DNA from: an uncultured Tolumonas sp.
GTDB lineage: Bacteria; Pseudomonadota; Gammaproteobacteria; Enterobacterales; Aeromonadaceae
Length of the DNA stretch: 64,000 bases
Assembly (NCBI RefSeq): GCF_963556105.2
Contig: NZ_OY829947.1
Coordinates: 25,743 to 89,742, forward strand
Direction of reading: 5' to 3'
Shown piece by piece: positions 1 to 64,000 of the stretch. Positions within the stretch are counted from its first letter, which is position 1; each line of letters begins with the position of its first letter. A model generated the notes under the pieces. The model saw only the letters and a program-made list of their open reading frames with translations. It made no database searches and was not told the DNA's origin. Position numbers and translations under genes: made by a program.

Positions 1-36
1 AGGCGGAGGTTGAATAAATGCTGAATCGGTCATCAT
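1..36 (-). CDS. Start of an ABC sugar permease gene (partial, cut by the left edge)
   Basis: Only the first 12 codons are inside the window, reading MMTDSAFIQPPP from an ATG at 36 (a second ATG lies at 33). An AGGA ribosome-binding sequence sits about 6 bases upstream. It follows a sugar-binding-protein gene on the same strand after a short hairpin-containing gap, which is the usual place of the MalF-type inner-membrane permease. The permease call rests on position alone, because no membrane segment is visible. Confidence 0.5.
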   Translation of the reverse strand, partial: MMTDSAFIQPPP

Positions 37-62
37 TTACGTCCTATCTGAACATCAGGAAT

Positions 63-81
63 GGCCCGCATTGCGCGGGCC
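63..81 (-). terminator. Intercistronic hairpin after the binding-protein gene
   Basis: A perfect 7-bp stem (GGCCCGC / GCGGGCC) with a 5-base loop lies between the stop of the binding-protein gene and the next gene on the same strand. No T-run follows. By analogy with other binding-protein operons it may stabilise the upstream mRNA or attenuate read-through, so that more binding protein than permease is made. Confidence 0.45.
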
Positions 82-91
82 GAACTACAGA

Positions 92-1360
92 TTATTTGCT
101 GGTGAAGCCATAACCGTTGTTGTCTTGGATATTGCGCTCAATAGTTTCCACGGCTTTATCCAACGATTCCTGAACATTTGTACCGTCCAGAATGTCATTC
201 ACCGCTTTTGCAAAACTACTGGTGATCACAGGGTAAGCAGGGGTTTCTGGGCGCATTTTGGCGTATTTTTTAGAGTAATCGTAGAACACACGCCATTTGC
301 CACCGGCCTTATAGTTTTCAGTCATTGCAGCAGCGGCAGCAGTGTTTGGAATCAGGCTAGTCGCGTTAGACATAGCGGCAATTTCTTCCGGTTGCATCAG
401 GAAGCTCAGCCACTTCGCTGCACCTGCTTTATCCGGACAGGCTTTGCTGATACCCCAGTGCCATGAACCACCACCAATGACCGGGCCATTACCGAAATCA
501 GGCACTGGCATAATAGCTAAGTCATCGCCGTAAGCTTTAGTCATGTCACCCACAGCCCATGAGCCGTTGTAATGGATAGCCACTTTGCCTTGTAGGAAGC
601 CTTTATCATCGGTTGGTTTGCGGTCGATGTATTTGTTTTTAACCAGTGACTGCATCCAAGTGCCCCAAGCCACCGCTTTTTCACCGTTTAACACGCCTTC
701 AGATTCAACGTAGTTAGCACGGTTGATTTCATCACCGCCAAAACTTTGCAGGAATGGACCAAAACCATAGGAATACCACTCACCACTCCAGCTGGTGTTG
801 ATATCAAACGGATAACGGAATTCGCCAGATTTTTTCAACTTAGCTAAAATTTCGTTGAATTCATCTTTTGTCCATGGCTTGTCAATCGTGGCTTTACGAA
901 TGCCATATTTGTTCAGAATGCTTTGGCGAGAGAACAACGCTAATGAAACGTCATATTGACCAACGGAATAAACTTTTCCTTTATAGGTGCCTTTACCCAC
1001 GCTGTTGAGCTGTTCCAGTTGCACAGCAGGCAGCAAGCCGTCCAGTTCCACCAAATTGCCAGCCCAAGCGAAGTTAGGCACCACAGGCTGATCCATATCC
1101 AGAGCACATGGCAATTTACCGGCTAATGCCGCAGCATTAATGGTTTCGGTATAGGCCCCTTCCGGGATCATTTCCATCACAACTTTGTATGCGTTCTGGC
1201 TCTTATTAAAGCGTTCCACTGCTGCTTTAGAAGCGGTAATTTCCTTTTCATTTGTATCGTGACGCCAAACTTTAATTTCAGTTGGCGCAGCCATCGCTTG
1301 TGCAGATGCAGCCGCAATCAATGTGGCAAGAACAGAGTAGCTCATTGTCTTCATGTTCAT
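92..1360 (-). CDS. ABC transporter sugar-binding protein (family 1, MalE-like)
   Basis: Periplasmic solute-binding protein of a carbohydrate ABC importer, 422 aa. The ATG at 1360 is chosen over the longer frame (1408) because AAGGA lies 8 bases upstream and a typical signal peptide follows (MNMKTMSYSVLATLIAAASA, cleavage near AMA-AP). The mature part begins with a strand reading EIKVWRHD and contains the family 1 pattern of a lobed binding protein (FLQGKVAIHYNGSWAVGDM, then GGGSWHWGISKACPDK). Two cysteines, in LPCALD and KACPDK, could form a disulfide. The next gene on this strand is probably the permease. The substrate cannot be read from the sequence. An orphan ROK kinase at 3618 nearby could act on the imported sugar, but that is only proximity. 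Confidence 0.85.
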   Translation of the reverse strand: MNMKTMSYSVLATLIAAASAQAMAAPTEIKVWRHDTNEKEITASKAAVERFNKSQNAYKVVMEMIPEGAYTETINAAALAGKLPCALDMDQPVVPNFAWAGNLVELDGLLPAVQLEQLNSVGKGTYKGKVYSVGQYDVSLALFSRQSILNKYGIRKATIDKPWTKDEFNEILAKLKKSGEFRYPFDINTSWSGEWYSYGFGPFLQSFGGDEINRANYVESEGVLNGEKAVAWGTWMQSLVKNKYIDRKPTDDKGFLQGKVAIHYNGSWAVGDMTKAYGDDLAIMPVPDFGNGPVIGGGSWHWGISKACPDKAGAAKWLSFLMQPEEIAAMSNATSLIPNTAAAAAMTENYKAGGKWRVFYDYSKKYAKMRPETPAYPVITSSFAKAVNDILDGTNVQESLDKAVETIERNIQDNNGYGFTSK

Positions 1361-1470
1361 TCGATCATCCTTTGTTTTGGTTTCTTGCTTACAAATACAG
1401 TGGAACACTGTGTTTTTAGGTCTAGATATTGCCCTGCAAATGTAACAACAAATGTAACGAGCAAGGCGCG

Positions 1471-1484
1471 CTAAACCGTTTTAG
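1471..1484. promoter_or_regulatory. Possible LacI/GalR-family operator
   Basis: CTAAACCGTTTTAG is palindromic at 12 of 14 positions around a central CG, the typical build of LacI-family operators. It lies 111 bp upstream of the binding-protein start at 1360. It differs from the three GalR-type sites near 17, 26 and 27.6 kb, so a different repressor would be expected. No such repressor gene is in view here. Confidence 0.35.
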
Positions 1485-1556
1485 TGACGCTAAATATGCC
1501 TACAAAGTGATTCGTCTTATGTGATCCATGTTGTGAATTTGTAACAGTCAAAAATA

Positions 1557-1570
1557 TGTAACATGTTACA
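1557..1570. promoter_or_regulatory. Perfect palindrome TGTAACATGTTACA, likely regulator site
   Basis: A perfect 14-bp inverted repeat in the gap between the divergent binding-protein and aer genes. Further half-sites with the core TGTAAC occur in the same gap at 1441-1447, 1453-1459 and 1540-1546. This clustering suggests a regulator binding several times. The protein is not identified; the sequence resembles TyrR-like and GntR-like half-sites only loosely. Confidence 0.4.
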
Positions 1571-1579
1571 TTCTGCATG

Positions 1580-1595
1580 TGTGATCAGTGTCATA
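1580..1595. promoter_or_regulatory. Candidate CRP-cAMP site
   Basis: TGTGA-TCAGTG-TCATA matches the CRP consensus TGTGA-N6-TCACA at 9 of 10 conserved positions. It sits in the shared gap, about 220 bp upstream of the sugar-binding protein, where catabolite control would be expected. No promoter elements were assigned relative to it. Confidence 0.45.
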
Positions 1596-1647
1596 ATACG
1601 TTGAGTTTTCTTGATCTAACCCTTGCTGATTCGATACAGCACTGAAT

Positions 1648-1661
1648 TTTGCAATTGCAAA
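1648..1661 (+). promoter_or_regulatory. Perfect palindrome TTTGCAATTGCAAA upstream of the sigma-54 promoter
   Basis: A 14-bp perfect inverted repeat centred about 112 bp upstream of the start site predicted from the sigma-54 promoter at 1740. This is the usual distance for a bacterial enhancer-binding protein site. It resembles the TTGCA-N3-TGCAA sites described for LuxO-type activators but has a 2-base spacer. The activator is unknown. Confidence 0.35.
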
Positions 1662-1739
1662 TTGCCTGCTTCCGTTGCGTTTTGCACTAAAGATTCAAAA
1701 GAAACTCAATATTCTGTGATATTGGTAACTATTTTCAAT

Positions 1740-1755
1740 TGGCTTGATACTTGCT
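1740..1755 (+). promoter_or_regulatory. Sigma-54 (RpoN) type promoter for aer
   Basis: TGGCTTG-ATAC-TTGCT matches the -24/-12 consensus TGGCACG-N4-TTGCW, with exactly 10 bases between the invariant GG (1741-1742) and GC (1753-1754). The predicted start site is near 1766, about 75 bases before the aer start codon. Orientation fits aer. A perfect palindrome lies upstream at 1648-1661. Confidence 0.55.
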
Positions 1756-1763
1756 TAGTAAAA

Positions 1764-1777
1764 TTGACTTAGATCAA
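1764..1777 (+). promoter_or_regulatory. FNR-like box before aer
   Basis: TTGAC-TTAG-ATCAA matches the FNR consensus TTGAT-N4-ATCAA at 9 of 10 positions. It overlaps the start site predicted from the sigma-54 promoter, so binding there would more likely repress that promoter. Alternatively it could serve another promoter. Oxygen-linked control would suit a redox-sensing receptor. Confidence 0.45.
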
Positions 1778-1840
1778 TGTTTGAGAACACTGAATTTGAT
1801 GTAAGCCCGACCGCTACATTGTTTGTTCTGGAGGCACCAA

Positions 1841-3469
1841 GTGAAAATTAACCAACCAGTTACTCAAAAAGAGAGAACCTATTCTCAAGATCTAAATCTT
1901 ATTTCTACTACCGACCTGCAAAGTAACATTACGGATGCCAATGCCAGCTTCTGTGAAATAGCTGGGTTTACTCTCGATGAATTACGGAACAAACCACATC
2001 ACGTTGTGCGCCACCCCGATATGCCCCCGCAGGCGTTTGCAGATATGTGGAAACACATACGCCAAGGACAAAGCTGGATGGGTTTAGTCAAAAATCGCTG
2101 TAAAAATGGCGATCACTACTGGGTCAATGCTTTTGTTACGCCGATCAGAGACAACAAAGGAAACATCATTGAATACCAATCTGTTCGTGTCTCACCGGGT
2201 GATGAAGAAAAAAGACGCGCGGAAAAAATTTATGCTCAACTCAAAAACAACCAAACGCCGTGGCAACTTCGCTTGCCTCATTATTCATCATCGTTCCTGA
2301 TTCAATGCGTTCTCACTGTTAATGCATTACTACTTAGCTGGATGGCAATATCAGGCTTTAACCCTATTCTTATGTCCTTGTGTGCATTCACAGTACTGAC
2401 TGCATTGTTATTAAATAATAGACAGTCATCTCGTATTCGCAAATTAAGTAAAAGAGCACAAGAACGATTTGATAACCCACTAATGCAATTGATTTATACC
2501 GGTAAGGTAGGCTCAATCTCCGCCATTGAACTGTCTATGTTAATGAATGAGGCGGAATTACGCGCAGTCGTCGCTAGAACAGGCGAAACCAGCCATAACA
2601 TCTTGGCTGCGGCAAATGAGGATGTAAAAAATGTAATGTCAATTAGCCGCAATCTGGAGCAGCAGCGCGCCGAAACGGAAATGGTGGCCACTGCGGTATC
2701 AGAAATGAGTAACTCCATTATCGAAGTGTCTGAAAGTGCAGAGCACACATCACAGGCCATTGATAAAGCGACTATTTTATCGAGTGAAGGCCGAGCTAGT
2801 GTTGATAGCACCATCCTTGCGGTTGTCGGTATGCACGATGAAATTAATCGCTCTCAGTCTGTGATCAATGCGTTAGCGGGTAATTGCAGAACAATTGAAC
2901 ATGTTCTTGATGTGATCAATAACATTGCCAACCAAACCAATCTTTTAGCATTAAATGCCGCGATTGAGGCCGCTCGGGCGGGCGAACATGGCCGAGGATT
3001 TGCGGTAGTTGCTGATGAAATTCGTTCACTGGCAATCAAAACACAAACCTCAACCAATGAAATTCAAAACATGATCCATGAGCTACAAGCGAGTGCAACT
3101 AAAGCAGAACAGGCCATGGAATCAGGACGCCAGCTGTCAGCTGTTTGTCAGGATAAAGCAAAAGGTACCGGTGTTGTGCTAGAAAAAATTGATGCCATGT
3201 TGCAAGAAATTGCCGCGGCAGGTTCTCAGATAGCGCAAGCTGTTCATCAGCAGGCTGGGGTTACAGAAGAATTGAGTCACAATGTCTTCAATATTAAATC
3301 TTTGGCGGAAGAGTCAACGAATAGCAGCCATAACACCATGACTGGAATTAATGATCTGGCAGATCGTTTAAATGACTTAGATCGTCTGATTATTCAATTC
3401 CAACGCAACAAAACACAGCCAGCACGGAATAACGGTTATCTGATACAAGCGGCTACTGCGTCTATTTAA
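1841..3469 (+). CDS. aer: Aer-like aerotaxis/redox chemoreceptor
   Basis: Methyl-accepting chemotaxis protein with an N-terminal PAS sensor, 542 aa. The GTG at 1841 is chosen because GGAGG stands 7 bases upstream; the frame is open further up from TTG 1823. Residues about 15-115 form a PAS domain closely matching E. coli Aer ([20 protein letters not shown], then [13 protein letters not shown]), the FAD-binding domain in that protein. Residues about 151-192 hold a hydrophobic hairpin membrane anchor with no periplasmic domain. The rest is the cytoplasmic signalling coiled coil, with the conserved tip ([18 protein letters not shown] and [15 protein letters not shown]). It should pass redox state to CheA/CheW. 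It stands alone, not in a chemotaxis operon, behind sigma-54-like and FNR-like elements. Confidence 0.92.
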
Positions 3470-3481
3470 TCAACACCCACC

Positions 3482-3514
3482 TACCCTCTGTGAAAAATTC
3501 ATTCACAGAGGGTA
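3482..3514 (+). terminator. Strong hairpin after aer
   Basis: A perfect 13-bp inverted repeat (TACCCTCTGTGAA / TTCACAGAGGGTA) with a 7-base loop begins 13 bases after the aer stop codon. It is not followed by a clear T-run, so it may be a weak or factor-assisted terminator or an mRNA 3'-end stabiliser. Confidence 0.6.
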
Positions 3515-3617
3515 ACCTTATGTTATTTCTGTGATACCCCAGTCACAGACACCTCGCCAGCACTTCATAGACTATTATTAAGGTAGGAAAATTAATAACG
3601 CATTGGAGTGCATTACC

Positions 3618-4526
3618 ATGAAATATTTGGTTATCGATGTCGGCGGTTCAGCCATTAAATATGCGTTAATGGATAAACAGGCCGTGACGTTAGAAAAAGG
3701 TCAGGTACCAACGCCACCCGATAGTTTTGCGGAGTTTAGTGCCGAGATTATCCATTTATACAAAAAATATCAGGATCAAATAGCCGGAATTGCCTTCAGT
3801 TTGCCCGGCGTCATTGATAGCGAACAAGGTTACAGCATGACTGGCGGCTCACTAACCTATAACGATAAACGGAATATTGTTGCTGATATTCAGCAGCATT
3901 GCCCTGTGCCCATCACGATTGAAAATGATGCCAAATGCGCCGCATTAGCAGAAGCGTGGAAAGGGAGTCTAGTCGGTTGCCAAAATGGGGTCGTTGTGGT
4001 GTTAGGAACCGCTGTTGGCGGCGGTATCTTCCTGAATGGACAACTTTATAAAGGATCGCACTTTGCTGCCGGTGAACTCAGTTTTTTACTGACTGACAGC
4101 TGGCATGCGAAAGGCGAACCCTACCATTATTGGGGGCATGACGGTGGCAGCCGCGGCTTATGCCGTGCCGTTGAACACATCAAACGTCTGCCACCAAAAA
4201 GTGTGAATGGACAGCAAGTATTTGAATGGGCAAATGAGGGTGATGAGGACGTTTGTGAAGCACTAGACGCCTACACCTATCGTCTCGCTATGCAATTTTT
4301 CAACTTACAATCGCTCTTCGATCCTGATGTTATTGCCGTTGGCGGCGGCATCAGCGCACAACCGCTTCTATTGCAATATATTGAACAAAACTTAGTTTAT
4401 CTCGAACAACACCTGCCCATGCACCTGACAATTCCGAAGGTCGTGCGTTGCCATTTTATGAATGACGCCAATCTGGTCGGCGCATTACATCATCATTTGC
4501 AGATGACAGAGACACCCGTGCCTTAA
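3618..4526 (+). CDS. ROK family sugar kinase, beta-glucoside kinase-like
   Basis: Predicted cytoplasmic ATP-dependent kinase of the ROK family, 302 aa. The ATG at 3618 has GGAG 9 bases upstream. The N-terminal phosphate-binding motif reads VIDVGGSAIKYALMD. The catalytic region contains IENDAKCAALAEAW, and the glycine-rich segment VLGTAVGGGIF follows. LFDPDVIAVGGGIS near the C-terminus is typical. The zinc-binding CxCGxxGCxE motif of glucokinase/NagC-type members is absent (the region reads HDGGSRGLCRAVEH), as in the beta-glucoside kinase BglK group. It is flanked by hairpins and is probably monocistronic. The substrate is unproven; a phosphorylated or free glucoside or hexose is likely. Confidence 0.8.
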   Translation: MKYLVIDVGGSAIKYALMDKQAVTLEKGQVPTPPDSFAEFSAEIIHLYKKYQDQIAGIAFSLPGVIDSEQGYSMTGGSLTYNDKRNIVADIQQHCPVPITIENDAKCAALAEAWKGSLVGCQNGVVVVLGTAVGGGIFLNGQLYKGSHFAAGELSFLLTDSWHAKGEPYHYWGHDGGSRGLCRAVEHIKRLPPKSVNGQQVFEWANEGDEDVCEALDAYTYRLAMQFFNLQSLFDPDVIAVGGGISAQPLLLQYIEQNLVYLEQHLPMHLTIPKVVRCHFMNDANLVGALHHHLQMTETPVP

Positions 4527-4544
4527 GGCCATAAACCGCTCATC

Positions 4545-4569
4545 AGCCCTCTTGGTTAAAGAGGGCTTT
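4545..4569. terminator. Terminator between convergent ROK kinase and rmuC
   Basis: AGCCCTCTT (4545-4553) pairs with AAGAGGGCT (4559-4567) across a 5-base loop and is followed by TT on the plus strand. It lies between the two converging genes and could serve both. Confidence 0.7.
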
Positions 4570-5917
4570 ATTCCTCACCTACCTCTAATTGCGCCAGTTC
4601 GACCAATTCATCCGGTAGTTCTTTTTGTACCGAGACCCCCAAATCTTTAAATTCGGCGGCTTGTTTGATCAAATTGCCTTTACCGGAATACAGCTGTGAG
4701 AACGCTTTTTCGTAGCTGCCTTTGGCTTTATCGAGCTGTTTACCCACTTCCTGCATGCTAGTCAGGAAGTTATTCAATTTACTGTAAAAACGTTCTGCCC
4801 TATTTGCCAATTCCGCAGTATGTTTATTCTGATCTTCAAATCGCCACAGTTGACGCACGATGTTCAGACTGGTCAACAGCGTGGTGGGTGTTGCCACCAG
4901 CACATTGCGCTCAATCGCGCGCTGATAAAGCGTGTTATCAAATCGCAAGGCCTCTACATAAGCTGATTCGATCGGAATAAACATGATCACAACTTCTGGT
5001 GAATTCAGCCCCGGCAATTTGTAATAATCACGGTCAGCCAATTCATTGATGCGCGCACTCACTGCTTGTGCGTGTTCCGCTAAGGCTTGCTGACGCTCCA
5101 GATCATGTTCCGCATTCACATAACGGGTATAGGCAGCCAACGAAGTTTTAGCATCAATAATCAGGTGTTTTTGTTGGGGTAAATACACGATGGCATCGGG
5201 CCGTTGTCGCCCCTCGGCCGTAGAAAAGCTGACTTCGCGCTTATAATCGACACCTAAACGTAAACCGGAATTATCCAGCACATTCTCCAGCATCAACTCG
5301 CCCCAGTTGCCCTGCACTTTTTTCTGCCCTTGCAATGCATTGGTTAACTTATCGGCTTGATCGGTAATTTGGCGATTCAGATTTTGCAGATTAATCAGTT
5401 CGGCCCGCAGTTCACTGCGTTGTTTCAGCTCTTCAACATGAATGCTTTCAACTTTTTGCCGGAACCCCTGCATTTCGGTTTGTACCGGTTTAAGCAGGTG
5501 ATAAATATTTTCCTGATTCAGTTCTTTGAAAGCTTTGCCTTTTCGCTCCAAAATTTCATTAGCCAGATTTTCAAACTCGGTTTTCAACATCTCACGGCTA
5601 TTCGACAATTGGCGCAGTTGTTCATTGAAATGCAGCTGTTTTTCATTGAGCGATGTGCGAAGTTCCGCGTGTTGTCGTAACAATTCCGTATGTTTAAGCT
5701 GGAGCTGATTCAACTCCTGATTTCGTTGCCCCAACTGTTGTTCGCGCTCTTCGATACGTTCCAGCAATAACTCGCGTTCTGTTTCCAAACGCCCCATCTG
5801 CACATCTTGGTTAGCGATGATTTTTTGTGAACGGACATAAGATAAAAACCAGCCTGCAGTGCTAGCAAGCAAAACAGCCAACACTAATACTGGTAAGCCG
5901 AAAACCATCTCTGTCAT
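4568..5917 (-). CDS. rmuC: RmuC-like DNA recombination protein
   Basis: Protein of the RmuC family, 449 aa. RmuC limits inversions at short inverted repeats in E. coli and is thought to be a nuclease of the PD-(D/E)XK type. One N-terminal membrane segment (about residues 7-25) is followed by a long coiled coil (about 30-190, rich in E, Q, L and R) and the conserved C-terminal domain. That domain contains VQGNWGELMLENVLDNSGL, RPDAIVYLP and HLIIDAKTSLAAY, with the D-(x)n-DAK arrangement of the nuclease fold. The ATG at 5917 has AGGA 6 bases upstream. It ends against a shared terminator and appears monocistronic. Confidence 0.92.
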   Translation of the reverse strand: MTEMVFGLPVLVLAVLLASTAGWFLSYVRSQKIIANQDVQMGRLETERELLLERIEEREQQLGQRNQELNQLQLKHTELLRQHAELRTSLNEKQLHFNEQLRQLSNSREMLKTEFENLANEILERKGKAFKELNQENIYHLLKPVQTEMQGFRQKVESIHVEELKQRSELRAELINLQNLNRQITDQADKLTNALQGQKKVQGNWGELMLENVLDNSGLRLGVDYKREVSFSTAEGRQRPDAIVYLPQQKHLIIDAKTSLAAYTRYVNAEHDLERQQALAEHAQAVSARINELADRDYYKLPGLNSPEVVIMFIPIESAYVEALRFDNTLYQRAIERNVLVATPTTLLTSLNIVRQLWRFEDQNKHTAELANRAERFYSKLNNFLTSMQEVGKQLDKAKGSYEKAFSQLYSGKGNLIKQAAEFKDLGVSVQKELPDELVELAQLEVGEE

Positions 5918-6020
5918 TGTTATTCCTGTTTTATTAACTGCTTGCAGGCGGCATTATTAAGAATTGATCTGAATAAATCACGCGTTGATGTTTAGATTTA
6001 TCGCGATTCGAGAAATTAAT

Positions 6021-8486
6021 CTATTTCTTAAATAGATGATAGAACTTGCGGTCTTGTTTAAACATATGGCCTTTTACCAAGTCATCAATAATGAAATCGA
6101 TCAATTCCGCCATCGACATTTGTCTATGGATCGCGGCCAGATGTAGTATCTGTGCTCGATGCACTAGCTCTTGGTGTAATCGGGTATGCGCATCCAGCTC
6201 GTCGTATTTAAGCCCAGCAAGGATCCGTTCTTCGACGGCAAAATGTTTCGCTGTATGCGCCAATAGCTCCTGAAAAGCATCCTCAAAAGCAGCAGGATGT
6301 TCCTCTCTGTTTATTGCGGCATTAATCAATTCACTCGCCAGCTGGAATAACTCTTTATGCTCCAGATCAATCGTATATTCACCACTTTCATACGATTTTT
6401 TCCAATGCAGACGAATTAATGCATCCTCCGTCAAAATAGAACTATCCTGATTGCGTTTATAAACCCAAACTCGATTTCTACCCGACTCTTTGGCCTGATA
6501 CATGGCTGTATCGCCATTTTTCATTAGTTGTTTTTCCGTCAAGCCATGATCCGGATAAACAGCGATACCGATACAAGCCGAAATTTCGAGTAATTTCCCT
6601 TCGGGCATTTCAAATGGCTGATTTAATACATCACGAATTTTTTCAGCCACGGCCACTGCATCGCTGATCCGTCTAATTTCAGGTAATAGGACAATAAATT
6701 CATCACCACCAATTCGGGCCGCCGTATCTGATTCGCGCAAACAAGTTTCCATCCGTTGTGCGACAGCCTTTAACAACCAGTCACCCGTCTCATGACCATA
6801 ACTGTCGTTAACCGGTTTAAATTTATCCAGATCAATGAACATTAATGCTAGGCGAGATTCATTTCTTTTCGCCTGTGTAATTGCTTGCTCAAGACGATCG
6901 AGCAACAGACGACGATTGGGTAATTTGGTCAGCGAATCATAAAAAGCCAGATTGCGGATCACTTCTTCGGCTTTTTTCCGATCCGTGATATCCCGGCTAA
7001 TACCAATAATCGATGTCAGACGCCCTGCAGCATTAGCATGTAATGTTGTGACAACTTCCGTAGAGATGATATGACCATCTTTATGCGGCTGATCAATTTC
7101 AGTAACGCGGCGAGTATCACTATGATCACCGGAGTGCCAGGATTCGATAGCATTGACTAGGGATGTATAGGCTCGTTCGGAAGACTCCGGCGTCATAAAT
7201 TCTTCGGGCGATTGCTGCTTGACCTCTTCCACTGTAAAACCGCGCAAATTATATACAGACGGGCTGATATAGGTAAATTTGCCCGTAGCAATGTCCATCG
7301 TCCAGATAACATCCGCTGAATTTTCTGTAATAAAACGTAGATTGCGCTCGCTCTCTTCCATGTCGGCAATGGCAGACTGGCGGGCCTTACTTTCATTAAT
7401 GAGTTTTCTATTTAGATGTATAAAAACAAAAACCACCACCAAACAAAGGCCGCAAACAGACAAGACTACGGCAATGACGATATAGAGATGGCGAAGATCT
7501 TTTTGCTCAGGTTCTGGTTTATAGAGAAACCCTTGTAATGAAAAATGAGGAGGTAAAAGCCCTAATTCAGCATAGGTATCTGCAATATGTTGCCATCGAC
7601 CTGCATACATATATCCCAGCTCAATATTGTCATGCCCTAATAACGGGGCCATGTTTTTAGCTTCATAAAGCAAATGTGCTTTGTCGTCGCGATACCCGTA
7701 ATGAGAGATAATGACATCGGCGATTTCATCCGGGTGTTGCATCGCATAAACCCAACCTTTGATACTGGCTGCACGAAAAGCCTTCACGCGATCGGGGTGC
7801 GCCTGTATTTCCTGCTCAGTCGTAAATAAATTATCCCCGTAGAAATCAATACCGGCAGAACGAGGTGTAAACATCAGATAACGGAATGCACTTTTATCCA
7901 GATAATAAAGTTCGTCGGAACTGAAAGCGCTAATTGCATCAACTTTTCCATCGATCAAATCTCCAAAATCGAAACTATAGGGTAATAATTTTAATTGCCC
8001 TGTTGCCACCCCCTCTTTCTTTAAATAAGCCATCAATTCATCGGCATGGGGTTCCAGCATAATTCTTTTGCCGGCAAGATCATGAACAGACGAAATACCT
8101 GCATCTGCGCGCGCAATAAAAACCAGCGGGGAATGCTGAAAAATAGCCGCTAGTGCAACGACGGGTTTCCCTTGCTGTCGCGCTAATAATAATGAGCTGT
8201 TGCCAACACCATATTGTGCTCGTCCAGACATGACCTCACTGACGACTTCCATGCCGGGCTTTGAGTCCATGATGGTGACATCAAGACCAGCATCGCGGTA
8301 GTAACCTTTCATTTTGGCGGCATAATAACCAGCAAATTGGAATTGATGAAACCACCTTAGTTGTAAGGTGATTTTTTCCAGCGGAGCAGCCTCCGTCGAG
8401 AGCGACAGAGTCAAACATAAGAAGGCATACAGGAGATAACGCCCCCATTTGATAATCCCAGCATCTGTTGATGGAAGAGTCCGCAT
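6021..8486 (-). CDS. Solute-binding/PAS/GGDEF/hemerythrin signalling protein (diguanylate cyclase)
   Basis: Membrane-bound predicted diguanylate cyclase, 821 aa, with four modules. A signal segment (about 14-34) leads into a periplasmic NMT1/THI5-like solute-binding domain (about 37-315, with LQLRWFHQFQFAGYYAAKMKG). One membrane helix (about 332-354) precedes a cytoplasmic PAS domain (about 374-504) and a GGDEF domain. The GGDEF domain has an intact active site (GGDEF at 593-597) and the inhibitory RxxD site (RESD) five residues before it. A C-terminal hemerythrin domain (about 692-821) carries the di-iron ligand pattern: DLEHKE, HTAKHFAVEE, HTRLH and the final HxxxxD as HMFKQD. It could couple a thiamine-precursor-like ligand outside and oxygen or redox state inside to c-di-GMP output. 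The start lacks a strong ribosome-binding site. Confidence 0.9.
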   Translation of the reverse strand: MRTLPSTDAGIIKWGRYLLYAFLCLTLSLSTEAAPLEKITLQLRWFHQFQFAGYYAAKMKGYYRDAGLDVTIMDSKPGMEVVSEVMSGRAQYGVGNSSLLLARQQGKPVVALAAIFQHSPLVFIARADAGISSVHDLAGKRIMLEPHADELMAYLKKEGVATGQLKLLPYSFDFGDLIDGKVDAISAFSSDELYYLDKSAFRYLMFTPRSAGIDFYGDNLFTTEQEIQAHPDRVKAFRAASIKGWVYAMQHPDEIADVIISHYGYRDDKAHLLYEAKNMAPLLGHDNIELGYMYAGRWQHIADTYAELGLLPPHFSLQGFLYKPEPEQKDLRHLYIVIAVVLSVCGLCLVVVFVFIHLNRKLINESKARQSAIADMEESERNLRFITENSADVIWTMDIATGKFTYISPSVYNLRGFTVEEVKQQSPEEFMTPESSERAYTSLVNAIESWHSGDHSDTRRVTEIDQPHKDGHIISTEVVTTLHANAAGRLTSIIGISRDITDRKKAEEVIRNLAFYDSLTKLPNRRLLLDRLEQAITQAKRNESRLALMFIDLDKFKPVNDSYGHETGDWLLKAVAQRMETCLRESDTAARIGGDEFIVLLPEIRRISDAVAVAEKIRDVLNQPFEMPEGKLLEISACIGIAVYPDHGLTEKQLMKNGDTAMYQAKESGRNRVWVYKRNQDSSILTEDALIRLHWKKSYESGEYTIDLEHKELFQLASELINAAINREEHPAAFEDAFQELLAHTAKHFAVEERILAGLKYDELDAHTRLHQELVHRAQILHLAAIHRQMSMAELIDFIIDDLVKGHMFKQDRKFYHLFKK

Positions 8487-9019
8487 TGCCTGACCAATCC
8501 TTATGTCAGATGGTGATAAATACGGCTCACAATGCCGACACGTCTCGCTTCAGATTAGCATGCCCCCCAAATGACGCCAGCTGAAAATGACATTTTTAAC
8601 CCAACATAATTCTAATATATTGAAGTGACTCTGTTCTATTGCTCAACGACGGGTTCTGATTGTTTATTATTTAGTCATTACATTTATAAAATTAGAATTC
8701 ACTATTTAAGTTCATATTTAAAATATGCATAAAAAATAAATACCACTCATCATTTTGTTTTCTAATTATTATCACATGGATTTTATTGGAACCTTTATTT
8801 TTGTATTTATATCTTTTCTTTGCACTGCATCTAATTCCCTTTGCTTTAAAAAGTTTTGTAATTTTTAACTGATTTCTTATTTATTCGACCTTTGAAATAT
8901 TGGCGGCATTCAGCTGCTGCCGCGACAAATTCTAATAACCGGGAAATAAACCACTCTGGATGTCTGGTGTATTTCCTTTCCATGATAAGTCGTAAGATCT
9001 GTTTCATAGGGAGAACGAT
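8487..9019. other. Gene-free region before ppsA
   Basis: A 533-bp divergent gap, strongly AT-rich from about 8620 to 8880. It must hold the promoters of the GGDEF-hemerythrin gene and of ppsA. I see no convincing operator, RNA gene or small ORF. A short minus-strand frame (8846-9058) overlaps the ppsA start and is judged spurious. Confidence 0.6.
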
Positions 9020-11371
9020 GTGACTAACGTGCTTTGGTATAACCAACTCAACATGCACGATGTTGATCGGGTGGGAGGCAAAAATGCCTCTCTGGGCGAA
9101 ATGATCACGAATCTGGCGTCATTAGGGGTCTCAGTGCCGAATGGCTTTGCCACGACCGCGCAGGCGTTTAATAATTTTCTGGAACAAAGTGGGGTTAACC
9201 AGAACATTTATCAGTTGCTCGATAAAACGGATATCGACGATATCAATGCGCTGGCTGATGCCGGACGACAGATCCGCCAATGGATCATTGATACCCCCTT
9301 CCAACCCGAATTAGAACAGTCGATTCGCGAAGCCTATTTGCAGCTGGCAGATGGTCAGCCAGATGCTTCCTTTGCAGTACGTTCTTCCGCTACGGCAGAG
9401 GATATGCCGGATGCCTCCTTTGCCGGGCAGCAGGAAACCTTCCTTAATGTGCAGGGTATTGATGCGGTCATGATCGCCATCAAACATGTTTTTGCCTCTC
9501 TGTTTAACGATCGGGCCATTTCTTACCGTGTACATCAAGGGTATGACCATCGAGGCGTTGCTCTTTCTGCCGGTGTACAACGTATGGTGCGTTCCGATTT
9601 AGCCGCTGCTGGTGTCATGTTCACGCTGGATACCGAGTCTGGTTTTGATCAGGTGGTGTTTATCACCTCTGCCTATGGGCTGGGCGAAATGGTGGTGCAA
9701 GGGGCAGTCAACCCCGATGAATTTTACGTGCATAAACCAACACTGAATAATCACAAACCGGCGATTGTGCGCCGCACCATTGGTTCAAAAAAGATCCGCA
9801 TGGTGTATGCGGCCAGTAAAGAACACGGCAAACAAGTACAGATTGAAGATGTGCCTGCCGAGCTGAGTCAGCATTTCAGCCTGACGGATGCCGAAGTGGA
9901 ACAATTGGCCAGACAGGCATTATTGATCGAGCAGCACTACGGTCGCCCGATGGATATCGAGTGGGCCAAAGATGGTCACACCAGCAAACTGTATATCGTA
10001 CAGGCTCGGCCAGAAACCGTGCGCTCGAACGAACAGGTGATGGAGCGTTATCAGCTGACTTCGCGCGGCAAAGTGCTGATCGAAGGCCGTGCGATTGGCC
10101 AGCAAATTGGTGCCGGGCCGGTCAAAATCATCCACAACATCAGCGAAATGGATCAGGTATTACCGGGCGATGTGCTGGTTACTGATATGACCGATCCGGA
10201 CTGGGAGCCGATCATGAAACGGGCATCCGCGATTGTCACGAACCGGGGTGGCCGTACCTGTCATGCCGCGATTATTGCGCGCGAACTGGGTATTCCAGCC
10301 GTGGTAGGCTGCGGTAATGCCACAGAGATTTTGCCCGCAGGACAAAACGTGACAGTTTCATGTGCCGAAGGCGACACGGGTTTCGTTTATCAGGATCTGC
10401 AAGATTTCAGCGTGCGTCGTTTGCCGGTGGATGAAATGCCAGCGTTACCGCTAAAAATCATGATGAACGTCGGTAACCCTGATCGCGCCTTTGATTTTGC
10501 CCGTTTACCCAATGATGGTGTGGGTCTGGCGCGACTCGAATTTATCATCAACCGTATGATCGGTGTGCATCCGAAAGCCCTACTCGAATTTGATCAACAG
10601 ACACCTGTGTTACAGCAACAGATCCGCGAGTTGATGCTAGGCCATGATGATCCGGTTGAGTTTTACATCAGCCGTCTGGCAGAAGGCATTTCTACCCTCG
10701 CCGCCGCATTCTGGCCAAAACGCGTGATTGTGCGGCTGTCTGATTTCAAATCGAACGAATATGCCAATTTGCTGGGTGGGGAGCGTTACGAACCGCAGGA
10801 AGAAAACCCGATGCTGGGCTTCCGTGGTGCCGGTCGTTATATCTCATCAACGTTCCATGACTGTTTTACGCTGGAATGTGAAGCAGTGAAACGGGTACGC
10901 AATCGCATGGGGCTAACCAATATCGAACTGATGGTGCCGTTTGTGCGAACGGTGGCGCAGGCAAAAGCCGTGATTTCGCAGTTGGAAACCGAAGGGCTGA
11001 AACGCGGCGAGAATGGTCTGAAAATCATCATGATGTGTGAGATCCCATCGAATGCCTTGCTGGCTGAACAATTCCTGCAACATTTTGATGGCTTCTCTAT
11101 CGGCTCCAATGACATGACACAGTTAACGCTGGGCTTAGATCGTGATTCCGGTTTGGTATCAGAGCTGTTTGATGAGCGTAACGATGCGGTCAAATCCTTG
11201 CTGGCAATGGCAATTGCGGCGGCAAAAAAACAGGGTAAATATGTCGGCATTTGCGGTCAGGGCCCGTCAGATCACGCTGATTTTGCGCTGTGGTTGAAAG
11301 AACAGGGGATCGATAGTTTATCGCTGAACCCGGATACTGTGGTGCAAACCTGGTTGGCATTAGCGGAATAG
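9020..11371 (+). CDS. ppsA: Phosphoenolpyruvate synthase
   Basis: Converts pyruvate, ATP and water to PEP, AMP and phosphate, the entry step of gluconeogenesis from pyruvate or lactate. 783 aa, close to the usual 790. The GTG start at 9020 has GGGAG 8 bases upstream. The N-terminal nucleotide-binding domain shows [20 protein letters not shown]. The swivelling phosphohistidine domain carries [19 protein letters not shown] with the catalytic histidine at residue 415. The C-terminal TIM barrel ends in [17 protein letters not shown] with the active-site cysteine at 745. The threonine regulated by PpsR is in the same GGRTCHA motif, two residues before the histidine. Its regulatory kinase gene ppsR is convergent just downstream. 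Confidence 0.97.
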
Positions 11372-11385
11372 CACGTCGTCAGTTT

Positions 11386-11421
11386 GCCACCACATTACCT
11401 CTATGATGTGGTGGCTTTTTT
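11386..11421 (+). terminator. Rho-independent terminator of ppsA
   Basis: GCCACCACAT (11386-11395) pairs with ATGTGGTGGC (11406-11415) and is followed by six T. It begins 14 bases after the ppsA stop and abuts the stop codon of the convergent ppsR. Confidence 0.88.
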
Positions 11422-12241
11422 ATTTCTGCCGCTGCAGATGCATGATTTCCATCAGTTTAGCCGTGATCTCTTCCACCGAATAATTCGTGGTGTTGAGATA
11501 AGGGATCTGATGTTTACGATAGAGCGCTTCCACTTCAGCCAACTCCATTCGGCATTGTCGCAACGATGCATAACGACTGTTTTCACGCCGCTCCTGCCGG
11601 ATCGCCGATAACCGCTCTGGGTCTATCGTTAAACCAAAAATCCGGTTTTTATACGGTAACAACGCCGACGGTAGTTGCAAGTGATCCATATCATCGGCAA
11701 TAAACGGGTAATTCACCGCATATACACCAAATTGCAGCGCCAGATAAAGGCTGGTTGGCGTTTTTCCGGTGCGGGATACACCTAATAAGATCACCTGTGC
11801 TAATTCCAGATTGCGCAGGGAAATGCCATCGTCATGCGCCAGCGTATAATCTATCGCAGCAATACGGGCGTCATATTTCAGCATGTTGTTTTCGGTCAGC
11901 CCGTAAGGTCGGCGCTGCGATGACGCAATGGGCTCGATACCCAACTCCTGCTGTAACGGTGCAATCAATGACTGCACCACATCCTGACAAAAACCGTGAC
12001 TAGCCAAAATGATCTCTCGCACCGGTTCCGAGACAATCGAGAAAAATACCAGCGGTTTGCTACCTGATTGTAGATACATGTCGTTAATTTTTTGACAGAC
12101 CTCAGTGGCTTTACTGACGTTATCAACAAAAGGAATGGTGTAAAAATCAGGCTCTAGCGGAAATTGCGACAACACCGCATGCCCTAACACTTCGGCGGTA
12201 ATGGCAGTGCCATCAGAGATATAAAATACTGAGCGTTTCAT
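11420..12241 (-). CDS. ppsR: PEP synthase regulatory protein (bifunctional kinase/pyrophosphorylase)
   Basis: DUF299 family protein, 273 aa. It inactivates PEP synthase by ADP-dependent phosphorylation of a threonine and reactivates it by phosphate-dependent removal. The ATG at 12241 gives the family N-terminus [17 protein letters not shown]; the frame extends upstream but without support. A P-loop reading [11 protein letters not shown] lies near residue 153. ppsA and ppsR face each other with their stop codons 49 bp apart. In E. coli they are neighbours too but, as I recall, divergent. The pairing makes the functional assignment strong. Confidence 0.93.
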
Positions 12242-12328
12242 ATATACCCCATGCTCATAATTACGATGCAATGGGATATAACATGAAAAATAATCACGCG
12301 TATGAAAACAATAATTCCAATATTAAGA

Positions 12329-12353
12329 AGCCATCATTTCTGATGGCTTTTTT
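12329..12353. terminator. Terminator hairpin between asmA and ppsR
   Basis: AGCCATCA / TGATGGCT with a TTTC loop, followed by a T-run on the plus strand and preceded by the matching A-run. On the minus strand, the direction of asmA transcription, the tail reads CTTCTTAATATT, weaker but still U-rich. It probably ends asmA. Confidence 0.6.
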
Positions 12354-12378
12354 CTCGCGTTAATCAAACAGGTCAGCC

Positions 12379-14586
12379 TCAGAATAATTTCTTCAGCCCC
12401 TTTGATAAGGCATCACCGGCTTTTTGTTCCAGTTTTTGCTGCACCTTCTGTTTTTTCTCTTCCAGTTTGGCACCAGCGTTTTCTTTTAATGCCGCGGTCA
12501 AATCAAGAGAATATTTAGGTGCAGAGGTAGGGCCTTTAATACGGATAGGAATGGTGACTCCGTGTAATTTATCTCGGTCAGCACCTTCCTGCCCTTTACT
12601 GGTATTGACCAATGCCGCTTTCAGCAGATAGTTAATGTCATCTGCTTTTAGATTCACATCCCCTTCGCCACTTACTCGCAATAACGGTGATTTCATTATT
12701 AAGTCTTTATTCGTAGCAACACCTTGGTTGAATAAAATTGATGCCGTTAACTCAGTGAAATCAGTTTTTTCCACATTACTGGTCGCAACAGCTTGTTCCC
12801 CGCCTTTCAAACCAGACAAGGCCGCTTTAGCATCACGAATAGTTTTGGCGACGTTGATTCCACGCCATGCGCCATCTGTAACACGGGTGTTTAAGTTACC
12901 GGTGAGGCTATTTTTTAATGCGCTGGTATCCCCCCCCTGCATCGCCAAACTGCCAGCCACTGTTGCCCTGCCCTCTATTTTTTCAAAACCAGCAAACTGT
13001 TTCAGTAAGGCATAAATATCAACACCCGCAATGTTGGGTTTCACGCTAATGCGTGGGCTAGAAGTCGTCGTTGCTGAACCGCTCGCAGCGATATCGCCAC
13101 CAAACGCTTTCAAACTTAATGCAGGGATTGAAAGCAAACCGTTTTTGATGTTGAACAGCAATGACAGATCTTTGGCATCGAGGGCAGCATACTTCAGTTG
13201 CCCTAGATTAACCTGACCATCCATATTCAGTGCATTTAACCCTGAAAGATCGATTTTTGCTGGTGGTGTTTTATTGCCTGCACTCTGCTCTGTATTCTCT
13301 TTCGCGGTTGAATTTGCAGATTTAGATGCGGTCATATAACGATTCAGATCTAACGACTGGGCTTTCAGATCAAATCGAATAGCGGGATTACTGAACCCTT
13401 TTACATCGGCATTAAGCGCTAGCGGATTCTGATCGAGCGAACCGGCCAATGCCGTGTTGATATGCTGTGCCTTCACTTCGGCAGCAAGTTTGCCGGTAAG
13501 ATCTACCGGCAAGGCTTTCATATCACCATTGGTAACATCACCCTTAATAATCAACTGCGGCAAACTCAAAGCTTGTGCTGCTAATTTGAAAGCTAAAGGG
13601 CCACTAACCGCCAATTTTACTGCTTGTGTATCCTGGGTGGCGTTCAAATCAAATTTAACCGTTTTGGCATTAACTTGCTGGTTATCACCAGACAAACCTT
13701 CCAATTTGAAATTGCTATCAATTTTTCGGGTTGCACCGTTTAATGAAGCTGAAAAACTAATGGTATCCGCACTGGTATTTTTATCGGTTACATTTAATTT
13801 AGGTGCCGTCAGCGTCAGTTTGAATGTCTCTTTACCCAGTTTGCCATCCAGTACGTTATACAAGCCATCCAATAGTAATTGCCCTGTTTTCTTATCAAAG
13901 TTCACCCGATCTAATTTGGTGTTCACTTGCAGATCTAAGACTGGTGCAGTGCTTTGTAAGCGAGAGCTGAAATCAATATGTCCGGCACTTTGCGCCGTGA
14001 TGGTGTCACCAAACAAAGACAGGTCGCTTAACATCACTTGCTGACCAGATTGCTGATCAAGATACTTAAAACTGCTATTGGCGATATTGAATTGTGCAAG
14101 ATGAAAATCAGAACCTGAAGATGTGGTATTCGTTGCCTGGTTTGCTCCCGTGACATCAGGGAGAGCTTTATTACCCGCTGGTTTGTTCGTGTCAGCCAGA
14201 TCAGCAAAATTAAATTGCCCGGTTTTATCCTTGATCAGATTGATCGTGGCACCTTGAATATCCACTTCATTGATAATGAATTTTTTCGATAACAATGGCC
14301 AAAACTGCATTGTCACGCGTGCATTTGAGACATGAGCAAACAGTGCGTCGGCGTTACGTTCTGATAAATTGACATCAGATAAAGCAAGGCCTGGTTTGGG
14401 AAATAGCGACAAACTGATGGGACCATTGAATTTTAATGTACGCTGTTTTTCAGCCTTCACCCATGCTTCTAATCTTGGTTTCAGGGAATTAGCATCGAAA
14501 GTAGCTGTGATATAAAACACTGAGCCCGCAAGTAAAACGACAACACTACCAGCGGAATAAAGCGAGTATTTGGTGATTTTGTTCAT
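12379..14586 (-). CDS. asmA: AsmA family protein
   Basis: Large envelope protein of the AsmA group, 735 aa (E. coli AsmA is 617). This family is linked to outer-membrane assembly and, in its larger members, to phospholipid transfer between membranes. One N-terminal membrane anchor (about residues 7-28) is followed by a periplasmic body rich in beta-strand repeats. The conserved start SLKPRLEAWVKAEKQRTLKF leads to ISLSLFPKPGLALSDVNLSE, and the conserved C-terminal part includes GVDIYALLKQFAGFEKIEGR and NLNTRVTDGAWRGINV. The last 40 residues are a lysine/glutamine-rich helix. A run of eight C on the plus strand (12930-12937) falls inside the gene without breaking the frame. Monocistronic by layout. 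Confidence 0.9.
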   Translation of the reverse strand: MNKITKYSLYSAGSVVVLLAGSVFYITATFDANSLKPRLEAWVKAEKQRTLKFNGPISLSLFPKPGLALSDVNLSERNADALFAHVSNARVTMQFWPLLSKKFIINEVDIQGATINLIKDKTGQFNFADLADTNKPAGNKALPDVTGANQATNTTSSGSDFHLAQFNIANSSFKYLDQQSGQQVMLSDLSLFGDTITAQSAGHIDFSSRLQSTAPVLDLQVNTKLDRVNFDKKTGQLLLDGLYNVLDGKLGKETFKLTLTAPKLNVTDKNTSADTISFSASLNGATRKIDSNFKLEGLSGDNQQVNAKTVKFDLNATQDTQAVKLAVSGPLAFKLAAQALSLPQLIIKGDVTNGDMKALPVDLTGKLAAEVKAQHINTALAGSLDQNPLALNADVKGFSNPAIRFDLKAQSLDLNRYMTASKSANSTAKENTEQSAGNKTPPAKIDLSGLNALNMDGQVNLGQLKYAALDAKDLSLLFNIKNGLLSIPALSLKAFGGDIAASGSATTTSSPRISVKPNIAGVDIYALLKQFAGFEKIEGRATVAGSLAMQGGDTSALKNSLTGNLNTRVTDGAWRGINVAKTIRDAKAALSGLKGGEQAVATSNVEKTDFTELTASILFNQGVATNKDLIMKSPLLRVSGEGDVNLKADDINYLLKAALVNTSKGQEGADRDKLHGVTIPIRIKGPTSAPKYSLDLTAALKENAGAKLEEKKQKVQQKLEQKAGDALSKGLKKLF

Positions 14587-14807
14587 ATGTCTGAATCCCG
14601 TATTACGACAATCTAAGCGAAAGATATTTGTGTGAATACTGAGCGATCATATTTACTGTACGCGCATTTCAGTAGAAATGCAGAGGGGGTGCTAAATGAG
14701 TTACTAACTTAAAGTATTGGATTACAAAATATAAAAAGCCAGCAGGAATAGATAAATGATCAGATCCAATCTCATTCACTCTCTGCCAGCCGTGGAATCC
14801 TGAAGAA

Positions 14808-15353
14808 CTACGCCCACTCCTTCCGAATACTGGGGGTAATGCTTAAGTTCACATCGCCGGAATTAATAAAAACCTGCCCTTCACTGATAGTCACTTGCCA
14901 TTGCATATTGCGCTCAGCCAGATCCACCAGCGGGGCTAACTCTTCTTCTGAAAAATCAACAATGCGCAAATTATCCTGACGATTGAGTAAAGCTTGGTTT
15001 TGCTGCCACCACAGATCAACCGCTCGGCCGGCATAAGTATAAAGCGTCACCTGCTCTGAGCGATTACAGCCTTTTTTCAAGCGTCGTTCGTCGGGTAAAC
15101 CGACTTCTATCCAATGCTCGATACCACCGTGTAAGTTTTTCAACCACAGTTCCGGCTCATCATCGGCGCACAAGCCTTTGGTAAAAGCCAAATCATCATG
15201 AGCATTCAGCGCCCATGCCAGCAGACGGACAATAAGACGTAGATCCGTTTCGGAAGGATGACGCGCAAGAGTCAGGTTGGCATCGAGATAAACACCGCGA
15301 TCGAGATCGGCAATATTCAGCATTGCCTTAAAAATAGTGGCTTTAAGTGCCAT
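14808..15353 (-). CDS. yaeQ: YaeQ family protein
   Basis: Conserved cytoplasmic protein, 181 aa, matching E. coli YaeQ along its whole length (MALKATIFKAMLNIADLDRG, TLARHPSETDLRLIVRLLAW, GLCADDEPELWLKNLHGGI, VGLPDERRLKKGC). The fold is of the PD-(D/E)XK nuclease type in known structures, but its cellular role is unsettled; a role in RfaH-independent transcription has been suggested. AAGG lies upstream of the ATG. It lies 33 bp downstream of the GGDEF gene on the same strand and may be co-transcribed with it. Confidence 0.93.
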   Translation of the reverse strand: MALKATIFKAMLNIADLDRGVYLDANLTLARHPSETDLRLIVRLLAWALNAHDDLAFTKGLCADDEPELWLKNLHGGIEHWIEVGLPDERRLKKGCNRSEQVTLYTYAGRAVDLWWQQNQALLNRQDNLRIVDFSEEELAPLVDLAERNMQWQVTISEGQVFINSGDVNLSITPSIRKEWA

Positions 15354-15386
15354 CAGAAACCTTAGATAAACAGACAGACCGGTAGT

Positions 15387-17024
15387 TTAAAATACCTGCG
15401 CCTGATTGCGACCGTTTTCTTTTGCGCGATACATCGCGAGATCGGCATTTTTAGTTAATGTCAGTTCATCCGTGCCATGTTCAGGGTAAAGAGCAATACC
15501 AATACTGCAGGAAATATTTAATTCCAACCCAGCCAACAGAAATGGCTGATTCAACGCATGACGAATTTTCTCTGCAATCAGGAATGCACTTTGTTGATCA
15601 GACACATCAGGCAGCAGGATCACAAATTCATCACCACCGATCCGGCAAACCGTATCCGATGCCCGCATACACTGCTGCATTCGTTTGGCCGCCTCTTTTA
15701 ACAACAAATCACCGATGTCATGCCCAAAACTATCGTTCACGGGTTTGAATTTATCCAAATCAAGAAACATTAAAGCCAGTTTTTTGTTGTAACGGTTACT
15801 CAGCCGCATTGCTTGCTTCAGTCGATCGGAAAACAACACGCGGTTTGGCAATTCCGTCAACACATCATAATGCGCTAACCAACGATGACGTTCTTCGCTC
15901 AGTCGTAACGCTTCAGCTGCCTGGAAACGCTCTATGGCTATCGCCGCCAGATTCGCTGATTCCTCAATTAATCGAATATCCTCTGCTTTCGGGATGTGTT
16001 GTTCATGATGATATATAGCAAATGTACCCAACACTTTATTTTTGGAACCATAAATTGGCTCCGACCAACACGCCCCTAATCGGGCACTTTCAGCCAATTT
16101 GGTATAAGCAGCCCAATACGGATGAGTCGCAATATCTGCAACAATAACCCGTTTACCGGTAAAAGCTGCAGTGCCACATGAACCAACGCCAATCCCGATT
16201 TCTGTGCCATTAATCGCCTCATTGTAAAATTCGGGGAGACTCGGTGCTGCGCCATACAACAGGTGTTTCTCTTCTTTGTCTAACAACAAAACCGAACACA
16301 TCATATTGGGGTATTCCGCTTCAACGCCCCGCACAATCGCCAGTAATATTGTTTTTAGCGGTGCACCTTTGGATAACAATTCCAGCACCTGATTGTGAGA
16401 ATGTTCGTGTAACTCGCGCCGTTTCCGTTCGGTAATATCCAGCTTCACAGCGACATATTGTGTGATTTGACCTGCTTTGTTATAGACCGGCGAGATATAA
16501 GCCTGCTCCCAATAAATCTCACCATTTTTACGACGATTGATAAATTCACCCGACCACGAAACGCCTTTAGAGAGTGCGCCCCACATGGCTTGATACACGG
16601 CAGGGCTGGTTAAACCAGAGCTGAGTATGCGCGGGTTTTGCCCGATAACTTCAGTCGGCGAATAACCCGTCACTTCCGTGAATTGCGGATTAACATAACG
16701 AATATAGGCATCAACACCGGCAATAACGACGGAAACCGGGCTCTGCTCAATTGCGGTATACAAGGTCCGCAACCGATCTTCATGCTGTTGGCTTTTAGCC
16801 AACTCGGCCTTTAATTTTCTATTTTGATGGAAAACATAACCTGCAAGGGTAATAGCAATAACCAATATCCCAGAAATGATTTCAGTTAATACATAAGCCC
16901 AGTCATAAAAGTTGGACGATGTCTGCTCTGGGAATTCAGCAGTGTTGGCGACAGCTATTTCACTGAAAAAAATCAGTAATGTGGAAATGGAAATCAGGCA
17001 TAGCAAACGAATAATGCTCTTCAT
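15387..17024 (-). CDS. PAS-GAF-GGDEF diguanylate cyclase, membrane anchored
   Basis: Predicted c-di-GMP synthase, 545 aa. A signal-like segment (1-26) and a second hydrophobic helix (about 44-66) anchor it. A PAS domain (about 85-200) ends in the PAC-type tail YVAVKLDITERK. A GAF domain (about 205-365, with VGSCGTAAFTGKRVIVADI and GACWSEPIYG) is next. The C-terminal GGDEF domain has the active-site motif at 463-467 and the RxxD inhibitory site (RASD) five residues before it, so product inhibition is likely. The conserved YDVLTELPNR and DLDKFKPVNDSFGHDIGD are intact. GAAGG precedes the ATG. The GAF domain with its SCGTAAF pattern resembles those of bacterial redox or phytochrome-like sensors. 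Ligand unknown. Confidence 0.92.
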   Translation of the reverse strand: MKSIIRLLCLISISTLLIFFSEIAVANTAEFPEQTSSNFYDWAYVLTEIISGILVIAITLAGYVFHQNRKLKAELAKSQQHEDRLRTLYTAIEQSPVSVVIAGVDAYIRYVNPQFTEVTGYSPTEVIGQNPRILSSGLTSPAVYQAMWGALSKGVSWSGEFINRRKNGEIYWEQAYISPVYNKAGQITQYVAVKLDITERKRRELHEHSHNQVLELLSKGAPLKTILLAIVRGVEAEYPNMMCSVLLLDKEEKHLLYGAAPSLPEFYNEAINGTEIGIGVGSCGTAAFTGKRVIVADIATHPYWAAYTKLAESARLGACWSEPIYGSKNKVLGTFAIYHHEQHIPKAEDIRLIEESANLAAIAIERFQAAEALRLSEERHRWLAHYDVLTELPNRVLFSDRLKQAMRLSNRYNKKLALMFLDLDKFKPVNDSFGHDIGDLLLKEAAKRMQQCMRASDTVCRIGGDEFVILLPDVSDQQSAFLIAEKIRHALNQPFLLAGLELNISCSIGIALYPEHGTDELTLTKNADLAMYRAKENGRNQAQVF

Positions 17025-17171
17025 AAGCAGCCTTCTTATTACGTTAGGTTAGCGTCACCGAAAAAATCCAGCAGCCCTTATTTCAAGTTTAACCGATAAA
17101 CCTGATTCATGTTTTTAGCCTGCCAAAATTTCAAAGCTACGGCACATTTCCACGTAAAAACACGAATTCAA

Positions 17172-17185
17172 TGTAAACGATTCCA
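17172..17185. promoter_or_regulatory. GalR operator upstream of the alpha-galactosidase
   Basis: TGTAAACGATTCCA matches the GalR consensus TGTAANCGNTTACA and, from memory, is the same 14-base core as the external gal operator of E. coli. It lies 111 bp upstream of the alpha-galactosidase start. Two related sites lie at 26086 and 27621. A GalR-like repressor is encoded at 26401-27408. Confidence 0.75.
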
Positions 17186-17194
17186 TAATCATAT

Positions 17195-17210
17195 TGCGAT
17201 CACAGTCACC
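17195..17210. promoter_or_regulatory. Possible CRP site next to the gal operator
   Basis: TGCGA-TCACAG-TCACC matches the CRP consensus at 8 of 10 positions and lies 10 bp from the GalR operator. A CRP site beside a GalR operator resembles the E. coli gal promoter region. Confidence 0.4.
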
Positions 17211-17295
17211 AAAATCATGACGACTTATAATTCTCACCACAAAATAAAATATCACTATATCTATCAATAACTTGTTGTCTGGACGGACTATTCCA

Positions 17296-19416
17296 ATGAA
17301 TACTCAGATAGTTAAATTACATAGCGCCAATTCAACGCTTATTTTGCAGACTAAGCCCGCCATCGAAATTCTATACTGGGGAGAAAAATTACAGACCGAC
17401 TTTGATGTAAACGTTCTCTCAATACTAAAACGTGCAGTGCCACATGGTCGTTTGGATACCAACATACCGCTGACTCTGAGCCCGGAGCATGGGCGTGGAT
17501 TATTCAGCAGCCCTGGTTTAGAAGGTCACCGTAATGGCAAAGATTGGTCGCCGGTGTTTCATTTTAAGTCGCTGACAGAAGAGCAAAATGCATTACTGGT
17601 CGTCTGTGAAGACACCATTGCAGGCTTACAACTGCACATTGAATTACGTTTAGATCCACAGACCGATGTGCTGCAGTTGCGTCATAGCTTGACCAATCTC
17701 AAACCAGAAACATATCAGGTCGATCGGTTTGCGGTGACTCTGCCTTTACCAGAACGTGCCGACGAGCTGTTGGCCTTTCATGGGCGCTGGGTACGGGAGT
17801 TTCAGCCGCATCGCCTCAATCTGAAACACGGTGGTTATCATCAGGAAAATCGCCGTGGGCGGACTTCCCATGAGAATTTCCCTGCCTTTATTCAAGGCAC
17901 CACCGGTTTTAAAGAGCAGCAGGGCGAAGTGTGGGGTTTCCATTTCGGCTGGAGCGGCAACCACCGCCTGCGTTCCGATGTAAAAACTGATGGCCGCCGT
18001 TTTATGCAAGCCGAAGCGCTCTATTTTGCTGGTGAAATTCAGCTCGCCGAGCAGGAAAGTATTTCCACTCCGTGGCTGTATGCAACCTATAGCCAAGACG
18101 GGCTGAATGGCATGAGTCACGCCTTCCACCAGTTTGTACGTCAGCAAATTCTGCACTTCCCGACCAATAAACCGCGCCCAGTACATTTGAACACGTGGGA
18201 AGGGATCTATTTCCAGCATGATCCGGATTACATCATGCAGATGGCGACACAAGCGGCGGAGCTTGGCGTGGAGCGTTTCATTATCGACGATGGCTGGTTT
18301 AAAGGCCGCGACCATGATCGCGCCGCATTGGGTGATTGGTATCTGGACGAGAAAAAATACCCGAACGGGTTGGAACCGGTGGTAACGCATGTACGCAGTT
18401 TAGGTATGGAATTCGGCATCTGGGTTGAACCCGAGATGATAAATCCCGATTCGGATCTCTATCGCGCACACCCTGATTGGCTGTTGGCCGTACCGGAATA
18501 TAATCAGCCGACGGGCCGCAATCAGTATGCGTTAGATTTACAAAATCCGGATGTATTTGCCTACCTGTTGGAACGGTTAGACGATCTGCTCAATCGCTAT
18601 GATATCAGCTATATCAAATGGGATATGAACCGCGAAATCGTGCAACCGGGTCACGAAGGCAAAGCGGCGATCACGGGGCAAACTCATGCGGTATATCGGC
18701 TGTTTGATGAATTGCGTACGCGCCACCCACGGGTCGAAATTGAATCGTGTGCCTCCGGCGGCGGACGGATCGACTTTGAAGTCTTAAAACGCACGCACCG
18801 CTTCTGGACATCGGATAACAATGACGCACTAGAGCGCCAGCAGATCCAACGCGGGATGAGTTATTTTTTCCCGCCGGAAGTGATGGGTTCGCATATCGGC
18901 AGCGCGCATTGTCATTGCACCGCTCGTTCGCACAGCATTCAATTTCGCGGCTTAACTGCGCTGTTCGGGCACATGGGGGTCGAGTTAGATCCGGTCAAAG
19001 AGAGTGCCGAAGAACAGGCCGGTTTTGCGCATTTTATTCGATTGCATAAGCAACTGCGCCCACTGCTGCACACAGGCAAAGTAGTGCGTATCGACCATCA
19101 TGATTCCGCGATGATGATCAATGGCGTGGTGGCGGAAGACAAAACTGAGGCGGTTTTCCTGTTAAGCCAACTGGCGATGCCAACCTATTCTTTATCGGGC
19201 TCATTGCGCCTGCCAGAGTTGCTGGCAGATAAAAATTACTGCTTAACCGTGTTGGAGAAACCAGCCCGTTTTGATGGTGGTGTGATGAAAATACAACCGG
19301 AATGGCTGACTCAGGAAGAAACCGTTCTATCAGGCGAATGGCTGGCAAAAGTGGGTATTGCCTTGCCGGTGATGGACCCGGAAAGTGCGGTTCTATTCCA
19401 ATTAAAAATGCTGTAA
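17296..19416 (+). CDS. Alpha-galactosidase (GH36)
   Basis: Hydrolyses terminal alpha-galactosyl groups, as in melibiose and raffinose-type sugars. 706 aa, a typical length for bacterial GH36 tetrameric enzymes, with no signal peptide, so cytoplasmic. The ATG at 17296 is preferred; GGACGGA is upstream. An N-terminal beta-sandwich domain leads to the barrel with FIIDDGWFKGRDHDRAALGD. The nucleophile is Asp443 in YIKWDMNRE. The acid/base aspartate is in the motif TSDNNDALERQ (506-510 region), preceded by ESCASGGGRIDFEVL. It converges on an ABC importer operon and carries a GalR operator upstream, so it most likely degrades alpha-galactosides imported by that system. Confidence 0.94.
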   Translation: MNTQIVKLHSANSTLILQTKPAIEILYWGEKLQTDFDVNVLSILKRAVPHGRLDTNIPLTLSPEHGRGLFSSPGLEGHRNGKDWSPVFHFKSLTEEQNALLVVCEDTIAGLQLHIELRLDPQTDVLQLRHSLTNLKPETYQVDRFAVTLPLPERADELLAFHGRWVREFQPHRLNLKHGGYHQENRRGRTSHENFPAFIQGTTGFKEQQGEVWGFHFGWSGNHRLRSDVKTDGRRFMQAEALYFAGEIQLAEQESISTPWLYATYSQDGLNGMSHAFHQFVRQQILHFPTNKPRPVHLNTWEGIYFQHDPDYIMQMATQAAELGVERFIIDDGWFKGRDHDRAALGDWYLDEKKYPNGLEPVVTHVRSLGMEFGIWVEPEMINPDSDLYRAHPDWLLAVPEYNQPTGRNQYALDLQNPDVFAYLLERLDDLLNRYDISYIKWDMNREIVQPGHEGKAAITGQTHAVYRLFDELRTRHPRVEIESCASGGGRIDFEVLKRTHRFWTSDNNDALERQQIQRGMSYFFPPEVMGSHIGSAHCHCTARSHSIQFRGLTALFGHMGVELDPVKESAEEQAGFAHFIRLHKQLRPLLHTGKVVRIDHHDSAMMINGVVAEDKTEAVFLLSQLAMPTYSLSGSLRLPELLADKNYCLTVLEKPARFDGGVMKIQPEWLTQEETVLSGEWLAKVGIALPVMDPESAVLFQLKML

Positions 19417-19428
19417 CGCTATAAAAAT

Positions 19429-19482
19429 GGCCTGAATCGCTGCTTTAAATAACCGAAAATTTAAAGCAGCGCTATTCAGGCC
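19429..19482. terminator. Long bidirectional terminator hairpin
   Basis: Two stacked perfect arms, GGCCTGAAT / ATTCAGGCC (outer) and GCTGCTTTAAAT / ATTTAAAGCAGC (inner), form a stem of about 21 bp with an 8-base loop. It lies between the convergent alpha-galactosidase and ABC ATPase genes. Confidence 0.85.
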
Positions 19483-19490
19483 AGTAAAAA

Positions 19491-20606
19491 TCAATGTTTA
19501 CTATCGATTGGGATCTCACGTTTACCGACCGCAACGCCTTCTGCATTAAACAGATGGCAATCGCTTAGATGAATGCCTAACGAGAGATATTCGTAAAGCC
19601 CTACTGATTTATCGCCCTGGATATGCACTTTAAAACCATCTTTACCGCAATAATTACCAAACAGATAAGTGGAGTTACCCAGTCGCTCCACTACTTCACT
19701 TTGGAAAGAAAGCGAGAAATCGCCCAGATTGGTCTGGGTATGGATATGCTCAGGCCGGATACCTAAGCGAACTTTTTCGCCCTGACTCACAAGATCTGAA
19801 TTCACTGACAGAGCAATGATCTGCCCGTCAGGTAAACGCACTGAAGCCTGATCGCCCTCTAAATCATCCACCAGCGCATCGACGAAATTCATTTTTGGTG
19901 AGCCGATAAACCCAGCCACGAACTCATTTGCTGGTGCATGGTAAAGTTCCAGCGGCGAGCCAACTTGCTCCACATTACCACTGCGCAGCACCACAATCTT
20001 ATCGGCCAAAGTCATCGCTTCAACCTGATCGTGGGTAACGTAAATCATGGTGTTGCCTAATTCGTGATGCAATTTAGCGATCTGCAAACGCATTTCCACG
20101 CGCAATTCCGCATCCAGATTCGATAATGGCTCGTCGAACAAAAACACTTTCGGGTCGCGCACAATCGCACGGCCAATCGCAACACGCTGACGCTGACCAC
20201 CCGACATATCTTTCGGTTTTCGATCGAGTAAGGCCTCCATCTTTAATGTTTTGGCAGCAATGGCAACACGTTTGGCGATCTCATCTTTTGCCACGCCATT
20301 CATTTTCAGGCCAAAGCCCATGTTTTCCGCCACCGTCATGTGTGGATAAAGCGCATACGATTGGAACACCATCGCAACGCCCCGATCAGCCGGGTCTACA
20401 TCATTTACTTTACGCCCATCGATATACAACTCTCCTTCGGTGATCTCTTCTAACCCTGCGACCATGCGCAACAAGGTCGATTTACCACAGCCCGACGGGC
20501 CAACGAACACCACAAATTCGCCACTGTCTATTTGCAGATCAACACCATGGATCGTTTGATTTTTTTCGTAACGTTTAACGACTTTACGCAGCGTAATATC
20601 AGCCAT
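19491..20606 (-). CDS. Sugar ABC importer ATPase (UgpC/MsmK/MalK type)
   Basis: ATP-hydrolysing subunit of a carbohydrate ABC importer, 371 aa. The ATG at 20606 has GGAG 8 bases upstream. Walker A is GPSGCGKST, the signature is MSGGQRQRVAIGRA, and Walker B is VFLFDEPLSNLD followed by the D-loop and the switch histidine (YVTHDQVEAMTLAD). The C-terminal third is the regulatory OB-like domain of MalK relatives, with LGIRPEHIH. It is the last gene of the galactoside operon. A 125-bp gap separates it from the annotated end of the GH2 gene, and most of that gap is the abandoned GH2 3' end. Confidence 0.93.
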   Translation of the reverse strand: MADITLRKVVKRYEKNQTIHGVDLQIDSGEFVVFVGPSGCGKSTLLRMVAGLEEITEGELYIDGRKVNDVDPADRGVAMVFQSYALYPHMTVAENMGFGLKMNGVAKDEIAKRVAIAAKTLKMEALLDRKPKDMSGGQRQRVAIGRAIVRDPKVFLFDEPLSNLDAELRVEMRLQIAKLHHELGNTMIYVTHDQVEAMTLADKIVVLRSGNVEQVGSPLELYHAPANEFVAGFIGSPKMNFVDALVDDLEGDQASVRLPDGQIIALSVNSDLVSQGEKVRLGIRPEHIHTQTNLGDFSLSFQSEVVERLGNSTYLFGNYCGKDGFKVHIQGDKSVGLYEYLSLGIHLSDCHLFNAEGVAVGKREIPIDSKH

Positions 20607-20659
20607 TATTCTGTCTCCATCGAAATAAGCCTGACGCACTCACGCATCAGGTGGAAAAA

Positions 20660-20734
20660 TTATTCAACCACGAGCGTGAGGGTCTGCGTGCCTAAGCTCC
20701 GACTGGAAAAAGTCACTATCGCATCACCGCGCTA
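20660..20734 (-). other. Abandoned in-frame 3' end of the GH2 gene after an amber stop
   Basis: Directly after the TAG at 20734-20732 the same frame continues for 23 sense codons (RGDAIVTFSSRSLGTQTLTL then VVE) to a TAA at 20662-20660. This reads like the last strands of a GH2 C-terminal beta-sandwich. The natural protein was therefore probably about 744 aa, with a CAG, GAG or AAG codon where the TAG now is. Confidence 0.75.
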
Positions 20735-22894
20735 TTTTCCGGCCTCAAGCCATACACCAACTGCACCACCTTTCAGCACCAACTGTTCCGGCCCAATGAC
20801 CTTGGCAGGCCCTGTCACCGAGACCTGAATGATGTCATCCAAAAATGGCAGCAAATTACCCTCTTGATCGAGTGCTTCAATCGTTACTCGGGTCGCAGCT
20901 TTTTCATTGGCTGGCAGCCGTTGATTATCTGCTTTCACGCGCAATGTCGTGGCAATCGGGTTAGCAGGCATCTTCAATTCGCTGACCAATTTACCGTCAT
21001 GGAACCCACGCAACTCAACGGTGTTCCACTTCATGCCCCATTCACCAAACTCTTCCGGCGAAATAATGCTGTCATCAATGATGATGGGCGCATGCGGTAA
21101 ATGCGGGAATTGCTCAACAGCCGGCTTCAGTCGCTTGGTTGGGTAATCACCAAACTTAAACTCAACTTCATCGCAGTTGGTCAAAATGATCAGCGGTAAA
21201 ATCAGGCACTCGCAACGCTCACCGCGCGCCCAGAATGTCACCGGCTGCATCACAGGCTCATCGGCCACATCACACTGGCTTTTGTAGGCGTAGGCCGCAA
21301 ATTTTGGTAGTCGGAACATATCGCTGATGCCGTGATAACAGATGCGATCACCACTGCCAAAATCTTTATGTGTGTTGTAATCGAACAGACACCAAGCAAT
21401 GCAACCAGCAATATTCGGGGCGGCATAACACGCATCTAACACGCGTAAATGGCGTAACACATGCTCATGCTGGCGCTCTTCACAATCGAAGCGTTTGGTC
21501 GGGAACATATGGCCGTTAAATTCGGTGACCATATACGGCACTTGATGGTCGAGCCCTGTCACCTGTTGCGGTTTACGCAATGCCACCTCACCACCATTCA
21601 GCACAAAGTCATTCATGGTGTAGACATCTTCCAGCAAGGTGCTGTTTGCGTGGCAACGCACCCCACCCGTCTGACGATTTGGGTCCAGCGCATGAGCAAG
21701 CTGGTTGGTCTGTGTATAGAAATCGTCGCAATCGCGTGACTCGTTGATGCGCACGCCCCACAAGATAATGGAAGGATGATTCCAGTCGCGCTCGATCATT
21801 GCTCTGATATTGTCGATAGCACCCCGCTGCCAGAGTTCATCGCCAATATGCTGCCAACCTGGGATCTCTTCAAACACCAGCAACCCCAGCTCATCGCAGC
21901 GATCTAAAAAAGCAGGCGCTTGCGGATAATGCGAGGTTCTGACCAAATTAAATTTGAACTCGTTTTTGATGAGATCAGCATCGGCCTTCTGCGCGTGATC
22001 ACCCATCGCATAACCGACATACGGGTAAGATTGATGACGATTAATACCACGCAATTTCAGTTTTCTACCGTTTAGCAGAAAACCGTCGGCGGTAAATTCT
22101 GCCTGTCGAAAACCAACTCGGGTGGAAAACTGATGGCTGAAATTTGTGCCACCAATACTGACGTTCAGTTGATAAAGAGCGGGGTTATCGACATCCCATA
22201 GGCGAATCCCCGTCAGGTTGGAAAGAGAAAACTCAACGCGCGATATTGAACCAGAAATCGCCTGACTATGTGTCGCCACCACGTCGCCTTCCTGCGTCGT
22301 CAGTTGTGCAACTAATTCGCCCTGATGATCACCAGCAGCGACCTGTTCCAAGAAAACGGCCACATTCAGCGACTTTTCATCGGCCAAAACATGGTCCGCA
22401 ATGGCCTGCACATTCTTAATGCGCAGATCATCGGTGGTTTTCAGCCAGACATGGCGATAAATACCCGCATAGGTCAGGTAATCGATCTGGCCACCAAACG
22501 GCGCGATTTCTGGGTTTTCACTGCCATCAATCACCACGGTGATCTGGTTTTCACCACGCAGCAGATGGGGCGTCAGTAACACATCGAATGGTGTGTAACC
22601 ATCACGATGCCCCGTTACAAATTGGCCGTTCACGTAAACCTTGGCATCGGCCATCGCGCCGTCAAACTGCAACCAAACCTGTTTGCCGTCAAATTCCGGC
22701 TGCCAAAATAAGGTTTTTTGATAGCTGAATGGCCGCTGATAACTGGTTTCATCGAAGTAGTTGTAATCCAACTCCACCGCGGTATGTGGTAAATCGACTT
22801 GCTCTGCGACCGCTAATTCCGCCGCAGAAAAAAGTGGGTGATCACCGGCAATGAACTGCCACTGTTCGTTGAATTTTTTGCAAAAATTCATCAT
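20732..22894 (-). CDS. Glycoside hydrolase family 2 enzyme, probable beta-galactosidase (truncated at 3' end)
   Basis: Cytoplasmic GH2 enzyme, 720 aa as read. The N-terminal jelly-roll domain contains KQVWLQFDGAMADAKVYVNG and FGGQIDYLTYAGIYRHVWL. The barrel carries the acid/base Glu385 in RINESRDCDD and the nucleophile Glu458 in VTEFNGHMFP. RGINRHQSYPYVGYA is also typical. Its place in a GalR-controlled importer operon argues for beta-galactosidase, though glucuronidase-like activity cannot be excluded. The ATG at 22894 overlaps the upstream permease stop (ATGA), so translation is probably coupled. An in-frame TAG removes the last 23 residues (see 20660-20734). The active site is intact, so some activity may remain. 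Confidence 0.88.
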   Translation of the reverse strand: MMNFCKKFNEQWQFIAGDHPLFSAAELAVAEQVDLPHTAVELDYNYFDETSYQRPFSYQKTLFWQPEFDGKQVWLQFDGAMADAKVYVNGQFVTGHRDGYTPFDVLLTPHLLRGENQITVVIDGSENPEIAPFGGQIDYLTYAGIYRHVWLKTTDDLRIKNVQAIADHVLADEKSLNVAVFLEQVAAGDHQGELVAQLTTQEGDVVATHSQAISGSISRVEFSLSNLTGIRLWDVDNPALYQLNVSIGGTNFSHQFSTRVGFRQAEFTADGFLLNGRKLKLRGINRHQSYPYVGYAMGDHAQKADADLIKNEFKFNLVRTSHYPQAPAFLDRCDELGLLVFEEIPGWQHIGDELWQRGAIDNIRAMIERDWNHPSIILWGVRINESRDCDDFYTQTNQLAHALDPNRQTGGVRCHANSTLLEDVYTMNDFVLNGGEVALRKPQQVTGLDHQVPYMVTEFNGHMFPTKRFDCEERQHEHVLRHLRVLDACYAAPNIAGCIAWCLFDYNTHKDFGSGDRICYHGISDMFRLPKFAAYAYKSQCDVADEPVMQPVTFWARGERCECLILPLIILTNCDEVEFKFGDYPTKRLKPAVEQFPHLPHAPIIIDDSIISPEEFGEWGMKWNTVELRGFHDGKLVSELKMPANPIATTLRVKADNQRLPANEKAATRVTIEALDQEGNLLPFLDDIIQVSVTGPAKVIGPEQLVLKGGAVGVWLEAGK

Positions 22895-23718
22895 TTCACT
22901 GACCCCACCATACCTTGCACGAACTGTTTTTGCATCGCAAAGAACACCGCAATCGTTGGTAACGTCGCCACTACCGTGCCGACCATCACGACACCAAAAT
23001 CAGGGAAATAGGCGGAAGATAATGACGACAGCACCAGATTGATGGTTTTAGTCTCTGGCGATTGCAACACGATCAATGGCCACAGGAAGTTATTCCAATT
23101 CGCCATGAAGGTAATGATGAACGCTGCCGCATAGGTCGAGCGCATTACCGGAAAAAAGACATACACAAAGATACGCCACTCACTGACACCATCGACGCGC
23201 GCGGCATCCAACAGCTCTTTAGGAAACGCTTTGGTGCACTGACGGAAGTAGAAAATGATGTAAACCGACGCAATAGAAGGCAGCACCACCGCCCAGTGCG
23301 TATCCAGCAAATTGGCTTTCGCCATCATGGTAAACAGCGGGATCATCAACGCAGCAAACGGGATCATCATGGTCAGCAGCAACAGGTTATAAACCTTATC
23401 GCGCAGCTTAGACTGATAGATTTCAAACCCATAACCAGCCAGCGACGCAATCGCCAGTGTCAGGAAGGTACCCAGCAGCGAAACTTTGGTGGTGTTCCAA
23501 AAAATCAGCGGCAGATCGACAGCCTGACTGAGCCTGGCCAAATTATCAAACAGCGCGGTGCCGAACGATAATTTGCCTTGGTTGATATCCGCCGTGATAT
23601 TGGTGCTACTCACCACCATCCAGAAAAACGGAAACAGTGAGACAAACGCAATCAGCACCAAAAACAGATACATCAGACCTTGATAGATCTTCTGCTTAGA
23701 GACATTCGTTGCCATCAT
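22891..23718 (-). CDS. Sugar ABC permease, MalG type
   Basis: Inner-membrane subunit of the galactoside importer, 275 aa with six predicted membrane helices. The EAA loop that contacts the ATPase reads ELLDAARVDGVSEWRIF. The ATG at 23718 overlaps the stop of the upstream permease as ATGA; a second ATG follows directly. Its own stop overlaps the GH2 start in the same way. This shows a tightly coupled operon of binding protein, two permeases and GH2 enzyme, followed by the ATPase. Confidence 0.92.
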   Translation of the reverse strand: MMATNVSKQKIYQGLMYLFLVLIAFVSLFPFFWMVVSSTNITADINQGKLSFGTALFDNLARLSQAVDLPLIFWNTTKVSLLGTFLTLAIASLAGYGFEIYQSKLRDKVYNLLLLTMMIPFAALMIPLFTMMAKANLLDTHWAVVLPSIASVYIIFYFRQCTKAFPKELLDAARVDGVSEWRIFVYVFFPVMRSTYAAAFIITFMANWNNFLWPLIVLQSPETKTINLVLSSLSSAYFPDFGVVMVGTVVATLPTIAVFFAMQKQFVQGMVGSVK

Positions 23719-24629
23719 TTTTTGTCCTGTACAAATTTAAACTGCACCAACGCCAACGCCGCAGCAAAAAAGACAATCACATACGAAACGGTGGCTGCAT
23801 AACCAAAATTCGGCACAAATTTGAATGACAAGTTGTAGATATACATCGACAGCGTCAGCGTGGAATTCGCAGGCCCGCCATTGGTGATATTCATCGCTTC
23901 ATCGAACAGCTGCAGCGTACCGATGGTCGACATGACCGAGGTAAACAAAATTACCGGTTTCAGCAGTGGCACTGTGATATTGAAAAAGGTTTGTACTGGG
24001 GTAACACCTTCCAACTTGGCTGCTTCATAAATCGACTTGTCGATGTTCTGCATGGCTGCCAGATAGAAAATCATGTTGTAGCCAGTCCAGCGCCACGTGA
24101 TCGCCAGAATGATGGTCACTTTCGCCCAAAACGGATCGGTCAGCCATGCGATCGGATGTTCAATCAGCCCAATCGTCATCAATGCTGAATTCACAATACC
24201 ATCGTAACCAAACATACTTTTGAACAAGATCGAGTAAGCCACCAGCGACGTCACACACGGCAAGAAAATTGCCATGCGGAACAGACTGCGGAATTTAACA
24301 TTCGGTGAATTAAGACAAGATGCTGTCGCCAGTGACAACAAGATCATCAGCGGCACCTGAACAATCAAAAAAATCAGCGTATTGGTTAATGCGGTAATAA
24401 AAACCGGATCGTGCATCAGGCGGGTAATGTTACCGAACCCGACAAACTGTACGAGCACACCTTTACCGGAATGCAGAGATAACCAGAGCGAATTAAGGAT
24501 AGGGTAAATCATGAACAGCATCACCAACGTGAGTGAGCCAAGCACGAAACACCAACCGTTGATATCGTAAAACCGATGAAAATTGCGACTACGAACCGGA
24601 GTCATAGGCATAACACCTGTATTTGACAT
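23715..24629 (-). CDS. Sugar ABC permease, MalF type
   Basis: Inner-membrane subunit of the same importer, 304 aa from the ATG at 24629, which has GAGG upstream; a GTG at 24662 is less likely. Six membrane helices are visible, starting at about residue 25 (INGWCFVLGSLTLVMLFMIY). The EAA loop reads IYEAAKLEGVTPVQTFFNIT. It lacks the long periplasmic loop of E. coli MalF, as is common for importers of this family (LacF/AraP type). Confidence 0.92.
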   Translation of the reverse strand: MSNTGVMPMTPVRSRNFHRFYDINGWCFVLGSLTLVMLFMIYPILNSLWLSLHSGKGVLVQFVGFGNITRLMHDPVFITALTNTLIFLIVQVPLMILLSLATASCLNSPNVKFRSLFRMAIFLPCVTSLVAYSILFKSMFGYDGIVNSALMTIGLIEHPIAWLTDPFWAKVTIILAITWRWTGYNMIFYLAAMQNIDKSIYEAAKLEGVTPVQTFFNITVPLLKPVILFTSVMSTIGTLQLFDEAMNITNGGPANSTLTLSMYIYNLSFKFVPNFGYAATVSYVIVFFAAALALVQFKFVQDKK

Positions 24630-24683
24630 GATGAAAACCTCAGCGGAAGGATCGGCCGGCACATCAGCCGATCCTCAGTTTGG

Positions 24684-25955
24684 CTATTGAATTTGCGCCG
24701 CTAACTGGCTGTCGATCTGTTCCAGCACTTGCTCCAGTGGCATTCCTTTAAAATAAGCCGGTAACTGCGCAGCGAGAGCGGCATCCGCTTCATAGGTGTA
24801 ATAGCCGTAATTCACTTTCGGCACTTTACCCAACCAGTTGGCAAAATCGCTGTAGATAGCCTGACCGCCAAAGAACGCATCCGGTTGTTGATAGGCTTTA
24901 CCACTACGCGCAGGCAGATAAGAACCTACCGCACCGCGATCCGTCAGGATCTGCTGATAGAACGCGCTGTCTTTACCAAAGGTGCTATTCAGGAACTCAA
25001 CAGCTTGCGCGCTATTGTCAGAGGTAGAGATAACATACCAGCTGGAACCACCCAGATTCGATTGGTTGGTGCCACCTTTGATGTTCAAACGTGGGGTTGG
25101 TGCAACCGCCCATTTACCGGCTTGATCCGCACCCGCTTTGACAGAAGCAGTGATCCACACACCAGTGGTAATCGTGGCCACATCACCATGGTTCACGGCA
25201 CCCACCCATTCAGACCAGCCCATGGTTGGTCGCACAATACCGGCATCGGTCATGCTTTTTTCAATACGCAGCGCTTCTTTCAGCGCTTCGTTATTTTTGA
25301 TGTTTAACGCGCCTTTGTCATCAAAATACCAGCTGCCAGCAGACTGCATCATCACGCGCACCAAACCCGGATCATTCGGGTCATTACCTAACATCGCTTT
25401 ACCGGTTTTCGCTTTCACGGCTTTGCCGATCTCAATGAAACGATCCCAAGTAATGTTTTGCATATCTTCGGGTTTGAAACCGGCCTGAGCCAGCAGGTCT
25501 TTGCGGTAATACATCCCCGTGACACCCGAATCGAATGGCATACCGTAGGTTTTGCCGTTCATGGTCATCAGTTCAACTTTGTAAGGGGCAAATTTGCTGT
25601 AATCGACTTTGCCGTCCATCGCCGCGAAAGCGCCGGGATAAGAGCTCAGGAATTTAGGGGCGTTGTAATCTTCCACCAGCACGATATCAGGCAGTGATTT
25701 GGTCATGCCGGACGCCAACATGGTGTGCATCTTCTGTTCAAGATCGGCTTTCGCAAAATCGACAACTTTGATCGTCACATCCGGATGCGCTTTTTGGTAA
25801 GTCGCTTTGGCCTGCTCCATGATCGCGATATTGAAGTTAGGGTCCCATGCCCAAACGGTCAGTTCGTTCTTTTTAGCCAGCGCAGACATGCTACAGGTTG
25901 CCACAACGACACCCAAAGTCAGGTTACGAACAAGATTGTTTTTTTCAAAACTCAT
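24684..25955 (-). CDS. ABC transporter galactoside-binding protein (family 1)
   Basis: Periplasmic sugar-binding protein, 423 aa. The ATG at 25955 has GGAG 9 bases upstream; an ATG at 25970 with GGAAG upstream is an equal alternative and adds five residues. The signal peptide (NLVRNLTLGVVVATCSMSAL, cleavage near ALA-KK) contains a cysteine, but no clear lipobox precedes the cut. The mature part starts NELTVWAWDPNFNIAIMEQA. It heads the operon, and the two permeases, GH2 enzyme and ATPase follow. A galactoside is the likely ligand, judged from the enzymes and the GalR operator. Confidence 0.9.
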   Translation of the reverse strand: MSFEKNNLVRNLTLGVVVATCSMSALAKKNELTVWAWDPNFNIAIMEQAKATYQKAHPDVTIKVVDFAKADLEQKMHTMLASGMTKSLPDIVLVEDYNAPKFLSSYPGAFAAMDGKVDYSKFAPYKVELMTMNGKTYGMPFDSGVTGMYYRKDLLAQAGFKPEDMQNITWDRFIEIGKAVKAKTGKAMLGNDPNDPGLVRVMMQSAGSWYFDDKGALNIKNNEALKEALRIEKSMTDAGIVRPTMGWSEWVGAVNHGDVATITTGVWITASVKAGADQAGKWAVAPTPRLNIKGGTNQSNLGGSSWYVISTSDNSAQAVEFLNSTFGKDSAFYQQILTDRGAVGSYLPARSGKAYQQPDAFFGGQAIYSDFANWLGKVPKVNYGYYTYEADAALAAQLPAYFKGMPLEQVLEQIDSQLAAQIQ

Positions 25956-26085
25956 AGTGATGTTCTCCATGAACGCTTCCGGTTTGAAGCAAACTCAACA
26001 GATACTTAAAGTCACTCAGCGACGCTGATACCGCGCCAACAAATTTCCACAGCTATGGCCGCCGAACCTGTTTACACCACTTCCG

Positions 26086-26099
26086 TGTAAACGATTACC
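26086..26099. promoter_or_regulatory. GalR operator upstream of the importer operon
   Basis: TGTAAACGATTACC matches TGTAANCGNTTACA at all but the last position. It lies 131 bp upstream of the binding-protein start at 25955 and shares 12 of 14 bases with both other operators of the set. Confidence 0.72.
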
Positions 26100-26148
26100 C
26101 AATCCTAGCGAGGTATAGCGCTGAATAGATATCCGTGTTGATTCGAAA

Positions 26149-26205
26149 CGTGATAATCATCAAATTCAGAGGCAAAACAAATCAGCAAACGTGATGAATA
26201 TCAAA
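26149..26205. promoter_or_regulatory. Pair of CRP-like sites, 41 bp apart
   Basis: CGTGA-TAATCA-TCAAA (26149-26164) and CGTGA-TGAATA-TCAAA (26190-26205) share the same conserved bases and each match the CRP consensus at 8 of 10 positions. The 41-bp spacing is close to four helical turns, placing both on one DNA face. They lie upstream of the GalR operator in the transcription direction. Confidence 0.42.
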
Positions 26206-26400
26206 ATAAACAGGAATTTGAAGATTTTGCTTTATCGGGAAGGAAGAAAAAATTCAAAGCATTGATTAAATTGAATTTATTTTAACTTGTAGGTATTTAA
26301 AAACTAAAAAAACAGCGATAACCATATAAAAAATAGTCTTATTTCTATATGGCATCGTTTCCAAATCAAACTAATTGAATAGTGTAATGATAGGTAATGT

Positions 26401-27408
26401 TTAGACAGGAACCACCGGTGTCACCGAATAACGACGTACCAATGTTGGAATAAACAAATTAGTCACATCCGGTGCTGGCTCACCGTGCGCTAACGCAATG
26501 GCTAAACGAGCTGCTTGGGTTGCCATATCAATGACCGGATATCGAATGGTCGTTAAATGCGGCTGCAAATAGTTGGCAATCAACACATCATCAAACCCAA
26601 TAACAGAGATCTGTGTCGGTACCTGAATTCCATTATCAGACAATGCAGACAATGCCCCCGCCGCCATCGGGTCGTTATAACAGACAATTCCCGTCACTTT
26701 ACGGCCTTGATTTAACAGCTCAACCACAGCCCGCTCACCACCAATTTCATCGGGTGTTCCCTGAATGATCAATCGCTCATCGACCGGAATGCCATGCTGC
26801 GTTAAGGCATCAATATAACCCTGCTGACGCTCAAAAGCATCCGCAATTCGATATGACGATGACAAGAAAGCAATGGACCTATGCCCTTGTTGAATAAGGT
26901 GATTTGTTGCCAACTCAGCGCCAAAGCGATTATCTAAATTGATACAGCGCGACTCATAACCTGGCACCGTCCGGTTGATCATTACCATACCCGGCACATG
27001 CGCCATAAAATGCTGAAGCTCTTCATCGGAGAGCATCATGGCATGCACGACAATGCCGGCACACTGATGTCGTAATAGTTGCTCAATGGCTTTCCGTTCC
27101 CGCTTGGCATCATGATAGCTGTTCCCGACCAGCAAAAAATTACCGGTGGCATACGCAACCTGATCGACGGCTTTGACCATAATGCCAAAAAAGGGGGATG
27201 ACACGTCACCCACCACAATGCCCAAGGTTTCATTACCCTGATGCGATAATGCGCGCGCATTCGCATTGGGATGATATTTCAGCTCATCCATCGCTTTTTT
27301 CACTGCTTCCCGCGACTCCGGGCTCGTTTTCGGTGAGCTATTCAGTACGCGGGAAACGGTCGCCACCGACACACCCGCCAGACGAGCAACATCTTTGATG
27401 GTCGCCAT
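26401..27408 (-). CDS. galR: Galactose repressor, LacI family
   Basis: DNA-binding repressor, 335 aa, very close to E. coli GalR/GalS. The ATG at 27408 gives the family start MATIKDVARLAGVSVATVSR, the helix-turn-helix. SPKTSPESREAV and the hinge helix YHPNANARALS follow. The periplasmic-binding-protein-like core has VGDVSSPFFGIMVKAVDQVA, MVMINRTVPGYESRCINLD and SVIGFDDVLIANYLQPHLTT. GGAG lies 11 bases upstream of the start. The gene follows no other minus-strand gene and has its own upstream region with an operator (27621), so autoregulation is likely. The three operators of matching type in the window define its likely targets. Galactose is the expected inducer. Confidence 0.93.
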   Translation of the reverse strand: MATIKDVARLAGVSVATVSRVLNSSPKTSPESREAVKKAMDELKYHPNANARALSHQGNETLGIVVGDVSSPFFGIMVKAVDQVAYATGNFLLVGNSYHDAKRERKAIEQLLRHQCAGIVVHAMMLSDEELQHFMAHVPGMVMINRTVPGYESRCINLDNRFGAELATNHLIQQGHRSIAFLSSSYRIADAFERQQGYIDALTQHGIPVDERLIIQGTPDEIGGERAVVELLNQGRKVTGIVCYNDPMAAGALSALSDNGIQVPTQISVIGFDDVLIANYLQPHLTTIRYPVIDMATQAARLAIALAHGEPAPDVTNLFIPTLVRRYSVTPVVPV

Positions 27409-27620
27409 AAATTGTGAGTCTCCACCTAAAATCAATTAATTCGCTTTGGAAGCAATACTTCCATAATTCATGTGACTATTTTCCTGTTTCACAACAACAA
27501 AGCTATAGTTTTGACTGCTTTTATTGTCAGAACAGTAAATTATCTCGCTTATTCGTATCGTTTTTTGCCAGATGAGCATCATTAATGGATAAAGAAATAT
27601 CATAAATCAGCCCCTTCAAA

Positions 27621-27634
27621 TGTAATCGATTACA
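27621..27634. promoter_or_regulatory. Perfect GalR operator between galR and cvfB
   Basis: TGTAATCGATTACA is a perfect 14-bp palindrome matching TGTAANCGNTTACA. It lies 213 bp upstream of galR and 103 bp upstream of the divergent RNA-binding-protein gene. It could serve autoregulation of galR. Nothing else was recognised in this 328-bp gap. Confidence 0.72.
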
Positions 27635-27736
27635 CAAATGAGATACATCCTGTGTCGTAAAAATCCCCGACGCCTAGTTTGAAGTGCTATCATTCCGTTT
27701 TATTTGTTATGTAAATTTGTCGAAGAGAACAACACT

Positions 27737-28564
27737 ATGATCCAACTTGGCCGCATGAATTCCCTCCCCATTATTAAACTCGATGAAAAAGGCGCCTGGT
27801 TGGATGCAGATGATTTAGGCCAAGTGTTTGTGCCACAAAGCCAGTTGCCAGAAGCAATCAAAGTCGGCAGCACACTGGCCGTATTCCCTTATCTTGACGG
27901 CGATAGTGAACTGGTCATCAGCGCCGACAAACCGCTGGCGCAAGTTGGCGAATTTGCCGGTATGAAAGTGATCTCCGCCAGCCGTATTGGTGCCTTCCTC
28001 GATTGGGGTTTGAAGAAAGACTTGTTTGTGCCAGCCAATGAACAGGCCAAACCAATGCAAACTGGCCACACCTATGTGGTCTATGTTTATCTCGATCGCG
28101 AAAGTCGCCCAACCGCCACCAGTCGCCTCGATCATTACCTGAGCATTGAAATGCCACGTTATGAACCGTGGGAAGAGGTGGATCTGCTGATCTGTGAGCA
28201 AACCGATCTTGGCTATAAAGTGATCGTAAATAAAAAATTCTGGGGCCTGATTTTCTACAACGAAATTTTCACAACCATTAAAATCGGTCAGCGCACCAAA
28301 GGCTATATCAAAAAAATTCACGAAGATGGCAAGCTGGATGTCACGCTGAATAAACCCGGTCTAGCACGTAAAGATGAAGCCGGTGAGAAAATACTGGCGC
28401 GTCTGCAAAAACAAGGTGGTTTCTTGCCTGTTGGTGACAAGAGTTCACCCGAGTTGATTTACTCTCAGTTCAGCATGAGTAAAGGCACGTTTAAGAAAGC
28501 CATTGGTGGCCTGTTTAAGCAAGGACTGATCGTCATTGAAAGTGACGGCATCCGGCTGGTTTAA
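27737..28564 (+). CDS. S1-type RNA-binding protein, CvfB/YitL family
   Basis: Cytoplasmic protein, 275 aa, with serial S1-like domains and a C-terminal winged helix. The ATG at 27737 has AGAG upstream; the frame extends to 27704 without support. The N-terminal OB domains include FVPQSQLPEAIKVGSTLAVF, and the S1 core shows GAFLDWGLKKDLFVPANEQ and LDVTLNKPG. The winged helix at the end reads SQFSMSKGTFKKAIGGLFKQ. The family is broadly conserved. CvfB affects virulence gene expression and RNA metabolism in Staphylococcus, but the role in proteobacteria is not settled. It ends at a strong terminator. Confidence 0.88.
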   Translation: MIQLGRMNSLPIIKLDEKGAWLDADDLGQVFVPQSQLPEAIKVGSTLAVFPYLDGDSELVISADKPLAQVGEFAGMKVISASRIGAFLDWGLKKDLFVPANEQAKPMQTGHTYVVYVYLDRESRPTATSRLDHYLSIEMPRYEPWEEVDLLICEQTDLGYKVIVNKKFWGLIFYNEIFTTIKIGQRTKGYIKKIHEDGKLDVTLNKPGLARKDEAGEKILARLQKQGGFLPVGDKSSPELIYSQFSMSKGTFKKAIGGLFKQGLIVIESDGIRLV

Positions 28565-28588
28565 CCCGGTCTTAGAAAATAATGATAA

Positions 28589-28622
28589 AAAAGCCCGGGC
28601 AGTAATATCTCCGGGCTTTTTT
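28589..28622. terminator. Terminator after cvfB
   Basis: AAAAGCCCGG (28589-28598) pairs with CCGGGCTTTT (28611-28620) and continues into further T. Its symmetric A and T runs let it act in both directions, for cvfB and for the convergent unknown gene at 28647. Confidence 0.88.
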
Positions 28623-28646
28623 ATAACCAGCCATACCAAAATTAGA

Positions 28647-29123
28647 TCACCCTCTGGCACCAAACCGGTATTTATCCGAAACCACATCCGCTTCAATACT
28701 TGATGATTTGTTCATTGATCTGATTAAAAACGAATGTTTCACATTAAAATACGTTAACAATTCCTGCACCAATGGCTTATTGTCGGGGTCAACAGCAACA
28801 GAAATACAGCTGGCAATACATTCAATCATACGCGGCGCCAACCACGGGTCGACAACCTGAGTTACCAGCGCATTTTCTTTTATTACCTTTGAAATACGTT
28901 CACTTTGACTCAGCATTTCAATGAGTTGATCGGACGTATAATTATTTGAAGAGATAATCGGCTCAGACACTGCCGAAGCTTTTAGTGCCAGGTAAGACAA
29001 AAAATGTGCAGATAACTTATATTCTTCCGCATATTCAAGGAAGTAATTGATTTGTGTCTCTTTATCCCATAAACGAGCTGAAACCAGCTCGTCGTATTGC
29101 TGTTTTGCTCCGTTCACGTGCAT
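28647..29123 (-). CDS. Unrecognised protein, paralogue 1 of a tandem pair
   Basis: Cytoplasmic protein of 158 aa, not recognised. It is mostly helical and has no signal or membrane segment. It is a clear paralogue of the next gene upstream (29322-29813). Shared blocks are WDKxTQIxxFLEYxxEYKL, HFLSYLxLK, IISS with YxxxQLIE, SERIS/NERIS with IKEN-LVT, and LxTYFNxxH. The ATG at 29123 has GAGGGG about 5 bases upstream. The two genes lie on the same strand with a 198-bp gap. Base composition is visibly AT-richer than the flanking cvfB and purC, which fits acquired or fast-evolving accessory genes. The function cannot be named. Confidence 0.75.
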   Translation of the reverse strand: MHVNGAKQQYDELVSARLWDKETQINYFLEYAEEYKLSAHFLSYLALKASAVSEPIISSNNYTSDQLIEMLSQSERISKVIKENALVTQVVDPWLAPRMIECIASCISVAVDPDNKPLVQELLTYFNVKHSFLIRSMNKSSSIEADVVSDKYRFGARG

Positions 29124-29321
29124 TACTCCCCTCTTTTGCGCATTAAAATCACCTTCATTGGTCTCAATGAACGACTAAAAAGGTTAAATGCAAATCCGGT
29201 GCCGGAGCGCACGCTTTTGGTGAAAGAGATGTTTAAAGCAGGAATGCACTATTCCTGCTATTTTTCAGAGCAGAATCAACGGGTAAAAAGAGCACCAACA
29301 TGCCGATTATATTTCGGTCAA

Positions 29322-29813
29322 TTATCCGAAATTAGCATAGCGGCTGAAGATACTGTCAAAATACGCATCACCATCTAATGGCTGAGATTTCGCAGTTTTC
29401 TTTTTTTGCGACGGTTGAATAAACGAGGCATGACGCAGATTAAAATAAGTCACTAATTCTTTTTCCAACCGCTCGTCTTCAGGTTCTAACGCCACTGAAA
29501 GCGATTCTTTAACACATTTAGCGATATTTGCTTTCGTCCACGGGCTTTCATCTTTCGTCACTAACGAATTTTCTTTGATAATTTCAGAAATACGTTCATT
29601 TTTAACGATTATTTCAATGAGTTGTTCAGTTGAATACTCTTTAGAGGAAATAATGGCACTGGGCGTTGCAATTGGTTTTAAGCCTAAATAAGACAAGAAA
29701 TGGTCCGCAAGTTTATATTCGTCAATATACTCAAGAAAAAAACTGATTTGTGTATCTTTATCCCAGGCGCGTTCCACTAATAGTGCTTCATATGACTGCT
29801 TTGTACTACTCAC
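29322..29813 (-). CDS. Unrecognised protein, paralogue 2 of a tandem pair
   Basis: Cytoplasmic protein of about 163 aa, not recognised. The GTG at 29813 is preferred because AAGGGG stands 6 bases upstream, whereas the ATG at 29819 directly touches that sequence and a TTG further up (29834) has no support. From GTG the N-terminus MSSTKQSYEALL lines up with the paralogue's start (GAKQQYDEL). It is longer at the C-terminus than its partner: a basic stretch (QKKKTAKSQ) is followed by FDSIFSRYANFG, while the partner ends KYRFGARG. Predicted to be largely alpha-helical. Confidence 0.72.
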   Translation of the reverse strand: MSSTKQSYEALLVERAWDKDTQISFFLEYIDEYKLADHFLSYLGLKPIATPSAIISSKEYSTEQLIEIIVKNERISEIIKENSLVTKDESPWTKANIAKCVKESLSVALEPEDERLEKELVTYFNLRHASFIQPSQKKKTAKSQPLDGDAYFDSIFSRYANFG

Positions 29814-29927
29814 AAACATCCCCTTAATATTCAATACATCAATAGGTTAGCTGAACCAATGCAGCAGTATGCTTTTGCGCAATAATATTACGACTGATTC
29901 ATCTGTAGCTATTGAGGATATTAAAAA

Positions 29928-30041
29928 ATGAGAACACAGTCAGTTTGTGATAAATATCTCGCTGATATTTTGATTATTTTCCTGCCAAAAGCGTCAAATA
30001 ACTCTCTTTTTTGTTATCAAAAAGAAAGGAAAACGTTGTGA
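29928..30041 (+). CDS. Possible 37-residue small ORF before purC
   Basis: ATG at 29928 with GAGG 10 bases upstream opens a 37-codon frame (starting MRTQSVCDKYLADILIIFLP) that stops 73 bp before purC. Its middle is hydrophobic. It could be a small protein or a leader peptide. There is no conservation evidence, so this is tentative. Confidence 0.2.
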   Translation: MRTQSVCDKYLADILIIFLPKASNNSLFCYQKERKTL

Positions 30042-30042
30042 A
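30027..30042. promoter_or_regulatory. Weak PurR-like box upstream of purC
   Basis: AGGAAAACGTTGTGAA shares the AAACGTT core and about 11 of 15 informative positions with the PurR operator. It lies 73 bp upstream of the purC start. The gene fits; the sequence match is only fair. Confidence 0.3.
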
Positions 30043-30114
30043 TAGTGTTGCATCGAAGTGATTCTGCTACAATTCAGCCCTTCCCATCAGCCTATATCTA
30101 TAGAAAGGAACTCT

Positions 30115-31221
30115 ATGAGCCTTGCAGATAAAGTCCTTGCGGTAAATGACGATTTACCAATTCGCACTGATAAACCAGTCCACTCCGGTAAAGTACGCAG
30201 CGTGTACTGGTTGACTGCTGAAGACAGCGCCCGTTTGATCCGTGAAAAAGGTTACGATGTGCCTGCCGATGCGCCGCTGGCCATTATGGTGATCAGTGAT
30301 CGTATCTCTGCTTTCGATTGCATTTGGCAAGGTGAAGATGGCTTAAACGGCGTACCTGGTAAAGGTGCTGCGCTTAACGCTATTTCTAATCACTGGTTTA
30401 AGCTGTTCAAACAACAAGGCCTGGCTGATAGCCATATTCTGGATATCCCGCATCCCTTTGTTTGGATCGTGCAAAAAGCACGTCCAGTGATGGTTGAAGC
30501 GATTGCTCGCCAATACATCACGGGTTCGATGTGGCGCGCTTACAGCAAAGGCGAACGTGAATTCTGTGGTATTACGCTGCCTGAAGGGCTGCAAAAAGAG
30601 CAAAAACTGCCGGAAACACTGATCACCCCGTCCACTAAAGGCATTCTGCGGGGCCTGGAAGGTGTACCAGAAGCAGATGACGTTAACGTTTCCCGTGCCG
30701 ATCTGGAACGTCATTATAAAGCCTTCAATTTCTTGAGCATTGCCGATATCGATCAGTATGAAAAATTACTGAAAGAAGGCTTCAATGTGATCAGCGATGC
30801 CTTAGCCGCGCTGGATGAAGTCTTTGTTGATACCAAATTTGAATTTGGTTACGTCAAAGATGCCGCCGGCAACGACAAGCTGATCTACATGGACGAAGTT
30901 GGTACCCCAGATAGTTCCCGTATTTGGGATGGTGCCGCTTATCGCGAAGGTAAGATCATTGAGCAATCGAAAGAAGGTTTCCGCCAATGGTTGCTGAACC
31001 ACTTCCCAGATCCGGATATTCTGCTCAATAAAGACCGTATGCCGGAACGTGCCGCACTGGCCCGCGACAACAAGTTGCCGGAAGCCGTTATGATGGATAT
31101 TTCCCGCACTTATGTCGGTATTGCGGAAAAGATCATCGGTCAGAAGCTGCATTTAAGCGAAAATCCGAAACAGGAAATCATCGATATTCTGCGCGAACAG
31201 TATCAACTGATTGCTGAGTAA
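30115..31221 (+). CDS. purC: SAICAR synthase (phosphoribosylaminoimidazole-succinocarboxamide synthase)
   Basis: Joins aspartate to CAIR using ATP in purine biosynthesis. 368 aa, the long form seen in Vibrio, Shewanella and Aeromonas, not the 237-aa form of E. coli. The ATG at 30115 has AAAGGA 7 bases upstream. Conserved motifs are [66 protein letters not shown] and [14 protein letters not shown]. The last is the nucleotide- and metal-binding region (DEV.TPDSSR). Monocistronic, ending at a small hairpin. Confidence 0.96.
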
Positions 31222-31236
31222 GTCGATTGAATCATG

Positions 31237-31258
31237 GGGAGCGTAAGCTCCCTATTTA
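31237..31258 (+). terminator. Hairpin after purC
   Basis: GGGAGC (31237-31242) pairs with GCTCCC (31247-31252) around a GTAA tetraloop and is followed by TATTTATA. A short but probable terminator 15 bases after the purC stop. Confidence 0.6.
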
Positions 31259-31270
31259 TATCAGCGAAAA

Positions 31271-31284
31271 CACCTTAATTGGTG
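31271..31284. promoter_or_regulatory. NtrC-like inverted repeat with an altered spacer
   Basis: CACC-TTAATT-GGTG, flanked by A and C-A, resembles NtrC enhancer sites (GCACC-N5-GGTGC) but has one extra spacer base and lacks the first G. It lies about 215 bp upstream of the sigma-54 promoter at 31485. The rest of this 315-bp gap holds no recognised feature. Confidence 0.3.
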
Positions 31285-31484
31285 CATTCGAATCACCTCC
31301 CGCATCAAATTATTTTCCGCCGCCAACAGTTCCCCCTACCAACCACCAATAATGGGCAATCCCTGTCTTTAGCAAGCCCCATTATCGTGCAAGCTTTCGT
31401 ACGCACAGGCAGAAGAGGCATATATCTTAATGATTTATAACGATGTAGCCGATATTAACCTTAAAATTGAGATTCAAGCTGCTC

Positions 31485-31500
31485 TGGCATGACCCTTGCG
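31485..31500 (+). promoter_or_regulatory. Sigma-54 (RpoN) promoter of the ATP-grasp/Anbu operon
   Basis: TGGCATG-ACCC-TTGCG matches the -24/-12 consensus TGGCACG-N4-TTGCW at nearly all positions, with exactly 10 bases between the invariant GG (31486-31487) and GC (31498-31499). The predicted start is near 31511, about 26 bases before the first gene's ATG. Sigma-54 use suggests nitrogen-related or other enhancer-protein control. Confidence 0.65.
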
Positions 31501-31536
31501 TTAGTTATATAACAAGGAAGTCCCGAGGAGACAGTT

Positions 31537-32974
31537 ATGCTGAAAGTCCACCTACCGGGTCCCGGGTTATACGATGAAATGTTACAACCTGACGGACAAT
31601 GCCGAAGCCATTACGATACCTACTGGCAATGGCTGACCCGAACTGACGAAAAAACGATTAAACAGAAACAAGAAGAAGCAAATCTGCTGTTCCACCGAGT
31701 TGGCATCACGTTCAACGTTTACGGTGAAGAAGACGGCGCAGAACGACTTATCCCTTTCGATAATATCCCACGCATCATTCCTGCCAGCGAATGGCAACAG
31801 CTTGATAAAGGCATTCGCCAACGCGTTACCGCGCTTAATGCATTCTTACATGACATCTATCACGAAACAGCACATCTTGAAAGCCGGCGTTATTCCTGCG
31901 GCACAAGTGCTGGCTAACGCGCAATACCAGCCCTGCATGCAAGGCGTAGATCTGCACCGCAACACCTATGCGCACATCACGGGTGTAGACATGATCCGCA
32001 ACCATGATGGCAGTTATTACGTGCTGGAAGATAATCTGCGTACGCCTTCTGGCGTCTCTTACATGCTGGAAAACCGCAAGATGATGATGCGGTTATTTCC
32101 TGAATTGTTCCGCCAGCAACGGATTGCACCGGTAGAACGTTACCCAGCGTTACTGCTGCAAACATTACGCGAAAGCAGCCCCGTCGATAACCCTAACGTG
32201 GTGGTCATGACGCCGGGTCGCTTCAATAGCGCTTATTTTGAACACAGCTTCTTAGCACAACAGATGGGTGTCGAACTGGTTGAAAGCGCCGATCTGATGG
32301 TGCGTGATGGCAAAGTGTTTATGCGCACCACCACTGGCCCACAACGTGTGGATGTCATTTATCGTCGCATCGATGATGCGTACCTCGATCCGCTAGCGTT
32401 TAACCCGACTTCACTGATCGGAGTACCAGGTTTACTCTCCGCTTATCGCTCTGGTGGCGTGGTGCTAGCCAATGCGATTGGTACCGGTGTCGCCGACGAT
32501 AAATCGATCTACCCGTATGTGCCGAACATGATCAAATTCTATCTGGATGAAGAGCCGATCTTACACAACGTACCGACTTGGCAATGCCGTGAGCAAGACG
32601 ATCTGCGTTATGTGCTGGAGCATTTAGATGAACTGGTGGTGAAAGAGGTTCATGGTGCCGGTGGTTATGGCATGTTGATCGGCCCATGCGCCAGCAAAGC
32701 AGAAATTGCCAAATTCCGCGAATTATTGAAAGCGCGCCCCGATAACTATATTGCGCAACCGACCCTTTCGCTTTCTACCTGCCCGACGTTTGTTGAGTCT
32801 GGGGTGGCGCCGCGTCACATTGATTTACGCCCATTTGTCTTAAGTGGTAAAGAAATCCGGCTGGTCCCTGGTGGTTTAACGCGCGTTGCGTTGACCGAAG
32901 GCTCGCTGGTTGTGAACTCCTCTCAGGGTGGTGGCACAAAAGATACCTGGGTTATGGAGGACAACTTATGTTAA
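31537..32974 (+). pseudogene. Circularly permuted ATP-grasp protein, interrupted by a frameshift
   Basis: Member of the circularly permuted ATP-grasp type 2 family (DUF404/DUF407), predicted to form amide bonds between peptides and amino groups. The first frame from ATG 31537 (GAGGAG upstream) reads normally to HDIYHE, then leaves the family sequence and stops at 31917. The family sequence resumes in the next frame as QHILKAGVIPAAQV and continues to 32974 (LEDNLRTPSGVSYMLENR, VIYRRIDDAYLDP, VVKEVHGAGGYGMLIGP). One extra A in the AAA at 31865-31867 explains the break. Restored length is about 478 aa, normal for the family. Its stop overlaps the next gene by 7 bases. Everything else is intact, so sequencing error or a very recent mutation are both possible. 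Confidence 0.85.
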
Positions 32975-33894
32975 GTCGTACCGCAAGTGAACTTTATTGG
33001 ATGGCCCGTTTTCTGGAACGTGCCGAAAACACCGCGCGTATGCTGGATGTTACGCAAACCATGTCGCTGATGCCGTTGATTGATGCCGACAACAGTGAAT
33101 TGATTGCGCCCCTCACCATTACCGGCACCCATGAACCGTTCATGGCGCGCTACAAAAATGTCAGCATGGATAATTTGCTGGCGTTTTTTGGGCTGGATGA
33201 AGAGAACCCAAGCAGCATCTTTAGTTGCATTCGCATGGCCCGAGATAACGCACATTCCGTGCGCGGCAAAATCCCATCTGAAGTATGGGAAAGCATCAAC
33301 GCGACCTGGCTGGAAATTAAAGCCTTACGCAAAAAAGGCATTAGTCATACCAGCGCACAGGCCTTCCTTGATTGGGTAAAAGAGCGCTCGCACCTGTTCC
33401 GTGGTGCCACGTTCGGCACAATCATGCGCGGTGATGTACTGTGGTTTATCCGCCTCGGCACATTCATTGAACGAGCGGACAATACCGCCCGTATTCTGGA
33501 TGTGAAATATCAGGTCATCCAGGAAGACGAAGATAGCGTGCGCGAGTTTTACCGCTGGAACGCGTTACTGCGCTCCGTCGGCGCGTATGAATCACATCAG
33601 ACGTTGTATAAAGGTTTATCACGCCAATCGGTCGCAGAGCTGCTGATCTTACGCAATGAAGTACCACGCTCGCTGCGCGCCAGCCTTGAAGAAGTTGAGC
33701 AATTATTGGCGCTTATTGAAGGTAATGCCGGCCATGAACCACGTCGTCTGACCACGGTGCTCAACGCAAACCTACGGTTTGGCAAAATTGAAGAAGTCTT
33801 CGCGGAAGGTGTTCATCAATATCTGACCCGATTCCTGAATGACATCGGTGCCATTGGACAAAGCATCCACAGAGCCTATCTGGAGGCCTTATGA
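32968..33894 (+). CDS. Alpha-E domain protein (DUF403)
   Basis: All-alpha protein of 308 aa that almost always accompanies circularly permuted ATP-grasp genes. Family hallmarks are the start MLSRTASELYWMARFLERAE with NTARMLDV, then RDNAHSVRGKIPSEVWESIN, and the internal repeat FIRLGTFIERADNTARILDV that mirrors the N-terminus. Its biochemical function is unknown; it is thought to work with the ATP-grasp enzyme. It overlaps the upstream gene by 7 bases and the downstream transglutaminase gene by 4 (ATGA), indicating coupled translation. Confidence 0.92.
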   Translation: MLSRTASELYWMARFLERAENTARMLDVTQTMSLMPLIDADNSELIAPLTITGTHEPFMARYKNVSMDNLLAFFGLDEENPSSIFSCIRMARDNAHSVRGKIPSEVWESINATWLEIKALRKKGISHTSAQAFLDWVKERSHLFRGATFGTIMRGDVLWFIRLGTFIERADNTARILDVKYQVIQEDEDSVREFYRWNALLRSVGAYESHQTLYKGLSRQSVAELLILRNEVPRSLRASLEEVEQLLALIEGNAGHEPRRLTTVLNANLRFGKIEEVFAEGVHQYLTRFLNDIGAIGQSIHRAYLEAL

Positions 33895-34691
33895 AATTAA
33901 CCATCGATCATCATACTCAATATCATTATGCCGAGATGGTACGTCACAGCACTCAATATCTGCGCCTGACGCCACAAACCTCGCAACGCCAACGCATTGT
34001 TAGCTGGCAATTAGATCTGCCTGAACAAGCCACCATTACGACAGATGGTTACGGTAACATATTGCATGTATTGAGCCTCGACACCCCGCATGAAACCATT
34101 CAGATCCATGCGCACGGTGAAGTCGAAATTCTGGAAGACGAATCAGATGATGCCATAGAGCTCATTTCGCCACTGACGTATCTGCGTAGTTCATCGTTGA
34201 CACATGCGACTGCACCAATACGTTTATTAGCACAACAACATCACGATGACAGCCAGCCACTCGTTGGTTTGCAGTCGCTGATGCAAGCCATTCTGGAAAA
34301 AATGCCTTATACCCCCGGTGCCACCGATGTTTCATTTTCTGCCGATGAAGCATTAGCCGCCAGAAATGGCGTGTGTCAGGATCACACACATGTATTTCTG
34401 GCTTGTTGCCGCAGCGTTGGCATTCCTGCCCGTTATGTCAGCGGTTATCTTTACACACCTGACAGTGCGCATGTCGCTATGCATGCCTGGGCTGAAGTGT
34501 GGCTGAACGATCGTTGGAATACCTTCGATATCACCAATAATACCTGCTCACCTAACCAGCATTTGAAATTGGCAGTCGGGATGGATTATCTGGATGCCTG
34601 CCCAGTCCGCGGTGTACGTTTTGGGGGCGGTAGTGAAGCCATGCAGGCAAAAGCGGCGGTAAATTTACTCGACGTGCAACAGCAACAATGA
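33891..34691 (+). CDS. Transglutaminase-like cysteine protease family protein
   Basis: Cytoplasmic protein of 266 aa with an N-terminal beta domain (LTIDHHTQYHYAEMVRHSTQ) and a transglutaminase-like core. The catalytic triad is visible: Cys162 in RNGVCQDHTH, His198 in VAMHAWAEVW and Asp213 in FDITNN. In this operon type it is thought to be a peptidase or amidase that reverses or processes products of the ATP-grasp enzyme; that is inference from gene context. The start codon overlaps the alpha-E gene stop. Confidence 0.92.
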   Translation: MKLTIDHHTQYHYAEMVRHSTQYLRLTPQTSQRQRIVSWQLDLPEQATITTDGYGNILHVLSLDTPHETIQIHAHGEVEILEDESDDAIELISPLTYLRSSSLTHATAPIRLLAQQHHDDSQPLVGLQSLMQAILEKMPYTPGATDVSFSADEALAARNGVCQDHTHVFLACCRSVGIPARYVSGYLYTPDSAHVAMHAWAEVWLNDRWNTFDITNNTCSPNQHLKLAVGMDYLDACPVRGVRFGGGSEAMQAKAAVNLLDVQQQQ

Positions 34692-34735
34692 TAGAAAGCT
34701 GTCACGCTGATGATTGAAGTATTAAGGGAAGCGAA

Positions 34736-35452
34736 ATGACTTATTGTGTTGCCATGCGTCTTGCTGAGGGTGTGGTTTTTGCGTCAGATTCACGCACAAA
34801 TGCGGGCGTTGACCATATTGCCATCTTCAAAAAATTACACGTTTTTGAAAAAGATGATCGTGTATTGGTGCTGCAAAGTGCCGGTAACCTGGCAACAACA
34901 CAAAGTGTGCTGAGCTTATTACGCCAACGGATCAATCAAGATTGCCCGAACCTGATGAACGTGAGTTCGTTATATGACGCTGCCGCATTAATTGGCAATG
35001 TCATTCGGGAAGTGATCCAGCGTGACGGCGGACAACAACAAGGCCATATCAACTTCGGCTGTAATATTCTGTTGGGTGGCCAAATTAAAGGCGACATGCA
35101 TCGGTTATATCACATCTACCCTGAAGGCAACTTCATCGAAGCAACCGAAGATACTCCCTATTTCCAGATTGGTGAGAGTAAATATGGCAAACCGATCATC
35201 GATCGGGTGCTGAATTTTAACACTTCGCTGGAAACTGCTATGCAGTGTGCGTTGATCTCCATCGACTCAACACTGCGTAGCAATCTGTCGGTTGGCTTGC
35301 CGCTGGATGCGCTGATTTATCCGAAAGATTCGTTCAGTGCAGCTCAACAATATCGCATTACCGAAAAACACCCTCACTTTCTGGCTTTACGTCAGGCTTG
35401 GGGTGAAGGCCTGCAAAAGATATTCAGCCAACTCCCACCGTTTGATCTTTAA
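34736..35452 (+). CDS. Anbu, proteasome-like peptidase
   Basis: Ntn-hydrolase of the bacterial proteasome-homologue group (Anbu/BPH), 238 aa. After loss of Met1 the N-terminal nucleophile would be Thr2 (MTYCVAMRLAEGVVFASDSR). The segment TNAGVDHIAIFKKLHVF supplies the conserved Asp and Lys region near the active site. Further motifs are VLQSAGNLATTQSV and HINFGCNILLGGQ. AAGGGA precedes the ATG, and the gene follows the transglutaminase gene after 44 bp. It closes the four-gene set of ATP-grasp, alpha-E, transglutaminase and Anbu known from other proteobacteria. Its stop codon overlaps the stop of the convergent paeA gene, with no terminator in between. Confidence 0.93.
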   Translation: MTYCVAMRLAEGVVFASDSRTNAGVDHIAIFKKLHVFEKDDRVLVLQSAGNLATTQSVLSLLRQRINQDCPNLMNVSSLYDAAALIGNVIREVIQRDGGQQQGHINFGCNILLGGQIKGDMHRLYHIYPEGNFIEATEDTPYFQIGESKYGKPIIDRVLNFNTSLETAMQCALISIDSTLRSNLSVGLPLDALIYPKDSFSAAQQYRITEKHPHFLALRQAWGEGLQKIFSQLPPFDL

Positions 35453-36783
35453 ACTGATTTTTTATCGCTATTGCCAGATGCAATCACACTGTTTGTATCT
35501 GGCGTAGCCACCCGCGTTACCAGTAACTGATCGATTTTGTAACTATCAATATCAACTACTTCAAATTTATAACCGGAATGAATGACATAGTCGGTACGTT
35601 TCGGAATTTTACGCAGCATAAACATCATAAATCCGGCGATCGTCTCGTAGTTTTCATACTCGGGAAACTCTTCAATACTCAGTACGTGCATGACATCATC
35701 GATTGGTGCGATACCGTCGATCAGCCATGAATTATCATCACGCTGCACGATTTGTTCTTCCTGATGTTGGTTCACCAAATCGCCCATCAAGGTGTTCATG
35801 ATGTCATTCAACGTGAGAATACCGACCACCAGCGCATATTCGTTCAGAATAACGGCAAAATCTTCACGCGAACCTTTAAAGCCTTCCAGCGCTTCCGTTA
35901 GTGTCAGGGTGTCAGGAATGATCAACGGTGTTTGGATCAACTTATCATCGGTCAGCACAATCGGCTGTTTATTCAACACCCGCAGCAAAATATCTTTGGA
36001 ATCAACATAACCCAGCACGGTATCAATGTTGCCATCACACACCAGAAACTTGGAGTGTGGATGTTCCGCAATGATTTGTTTGATTTGCTCTTCAGTTTCC
36101 CGGCGCTCGAAATAGATGATGCCGTCACGGGAAGTCATGATTGAAGGAACCGTTTTAGAGTCCAACTCAAACACGTTTTCAATCAAATGATGTTCCTGTT
36201 CACGCAATACCCCTGCCTGCGCACCTGCAGTCATCATCGCGTAGATATCATCAGGCGTAATCACTTCTTTATGCGTGGTCGGCAGATTAAATAAACGGAA
36301 CAAAACATTTGCTAACCCATTGAATATCCATACCAATGGTTTAAACACCGCCACACAAAACAACATCGGAGTAACAATGTGGGTTGCAATACGCTCTGGA
36401 GACATCATCGCTAATCGTTTCGGGATCAAATCAGCAAATAAGATAAACACTGACGTCACCACCACAAACGAAATCGCAAAACTGATGCTATTTAACAGCG
36501 GCGGCTCAACCCAATAAATCAGGATCTGCGACACCGATGGCGTTAAAGCCGATTCACCAATAATACCGCCTAAGATCGCGACTGCATTCAACCCGATTTG
36601 AACAACGGTAAAAAAATGCCCCGGCTGTTCCTGCAGCGCAATCACCTTAGAGGCTTGCTCACTGCCAGCCTCAGCCAGTTGCTGTAATTTCAGTTTACGT
36701 GAGGCAGCAAGCGCTATTTCTGAAACGGAAAAAAAAGCACTGGCAACAATCAATGCGGCAATAGCCAAAAAACTGTTGGTCAT
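35449..36783 (-). CDS. paeA: CNNM/CBS-domain transporter, PaeA (YtfL) type
   Basis: Inner-membrane protein, 444 aa, very close to E. coli YtfL, which was renamed PaeA for polyamine (cadaverine/putrescine) export. The ATG at 36783 matches the family N-terminus (MTNSFLAIAALIVASAFFSV); the frame extends to 36831. A DUF21/CNNM membrane domain (about 1-190) contains SEIALAASRKLKLQQLAE and FFTVVQIGLNAVAILGGIIG. Two CBS domains follow (about 205-325, with MTSRDGIIYFERR and DTLTLTEALEGFKGSREDFA). The C-terminal CorC/HlyC domain (about 345-425) contains YENYETIAGFMMFMLRKIPK. Polyamine export is inferred from E. coli. The stop shares 4 bases with the convergent Anbu gene. Confidence 0.9.
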   Translation of the reverse strand: MTNSFLAIAALIVASAFFSVSEIALAASRKLKLQQLAEAGSEQASKVIALQEQPGHFFTVVQIGLNAVAILGGIIGESALTPSVSQILIYWVEPPLLNSISFAISFVVVTSVFILFADLIPKRLAMMSPERIATHIVTPMLFCVAVFKPLVWIFNGLANVLFRLFNLPTTHKEVITPDDIYAMMTAGAQAGVLREQEHHLIENVFELDSKTVPSIMTSRDGIIYFERRETEEQIKQIIAEHPHSKFLVCDGNIDTVLGYVDSKDILLRVLNKQPIVLTDDKLIQTPLIIPDTLTLTEALEGFKGSREDFAVILNEYALVVGILTLNDIMNTLMGDLVNQHQEEQIVQRDDNSWLIDGIAPIDDVMHVLSIEEFPEYENYETIAGFMMFMLRKIPKRTDYVIHSGYKFEVVDIDSYKIDQLLVTRVATPDTNSVIASGNSDKKSV

Positions 36784-37002
36784 GATATAGAACTCGAAGT
36801 AAGAGAATGAGATGCCGAAAATCGATGACATTGTGTTAAGTATGCCACTTAATCATCGTTCTGTTACCGAATTGCAGTCAAATGCTTGATTTTCAGCATC
36901 AAAAAATAATGTTTCCAACTGCGCTGTCGTTTTACTGCTACTGTAAATATATAAATCCATTTTCTTGTCTGACAAGAATAACTCATGCAGTAAAAGGATT
37001 TT

Positions 37003-37611
37003 ATGAACCCCAAAATTAGAGAATTACTTGAACGCATCCGCCAGCTTGAAGATCAGATTGATCAAGAAGTACAGCGGCGTCGAACCGAACTGCATGCTGA
37101 CTTTGCCAATAAACGCGTTCGATTTGAACAAGAAGTAAAGGCGCAACAACGCCGTTTTAAGATGGGGCTGGTGAAATATGTTTTACATGCCCAAATACGC
37201 CATTTGTTATCTGCGCCTTTTATTTACTCGATGATTTTTCCGTTACTTCTTCTGGATCTGTTTGTAACCGTCTATCAAGTGATCTGTTTCCCGCTATATC
37301 GGATCCCACGGGTTCGACGAAGCGATTATATGATCTTCGATCGTACACACTTGGCTTACCTGAATCTGGTCGAAAAAATCAATTGTGCCTACTGCTCTTA
37401 TGGCAATGGTTTAGCATCATATCTGAAAGAAATTGCAGCACGCACAGAACAATATTGGTGCCCGATCAAGCATGCTCGCCGCACACTACAGAGCCATTCT
37501 TATTACAGCGGTTTTGTGGATTATGGTGATGCCGAAGCCTATCGTCGGGAATTACAAACACTCCGCGATGAACTGACAAAACTCAATGCAGATAAGCAAG
37601 ATCCAACATAA
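37003..37611 (+). CDS. Conserved membrane protein with coiled coil and cysteine cluster, function unknown
   Basis: 202 aa, function not recognised. Residues 1-50 form a charged coiled coil (LLERIRQLEDQIDQEVQRRR). One or two membrane segments follow (about 68-95, SAPFIYSMIFPLLLLDLFVT). The C-terminal half holds three cysteines in the pattern NCAYCSYGNGLASYLKEI and QYWCPIKHA, a possible metal or redox site, and ends with another charged helix. AAAGGA stands 6 bases before the ATG. It is not in an operon with recognisable partners. Similar proteins occur in other proteobacteria as far as I recall, but no function is known to me. Confidence 0.72.
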   Translation: MNPKIRELLERIRQLEDQIDQEVQRRRTELHADFANKRVRFEQEVKAQQRRFKMGLVKYVLHAQIRHLLSAPFIYSMIFPLLLLDLFVTVYQVICFPLYRIPRVRRSDYMIFDRTHLAYLNLVEKINCAYCSYGNGLASYLKEIAARTEQYWCPIKHARRTLQSHSYYSGFVDYGDAEAYRRELQTLRDELTKLNADKQDPT

Positions 37612-37630
37612 GGCCTCGTAATGAGGCCTT
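37610..37630. terminator. Hairpin between convergent genes
   Basis: AAGGCCTC (37610-37617) pairs with GAGGCCTT (37623-37630) with a 5-base loop between the membrane-protein and glutaredoxin-like genes. There is no T-run, so it may act weakly in both directions. Confidence 0.5.
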
Positions 37631-37636
37631 GGTCAG

Positions 37637-37912
37637 CTAATTTGAAAACTGCTGTTTCAGATAAGCAATAATATCCATGGATTCATACAACCAATAGCTT
37701 TGGCCGTCATCCCCTTCAATACGCAAGCATGGTACCTGACGTTTACCGCCACCCACCATTAAGGCTTCCAGATGAGCACCTTCCGAAATATTACGATTCT
37801 CAAGTTTGATATCTGCTGTCTGACAAAAATCAGTAACCCGAACACAGTAAGGGCAAGATGGGCGCATATAAAGTGCAAGACGAGCAGAGTCTGATACAGC
37901 TGGTAATGACAT
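37637..37912 (-). CDS. Glutaredoxin-like protein
   Basis: Small cytoplasmic dithiol redox protein, 91 aa. The active site CPYC is at about residues 19-22 (YMRPSCPYCVRVTDF), and the substrate-binding region has the cis-proline QVPCL. The C-terminal YESMDIIAYLKQQF is typical of glutaredoxin and GST-N folds. AAGGAAG lies upstream of the ATG. Monocistronic. Confidence 0.9.
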   Translation of the reverse strand: MSLPAVSDSARLALYMRPSCPYCVRVTDFCQTADIKLENRNISEGAHLEALMVGGGKRQVPCLRIEGDDGQSYWLYESMDIIAYLKQQFSN

Positions 37913-38037
37913 AACGCTTCTTCCTTAACCAATAAATAACGAATGATTGTAACACGGCTTAATTCACGCAAACGCACGTTACAGCCAGATAGGTTCATTT
38001 TCTCATCAATCGAAATCGATCGACTCGTTTTGCCGCT

Positions 38038-38334
38038 TTAGCATGAATAATCAAATACCAGAATATCCGCAACATGCGGCCTGAACCTTGGCTTCATTTT
38101 CAGATGTTCGGGATGTGGCAAGTAGTTATCCCGAGCCGCAGCATCAATAAAATCCATCGCAATGCAGTGAGTAAAATGTTTATTTTTTCCTTCCGGACTT
38201 ACATTCGCACCCGCTGTGACTGCAACTATCCCATCAATTTTGTCTTTAGCGGCAACAAATAACGCCAAGATCTCAGTAATATCCTGCTCGGTTGTTTCTG
38301 GTGTAAATTGCAGCAATAACAGATGTCTTATCAT
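38038..38334 (-). CDS. Dabb domain (stress-responsive alpha/beta barrel) protein
   Basis: 98 aa from the ATG at 38334, which has AGGA 6 bases upstream; an ATG directly before it at 38337 is the alternative. Pattern of the dimeric alpha/beta barrel: IRHLLLLQFTPETTEQDITE, GANVSPEGKNKHFTHCIAMD, YLPHPEHLKM and ILVFDYSC. Some members are enzymes or stress proteins. No substrate can be inferred here. Confidence 0.85.
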   Translation of the reverse strand: MIRHLLLLQFTPETTEQDITEILALFVAAKDKIDGIVAVTAGANVSPEGKNKHFTHCIAMDFIDAAARDNYLPHPEHLKMKPRFRPHVADILVFDYSC

Positions 38335-38485
38335 CATGATTCCTATTAAAAATCGGTCTAAAACCAACAGGAGCTACTTTTCATTATGTCGTAATGAGAT
38401 TACTGGCAGCAATACTTTAAACGCTGCTATTGTTTAGGCATATAGGGAGTTATTTTTCGCTAATCAGCCGAATTGGAGCCATATC

Positions 38486-38818
38486 ATGAGCACAAATACC
38501 TATCAGGAAGCCGAACCATCCCTCAGTGAAGTGGAAGCATTTTCCGGCCCGGTTGTACTGGATTTTGGTAATGAATGGTGTGGCTTTTGCCAAGCATCTT
38601 TGCCATTTATATCCGCAGCAATAGCTGAGCATGCGCAAATGCCACACATCAAAATTGCGGATGGCCGCGGCAAACCGTTGGGTCGGGCCTTCAAAGTTAA
38701 ACTGTGGCCGACATTGATATTTCTCAATAATGGGAAAGAGATCGCCCGTTTAGTCCGGCCAGACAATACCGCTGTAGTACAAGATGCACTTGCCCTTATC
38801 GATAATGCGACGAATTAA
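38486..38818 (+). CDS. Thioredoxin-family protein with CGFC active site
   Basis: Cytoplasmic thioredoxin-fold protein, 110 aa. Cys32 and Cys35 form the active site in NEWCGFCQAS; the usual thioredoxin proline (CGPC) is replaced by phenylalanine, which may shift the redox potential. The cis-proline is in LWPTLIFLNNGKEIARLVRP. GGAG is 9 bases upstream of the ATG. It has no signal peptide. It may share a short transcript with nothing obvious, since the next gene begins 75 bp later. Confidence 0.88.
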   Translation: MSTNTYQEAEPSLSEVEAFSGPVVLDFGNEWCGFCQASLPFISAAIAEHAQMPHIKIADGRGKPLGRAFKVKLWPTLIFLNNGKEIARLVRPDNTAVVQDALALIDNATN

Positions 38819-38893
38819 CATCTACACTATAAATTATTAACAACAGAGAGATAATGTTAAACTAAACGGCTGACTGATTATTGGAGTGCTGTT

Positions 38894-39382
38894 TTGTTTC
38901 GTTTTCATTGCGAAGGTTTTAAGGGTGAACAAGCTGATATAGCAGTGCTAGCGGTGGATTGGTCTATTCAGGGAGAAGTCTCCTTTTCATGTAATGATGA
39001 TCAATTAGCTTGTCTGTTACTCAGCGGGTGTCGTAGTGATAGCGGTGGTTTTTTCAATCTGCTGGCTGGCACCAAGCCGATGTATGTCGAACAATGGCTG
39101 GAATATCTGCAAGAACAGCAAAAGATAAAACAGGTCAGCGTGAAAATCAGTCTGCCCGATGATGAAAAATACAGCGAAGCTATGGGGTTAGATGAAGAAA
39201 ATATCCAGCAACTTTTACCGCTGATATTTAAAGTCGGCGGCTTTAACCGTCTACAGTTAAACCGTTATCTGAAACAGCGCAACAATCCATCTACCCTCTC
39301 GACTCGCTATGGGCAGGCTGAATTGCAGCGCTATCGGTTACTCAACGACATCATTCGTTTACTCAATAAATTACGTCGCTGA
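38894..39382 (+). CDS. Hypothetical protein
   Basis: 162 aa, not recognised. The TTG at 38894 is the likely start because GGAG is 9 bases upstream and no ATG lies near. It has no signal peptide or membrane segment. The first half contains beta-strand-like segments (EVSFSCNDDQLACLLLSGCR). The second half is helical, ending in a basic helix (AELQRYRLLNDIIRLLNKLRR region). It is followed by the convergent mscL. Confidence 0.65.
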   Translation: MFRFHCEGFKGEQADIAVLAVDWSIQGEVSFSCNDDQLACLLLSGCRSDSGGFFNLLAGTKPMYVEQWLEYLQEQQKIKQVSVKISLPDDEKYSEAMGLDEENIQQLLPLIFKVGGFNRLQLNRYLKQRNNPSTLSTRYGQAELQRYRLLNDIIRLLNKLRR

Positions 39383-39397
39383 GTCGGTTTTATCCAA

Positions 39398-39841
39398 TTA
39401 CAACTGAGAAGTACAATGCGGGCAACGTGTCGCTTCTAACGCGATATCGGAACAGCAATGCGGGCATTTTTTAGTTGTAACGGGTTTAGGTGCTTCATTA
39501 GCACGCAAACGATTCATACCCTTTACCAGCATAAACAAAGCAAAAGCGACGATAGTAAAGCTAATAACGGCATTCACAAACAAGCCAAAATTCAGTGTTA
39601 CGGCCCCTGCTGCTTTTGCATCAGCCAGATTGTGGTAAGGCGCTGCGGCTTTAGCACCTTCTTTTAACACCACAAAAAAGTCGGAAAAATCCACGCCGCC
39701 GAGCAATAAACCAATCGGTGGCATCAACACGTCATCAACCATGCTTTTCACAATCGCACTGAAGGCTGCACCAATCACAATACCGACTGCCATATCAACC
39801 ACATTGCCACGCATGGCAAACTCTTTAAATTCCTTAAACAT
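39398..39841 (-). CDS. mscL: Large-conductance mechanosensitive channel with zinc-ribbon tail
   Basis: Inner-membrane emergency valve that opens under hypo-osmotic shock, 147 aa. The ATG at 39841 is preferred over 39847 because GGAG then has a normal spacing. The conserved N-terminal helix and gate read [20 protein letters not shown] and [20 protein letters not shown]; the second membrane helix is [20 protein letters not shown]. Unlike E. coli MscL, the C-terminus adds a four-cysteine zinc ribbon (CPHC-x9-CPHC-like: [19 protein letters not shown]), a variant known in other bacteria. Confidence 0.95.
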
Positions 39842-39998
39842 ATCCATCTCCGTGATTTACTTTTAATTCATTAAATTAAAACGCGACAGCTCAGATAAAA
39901 CAACAAAATAAATACATATTCATTAACTGAATATTTTTACAAATGAATCCCTCCCGATAAGCGTAAACTATTTCTCAGATCTTATTGGAGGAATACCG

Positions 39999-40970
39999 AT
40001 GAAAGCTGGAGTGATAGGAACAAATTGGGGACGAGTTCACGTTCAGGGGCTACGAAAAGCAGGCTGTGACGTCATCGCAATGATGGCACACGATGCTGAC
40101 ATAGTTGCAAAAATTGCCATGGAAGAAGGCATTCCCACTCATGGCGCAGATTTATCTGTGTTTCAGGATTGCGATGTAGTCGCTATTGCCACGCCAACAG
40201 CCAGCCATCTGAATTATCTGGCAGCATTACAAGACAAAATAATTTTGTGTGAAAAACCGCTTGGTCTGACACCGGATAATCAAGCTCAGTTTTTAGCACT
40301 CAACGCCAAACGTAGTTATGTCAGTTTCCCGTTTCCTTTTCTTGATTCCGCCAAACAACTACAGCAACTGATCAACAGTGGTGACTTTGGCGAACTATTA
40401 CGTATTACTGTTGTTGCCGGCGTTAACCTACCCTATCCGAAAACACCGGTGGAATGGTTTATGGAAGATATGATCCACCCTTTCTCGCTGCTGACACATT
40501 TATTTGGCGAAATGCAGTTTCTTGACGCCCGCCAAGGATCTGGCTGTAATATTTCCGCCCAAATGCAATGCCAGCATGCACTGGTTGATCTGTTGTTATG
40601 TCCGTGGCCAAAACCGGGTTTGCATTTCGATATCACGCTGATTGGCAGTAAAAATGCTTACCAGCTACGTGGCGGTTTCCGCCCTGATCGCCAATGGTGG
40701 ATGGAACCACTCATGATCGATGACGTTGCACAAAATACTGGCGAAGCAGCGGAAGATGCAATCTGGATCCGAGCTAACCATCGCGTAGCTAACGCACTGA
40801 TTGCGCATCAAAAAGGGGACATCAGCGATCAGCAGGCAATAGAACTTGGTCTATTCCCATTGCAGCGAGCTTTGGCGATGGAGCAAAGCCTGTTACCCTT
40901 GTGGCAAGCACTGGCTCAGTATGATCAGAGCCCGACATTAGCTGGTAATATGGTCTGGCAAACCGCTTAA
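39999..40970 (+). CDS. Gfo/Idh/MocA family oxidoreductase
   Basis: NAD(P)-dependent dehydrogenase-like protein, 323 aa. The Rossmann start is MKAGVIGTNWGRVHVQGLRK, a variant of GxGxxG. The conserved segment CDVVAIATPTASHLNYLAAL is followed by EKPLGLTPD, which contains the EKP lysine. The C-terminal sheet domain begins at about residue 120. GGAGG precedes the ATG. Substrate unknown. It stands alone, 44 bp before mepA on the same strand. Confidence 0.85.
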   Translation: MKAGVIGTNWGRVHVQGLRKAGCDVIAMMAHDADIVAKIAMEEGIPTHGADLSVFQDCDVVAIATPTASHLNYLAALQDKIILCEKPLGLTPDNQAQFLALNAKRSYVSFPFPFLDSAKQLQQLINSGDFGELLRITVVAGVNLPYPKTPVEWFMEDMIHPFSLLTHLFGEMQFLDARQGSGCNISAQMQCQHALVDLLLCPWPKPGLHFDITLIGSKNAYQLRGGFRPDRQWWMEPLMIDDVAQNTGEAAEDAIWIRANHRVANALIAHQKGDISDQQAIELGLFPLQRALAMEQSLLPLWQALAQYDQSPTLAGNMVWQTA

Positions 40971-41014
40971 AGATTAATTGTACCGCTTAACTATTGCAGG
41001 AATTCTCAGCTGTC

Positions 41015-41812
41015 ATGTATCAATGGATATTAGTTGCTGCCATGAGTAATCCATGGGCCCTTCAAAGCACACCAAGTAGTGGTACAGCAGAAGCAATCGG
41101 TGGTTATGCCGTCGGTTGTCTGCAAGGTGCTGTTGCAGTACCTGAATATGGTACGGGATATCAAATTCTTCGCCCCAAACAAAAACGTTATTATGGTCAT
41201 CCGATCATGCGGCAATACGTGCTCGATCTGGCTCGTCAGGCTCGCAAAATGGGGCTACCTGATATTCTGGTCGGCGATATGGCTATGGCCAAAGGCGGCC
41301 CGTTCAATAGTGGGCATCGCAGCCATCAAAGTGGGCTGGACACTGATTTCTGGTTCCGCTTTGCGACTAAAAAACTGAGTACTTCAGAGCGGAACAATAT
41401 CCAGCCGCTGGAGATGGTCGATTTTAGTAAGAATAAAGTGAACAAAAACTTCAGTTCACAGCAAATCACCTTACTTAAACTCGCAGCACAAGATCCACGC
41501 GTGGAGCGAATTTTCGTCAATCCACCGATCAAAGAAGCCATGTGTGAGCAATTTCACGACACTGACCATGCTTGGCTCGGCAAATTACGCCCCTGGTTTG
41601 GTCACAGTGCTCATTTCCATGTGCGTTTACATTGCCCGGTTGGCAGTAAAGACTGTGAACCGCAGAAACCATCACCAGCCGGTGACGGTTGTGGGGAAGA
41701 ATTACAATCATGGCTCAACAAACCCGCGGTAGTCAGTAGCAAACCGGTACCTAATCCGATGCCTGTATTGCCCAAACGTTGTGATATGCTGCTATCGAAA
41801 AAACAACGATGA
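41015..41812 (+). CDS. mepA: Penicillin-insensitive murein endopeptidase
   Basis: LAS-type zinc metallopeptidase that cuts D-Ala-meso-DAP crosslinks in peptidoglycan, 265 aa from the ATG at 41015. The hydrophobic N-terminus (MYQWILVAAMSNPWA) is short for a signal peptide, so the exact start is uncertain; TTG 40994 is upstream. Zinc ligands lie in GHRSHQSGLDTDFW and HSAHFHVRLHC. GYQILRPKQKRYYGHPIMRQ and RIFVNPPIKEAMC match E. coli MepA along its length. Cysteines of the family are kept (CPVGSKDCEP, GDGCGEELQSW). It overlaps mdlA by 4 bases (ATGA). Confidence 0.92.
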   Translation: MYQWILVAAMSNPWALQSTPSSGTAEAIGGYAVGCLQGAVAVPEYGTGYQILRPKQKRYYGHPIMRQYVLDLARQARKMGLPDILVGDMAMAKGGPFNSGHRSHQSGLDTDFWFRFATKKLSTSERNNIQPLEMVDFSKNKVNKNFSSQQITLLKLAAQDPRVERIFVNPPIKEAMCEQFHDTDHAWLGKLRPWFGHSAHFHVRLHCPVGSKDCEPQKPSPAGDGCGEELQSWLNKPAVVSSKPVPNPMPVLPKRCDMLLSKKQR

Positions 41813-43566
41813 GTTTGATCTGGCAACTAGGATGGTTTTTCCGTGCTAACTGGCAGCGATATTTGCTGACGGTCACCATTCTCTGTCTGATTGCCGTTGT
41901 GCAAACTAAAGTCCCGGCATTAATAGGCGGGATGATTGATACCGTCGTGCATGCACCGACCGATGTTTCAATCTGGCCACAATTCCAACCACAGTTGCTG
42001 ACATTACTTGCTATCGGCCTGCTGGTTTATATTTTGCGTTATGTCTGGCGTGTCGCTTTATATGGCGCAGCCTACAAGCTGGGCTATTTGTTACGCCAAC
42101 GGCTATATCAGCATTATCTGGCAATGGATCAGCATTTCTACCAGACACACCGTACTGGCGAGCTAATGGCACATGTCAGTAACGACATTCAGGCTGTAGA
42201 AATGACTGCCGGTGAAGGCATTCTGACGTTAGTTGATTCGGTATTTATGGGATGTCTGGTACTGGGGATCATGATCACCCAATACTCCCTGCCGCTAACC
42301 ATAATCTCGTTATTGCCCTTACCTATCATGGCTTTTCTGGTTGCCCGTATTGGGCGCGAAATTCACCATGCTTTTGGTAAAGCACAAGCTGCTTTTGGTG
42401 ATGTAAATAACATCGCCCATGAAAATATGAGCGGTTTACGTACTCTGCGGCTGTTTGCAGCCGAGCAATATGCTGAACAACAAATGCAACAGGAAGCCGA
42501 ACAAGCCAATCAGGCCAACCTGCAAGTTGCCAGAGTGGACGCAAAATTCGAGCCGGTTATTTATCTGTGCATTGGCAGCGCTTATTTGCTGGCTATCTCC
42601 GGCGGCAGCTGGCTAGTGTGGCAACACCAGTTAACCATTGGTCAACTGACCAGTTTTAGCCTCTATTTAGGCCAATTGATCTGGCCTATGTTCGCTATTG
42701 CCTGGCTGTTTAATATTCTGGAACGAGGCAATGCAGCCTATCAGCGCATTCAGACTGTGCTGAATACAAAAGCACAACTCACATCAGGAATAGCGGCGAA
42801 ACCCACCTTGCCCGGTGATATCAATATTCAGCTGGAACGCTTTGAAAATGACACTGGCATTGCACTGTTACAACAGATCAATCTGCGGATCCAACCCGGT
42901 GAGTTAGTGGGCATCGTCGGGCCGACGGGTGCGGGGAAAAGTACACTGCTGAAACTGATACAACGATTTGCCGATCCAATGCAGGGCCATATCTCTTTAC
43001 AGCAAAAGCCATTACCTGAATGGTCGCTCGCTGATCTACGCCAGCAATTTGCCTATGTACCTCAGGAACCTTATTTGTTCTCGCTGTCCGTGGCCGACAA
43101 CATTGCATTAGGTCGCCCCGATGCAACATTAGAACAAGTGATTACAGCAGCCAAACTGGCTGAATTAGATTCCGATATTCAGGGCTTACCACAAGGTTAC
43201 CAAACTCCCGTTGGTGAACGAGGCATCACCCTTTCTGGCGGTCAGAAACAGCGACTGGCATTAGCCCGAGCCTGGTTAACCCAACGCCCTTATTTGTTAT
43301 TGGACGATGCACTTTCTGCCGTGGATGCAAAAACTGCATCCCGCATTTTGCATAACCTGCAATCTGGCAGCCATAACATGACATTGCTGATGGTGACACA
43401 CCGTTTGCAAGGGTTAGAACATGCAGCTCAGATTCTGGTGCTGGAACAAGGCGAACAACGTGAATTAGGTAGTCATCAAACATTGTTAGAACAAAATGGC
43501 TGGTATGCAAAAACCTGGCGGTATCAGCAATTGGAACAAGCACTGACAGAGGACGAAAATGAGTAA
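41809..43566 (+). CDS. mdlA: ABC exporter half-transporter, MdlA type
   Basis: Inner-membrane ABC exporter half-transporter, 585 aa, with an N-terminal six-helix membrane domain (about 1-320) and a C-terminal ATPase. Walker A is GPTGAGKST, the signature is LSGGQKQRLALARAW, Walker B is YLLLDDALSAVD, and the switch histidine is in VTHRL. Length and start (WQLGWFFRANWQRYLLTVTI) match E. coli MdlA. It overlaps mepA upstream and mdlB downstream (8 bases), so the three genes form an operon. MdlA/MdlB are thought to form a heterodimer; the substrate is unknown. Confidence 0.93.
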   Translation: MSLIWQLGWFFRANWQRYLLTVTILCLIAVVQTKVPALIGGMIDTVVHAPTDVSIWPQFQPQLLTLLAIGLLVYILRYVWRVALYGAAYKLGYLLRQRLYQHYLAMDQHFYQTHRTGELMAHVSNDIQAVEMTAGEGILTLVDSVFMGCLVLGIMITQYSLPLTIISLLPLPIMAFLVARIGREIHHAFGKAQAAFGDVNNIAHENMSGLRTLRLFAAEQYAEQQMQQEAEQANQANLQVARVDAKFEPVIYLCIGSAYLLAISGGSWLVWQHQLTIGQLTSFSLYLGQLIWPMFAIAWLFNILERGNAAYQRIQTVLNTKAQLTSGIAAKPTLPGDINIQLERFENDTGIALLQQINLRIQPGELVGIVGPTGAGKSTLLKLIQRFADPMQGHISLQQKPLPEWSLADLRQQFAYVPQEPYLFSLSVADNIALGRPDATLEQVITAAKLAELDSDIQGLPQGYQTPVGERGITLSGGQKQRLALARAWLTQRPYLLLDDALSAVDAKTASRILHNLQSGSHNMTLLMVTHRLQGLEHAAQILVLEQGEQRELGSHQTLLEQNGWYAKTWRYQQLEQALTEDENE

Positions 43567-45284
43567 TACCTTGTTGCGTCTTTTGAAATACTGCCAACCT
43601 CATTTACGCTTGATCTGCATCGGGTTAGGGTTTTTATTCTCATCTTCCTTAGCTGAAGTGAGTGGCCCATTGCTGATTAAATATTTTATCGATACCTCAC
43701 TAGCGACTGGGCATTGGATCGCCCGTGAAATTGGCCTGTTCATCATTACCTATTTGTCACTGCAAGGGCTCGCTGCATTCAGCAGTTATAAACAAGCGTT
43801 ATTGTTTAGCCGAGTGGCGCAATACATTGTCAAAGGGCTGCGACAAGAAGCGTTCTCCGCGGCACTACGGTTACCAGCCCGCTATCTGGATAACCACCAA
43901 ACCGGCCATCTGATATCAACCATCAGTAACGATACCGAAACGCTGCTACAGCTTTATATTCAGGTGATCGGCCAATCCATTCATAAAGTCGTGTTGTTGA
44001 CTGGTATTTTAGGCGGCATGTTCTGGCTGAACTGGCAGCTGGCTTGCCTGATCTCTATCATGATCGTCATGGCGATCACAGTGATGCAGATCTACCAACG
44101 CTGTTCTATGCCCTGGTCGCGGCAAGCTCGGCAACTCACGTCTGATCTCAACCACCAGCTCAGTGAAACGCTGCAAGGCATTCCTATCATTCAATCGCTG
44201 GTGCAAGAAAAACATTTTGCCGATAAATTTGCAGCAACGAATCAGCAACAATTACAGGCCAGAAAAAAGGTACTGCAATTAAACGGACTGCTGCTGCGCC
44301 CGATGATCGACCTGCTGTATATCTTTACTATCGGTACATTGCTCAGCTGGTTTGCAATACAGGGGACTTCACAAATCGCTGTGGGCGTTATCTATGCGTT
44401 TGTGAGCTATATGGGGCGAATGATCGAGCCATTAAATGATCTCACCAACCAGCTCACGCAGATCCAACAATCCCTGATTGCTGGTGAGCGAATCTTCGCT
44501 TTATTGGATGAACCTAAGGAGCCCGTCGGCACATACCAACAGCCGGTCGGGGGCAACATCTGTTTTCAGCACGTCAACTTTCGCTATCAACCAGATGGTG
44601 AGCTGATATTGCAGGATATCAATCTGGAACTGCATAAAGGGAAAATGATGGCGCTGGTAGGCCACACCGGCAGTGGCAAATCGACTATTTTGCACCTGCT
44701 GAGCGGTATGTATCAGCCAACATCGGGCAACATCATTATAGAGCAACACCCGATTGAAGAATGGAACATCAACAGCTTACGTTCACAGCTTGGTGTTATT
44801 CAGCAAGACCCGTTTATTTTTGCCGGCTCCGTGGCTGATAATATCCGTTTTGGACGCCCGAATATCAGCGATGACGACATCACACAGGTATTAAATCATG
44901 TGCAGTGGTTTGAAAGTATTAACCACAATGAAACGGTATCAATGCAGTTACAGGAAGGGGGTAAAAATCTCTCTGCGGGCCAACGTCAGCTACTTTCTTT
45001 TGCTCGTGCATTGGTCACCCGCCCCCCCTATTCTGATCTTGGATGAAGCAACGGCTAATGTGGACTCGCAGACAGAACATCATCTACAACAAGCGATTGC
45101 CTCTATTCGGCATCAACACGCCTGGCTCATTGTAGCCCACCGCTTATCTACGATTGTCGATGCTGATGAGATATTGGTGCTACAGCATGGCAAGATTATT
45201 GAGCGAGGAAATCACAGCGGTTTACTGGCCGCCAATAAACACTATGCGACGCTGTATCAGCTACAACAATTAGCCGTAAAATAG
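43559..45284 (+). pseudogene. mdlB: ABC exporter half-transporter, MdlB type, frameshifted at a C7 run
   Basis: Partner of MdlA. From ATG 43559 the frame covers the membrane domain and ATPase through Walker A (GHTGSGKST) and the signature (LSAGQRQLLSFARALVTR), then breaks at PPYSDLG and stops at 45046. The family sequence resumes in another frame with LILDEATANVDSQTEHHL (Walker B) and VAHRLSTIVDADEILVLQHG and ends at 45284. The run of seven C at 45022-45028 explains it: six C would restore the frame (CGC CCC CCT ATT). Restored length is about 574 aa. As written, the product lacks Walker B and the D- and H-loops and should not hydrolyse ATP. A sequencing error or slippage in the C-run are both possible. 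Confidence 0.88.
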
Positions 45285-45331
45285 CTATGTTGGTTGTCGC
45301 TGTGATGTTACGTGGTTGTTAAATCGAAGAC

Positions 45332-45360
45332 AAAAAAAAAGCGCCACTCGGCGCTTTTTT
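45332..45360. terminator. Bidirectional terminator between mdlB and the cold-shock gene
   Basis: A nine-A run, then GCGCC-ACTC-GGCGC, then six T. Symmetric, serving both convergent genes. Confidence 0.92.
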
Positions 45361-45378
45361 ATCTGTCACTGTAATTAA

Positions 45379-45585
45379 TTACAGGATAGTTACGTTTTCA
45401 GCCTGTGGACCTTTCTGGCCTTGAGTCACAGTGAACTGAACACGTTGGCCTTCAGCCAGGGTTTTGAAACCGGTAGAGTTGATAGCACGGAAGTGAACAA
45501 ATACATCCGGACCTTCATCCTGCTGAATAAAACCAAAACCTTTAGCTTCGTTGAACCATTTTACTTTGCCAGTACGTACAGACAT
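45379..45585 (-). CDS. Cold-shock domain protein (CspA family)
   Basis: Nucleic-acid-binding OB-fold protein, 68 aa. The RNA-binding motifs RNP1 (KGFGFI) and RNP2 (VFVHF) are intact, and the ends match the family ([30 protein letters not shown]). It acts as an RNA chaperone. The 250-bp gap upstream probably contains a long 5' leader as in other csp genes, but I did not resolve a cold box. Whether it is cold-induced or constitutive cannot be read from the sequence. Confidence 0.95.
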
Positions 45586-45835
45586 AACACATTTCCTAAC
45601 ACAAAATACTTGAGCCTCTCGGCCGTTAACGCTGAAAGAGGTTTACTTAATAAGACAATATCGACTTTCTTTATGGGAAAGAAAACATTTGCCAAGTAAG
45701 CGCAGGCGCTCAATCAGTTAACTGTAATCTAAAGCATTTCATGGTGAAGTCAATTAAAAACATTAGTGAAAAAAATAATATTTCTTTTACAATTGGTTAG
45801 TATTTAATTGAGATACACCACCAAGGATAACAATC

Positions 45836-47704
45836 ATGAAAAACGGGATTTTGTATGCAGCAATTGCTGCCGCTCTTGGCGCTGGCGCATACTACGCAAT
45901 TCAACAACAGAATGCAGGCAACACAGCAGGCACATTGAACTATGTACCCGCTGACACCCTAGTGTTTATGGGCGATCTGGAGCCTGCCTCATGGAAAGAG
46001 ACAATCTCTCCCCTACAAGCTCGTTTTTCTCAACTATTTACTGGTGGTACCTCAACTTCTGTTCAGGAAATAGAGCGCCTGCAAAAAGAAATCGATGCCA
46101 AACCTGACGAATGGAATGATGGTTTACGCGTATTATTTGGCCTTTATGCTGAATATGTGACCATGCTCACTAAAGGAACAATTAATCCTCAGGATTTAGG
46201 TTTTTCCGATAAATTAGATGCTGCTTTTTATACCGTCGGTGCATTACCGGTATTACGTTTTAAATTAGAAAATGAAGCCAATTTCGACAAATTAATTGCC
46301 GCCGCAGAAACACGCACAAAAGCAAAAGCAGATACCGCAAAATTAAAAGAATTCAGTTATAAACGTTATTTCTTTAATAAAGATAAACACCCTGTTGCTT
46401 TTGCCATTGGTAAAAAAGATGGTTTCGCCATTCTGACACTGGATCTGGGCGACATGGTTCCTGCCGATGATCTGGCTATCGCGTTTGGTATCACCAAACC
46501 AGCTAAATCACTGAAACAAGCGGCAACACTTGAGCAATTGGTTCAAAGCTACGGTTTCCGTAAAAATTCACTCGGCTTCATTAACAATGAGTTACTGATC
46601 AAAACCCTCACCCGCGCAGACAGCCCATTGGCTAAACTGCTGGATAAAATCAGTGAAGGCGAAAGTAACAAGAGTCTGGCGGAATATCGCACACCAGAAT
46701 GTCAGAAAGACATCGAAAGCATTGCCAGCCTGTGGCCACGCGAAATATTTGGCTATACCAATTTAGACACCAAAGGTGATCCAATCCGTTTTGACAGTAC
46801 ATTTAAAATTGAGTCTAAAGATGCTGCCACAATGGCATCGCTGCAGAAACTGCGTGGCTTTATTCCAGACTATGGCAAAGAAGATAAATCGCTCTTCAAA
46901 GCTGCCATTGGCCTGAATGTTGATGAATTGGCACCTGTTACTACCGAGCTGTGGAATCGGGCAACTCAGGCTCAATTTACCTGCACTTCATTGAAAGATA
47001 TTCAAAACAGCCTGAAGATGACGAATCCTTCCATGCTGGCAATGGGCTCGGCAATGGTACAAGGGTTACAAGGTGCCAGCCTCGACCTGCAAGAACTGAA
47101 ACTCAAAAACAATGCGACCAAAATGCCAGCAGTAGAAAAACTCTCTTTTGTTGCTTCTGTTTCCAGTAAACAACCGCAACAATTGTGGGGAATGCTCAGT
47201 ATGGCCTCTCCTGAACTGGCCGCACAGGTTAAATTACCTGCCGATGGTCAATCAGTTGATTTGCCTGTACCACCAATTATGCAGTTACCAGGTAAAATTA
47301 AACTCGGTTTATATGGCCAGCACATTACCGTGTTTACTGGTGATCAAGGCGCGAAATTTGCTGCATCATTGGCGAAACAACCACTGACCGCTAACGGTTT
47401 TTATCAGTTAGGTCTGGATTACGGTTTACTGGCTGACATGGCACAATTTGGCCGTAACCAACTTGAACAGGCTAACAAAGCAAATGCAACAGATGCCTTG
47501 GCCACCGCTTCAGGAGCAGAAGTAACATCAGCTGCACCAGCCACTTCAGCAGCAGCAGCAACAGAAACCAACGAGCAGAAAGAAATGAAGCAAGTTGTAA
47601 CGATGTTGGATGAAATGCGTGGTGTGCGTCTGCTGACCAGCATGGATTTTGAAAAAGACGGTTTGGCTGTTAAAGGCAGTATGGAATTACCGCAGAAAAA
47701 ATAA
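45836..47704 (+). CDS. Large envelope protein of unknown function
   Basis: 622 aa, not recognised with certainty. An N-terminal hydrophobic segment (about residues 4-22, ILYAAIAAALGAGAYYAI) is a signal anchor or uncleaved signal. The long soluble region begins TLNYVPADTLVFMGDLEP, a kind of start seen in exported proteins of the DUF3352 type, though I cannot confirm the family. It has two cysteines (ECQKDI, FTCTS). A low-complexity alanine/threonine linker (about 555-580) precedes a short C-terminal domain (MRGVRLLTSMDFEKDGL). AAGGA precedes the ATG. A strong terminator follows, so it is monocistronic. Confidence 0.72.
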   Translation: MKNGILYAAIAAALGAGAYYAIQQQNAGNTAGTLNYVPADTLVFMGDLEPASWKETISPLQARFSQLFTGGTSTSVQEIERLQKEIDAKPDEWNDGLRVLFGLYAEYVTMLTKGTINPQDLGFSDKLDAAFYTVGALPVLRFKLENEANFDKLIAAAETRTKAKADTAKLKEFSYKRYFFNKDKHPVAFAIGKKDGFAILTLDLGDMVPADDLAIAFGITKPAKSLKQAATLEQLVQSYGFRKNSLGFINNELLIKTLTRADSPLAKLLDKISEGESNKSLAEYRTPECQKDIESIASLWPREIFGYTNLDTKGDPIRFDSTFKIESKDAATMASLQKLRGFIPDYGKEDKSLFKAAIGLNVDELAPVTTELWNRATQAQFTCTSLKDIQNSLKMTNPSMLAMGSAMVQGLQGASLDLQELKLKNNATKMPAVEKLSFVASVSSKQPQQLWGMLSMASPELAAQVKLPADGQSVDLPVPPIMQLPGKIKLGLYGQHITVFTGDQGAKFAASLAKQPLTANGFYQLGLDYGLLADMAQFGRNQLEQANKANATDALATASGAEVTSAAPATSAAAATETNEQKEMKQVVTMLDEMRGVRLLTSMDFEKDGLAVKGSMELPQKK

Positions 47705-47720
47705 ATAAGACTCAGATAGT

Positions 47721-47750
47721 AAAAGGCCACCGAAGAACGGTGGCCTTTTT
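47721..47750. terminator. Bidirectional terminator
   Basis: AAAAGGCCACCG pairs with CGGTGGCCTTTTT over a 5-base loop. It lies between the envelope protein gene and the convergent hrpA. Confidence 0.9.
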
Positions 47751-47769
47751 ATTGATTCATCCAAAATGG

Positions 47770-50700
47770 CTAGATTTTAATGGCCTCGATGACCTGCAGT
47801 ACGCGTTTGTCAGAAACCGGATAGGGTGTTCCCAGCACCTGAGCAAAATAAGAAATACGCAATTCCTCAATCATCCAACGCACATTACGAACTTCATCCG
47901 GGATCGGCTGACCTTTCCCTAATTTACCGACTAATTGCTGATAGGCCTGCTCGACATGTTGAACTTTCAACATGTACATCCGATCTCGGTTAGCATCGAC
48001 CGGGATTTTCTCCATGCGTCGTTCGATACCTTTCATATATCGCAATAGATCCGGCAAGCGGGCGGCGCCGGTCGCAGTAACAAAACCTTTATGAATTAAC
48101 CGTTCCAACTGCGCTTGAATGTCGGAATGTGCAAATGCGAGTTCCAGCGTCATCTTGCCTTTAAATAACTTCCGGATGCCGTGCGCGGCAGTCAAGATCT
48201 GCTCCACTTGTGCGGCGATTTTTACCACCGCCTCATTCAGTTCGCCCCGAATGACTTCTTTTTGTTGCTGGAACGCGCCGTTATCCCATGACAAACCACC
48301 ATGCTGCAGCATTAATTGATCACAGCCACAGGCGATGCAATCATCAATCAGCTCGGCAACTTTCCCAAACGGCGTGAAGTAGAGGCCCAATTTGGCTTTA
48401 TTCGGCAATTTTTCCTGCAAATATTTAATCGGTGATGGCACATTCAATAAGATTAAACGCCGTTGTCCCGCCCACATAGCAGCCTGTTGTGCGACGGGTG
48501 AATCGAATAATTGGATTGCCACCGAGTCTTTCTGATCAACCAATGCGGGATAGGCTTTAACCTCAAATCCGCCGCGTTTCTGGCTGTATAGCTGCGGCAG
48601 CGGGCCAAAGCTCCACAGCGTTAAGCCTTCCTGCTCAATATCGTCATCTGCAACCTGCGACAGTGTTTGTTGTACCTGTTCACGAAGCTGCTCTTTCAGC
48701 GCCAGCAGATCTTTGCTTTCAGCGACTCTTTTGCGTTTATCATCAATAACACGGAATGTCATTTTCAGGTGATCGGCGATTGAATTCCAATCCCAGCATT
48801 CACGTGGCACAGTCAAACCACTCATTCGCTTCAGTTGACGTTCAATCGCATCCAACAGCGGGCCTTGTTCGGGTGAAATTGATGCCATCAGGGCATCTGC
48901 ATAGTTAGGCGCTGGCACGAAATTTTTGCGCCATTGCTTTGGCAATGACTTGATCAGTGCAACCAACAACTCATGGCGCATACCGGGAATAAGCCAGTCA
49001 AACCCAACGGGCTCAACCTGATTCAGTAATGGCAACGGTATATGCACCGTGACACCATCGGCCTCTTCACCTGGTTCAAATTGATAAGTAAGACGGAATT
49101 TAAGGCGACCTTGTGCCCACTGGTTAGGGTAATCATGTTCGTTGATGTGTGAAGCGTCACCCTGCAACAACATTTCGCGTTCAAAATTGAGCAGTTCAGG
49201 TGACTCTTTACTGGCTGTTTTCCACCAACTATCAAAATGACGAGCGGAAACCACATCAGCCGGAATATGCGCATCGTAAAACAGGAATAACGTCTCATCA
49301 TCAACGAGAATATCTCGGCGGCGTGATTTTGCTTCCAGCGCTTCGACTTCGGCCAGCAACTTCCGGTTTTCAGCGAAGAAGCGATGACGAGTCTCAAAAT
49401 CGCCCTCCACCAACGCACGACGAATAAACAGTTCACGACTAATAACCGGATCGATATCACCATATTGCACTTCTCGATCAGCAACTATAGTCACGCCATA
49501 CAAGGTGACCTTCTCAGACGCTAACACCGCCCCTGCTTTTTTCGACCAGCGTGGATCACTGTAGCTACGTTTCAGCAGATGCCCAGCCAGTGGTTCGATC
49601 CATTCTGGTTGAATGCGAGCAGCTATGCGACCATACAGACGTGATGTTTCAGTAAGCTCGGCGACCATGCTCCATTTCGGTGGTTTCTTGAATAAGCCGG
49701 AACCGGGGAAAATCATAAAGCGGGCATTACGCGCACCGATATATTCCGATTTATCACCGTCTTTCATACCGATATGACTGAGCAAACCCGTTAGAATCGC
49801 GCTGTGGATGGCTTGCTCCGGCGCTGCGTCTTGGTTGATCGTCAAACTCAACTCGCGGGTGGCCTGCCGAATCTGATAATGAATATCTTGCCATTCGCGC
49901 AGTCGTAAATACGAAAGAAATTCTTTTTGGCACTGCTTACGGAACTGATTTTGACTCAGCGTCTGCTGCTGTTCCTGCACATAATTCCACAGATTGAGGA
50001 AGGCTTGGAAATCCGAGTCTTTATCTTCAAAACGACGATGTTTTTCATCCGATGCTTGCTGTTTATCCATCGGACGCTCGCGCGGATCTTGAATACTTAG
50101 CGCAGAGGTAATGATCAAAATCTCTTCGAGACAACCAAATTGCGGTGCCGCCAGCACCATACGCGCTAAACGCGGGTCTAGTGGAACCCGTGCCAGTTGA
50201 CGGCCCAGCGGCGTCAAGCGCAGTGGATGCTGACCATCAATCGAACCATTAATGGCGCCCAACTCTTCCAATAAACGTAAACCGTCTTTGATATGGCGAC
50301 TATCAGGCGCTTCCACAAACGGGAAACGGCTCATATCACCCAGACCCAGCGCGAGCATTTGTAAAATAACTGAGGCCAGATTGGTGCGTAGAATTTCCGG
50401 ATCAGTAAATTCAGGGCGGCCTAAAAAGTCTTGTTCCGAATAAAGACGAATACAGATACCCGCTGCCACACGACCACAACGCCCTTTACGCTGGTTGGCA
50501 CTGGCCTGAGAAATGGCTTCTATTGGTAAACGTTGAACTTTGGTTTTATAAGAATAGCGACTGATCCGCGCAGTACCCGGGTCAATCACATAGCGTATCC
50601 CCGGCACTGTCAGCGATGTTTCCGCCACGTTTGTTGCCAGCACAATACGCCGCCCGGCATGTTGCGAGAAAATCCGATTTTGTTCAGCATTCGATAATCG

Positions 50701-51651
50701 GGAATAAAGCGGCAAAATTTCAGTGTCGCGCAGATTTCGCTTCCGCAATGCATCGGCAGTATCTCTGATCTCTCGTTCGCCGTTCATAAAGATCAGAATG
50801 TCACCTAAACCTTCGGTACATAATTCATCGACCGCATTAAACAACCCCTGCAGCGGATCACTGTCTTCCTCATCTTGCCAAGGGCGGTAACGCACCTCTA
50901 CCGGATAGGTGCGCCCAGAAACCTCAATCACCGGCGCATTACTAAAATGGCGAGAAAAACGCTGTGGATCGATAGTGGCCGACGTAATGATCAGTTTGAG
51001 ATCGGGGCGCTTTGGCAGTAATTGCTTGAGATAACCGAGAATAAAATCGATGTTCAGACTGCGTTCGTGTGCTTCGTCGATGATCAAGGTGTCATATTGC
51101 ATCAACATCCGACCACTTTGAATTTCTGCCAGCAAAATGCCGTCGGTCATTAATTTGACGTAAGAGTTTTCATTCACCTGATCGTGAAAACGAACCTTAT
51201 AACCAACATGGGAACCCAGTTCACACTGCAACTCTTCCGCAATACGCGCAGCAACAGTACGGGCCGCCAAACGTCGGGGCTGTGTATGACCAATCATTCC
51301 CTGAACGCCACGCCCTGCTTCCATACAAATTTTAGGCAGTTGCGTTGTCTTACCTGAGCCTGTTTCACCGGCCACAATCACAACCTGATGTTTACGGATC
51401 GCCTCAGCGATATCATGTCGTTTATCGGTAACAGGCAGGTCAGGATAATGCAATTTTGGAACGTTCTGCTGACGCGACTGTGCCCGTAGTTTGGCTTTTT
51501 CCAACTCTTGGCCAATGATGGCTAAAACAGCGGTTTGTTTATTAGCAGGCAAACGCTGCACACCTTGTAAGCGGCGCAATAACTGAGCTTTATCGATGGG
51601 TAAACATTCAGACAGTTGGGTTTGCAACGAACGAAGAATTGCTTCAGACAA
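47770..51651 (-). CDS. hrpA: ATP-dependent RNA helicase HrpA
   Basis: DEAH-box helicase, 1293 aa (E. coli about 1300). Walker A GETGSGKT is at residues 95-102, DEAH at 192-195, motif III SAT follows in LKLIITSATID, and motif VI reads QRKGRCGRV. HA2 and OB domains and the long C-terminal DUF3418 region of HrpA follow. In E. coli HrpA has been linked to mRNA processing and rescue of stalled or collided ribosomes. The start is a TTG at 51651 without a strong ribosome-binding site. The N-terminal sequence aligns with E. coli from there. Confidence 0.95.
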   Translation of the reverse strand: MSEAILRSLQTQLSECLPIDKAQLLRRLQGVQRLPANKQTAVLAIIGQELEKAKLRAQSRQQNVPKLHYPDLPVTDKRHDIAEAIRKHQVVIVAGETGSGKTTQLPKICMEAGRGVQGMIGHTQPRRLAARTVAARIAEELQCELGSHVGYKVRFHDQVNENSYVKLMTDGILLAEIQSGRMLMQYDTLIIDEAHERSLNIDFILGYLKQLLPKRPDLKLIITSATIDPQRFSRHFSNAPVIEVSGRTYPVEVRYRPWQDEEDSDPLQGLFNAVDELCTEGLGDILIFMNGEREIRDTADALRKRNLRDTEILPLYSRLSNAEQNRIFSQHAGRRIVLATNVAETSLTVPGIRYVIDPGTARISRYSYKTKVQRLPIEAISQASANQRKGRCGRVAAGICIRLYSEQDFLGRPEFTDPEILRTNLASVILQMLALGLGDMSRFPFVEAPDSRHIKDGLRLLEELGAINGSIDGQHPLRLTPLGRQLARVPLDPRLARMVLAAPQFGCLEEILIITSALSIQDPRERPMDKQQASDEKHRRFEDKDSDFQAFLNLWNYVQEQQQTLSQNQFRKQCQKEFLSYLRLREWQDIHYQIRQATRELSLTINQDAAPEQAIHSAILTGLLSHIGMKDGDKSEYIGARNARFMIFPGSGLFKKPPKWSMVAELTETSRLYGRIAARIQPEWIEPLAGHLLKRSYSDPRWSKKAGAVLASEKVTLYGVTIVADREVQYGDIDPVISRELFIRRALVEGDFETRHRFFAENRKLLAEVEALEAKSRRRDILVDDETLFLFYDAHIPADVVSARHFDSWWKTASKESPELLNFEREMLLQGDASHINEHDYPNQWAQGRLKFRLTYQFEPGEEADGVTVHIPLPLLNQVEPVGFDWLIPGMRHELLVALIKSLPKQWRKNFVPAPNYADALMASISPEQGPLLDAIERQLKRMSGLTVPRECWDWNSIADHLKMTFRVIDDKRKRVAESKDLLALKEQLREQVQQTLSQVADDDIEQEGLTLWSFGPLPQLYSQKRGGFEVKAYPALVDQKDSVAIQLFDSPVAQQAAMWAGQRRLILLNVPSPIKYLQEKLPNKAKLGLYFTPFGKVAELIDDCIACGCDQLMLQHGGLSWDNGAFQQQKEVIRGELNEAVVKIAAQVEQILTAAHGIRKLFKGKMTLELAFAHSDIQAQLERLIHKGFVTATGAARLPDLLRYMKGIERRMEKIPVDANRDRMYMLKVQHVEQAYQQLVGKLGKGQPIPDEVRNVRWMIEELRISYFAQVLGTPYPVSDKRVLQVIEAIKI

Positions 51652-51775
51652 AACGAGGCTCCAGATCGGTTAACACAAACAGGCGGATAAGCACTGCGTG
51701 GTTTTATTCCTGCGAATGCTAACAGGTCAGAACCGATCCAGAAATAGAAGAAACTGATATTCGCGATTTGTTTTT

Positions 51776-52192
51776 CTAAGTAATGCTATTCAGTATTTCG
51801 CTGATACAACTCAGCATCTTAGTTTGATCAAACGGTTTCGTAATAAAGGCTTTGGCACCCAATTCAATCGCTTGTGCCCGCAAACTGTCATCATGTAACG
51901 CAGTGAGAAAAATAACTGGGGGTAACCGCTCAGCAAACTCATTTTGCAACTCGACAAACAAGCTGATGCCATCCTTCTGTGGCATGCTTAAATCAAGGAT
52001 CAGCAAATTGATATCAACACTATTTAACCATTCAGAAACACGGAACGGATCACTTTCAAGATAGACATTCTGATAGCCGCCTCCATTTAAAAATGCTTTC
52101 GCTAAACGCAAATTAGTTTGGATATCATCCACAACCAGAATGTGTTCCAAACAATTCTGCCCTGTTGTTCCTTTCGTTTCATATAGTGTCAT
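51776..52192 (-). CDS. Single-domain response regulator
   Basis: Stand-alone receiver domain, 138 aa. The acidic pocket is in HILVVDDIQTN, the phosphoacceptor is Asp67 in LLILDLSMPQKDG, the conserved threonine is in VIFLTALHDD and the lysine is in AFITKPFD. It has no output domain, so it must act through partner proteins. It is downstream of the hybrid kinase on the same strand after 59 bp, and it is probably co-transcribed and phosphorylated by it. Confidence 0.9.
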   Translation of the reverse strand: MTLYETKGTTGQNCLEHILVVDDIQTNLRLAKAFLNGGGYQNVYLESDPFRVSEWLNSVDINLLILDLSMPQKDGISLFVELQNEFAERLPPVIFLTALHDDSLRAQAIELGAKAFITKPFDQTKMLSCISEILNSIT

Positions 52193-52251
52193 AATGGCTC
52201 AAACTGCTCTCCATCCAATCATGCATTAATAATACATCAGTTAACGCTTAC

Positions 52252-54804
52252 TTACGGCGCGTAATTTAGCATTTTGTGAATTACCGCCCAAGTATGCTGA
52301 ATATCAATTGGTTTAATCAGGACATAATCAAAATATAATTCTGTTGATGAATTTTGTAGTACAGACATAATTTCATCCGTTATAGCAATAACAGGCGTAT
52401 GACTTGTTATTTCATTTTTTCGTAAACGATAGAGTAATTCATATGCATCCATGCCATGAATATTAGCATCCAGTAAAATAATGTCTGGTTCTACTTGTGA
52501 CAGCGTGCTAAATCCCTCATCGACAGATAATGCACTAGATATCACGTATTGATGTTTTTTGGTGGATAATCGAGCTAACTGCCGAATTGATGTTTGATCA
52601 CAACCAATACATAACAAATGATGAATTTCAGTAACCATGCCCGAGTCTTGTTCATCATCAAAATGAGTAGATAAATCTATAATAGGCAGCTGGGTTTCTG
52701 AATTATTGGCTAACGGTAATTCAATCCAGAATACAGAGCCTTCATTAATTTTGCTGCTAAAACCGACCCTACCATGCATAGATTCAATCAATTGCTTTGA
52801 TATGGAAAGCCCTATTCCAGTTCCTTTAATACCAGATGTTTCATAACCCAATCGATTAAATGGTTTAAATAATTCTTTCTGTTTATCTTCAGGAATGCCA
52901 CTACCCGTATCATGGACACTAATTCGCAGTTGGTCTTTATTCACATTTACTGTAATTTTTATACTACCATTAGGGTGGTTATATTTAATGGCATTAGAAA
53001 TAAGATTGATGATTACTTGACGCAAACGAGTGCTATCAGCCATTACCATCATCGTAGATGCTGGCAATTCTGCTGATAAATATAATTGTTCCTTTTCTAC
53101 AATAGCTCTAAGCATTTCATTACATTCAGAGCAAATTTTTATCGCATCGACAGGCTCTATATTTAATGAAGCTCCATTGTTTTCAATACGAGATAAATTC
53201 AATACATCATCAATTAGTTTCAGTAAATGATCTCCAGCCGTCATAATTTCATCCGTATATTCCTGACGCTCTCTTGACGATAATTTATTATTATCTTTTT
53301 GAAGTAACTGCCCAAAACCAAGAATTGCATTCAGTGGCGTTCTTAATTCATGACTCATGCTTGATAAAAATAAACTTTTTGTTTTATTCGCTGCATCTGC
53401 ATCTTCTTTTGCTCGTCGCAGATCACACGTAATTTCATCCAGCTTTTGCCCCATAGCTACAATTGCAAACGCAGTTTCCTGCAATTCAGCGATAGCAAAT
53501 GCTGGCTTATCCAGTTGGTATTTTTCATGACTAATCTGATCAACCATCTCTTTCATGTGTAGTAATGGATCAGAAATGGCTTTACTCATCCGCCGAGAAC
53601 TAAGCCAAATGAAGAATATGAAGATGATATAAAATACAACCAAACCACCTATCATCAGATAGCCGATTTGAGCAAATTGTTGAGCTAAAGTTCGAGTCTC
53701 ACTGTAAACCTTATTTTCATCTACGATAGTAATTAATTTCCAACGTGTTTCAGGTATAGACTCCCATGCCATTAATTTTTTATTGCCATTTAAGGTAATA
53801 AAACCTTTTCCGCTTAAACTGTTTTTTATATCGAAAACGATCTTTTGCGAATCCTTACGTAAAAAAAGGTTAAATTGTTCTGGCTTAAATATCTCTTTTT
53901 TTATTGCCTCTTGATAACTATGATTGGTCAACTCACGCAAACCAAAATCCTTTTCTCCTTCTGGTGGCAAAGCCATAATATTACCATTACTATTCACCAA
54001 AATAGCATACCCCCCCCAGGGTATGGCTAACTGCTGAATTTTTTCAATAATAGAACCTACTGTCACATCAAGACCGACAACGCCTTCTAGAAAATCTTGC
54101 CGATATACCGGTGCGATACAAGATGCCATCCAGCCATTCCCTGCCGGATCGATGTAAACATCTGTCCAGACTACTGTTCGTAACGGATCATTTTTCTTAT
54201 CAGCTAAATAATAAAAATTATAATCAGGGATCACCATGTCTTTCGGATATTGATCTAAGGTATTAAACCATGGGTAAATTCGATTATAGGAATCCCAACT
54301 ATTAAAATAGGTTGCTGCAATTAAAGGATTACTCTCTTTAATTCCTTTCATTAAAGAGTCTAACTGCGAAAGCCGTAATACCTTTTCATGATCTTGTTGT
54401 GCTAATGGTGTTGCTGATGAATAAAAAGAAGCCGCACCACCCGTATCTTTTATAGAGTAAAAAACACCTTGGGGTGATATCGCGTAATTAGATTTCTCAG
54501 TATCTGAAATGGCAATATTTTTATCTGACAAAACGCGTTGAGTTTCAGTTTGATATATTTCCGTTTGCCGAGAAATAGCCAATAACTGTTCCCGAATTAC
54601 TTCAGACTCACGCTGCGCAGATATCTGGAGTTCTTTATCAGCTTGCTGATAAATATAGTTAATATTTGCTTCTCTGATGAGGTTATTGCTAATCAGGTAG
54701 ACTGCAATAAGTACCGTTTCAACCAATACTAATGGTACTAATGCACTTCTGACCATTGCTCGCCAAACCCATTTTTGGGCTGACACATCGGCGAAACGCT
54801 GCAT
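52252..54804 (-). CDS. Hybrid sensor histidine kinase with Cache sensor and degenerate receiver
   Basis: Membrane kinase, 850 aa. The ATG at 54804 has GGAG 6 bases upstream; the frame extends to 54876. Two membrane helices (about 18-40 and 378-402) flank a periplasmic double-Cache-like domain with GWMASCIAPVYRQDFLEGVV. A HAMP-like linker leads to the HisKA box with His485 (SHELRTPLNAILGFGQLL). The ATPase domain has N, G1 and G2 boxes (INLISNAIKYNHPNG, HDTGSGIPED, GTGIGLSISKQLIE). The C-terminal receiver has Asp779 (IILLDANIHGMD) and a lysine in LIKPID, but its first acidic pair reads CIGCDQ with a single acidic residue, so phosphorylation may be impaired. The gene is visibly AT-richer than its neighbours. 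Its likely output is the lone receiver downstream. Confidence 0.9.
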   Translation of the reverse strand: MQRFADVSAQKWVWRAMVRSALVPLVLVETVLIAVYLISNNLIREANINYIYQQADKELQISAQRESEVIREQLLAISRQTEIYQTETQRVLSDKNIAISDTEKSNYAISPQGVFYSIKDTGGAASFYSSATPLAQQDHEKVLRLSQLDSLMKGIKESNPLIAATYFNSWDSYNRIYPWFNTLDQYPKDMVIPDYNFYYLADKKNDPLRTVVWTDVYIDPAGNGWMASCIAPVYRQDFLEGVVGLDVTVGSIIEKIQQLAIPWGGYAILVNSNGNIMALPPEGEKDFGLRELTNHSYQEAIKKEIFKPEQFNLFLRKDSQKIVFDIKNSLSGKGFITLNGNKKLMAWESIPETRWKLITIVDENKVYSETRTLAQQFAQIGYLMIGGLVVFYIIFIFFIWLSSRRMSKAISDPLLHMKEMVDQISHEKYQLDKPAFAIAELQETAFAIVAMGQKLDEITCDLRRAKEDADAANKTKSLFLSSMSHELRTPLNAILGFGQLLQKDNNKLSSRERQEYTDEIMTAGDHLLKLIDDVLNLSRIENNGASLNIEPVDAIKICSECNEMLRAIVEKEQLYLSAELPASTMMVMADSTRLRQVIINLISNAIKYNHPNGSIKITVNVNKDQLRISVHDTGSGIPEDKQKELFKPFNRLGYETSGIKGTGIGLSISKQLIESMHGRVGFSSKINEGSVFWIELPLANNSETQLPIIDLSTHFDDEQDSGMVTEIHHLLCIGCDQTSIRQLARLSTKKHQYVISSALSVDEGFSTLSQVEPDIILLDANIHGMDAYELLYRLRKNEITSHTPVIAITDEIMSVLQNSSTELYFDYVLIKPIDIQHTWAVIHKMLNYAP

Positions 54805-54888
54805 ATCACTCTCCATCAAACTTATCTTGTAAAGCTTAACGTATTTTAAATGCCATTTCCCTGAATATGGCGACAACTGAGAATGTTA

Positions 54889-55401
54889 TTACAACTTATC
54901 TTGATTCTGATTATCTGCTCCAGTTAACCAAACTTGAAGTGCAGCCAGAGAATCTGCGGTAAATTCTGATGCTCTGGTTTGTATCTCATCCGTAGTCATC
55001 AACAATACATATTCCACCTCTTCTTGTTGCAAGACTAACTCGCCATCGAACTGACAACTGAATACCGATCCCCAAACATTGCATTCGTTATCTTGATGTA
55101 AAAATGAGCCATGAAATCTCAGAGGAACATTTGTAATACCCATTTCTTCTGCTAATTCACGATATGCTGACGCTTGTATCTCTTCACCTTTAGACACAAC
55201 CCCGCCACAGCAAGCATCTAGCATCGATGGGCAATAATCTTTTGTGGCCGTTCGTCTTTGCACATACAACTGACCCTGTGCATTCTCAATGACAATATAG
55301 GTAGCCCGATGCAGCAGTCGTTGCTGACGCATCACGGAACGAGGAACAGCATCAATAACGTTGTTATTGGCATCAACAATATCTACCCATTCTTCCGTCA
55401 T
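54889..55401 (-). CDS. yfcD: Nudix hydrolase, YfcD type
   Basis: 170 aa. The ATG at 55401 has AGGAG upstream. The Nudix box is complete: GGVVSKGEEIQASAYREL continuing to AEEMGI. Start and middle match E. coli YfcD (EEWVDIVDANNNVIDAVPRS, YVQRRTATKDYCPSMLDACC), which is related to isopentenyl-diphosphate isomerase-like Nudix proteins. The substrate, probably a nucleoside diphosphate derivative, is not known. It is divergent from the acetyltransferase gene after 47 bp. Confidence 0.88.
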   Translation of the reverse strand: MTEEWVDIVDANNNVIDAVPRSVMRQQRLLHRATYIVIENAQGQLYVQRRTATKDYCPSMLDACCGGVVSKGEEIQASAYRELAEEMGITNVPLRFHGSFLHQDNECNVWGSVFSCQFDGELVLQQEEVEYVLLMTTDEIQTRASEFTADSLAALQVWLTGADNQNQDKL

Positions 55402-55448
55402 GTAGTTCTCCTGTTTTATCAATTCATTGTAAACTAACGCTTTAAATA

Positions 55449-55940
55449 ATGATGTTTTCTATGATTATCCGCGCTATTAACGATACTGACTGGCCTTCCA
55501 TTCTTAGCATACAGGCTACCGTTTATCCTGATATAACACCGGAAACAGAAACAGTACTCCGATCAAAAATCGTCCTTGGCCCACAAACTTGTCTGGTGAT
55601 CACAGATCAACAACATAATGTAACAGGTTATTGTTTAGCACATCCATGGCACAGACATCCGGCTAGTTTACATACGGTGTACTCGAAACCGCAGCAAACA
55701 GAATTACTCTATATACATGATATGGCTATCGCACCAGCATATGCAGGTAAACGATTTGGCAGCCAAACACTAAAATATCTGCAGGTCTGGGCAAAACAGC
55801 AGGGTTATCGGGAAGTGTCGCTGGTATCTCTTCAGCAAGCCGTTAGTTATTGGCAACGACATGGTTTTGAGCCGCAGAACTATGCTATTGATGACATGCA
55901 ATATGGTACAGGCGCCTGCTACATGCTCAAACAAATATGA
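55449..55940 (+). CDS. GNAT family N-acetyltransferase
   Basis: 163 aa, acetyl-CoA-dependent acyltransferase fold. The acetyl-CoA-binding motif A is in ELLYIHDMAIAPAYAGKRFG, with the pyrophosphate loop YAGKRFGSQ. The C-terminal AVSYWQRHGFEPQNYAI is typical. The start is uncertain: ATGs at 55449, 55452 and 55461, none with a clear ribosome-binding site. Substrate unknown. A strong terminator follows. Confidence 0.85.
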   Translation: MMFSMIIRAINDTDWPSILSIQATVYPDITPETETVLRSKIVLGPQTCLVITDQQHNVTGYCLAHPWHRHPASLHTVYSKPQQTELLYIHDMAIAPAYAGKRFGSQTLKYLQVWAKQQGYREVSLVSLQQAVSYWQRHGFEPQNYAIDDMQYGTGACYMLKQI

Positions 55941-55966
55941 AAAAGGCCAGCAGTTGCTGGCCTTTT
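55939..55966. terminator. Bidirectional terminator
   Basis: AAAAGGCCAGCA pairs with TGCTGGCCTTTT over a 2-base loop, between the acetyltransferase and the convergent pit gene. It overlaps the acetyltransferase stop codon. Confidence 0.88.
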
Positions 55967-55989
55967 AGCTAAAACATCAAATGCTGGTT

Positions 55990-57468
55990 TTAACCATTAA
56001 CAAAGATAATAGTTCCAAACCAAAACAGCCCAGCAGACAACGCAATAGTAACTGGCAGGGTTAATACCCATGCCAAGGCAATATTTTTTACTGTGCTAGA
56101 CTGTAAACCAGTACGATTCGCCAACATTGTTCCCGCTACCGCTGATGATAAGACGTGCGTAGTAGATACTGGCAACCCGCTCATGCTGGCGATCCCGATA
56201 GCTGCCGCAGCAGTGATCTGTGCAGCCATACCTTGAGAATACGTCATGCCTTTCTGGCCGATTTTTTCACCAACGGTCTGAACAATACGGCGCCATCCAA
56301 TCATTGTACCGCCACCCAGAGCCAGTGCTACCGCAAAAATAACCCACATCGGCGCATATTCAGTGGTCAACGTCAGGTCTTTACGCAATTTGTTCAAATC
56401 AGAAATTTCAGACGCTGGAATGTTAGGCAATTTACTGACTTTTTTAGCTGTGTCATCCAGACACAACAGCAGACGACGAACTTCTCGGCGTTTTTCAACA
56501 CTCAATTGATTGTAGTGTTCAGTTGTATTCAGCAAATTGGCAACAGTCGCGATCGATGACATTGAGTCTTTAGAGTCGCATTTAAATACCTGTGGCATAT
56601 CAGCATTTGGCACCTTATTTAAATCAATCATTTGATTTAAATACGCGCTATTACGCTGGTAGAAATCACCCATATGAACAGCGGCGTCTTTAGTTCGGCC
56701 GATCTGATAACTGGTGCTTTCCATATTCAATACGAACTGACCAGGCACGATACCAATCAGAACCAACATGATCAGACCAATACCTTTCTGACCATCATTG
56801 GAGCCGTGTACAAAACTCACACCCATGGCTGAAGCAATCAGCGTAAAACGAGTCCAGAACGGAGGGCGTTTTTTGCCATCCCATGTCTGACGTTCTTCGG
56901 GTGTTTTGTGAATTTTCGAGCTCGTAAAGCGCTTTTTCATCAAAAGCAGCAAGCCGCCAGCGATGACTAAACCGACAATTGGAGAAATGATTAGCGACAA
57001 CATGATATCAATGGCTTTTTGCACATTGATACCCTTGCTGATTTCAACACCTGTCATTAGTGAATTAGCTAAACCAACACCCAGTATTGCACCAATCAGT
57101 GTATGCGAACTTGAAGCTGGAATACCCAAATACCAAGTACCCAAGTTCCACAATATGGCTGAACTCAGTAATGCAAATACCATCACCAGACCATGAGCAG
57201 ATGCTACATTCAATAGCAGATCAACAGGTAACAAGTGAACAATGGCATATGCCACACCCAAACCACCGGCTAATACACCGGCACAGTTAAAGATACCCGA
57301 TGCAACCACAGCCATATGAGGAGGCATTGCTTTGGTATAAATAACCGTTGCCACAGCATTTGCCGTGTCATGGAAACCATTGATAAATTCATAGGCAAGA
57401 ACAAATGTCAGTGCCAACGCTAAACCCAGACCCAGTTCAAAGCTGAGCCCATTAAACATTTCTAGCAT
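55990..57468 (-). CDS. pitA: Low-affinity inorganic phosphate transporter (PiT family)
   Basis: Inner-membrane metal-phosphate/proton symporter, 492 aa (E. coli PitA 499). The two inverted PiT signature repeats are present: ALTFVLAYEFINGFHDTANA near the N-terminus and VSFVHGSNDGQKGIGLIMLV in the middle. GLPVSTTHVLSSAVAGTM near the end and a hydrophilic central loop (about 270-370) are also typical. The upstream region contains one CTGTCAT half-site on the coding strand but no full Pho box, which suits the usually constitutive PitA. A second ATG at 57459 is possible. Confidence 0.93.
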   Translation of the reverse strand: MLEMFNGLSFELGLGLALALTFVLAYEFINGFHDTANAVATVIYTKAMPPHMAVVASGIFNCAGVLAGGLGVAYAIVHLLPVDLLLNVASAHGLVMVFALLSSAILWNLGTWYLGIPASSSHTLIGAILGVGLANSLMTGVEISKGINVQKAIDIMLSLIISPIVGLVIAGGLLLLMKKRFTSSKIHKTPEERQTWDGKKRPPFWTRFTLIASAMGVSFVHGSNDGQKGIGLIMLVLIGIVPGQFVLNMESTSYQIGRTKDAAVHMGDFYQRNSAYLNQMIDLNKVPNADMPQVFKCDSKDSMSSIATVANLLNTTEHYNQLSVEKRREVRRLLLCLDDTAKKVSKLPNIPASEISDLNKLRKDLTLTTEYAPMWVIFAVALALGGGTMIGWRRIVQTVGEKIGQKGMTYSQGMAAQITAAAAIGIASMSGLPVSTTHVLSSAVAGTMLANRTGLQSSTVKNIALAWVLTLPVTIALSAGLFWFGTIIFVNG

Positions 57469-57710
57469 AAATATTAATCATCCGTGGATAGACGCGGCGC
57501 ATTATGACAGAAAGATGTTCATCCGAAAGTCTTGACGGAAGAAAAAGGTGAAAAAAATCGTGAAAAACAGGCTCTCGCGAATCCGCCATAGTGCGACTTT
57601 TCATCATCTTTCCAAGATCGACTACGCTTCATAAATTTATTACCTTTATGTAACAAAAAAGTAATAAGCAAATGAAACCATTAGGGTATCTAACCTATTG
57701 GAGTTATTTC

Positions 57711-57932
57711 ATGAAACGTTCTTTCCGTGAACATCAGGCGCTGCAAATCGCAAGATACATTCGTAGCTACTATCGGGGAACTTTTTATATTGAGCAATCT
57801 GGCCCATTTCACTTTGATGCCGGACGCGCCTGTTATGATGATGTAGAGAATGTACGGTGGAAAAAGGTTCTGGCTCAGATCAACAAAGAAATTCGTAATC
57901 TGAGCTCATTAAAAACAATGATCACCAACTAA
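57711..57932 (+). CDS. Small basic hypothetical protein
   Basis: 73 aa from the ATG at 57711, which has GGAG 8 bases upstream; the frame extends to 57672. It is basic and tyrosine-rich (ALQIARYIRSYYRGTFYIEQ), with no signal or membrane segment. Not recognised. Its stop codon overlaps the stop of the convergent DUF2845 gene. The good ribosome-binding site supports a real gene. Confidence 0.6.
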   Translation: MKRSFREHQALQIARYIRSYYRGTFYIEQSGPFHFDAGRACYDDVENVRWKKVLAQINKEIRNLSSLKTMITN

Positions 57933-58243
57933 CCTCGAGGCCCATCAACAATGTTTGTGATCACGCCACGTTCAACCGTCACGAGCTGTATGAAGTGATC
58001 ATGCCCCATATACATAGTCCAAACCTCGCCTGTTCGAATGATTTGTCTATGACCATACTCATCGACCACTACGCGAGTGGTATCGTCGATAGTTAAAGGC
58101 CGACCACATTTGATGAGTAATACAGCGGATGGGTCACCAACAGAAATCAGCGCATTACCACAACGAAAAGAGCCATCAGCCCAAGCGTAACCCGATATGG
58201 TCAGAGATAACGCAACGACCAAACTAGAAACTAATTTTTTCAT
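57929..58243 (-). CDS. DUF2845 family exported protein
   Basis: 104 aa with a clear signal peptide (MKKLVSSLVVALSLTISGYA, cleavage near AWA-DG). The mature part reads FRCGNALISVGDPSAVLLIK then CGRPLTIDD, the pattern of DUF2845. Two cysteines probably form a disulfide in the periplasm. AGGTG precedes the ATG. Function unknown. It converges with the small basic gene with a 4-base overlap. Confidence 0.82.
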   Translation of the reverse strand: MKKLVSSLVVALSLTISGYAWADGSFRCGNALISVGDPSAVLLIKCGRPLTIDDTTRVVVDEYGHRQIIRTGEVWTMYMGHDHFIQLVTVERGVITNIVDGPRG

Positions 58244-58437
58244 GGTTCACCTGAGCCTCACAAGAATACTGCCGCTTTTATACACTTCTTATATTAATTT
58301 TACATCTCTAATAAAAAACAGGTTCATCTTTTCGAAAGATAAACTGCAACAAATTGAATTATTCTTAATTGCAGTTGCCAGCATGGACAACAATCGTCAC
58401 AATCGGGCAGAACCTATATGAAGCAGAGAGGAAATCC

Positions 58438-59031
58438 ATGAGTAGTGTTTCTCTGGTCGCTAGTGCCGAATTACCTACCCCTTGGGGTGTCTTTACTATG
58501 ACCGGATTCAAAGAAGAGGCTACTGGTAAAGATCATGTTGCATTATCAATGGGCGACATCACCACAGCCGATCCCGTCTTAGCACGTATTCATTCTGAAT
58601 GTCTTACCGGTGACGCCTTATTCAGTTTACGGTGTGATTGTGGATTCCAGTTACAGGCAGCACTTCAGCGTATCGCCACCGAAGGACGCGGTGTTTTACT
58701 CTACGTTCGTCAGGAAGGTCGCGGTATTGGTTTGTTAAACAAGATCCATGCATATCATCTGCAAGATCAAGGTGCTGACACCGTAGAGGCTAACGTGGCG
58801 TTGGGTTTTGCACCTGATTTACGCGATTACACTATTTGTGCTGATATGCTGACACTACTGAATGTTAAATCATTGCGTCTGATGACTAATAATCCAAGAA
58901 AGATTAAAGCAATGGAACAGCACGGTATTCCTGTCGCAGAACGTGTGCCATTGGAAGAAGGGAAAAACCCGTTTAATGAATTTTATCTTTCAACTAAAGC
59001 GGGAAAATTAGGTCATATGCTGCACGATTAA
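58438..59031 (+). CDS. ribA: GTP cyclohydrolase II
   Basis: First committed step of riboflavin synthesis: opens GTP to a diaminopyrimidine, releasing formate and pyrophosphate. 197 aa, the single-function E. coli type without a DHBP synthase domain. The ATG at 58438 has GAGAGGA upstream. Zinc ligands are in [20 protein letters not shown]. The catalytic region [20 protein letters not shown] and the segment [10 protein letters not shown] are intact, as is [12 protein letters not shown]. No FMN riboswitch was seen in the 190 bp upstream. Confidence 0.95.
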
Positions 59032-59084
59032 CGCCAGTAACTGAGGGAGTGACGTAACTCAGCTTGCTCCTTTAGTTCCAACTG

Positions 59085-59672
59085 CTAATTATTCGTATAG
59101 TTTGCGTTATGTACTAATAACATATCCAGCGGATCAATCAAGTTATCATAATGCCCCATAGCTGGCTCACACGATAAATCATGACTGTTACTCACAGGTA
59201 GTTTTATATCGCTAGCTTCTGGATGCATCAATAGCTTATCTAAAGACTTTTCGGGTAAAAATAGTAAAGAATCTATATCTAGTACGCTATTTTCATCATT
59301 ATGTATATTCGCCTGCGATTCATAGGCAATATCTGACCAGAGATTTGGCTGCTCTGAATCAAACGCAACCAGATCGGAGAAATCGGTTGATTGTGCTAGC
59401 TCACTCACTGGCGATGAATATACATTGTCCTTTATGCAATAAGTAACAACTTGATCAATCTGTGTATTTTCGAGCATTATATACGATAATGCCGCCCCGG
59501 CAAAATCAACAAATAACTCGCCAGCAAGCACTCCGTCGGAATCTAATATTTCCAGCCCATCAAGGCTGCTTCCAGACAATACAGATGAAAATCCGTTATT
59601 AGTTTCACAGGAAATACAGTCATCTCCATCCCAGTGATACGTAACATTATCAAGCGATATCCAATTAATCAT
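59085..59672 (-). CDS. Acidic hypothetical protein downstream of the giant adhesin
   Basis: 195 aa from the ATG at 59672 (AGAGA upstream; the frame extends to 59717 through the hairpin). It is strongly acidic, with many Asp and Ser residues, and has no signal or membrane segment. The start reads MINWISLDNVTYHWDGDDCI. The C-terminal third is disordered-looking. It is not recognised. It lies 70 bp downstream of the adhesin on the same strand, separated by a hairpin, so expression may be by read-through. A role with the adhesin is only positional inference. Confidence 0.65.
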   Translation of the reverse strand: MINWISLDNVTYHWDGDDCISCETNNGFSSVLSGSSLDGLEILDSDGVLAGELFVDFAGAALSYIMLENTQIDQVVTYCIKDNVYSSPVSELAQSTDFSDLVAFDSEQPNLWSDIAYESQANIHNDENSVLDIDSLLFLPEKSLDKLLMHPEASDIKLPVSNSHDLSCEPAMGHYDNLIDPLDMLLVHNANYTNN

Positions 59673-59705
59673 TTTTGTCTCTACTGTTTTCGGCTCCCCC
59701 AAAAG

Positions 59706-59736
59706 AGCCCTGAACACCTCCGTGGTGTTCAGGGCT
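59706..59736 (-). terminator. Terminator after the adhesin gene
   Basis: AGCCCTGAACACC pairs with GGTGTTCAGGGCT (13 bp, 5-base loop). On the minus strand it is followed by CTTTT. It begins 6 bases after the adhesin stop codon and precedes the acidic protein gene. Confidence 0.8.
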
Positions 59737-59741
59737 GATTG

Positions 59742-62700
59742 TTAAGTTTTATCAATTAACAAATGTTGGTTATTAATTAACGTTGTCAGAATAGTTGAAA
59801 CAGAACTCGCACCAACATCGTCATAGTGAACATGATCCAACACAATCTGGTTTGTAATATTAGTGGTTGATGTACTGTTAGTATCACTATGTATAGAAAT
59901 TGTGATGCCAGTTGCAGCATCATCAGTAACCGTTAAGTGCTGAAGCAGAACTGAAGCACTTTCATTACTGGTATCGAGCAAATCACGAATATCAATGACA
60001 TCTGTTGATGCAGAGAAATCCTTAATGTGGTCCGTGGTTGGTGCAGCAACAGTTCCTTTATCAGACGCAGTCCAGAGGAAGGTATCTACACCATCGCCGC
60101 CGGTTAGAATGTCATTGCCAAGACCGCCCCTCAGTACATTAGTATTACTATCACCGATGAGCGTGTCGTTGTAGTTAGATCCAGTTATATTTTCAACATT
60201 GGTGATAGAGTCAGAACCATCACCACCAATAGCCATACCGGTAGTCAGATTAACGTTTACCGCAGAGGCCGCATGACTATAAACAGCTGTGTCTATGCCC
60301 GCACCACCATCCAGATAATCATTGCCAATACCACCTTCCAGAGTGTCGTTACCAACACCACCAACAATGTGGTCTTTACTGTCACCGCCTGTCATCCAGT
60401 CATCAGCGGATGTGCCTGTCATCTCGACACCAGTACGGACATACCAATGATGGTCATTAGCATCCTGATAGATATCCTGCAATGCGCCAAGAGAAGACAG
60501 CGCAGAGGATGAGAATAAAGTATACGTATCATCGCCTAGCGTGGTGTACGAACTATCACTATCACCGTGAAGTTTAATTTCCACTCTGAACGTCGCGTAA
60601 CCACCTTGATCCCAATACAAGATATCTAACGGTAACAGTCCATTTGATAAGTTAATATTCTGATACGTTATAGTTGAAGTCGATGAGATACCATCAAACG
60701 TCGCAACAGCATTTCCGTTCAAACTTATCTGATATCCGTCATCCGCAGTGACCCGGATGTCATATTCACCCGCAGTAGCCATATTGACATAACCATTCAG
60801 ATGTATCAGCGCATCCGTGGTATTCCCCAAGCCAGATAATACTGTAATATTAGATGCATTACTGCTGTTAGAACCCGTTAGGAAGGTATAAAGGTTGCCA
60901 CTTCCCGATGCAATGCTACCACTCGTGTCTTTCCCGTTTTGACCTAGATCGCTACTGAACAATCCGTTATTCGTACCATGGCTTAAACCAAATTCAAGTG
61001 AATTCGCAGTAAATGTTACATCAGAAGTACTGCCTCGATCTGCCAATATAGCTTTTGCATCACCCAGACTATCTAGATTTCCATATGATTTATCATCAGT
61101 ATGCACCCGGGTTGAGTTATTATAACCATCTTTAGAACTGGTCGAATTATCATTGTAGCCAAAATATTGACCGGTTAATCCAAGCAATGAGGCGTCGACA
61201 GGCACAACATGTCCAATCATCAGTTTAACTGATGAACTTGCCGTATCACCATCGTTGTCCACCAAGGTATAACTGAAGCTATCTGATGTTGCTGTCGATT
61301 TACCATTTGGGGAAAACGTGTACTTACCATCATCCATATCAATAGACAATGTTCCACTGCTGGCAGTTGTCACAGTCAATAGATGCGTTGATGCGTTAAA
61401 TTGATAGCTACTACTGCTTGCAGCAGTACTTATCGTTGACCCAGTAAATGTATAGGTTACGCCATTTACAATAATTGACTGTACGTGCCCACCATCGGCC
61501 CCTATGCCGCTTTGCAACAAGTTTCCACTAACTAAATCTCCGCTTACTGCAATCGTTGCTTGTGCAATTGGCATCGCAGCTGACAATGTACTTAAATCAG
61601 AGACGATCACGGAGTTTGTATTAGTACGGGTAGCGCCATCATAAGCTATAGGATCTAAATATGAGGAATTGGAATCTGCACCAATACCAATAGCGTATGA
61701 TGTAATGTGATTGGAAGATAAATAATTTTGCCAGCTAGTCTCTTCTGTTCCTGCAATACCATTAGATCCTGTGCCATTATTTTCTGTCGGAACACCATCA
61801 GAGAAGAAATAACTAACATTCTGTACACCACTACCCGTTAATTTTCCTGACGTGGTATATGTTGACTCAGTTTGAGCGATAGCTGCATCGTAGTCAGTAC
61901 CTCCCGATGCAGTAATTGAGCTTAACTTAGCCTCTGCCTGTGAAACCGTCATCCATGTAGAAGATAGCTGTGACGCTGTAGAATTGAATGTCACTAGCTG
62001 CACCATAACATTACCCATACCGGCATAAGTATCTAGTAACTTAATTATTGCCGCTTTTGCCAAAGAGAGTCTTGTTTGTGACATACCTGTTGGTATGTTA
62101 TCCATACTTCCGGAGACATCGAGAGTAATAATAACATTGGTATTGCAGGATGAAGCTTGTACAGTTTGATAGACAGATGTGGCAACCGGTGCGTCATCTT
62201 CAATATTAACCGTTAATTTAGACGATGTAGTCGCTTTACCATCACTAACCGACAAACCAATATCAATCGATTTGACATCTTCAGCGCCTGCAGTTGCATG
62301 ATCAATCGCTTTTAATAATGAAACCGAATAATTCCCACTGTTATCTATTGATGCCTTAATCACATCACTCCCACCGGCAGAACCAGTCAAAGTATGACCG
62401 TCGGTAGATACCCCCCAAGTAACTGTCTGACCACCCGATGTTAAAGTAGTTAAAGGCGCCACCAATTTAACCGTTAATGGATCATTATCGGCATCCGAAA
62501 TAGTTATTTTTCCGGAAGAAATAGCTGAATTTGTTGTATCAGAAGTACCAACGGAATCAGTCAACCCACCCGTTAACCCCTCTTCAGAAACAGATGCTGT
62601 TGCTGCAACAACTTGAGGCGCATCATTCAAACCAGATACATTGATTTGCAATGTAGCCGTATCAGTTCCGCCATTTCCGTCAGATACGGTATAGGTAAAG

Positions 62701-64000
62701 AAATCAGCTAAAGTGACTTTATCTGGAATTGCTTTAGCATTATTAGCAGCATAAGTATATGACCCGTCGGCTAACATTGTTAAATCACCATAGGTGCCAT
62801 GCAGTACATTACCTAGAGTGCCGGCTACACCCGTTCCTGATTCAGCTCCCGTGCGGATAGCAGATACCGTGAGCTTGTCGCCTTCAATATCACTATCACG
62901 CCCCGATCCACTAATTACACCATTATTTACAGCATAGGTCATCGTCGCATCTGCGCTGATAATCGCAGTATCATCTACAGCAACAGGGGCATCGTTTGCC
63001 CCATGAATATTAACGGTCAAACTGGCTGTAGAACTGGCGCCAGAAGCATCACGAACAGTATAAGAGAATGTATCAGTTAGCGTTTCGGCATAGTTTTTCA
63101 ATGCCTGCACCGACGGATCATCATTATTGACTGTGTATTTATAACTACCATCCGAGCCCAGTAACAGAGAACCATGGGCACCTTGCAACGCATTGCCAAC
63201 AACTCCAGCAACACTACCAAACGATACGGAACTTACTGTTTTTGTATCGCTGGTATCAATAACAGCATCATTAACCAGCACATTCCCTGTCGGGTCGACC
63301 CCGGCTATTGTATTGTTGTTCCCACTGGCTTCCGTTGCATCAGCAAGATCTGGTATTGCGACAGGAGCATGATTTACAGTGTCTACATGCAAAGAGATTG
63401 TAGTTGTTGCACTGTCATGATTAGCCGTTTCAGTACTCGTCACCTTAGCGGTTAAATCAAATGCAGACGTATTAGTTGGCACAAACATTTTCAACTGCGA
63501 AAATTGTTGTTGAGTTAAAACCCATGTGCCGTCAGATTGTTTTGTACCGGCGGAGAAAGTAACACCAGCAGGTACGCCACTGAGGATGATATTTGATAGT
63601 GTTTCACTACCATCAGTATCCACTAAAGCTGACGATAAATGGAGAGTATAAGCATCAGTACCTGATATTACTTTTTGTACCGTTGTCGTTCCGTCATTAC
63701 TCAATGTACTCCCATCACCAAAAATAATATCTTCAATATTATTACCAACACTGACCGTTTTTTGTGTCGAGTTATCAGTTATATAAATATTGTCATAGCC
63801 ATTGAATGACCCGTTATGGTCTGAGGAATAAGTTACCGTATAAGCGCCCTTAGCTTTGGCCAGATAAATATAATCTTTAGGATCTGACGCTAAACTGCCA
63901 CTGCCATCGAAGCCATGGACTAAATTGGCCCAGTACTGGGTTATATTGCCGTTACTGTCCCCTAATACAAAAATATCAGCAACACTTGCTTGTTCCATTC
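59742..64000 (-). CDS. Giant secreted RTX adhesin with VCBS-like, vWA and PA14-like domains (partial)
   Basis: At least 1418 residues; the N-terminus lies beyond the right edge. From the edge inward it has: VCBS/cadherin-like repeats (about 63990-62190, with SDGSYKYTVNNDDPSVQAL and DTFSYTVRDASGASS); a von Willebrand A domain (about 62160-61560) with the MIDAS motif DVSGSMDN and SGGTDYDAAI; another VCBS-like unit; and a PA14-like domain (about 61200-60540, LTGQYFGYNDNS, EYDIRVTADDGYQISLNG). RTX calcium-binding nonapeptides follow (about 60420-60280 and 60180-60070, GGVGNDTLEGGIGNDYLDGG). A C-terminal region (DHIKDFSASTDVIDIRDLL) typical of type I secretion ends the protein. It should be exported by a type I system and act in attachment or biofilm. 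No secretion genes are in view. Confidence 0.9.
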   Translation of the reverse strand, partial: MEQASVADIFVLGDSNGNITQYWANLVHGFDGSGSLASDPKDYIYLAKAKGAYTVTYSSDHNGSFNGYDNIYITDNSTQKTVSVGNNIEDIIFGDGSTLSNDGTTTVQKVISGTDAYTLHLSSALVDTDGSETLSNIILSGVPAGVTFSAGTKQSDGTWVLTQQQFSQLKMFVPTNTSAFDLTAKVTSTETANHDSATTTISLHVDTVNHAPVAIPDLADATEASGNNNTIAGVDPTGNVLVNDAVIDTSDTKTVSSVSFGSVAGVVGNALQGAHGSLLLGSDGSYKYTVNNDDPSVQALKNYAETLTDTFSYTVRDASGASSTASLTVNIHGANDAPVAVDDTAIISADATMTYAVNNGVISGSGRDSDIEGDKLTVSAIRTGAESGTGVAGTLGNVLHGTYGDLTMLADGSYTYAANNAKAIPDKVTLADFFTYTVSDGNGGTDTATLQINVSGLNDAPQVVAATASVSEEGLTGGLTDSVGTSDTTNSAISSGKITISDADNDPLTVKLVAPLTTLTSGGQTVTWGVSTDGHTLTGSAGGSDVIKASIDNSGNYSVSLLKAIDHATAGAEDVKSIDIGLSVSDGKATTSSKLTVNIEDDAPVATSVYQTVQASSCNTNVIITLDVSGSMDNIPTGMSQTRLSLAKAAIIKLLDTYAGMGNVMVQLVTFNSTASQLSSTWMTVSQAEAKLSSITASGGTDYDAAIAQTESTYTTSGKLTGSGVQNVSYFFSDGVPTENNGTGSNGIAGTEETSWQNYLSSNHITSYAIGIGADSNSSYLDPIAYDGATRTNTNSVIVSDLSTLSAAMPIAQATIAVSGDLVSGNLLQSGIGADGGHVQSIIVNGVTYTFTGSTISTAASSSSYQFNASTHLLTVTTASSGTLSIDMDDGKYTFSPNGKSTATSDSFSYTLVDNDGDTASSSVKLMIGHVVPVDASLLGLTGQYFGYNDNSTSSKDGYNNSTRVHTDDKSYGNLDSLGDAKAILADRGSTSDVTFTANSLEFGLSHGTNNGLFSSDLGQNGKDTSGSIASGSGNLYTFLTGSNSSNASNITVLSGLGNTTDALIHLNGYVNMATAGEYDIRVTADDGYQISLNGNAVATFDGISSTSTITYQNINLSNGLLPLDILYWDQGGYATFRVEIKLHGDSDSSYTTLGDDTYTLFSSSALSSLGALQDIYQDANDHHWYVRTGVEMTGTSADDWMTGGDSKDHIVGGVGNDTLEGGIGNDYLDGGAGIDTAVYSHAASAVNVNLTTGMAIGGDGSDSITNVENITGSNYNDTLIGDSNTNVLRGGLGNDILTGGDGVDTFLWTASDKGTVAAPTTDHIKDFSASTDVIDIRDLLDTSNESASVLLQHLTVTDDAATGITISIHSDTNSTSTTNITNQIVLDHVHYDDVGASSVSTILTTLINNQHLLIDKT

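Follow-up and report, generated by a model that had tools for sequence, protein, structure and literature searches.

Organization of the Anbu operon

The window, a 64,000-nucleotide stretch of DNA from an uncultured Tolumonas sp., carries a four-gene set that ends in Anbu, a proteasome relative. Genes for ATP-grasp, Alpha-E, transglutaminase-like and Anbu proteins follow one another in that order on the same strand, as in the Anbu operon layout, and their families were identified through the Pfam domains CP_ATPgrasp, Alpha-E, Transglut_core and Proteasome. The features of the locus, in window coordinates, are:

31270..31286, forward strand: NtrC-like repeat described in an earlier note on this DNA, possible accessory site (8/14 consensus letters)
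31342..31358, forward strand: candidate distal NtrC box, ACCACCAATAATGGGCA (9/14 consensus letters; second profile peak)
31375..31391, forward strand: candidate proximal NtrC box, AGCCCCATTATCGTGCA (11/14 consensus letters; strongest profile peak)
31484..31500, forward strand: predicted sigma-54 -24/-12 element, CTGGCATGACCCTTGCG (13/14 consensus letters)
31537..31917, forward strand: circularly permuted ATP-grasp, N-terminal piece, stopping early past a break near 31865
31865..32974, forward strand: remainder of the ATP-grasp in a different frame (open frame listed from 31700)
32968..33894, forward strand: Alpha-E protein (PF04168, E 6.4e-90)
33891..34691, forward strand: transglutaminase-like protein (Transglut_core; Cys162, His198 and Asp213 invariant)
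34736..35452, forward strand: Anbu, proteasome-like (Proteasome domain; Thr2, Asp18 and Lys33 invariant)

The earlier note had described a tightly overlapping set of four genes; its family assignments agree with Pfam, but only the first three genes overlap, and 44 bases separate the transglutaminase and Anbu genes. The invariance of Cys162, His198 and Asp213 in the transglutaminase-like protein extends over 8 aligned sequences, and we take these residues to be a putative Cys-His-Asp triad of a transglutaminase-like peptidase. The top PDB match of Anbu is 5nyw, followed by 5lox, and its Thr2, Asp18 and Lys33 (Thr1, Asp17 and Lys32 when numbered without the Met) are invariant across 10 aligned sequences; the N-terminal Thr, Asp17 and Lys32(33) are the residues named for Anbu in the available text of PMC6376114.

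The set is not one of four intact genes, as the note had assumed in overlooking the broken ATP-grasp frame. Positions 1-39 of PF14403 are covered by the ORF at 31537-31917 and positions 33-374 by the ORF at 31700-32974, in another frame; near 31865 the sequence differs in length by one base from its relatives, a difference seen in none of the relatives shown, G003 and G009 among them. The gene's open frame has 445 residues in this genome vs 500-524 in six other Tolumonas genomes, where it is unbroken. A programmed frameshift was set aside, since the relatives have a single open frame. The break is likely an assembly error, because 3/56 compared genes on the contig are split in this genome; in the reverse comparison 1/53 was split, the ATP-grasp gene itself.

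A conserved sigma-54 element precedes the operon

The element at 31484-31500 has the TGGCA...TTGC form of a sigma-54 promoter. Its GG (31486-31487) and GC (31498-31499) bear out the GG-N10-GC spacing given in the earlier note, and a start about 12 bases farther downstream, near 31511, would lie at the stated distance of 26 bases from the ATG at 31537. By its letters such a site is ordinary: the loose consensus has 40 sites in the window against 46.97 expected, and the stricter consensus (at most one mismatch) has 4 against 2.31, while across the whole genome the stricter form has 79 sites vs 41 for the pattern read backwards. As the match numbers in the window are near chance, a single -24/-12 site is weak proof, and it is the conserved position among relatives that raises this one above chance. 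An element scoring 13-14/14 stands 50-60 bases upstream of the start codon in 22/23 orthologous upstream regions, drawn from Tolumonas, Aeromonas, Alcanivorax-like bacteria and others of the order, and is retained in 17/18 once five near-copies are removed. The one region of the 23 lacking it is L062, from another family of the order; L053 is counted as a match, yet its -12 reads GT instead of GC. In a shuffle control on nine loci with the element, eight had 0/200 shuffles attaining the score and the ninth had 1/200. On this conservation, we take it that the predicted element is real.

The range over which the element is kept is limited. Anbu matches occurred in 84/369 genomes, and 58 Anbu regions were taken, together with two regions around ATP-grasp genes unlinked to Anbu (L160 and L161). 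An element of 13-14/14 at -45 to -65 was found in 0/12 same-strand linked operons outside the Aeromonadaceae/Alcanivorax-like group, 11 of them scored together and one, L173, apart with only about 130 upstream bases. Some distant same-strand loci have elements elsewhere (13 at -198 in L122; 12 at -135 in L156 and at -144 in L136). Where ATP-grasp and Anbu lie on opposite strands, as in 14 loci, a score of 13 occurs in L138 (-136) and L146 (-69). The conservation in relatives that the earlier note had proposed as a check thus holds for the Aeromonadaceae and Alcanivorax-like bacteria, but not for the 12 linked operons of more distant bacteria, on which ground we reject the element as a general trait of Anbu operons.

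A simple scan of 31200-31560 gave no sigma-70-like match, and a sigma-70 promoter for the operon was rejected accordingly. A separate promoter before Anbu was rejected as well: no sigma-70-like match lies within 34650-35600, and 0/72 Anbu upstream regions contain a sigma-54 score of at least 13. A sigma-54 match with one mismatch at 34750 falls within the Anbu gene.

Paired NtrC boxes lie upstream of the sigma-54 element

Upstream of the -24 element, the two candidate NtrC boxes are 33 bp apart; they are conserved among relatives, and weak on the window alone. We profiled 14 Aeromonadaceae sequences, with five near-copies dropped beforehand and L062 left out. The proximal box, at about -110 from the GG, is the best box (ties counted) in 13/14 of these sequences, and the distal box, at about -143, is among the four best, at -142 to -145, in 12/14; L061 has neither and L005 lacks the distal one. 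Mean scores are 10.71/14 at -110 and 9.21 at -143, over a background with a mean across offsets of 5.59 (sd 0.96), and 0/419 permuted palindromes match either the single peak or the pair. Three Alcanivorax-like sequences, profiled separately, have a box at -78 that scores 11 or 12 of 14. Tolumonas proximal boxes have moderate scores of 10-11/14; that of the window, taken alone, is attained by 9/200 shuffles, and it is one of two matches in a window scan allowing up to three mismatches, against 4.24 expected by chance. The palindrome conserved at both positions is the E. coli NtrC box as given in the available part of PMC8743547.

The weak repeat at 31271 to which the earlier note had pointed does lie near a third, lower peak (-218, mean 7.86), but at 8/14 it is only third best upstream and less conserved than the boxes at 31375 and 31342, and it was rejected as the main NtrC site. 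Predicted NtrC control is better supported than the note held, chiefly through other boxes.

The genome encodes both ntrC and rpoN, a prerequisite of an NtrC regulon. There is one sigma-54 gene (rpoN), and of 70 matches to the ntrC profile one, ntrC, exceeds the curated cut-off, with 10 more at E below 1e-60; glnA and ntrB were confirmed with NCBIfam. At E. coli glnAp2, several NtrC boxes lie upstream of a sigma-54 element. The glnA promoter of the Tolumonas genome (L190) resembles that of the operon in combining a sigma-54 element (13/14) with several upstream boxes, at -81, -102 and -115, the outer two 34 bp apart vs 33 bp at the operon; it differs in that its boxes are about 30 bp closer to the promoter and that there is an additional box at -102.

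Probable nitrogen control and its alternatives

Taken together, these signals make it probable that the four-gene Anbu operon is nitrogen-controlled through NtrC and sigma-54. On nitrogen shortage, phosphorylated NtrC would bind at 31342-31358 and 31375-31391, whose 33 bp spacing is about three helix turns; looping of the DNA would bring it into contact with RNA polymerase that sigma-54 holds ready at 31484-31500, and transcription from near 31511 would run through all four genes, from ATP-grasp to Anbu. The earlier note's proposal of sigma-54 control and nitrogen limitation is well supported by the sequence, through the conserved element, the paired boxes and the glnA signals, and induction of the orthologous operon is reported in P. 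putida.

Sigma-54 might instead transcribe the operon with another enhancer-binding protein as main activator, so that the signal would not be nitrogen. The 10 additional ntrC-profile matches and the only moderate proximal boxes of Tolumonas would allow this; we nevertheless judge it improbable, given that the doubly conserved palindrome is the published E. coli box (PMC8743547, available part), that its score is unmatched by permuted palindromes, and that three orthologous P. putida operon genes respond to nitrogen in the portion of PMC7801951 considered. Still further from likely, and in our view very improbable, is a chance -24/-12 match in an operon driven by a sigma-70 promoter: in the window such matches do not clearly exceed expectation, but position and sequence are conserved in 22/23 upstream regions and the scan of 31200-31560 gave no sigma-70-like match.

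A less remote alternative, though one we still hold to be somewhat unlikely, is that this strain is losing the operon through decay, with the ATP-grasp break a true mutation and the promoter a relic. The one-base difference that the relatives shown lack and the shortened frame are what decay would leave. Against it, the split genes in both directions of the contig comparison fit assembly indels. The operon also retains an intact promoter, and the proteins of its three later genes share 96-98% identity with their L003 counterparts. If the break were true, the synthetic step would be lost.

A possible role in amide metabolism

With NtrC and sigma-54 control as the preferred reading, the protein families, published context and nitrogen switch suggest that the operon's task would be forming and cleaving amide bonds. 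The ATP-grasp with Alpha-E would yield an amide or peptide product, which the transglutaminase-like enzyme and Anbu would trim or recycle, thereby storing or releasing nitrogen. We put forward such a storage or recycling role tentatively; the peptide tag or storage peptide of the earlier note is close to the hypothesis of Iyer 2009, as cited in the available parts of PMC5666114 and PMC6376114.

The genome also has a second, larger ATP-grasp/Alpha-E/transglutaminase system (L078). A sigma-54-like element of this system in the window's genome (L072) is common to Tolumonas L070 and L071 and weaker in L069, and the best NtrC boxes at its loci score 9-11/14 and differ in position from locus to locus. 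That both systems belong to a nitrogen-starvation regulon and, once induced, jointly make and then dismantle an amide-linked nitrogen reserve, Anbu being the hydrolase that carries out the release, is speculative and on balance unlikely. The exact enhancer and promoter positions point the hunt for an Anbu substrate to nitrogen starvation, with NtrC as a handle.

Comparison with known systems

Comparisons here draw on the available portions of the cited reports. The operon of Yersinia bercovieri, likened by its published description, has the identical four-gene set, with a crystal structure and ATP-grasp biochemistry published; that portion of PMC6376114 describes no promoter, and reports that tests found neither peptidase activity of Anbu nor a stable complex among the operon proteins. 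Anbu expression is described as constitutive and moderate in amount (PMC5666114, in part), and COG3484, a proteasome-type protease, is a member of a predicted sigma-54 regulon (PMC12316311, in part).

The closest regulatory parallel is P. putida KT2440 PP_2685-PP_2688 (Hervas 2008 and 2009, as cited in PMC5666114, PMC6376114 and PMC7801951), an Anbu-type operon with a transglutaminase gene. According to the part of PMC7801951 considered, it is assigned to NtrB/NtrC, and nitrogen limitation strongly induces three of its four genes. It differs in that loss of rpoN leaves these three genes still induced, by 14- to 20-fold, although the urt genes, also assigned there to NtrB/NtrC, behave likewise, and in that the proteasome-like gene, PP_2685, barely rises (1.12-fold in wild type).

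In Burkholderia cenocepacia H111 the cluster I35_5080-5083, with DUF404/DUF407, DUF403 and transglutaminase-domain genes, is listed as a shared target of sigma-54 and NtrC (PMC5491218, in part). It differs in its large transglutaminase protein and in that the word "proteasome" is absent from the main text, as available, and it resembles L078, the second system of the Tolumonas genome. A nitrogen link has thus already been reported in Pseudomonas and Burkholderia; the Tolumonas operon is a further case, which extends the link, at the level of sequence, to the Aeromonadaceae and Alcanivorax-like bacteria.

Conserved promoter elements upstream of the Anbu operon

The four-gene Anbu operon lies downstream of purC on the same strand and is preceded by a sigma-54 element and by candidate NtrC boxes; scores are the letters of 14 that match the consensus.

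Features of the Anbu operon and glnA upstream regions
31342-31358: distal NtrC box, 9/14
31375-31391: proximal NtrC box, 11/14
31484-31500: sigma-54 -24/-12 element, CTGGCATGACCCTTGCG, 13/14
31537-35452 (+): ATP-grasp, Alpha-E, transglutaminase-like and Anbu genes
L190 (G000:C2:615500-620000, same genome): glnA promoter, sigma-54 element and several NtrC boxes

The sigma-54 promoter consensus is YTGGCAYRNNNYTTGCW. The E. coli motif in the accessible text of PMC8743547 agrees with it. Sigma-54-like sites in the window are not in clear excess over chance. An element matching 13 or 14 letters is found 50 to 60 bases before the start codon in 22 of 23 orthologous upstream regions, the sole exception being locus L062; one of the 22 (L053) has GT in place of GC at -12. 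With five near-copies removed, 17 of 18 distinct regions retain it. When seven Tolumonas regions are aligned the element sits inside a conserved block, and TGGCACA and TTGC are retained in all nine aligned Aeromonas-like regions. The -24/-12 element proposed in the earlier note is thus borne out, occupying the same place in nearly all of these 23 regions.

NtrC boxes were scored with TGCACCANNNTGGTGCA, taken from the accessible part of PMC8743547, in 14 Aeromonadaceae sequences aligned on the -24 GG. The main peaks are at -110 (mean 10.71) and -143 (mean 9.21), compared with an average of 5.59 (sd 0.96) across offsets, with a lower third peak at -218 (7.86). The two boxes lie 33 bp apart, approximately three turns of the helix. 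In 13 of the 14 sequences the proximal box scores highest, ties counted, and in 12 the distal box is within the best four; L061 has neither box and L005 lacks the distal one. None of 419 permuted palindromes matched the peak or the pair in the same sequences. Two sites in the window match with no more than three mismatches (4.24 expected by chance), and the proximal box is one of them; with a slightly different consensus its score was equalled in 9 of 200 shuffles of its own region. It is therefore unremarkable by score, and its weight, like that of the sigma-54 element, rests on place and conservation. In three Alcanivorax-like sequences a box lies at -78. The NtrC-like repeat in the earlier note (31270-31286) is present, but at 8/14 it scores below both boxes.

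As a positive control, the glnA promoter of the same genome has a sigma-54 element of 13/14 and NtrC boxes scoring 11 at -81, 10 at -102 and 10 at -115; the identities of glnA and ntrB were confirmed. At this locus a GCACC-N5-GGTGC palindrome precedes ntrB.

Distribution of the operon and its switch

Anbu occurs in 84 of 369 genomes in a class-level sample. In Tolumonas it is patchy, with 7 of 11 genomes carrying it, the present one among them. An ATP-grasp orthologue was found in just 6 of 23 genomes of the genus taken as Aeromonas on the strength of near-copies of loci L006 and L007, so that the operon is patchy even in close relatives. We compared 21 loci with ATP-grasp 5' of Anbu on the same strand. 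An element of 13 or 14 at -45 to -65 is present in nine, all from the Tolumonas, Aeromonas and Alcanivorax-like group, and missing from the other 12, one of them from Dehalococcoidia; conservation in relatives therefore holds for the close group, and the switch is limited to part of the family. Elements lie further out in L122 (-198) and, at 12/14, in L156 (-135) and L136 (-144). With ATP-grasp on the strand opposite Anbu, 2 of 14 loci score 13, at -136 and -69. Two genomes in which Anbu is unlinked (G322, G206) have a strong element ahead of the ATP-grasp gene (L160, 14; L161, 13).

A larger second cluster lies elsewhere in the genome (L078, G000:C1:1944500-1962500; genes 4428-13648), encoding ATP-grasp, Alpha-E, a 1114-residue protein, an ATP-grasp/Alpha-E protein of 846 residues and a protein of 298 residues that appears transglutaminase-like. 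The sigma-54-like element upstream (4301-4316) is common to Tolumonas loci L070 and L071.

Encoded proteins and the ATP-grasp frame break

The predicted proteins carry CP_ATPgrasp, Alpha-E, transglutaminase and Proteasome domains (Pfam). Among solved structures Anbu matches 5nyw best (E 8.9e-109), then 5lox; the ATP-grasp protein of a relative with an intact gene matches 3n6x, which its depositors labelled a putative glutathionylspermidine synthase, and Alpha-E has no match at E 0.1. Expected catalytic residues are unchanged in 10/10 aligned Anbu and 8/8 aligned transglutaminase-like sequences.

The ATP-grasp gene is not intact in this genome (6 contigs, 3,999,787 bases), as its profile is split over two ORFs in different frames. 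Its length is off by one base near 31865 relative to two other genomes (G003, G009), and its open frame is 445 residues; the frame measures 500 to 524 in the six other Tolumonas genomes that match strongly. Over the whole 89,742-base contig, 56 G003 genes have a counterpart, of which 3 are split here; the reverse comparison gives 1 of 53, again the ATP-grasp gene. Of the other breaks, one near 45024 falls at a run of seven C in a 574-residue gene that is a single open frame in G003 and G009, and one near 15371 affects the first 26 residues only of a 213-residue gene, relative to the same genomes. An assembly error seems a more likely cause of the ATP-grasp break than decay.

Relation to known systems

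In their accessible text, PMC5666114 and PMC6376114 treat the four genes as one operon and cite a proposed role in peptide synthesis or tagging (Iyer 2009) and raised Anbu when nitrogen is limiting in P. putida or when cells starve for it (Hervas 2008). A biochemical role for the operon is proposed from the protein families and from such hypotheses of others. The available portion of PMC7801951 puts P. putida PP_2685-2688 under NtrB/NtrC; in its Table 2, PP_2686-2688 are induced 11- to 15-fold in the wild type and 14- to 20-fold when rpoN is mutated, and the proteasome-like gene PP_2685 just 1.12-fold in the wild type. In the same table, induction of the urt genes also lasts in the rpoN mutant. 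The persistence of induction in the three operon genes and the urt genes sits oddly with NtrC acting via sigma-54. As far as their accessible text goes, common sigma-54 and NtrC targets include a DUF404/407, DUF403 and transglutaminase cluster (PMC5491218), and COG3484 is within a predicted sigma-54 regulon (PMC12316311). No paper on the Anbu operon promoter in Tolumonas or Aeromonas was among the literature matches listed, which is weak evidence of absence because most subscription journals fall outside the coverage. Sigma-54/NtrC regulation of the Anbu operon is well supported as a prediction from conserved sequence. An Anbu operon with a nitrogen switch is a kind of system already known, of which the Tolumonas operon would be a new example.
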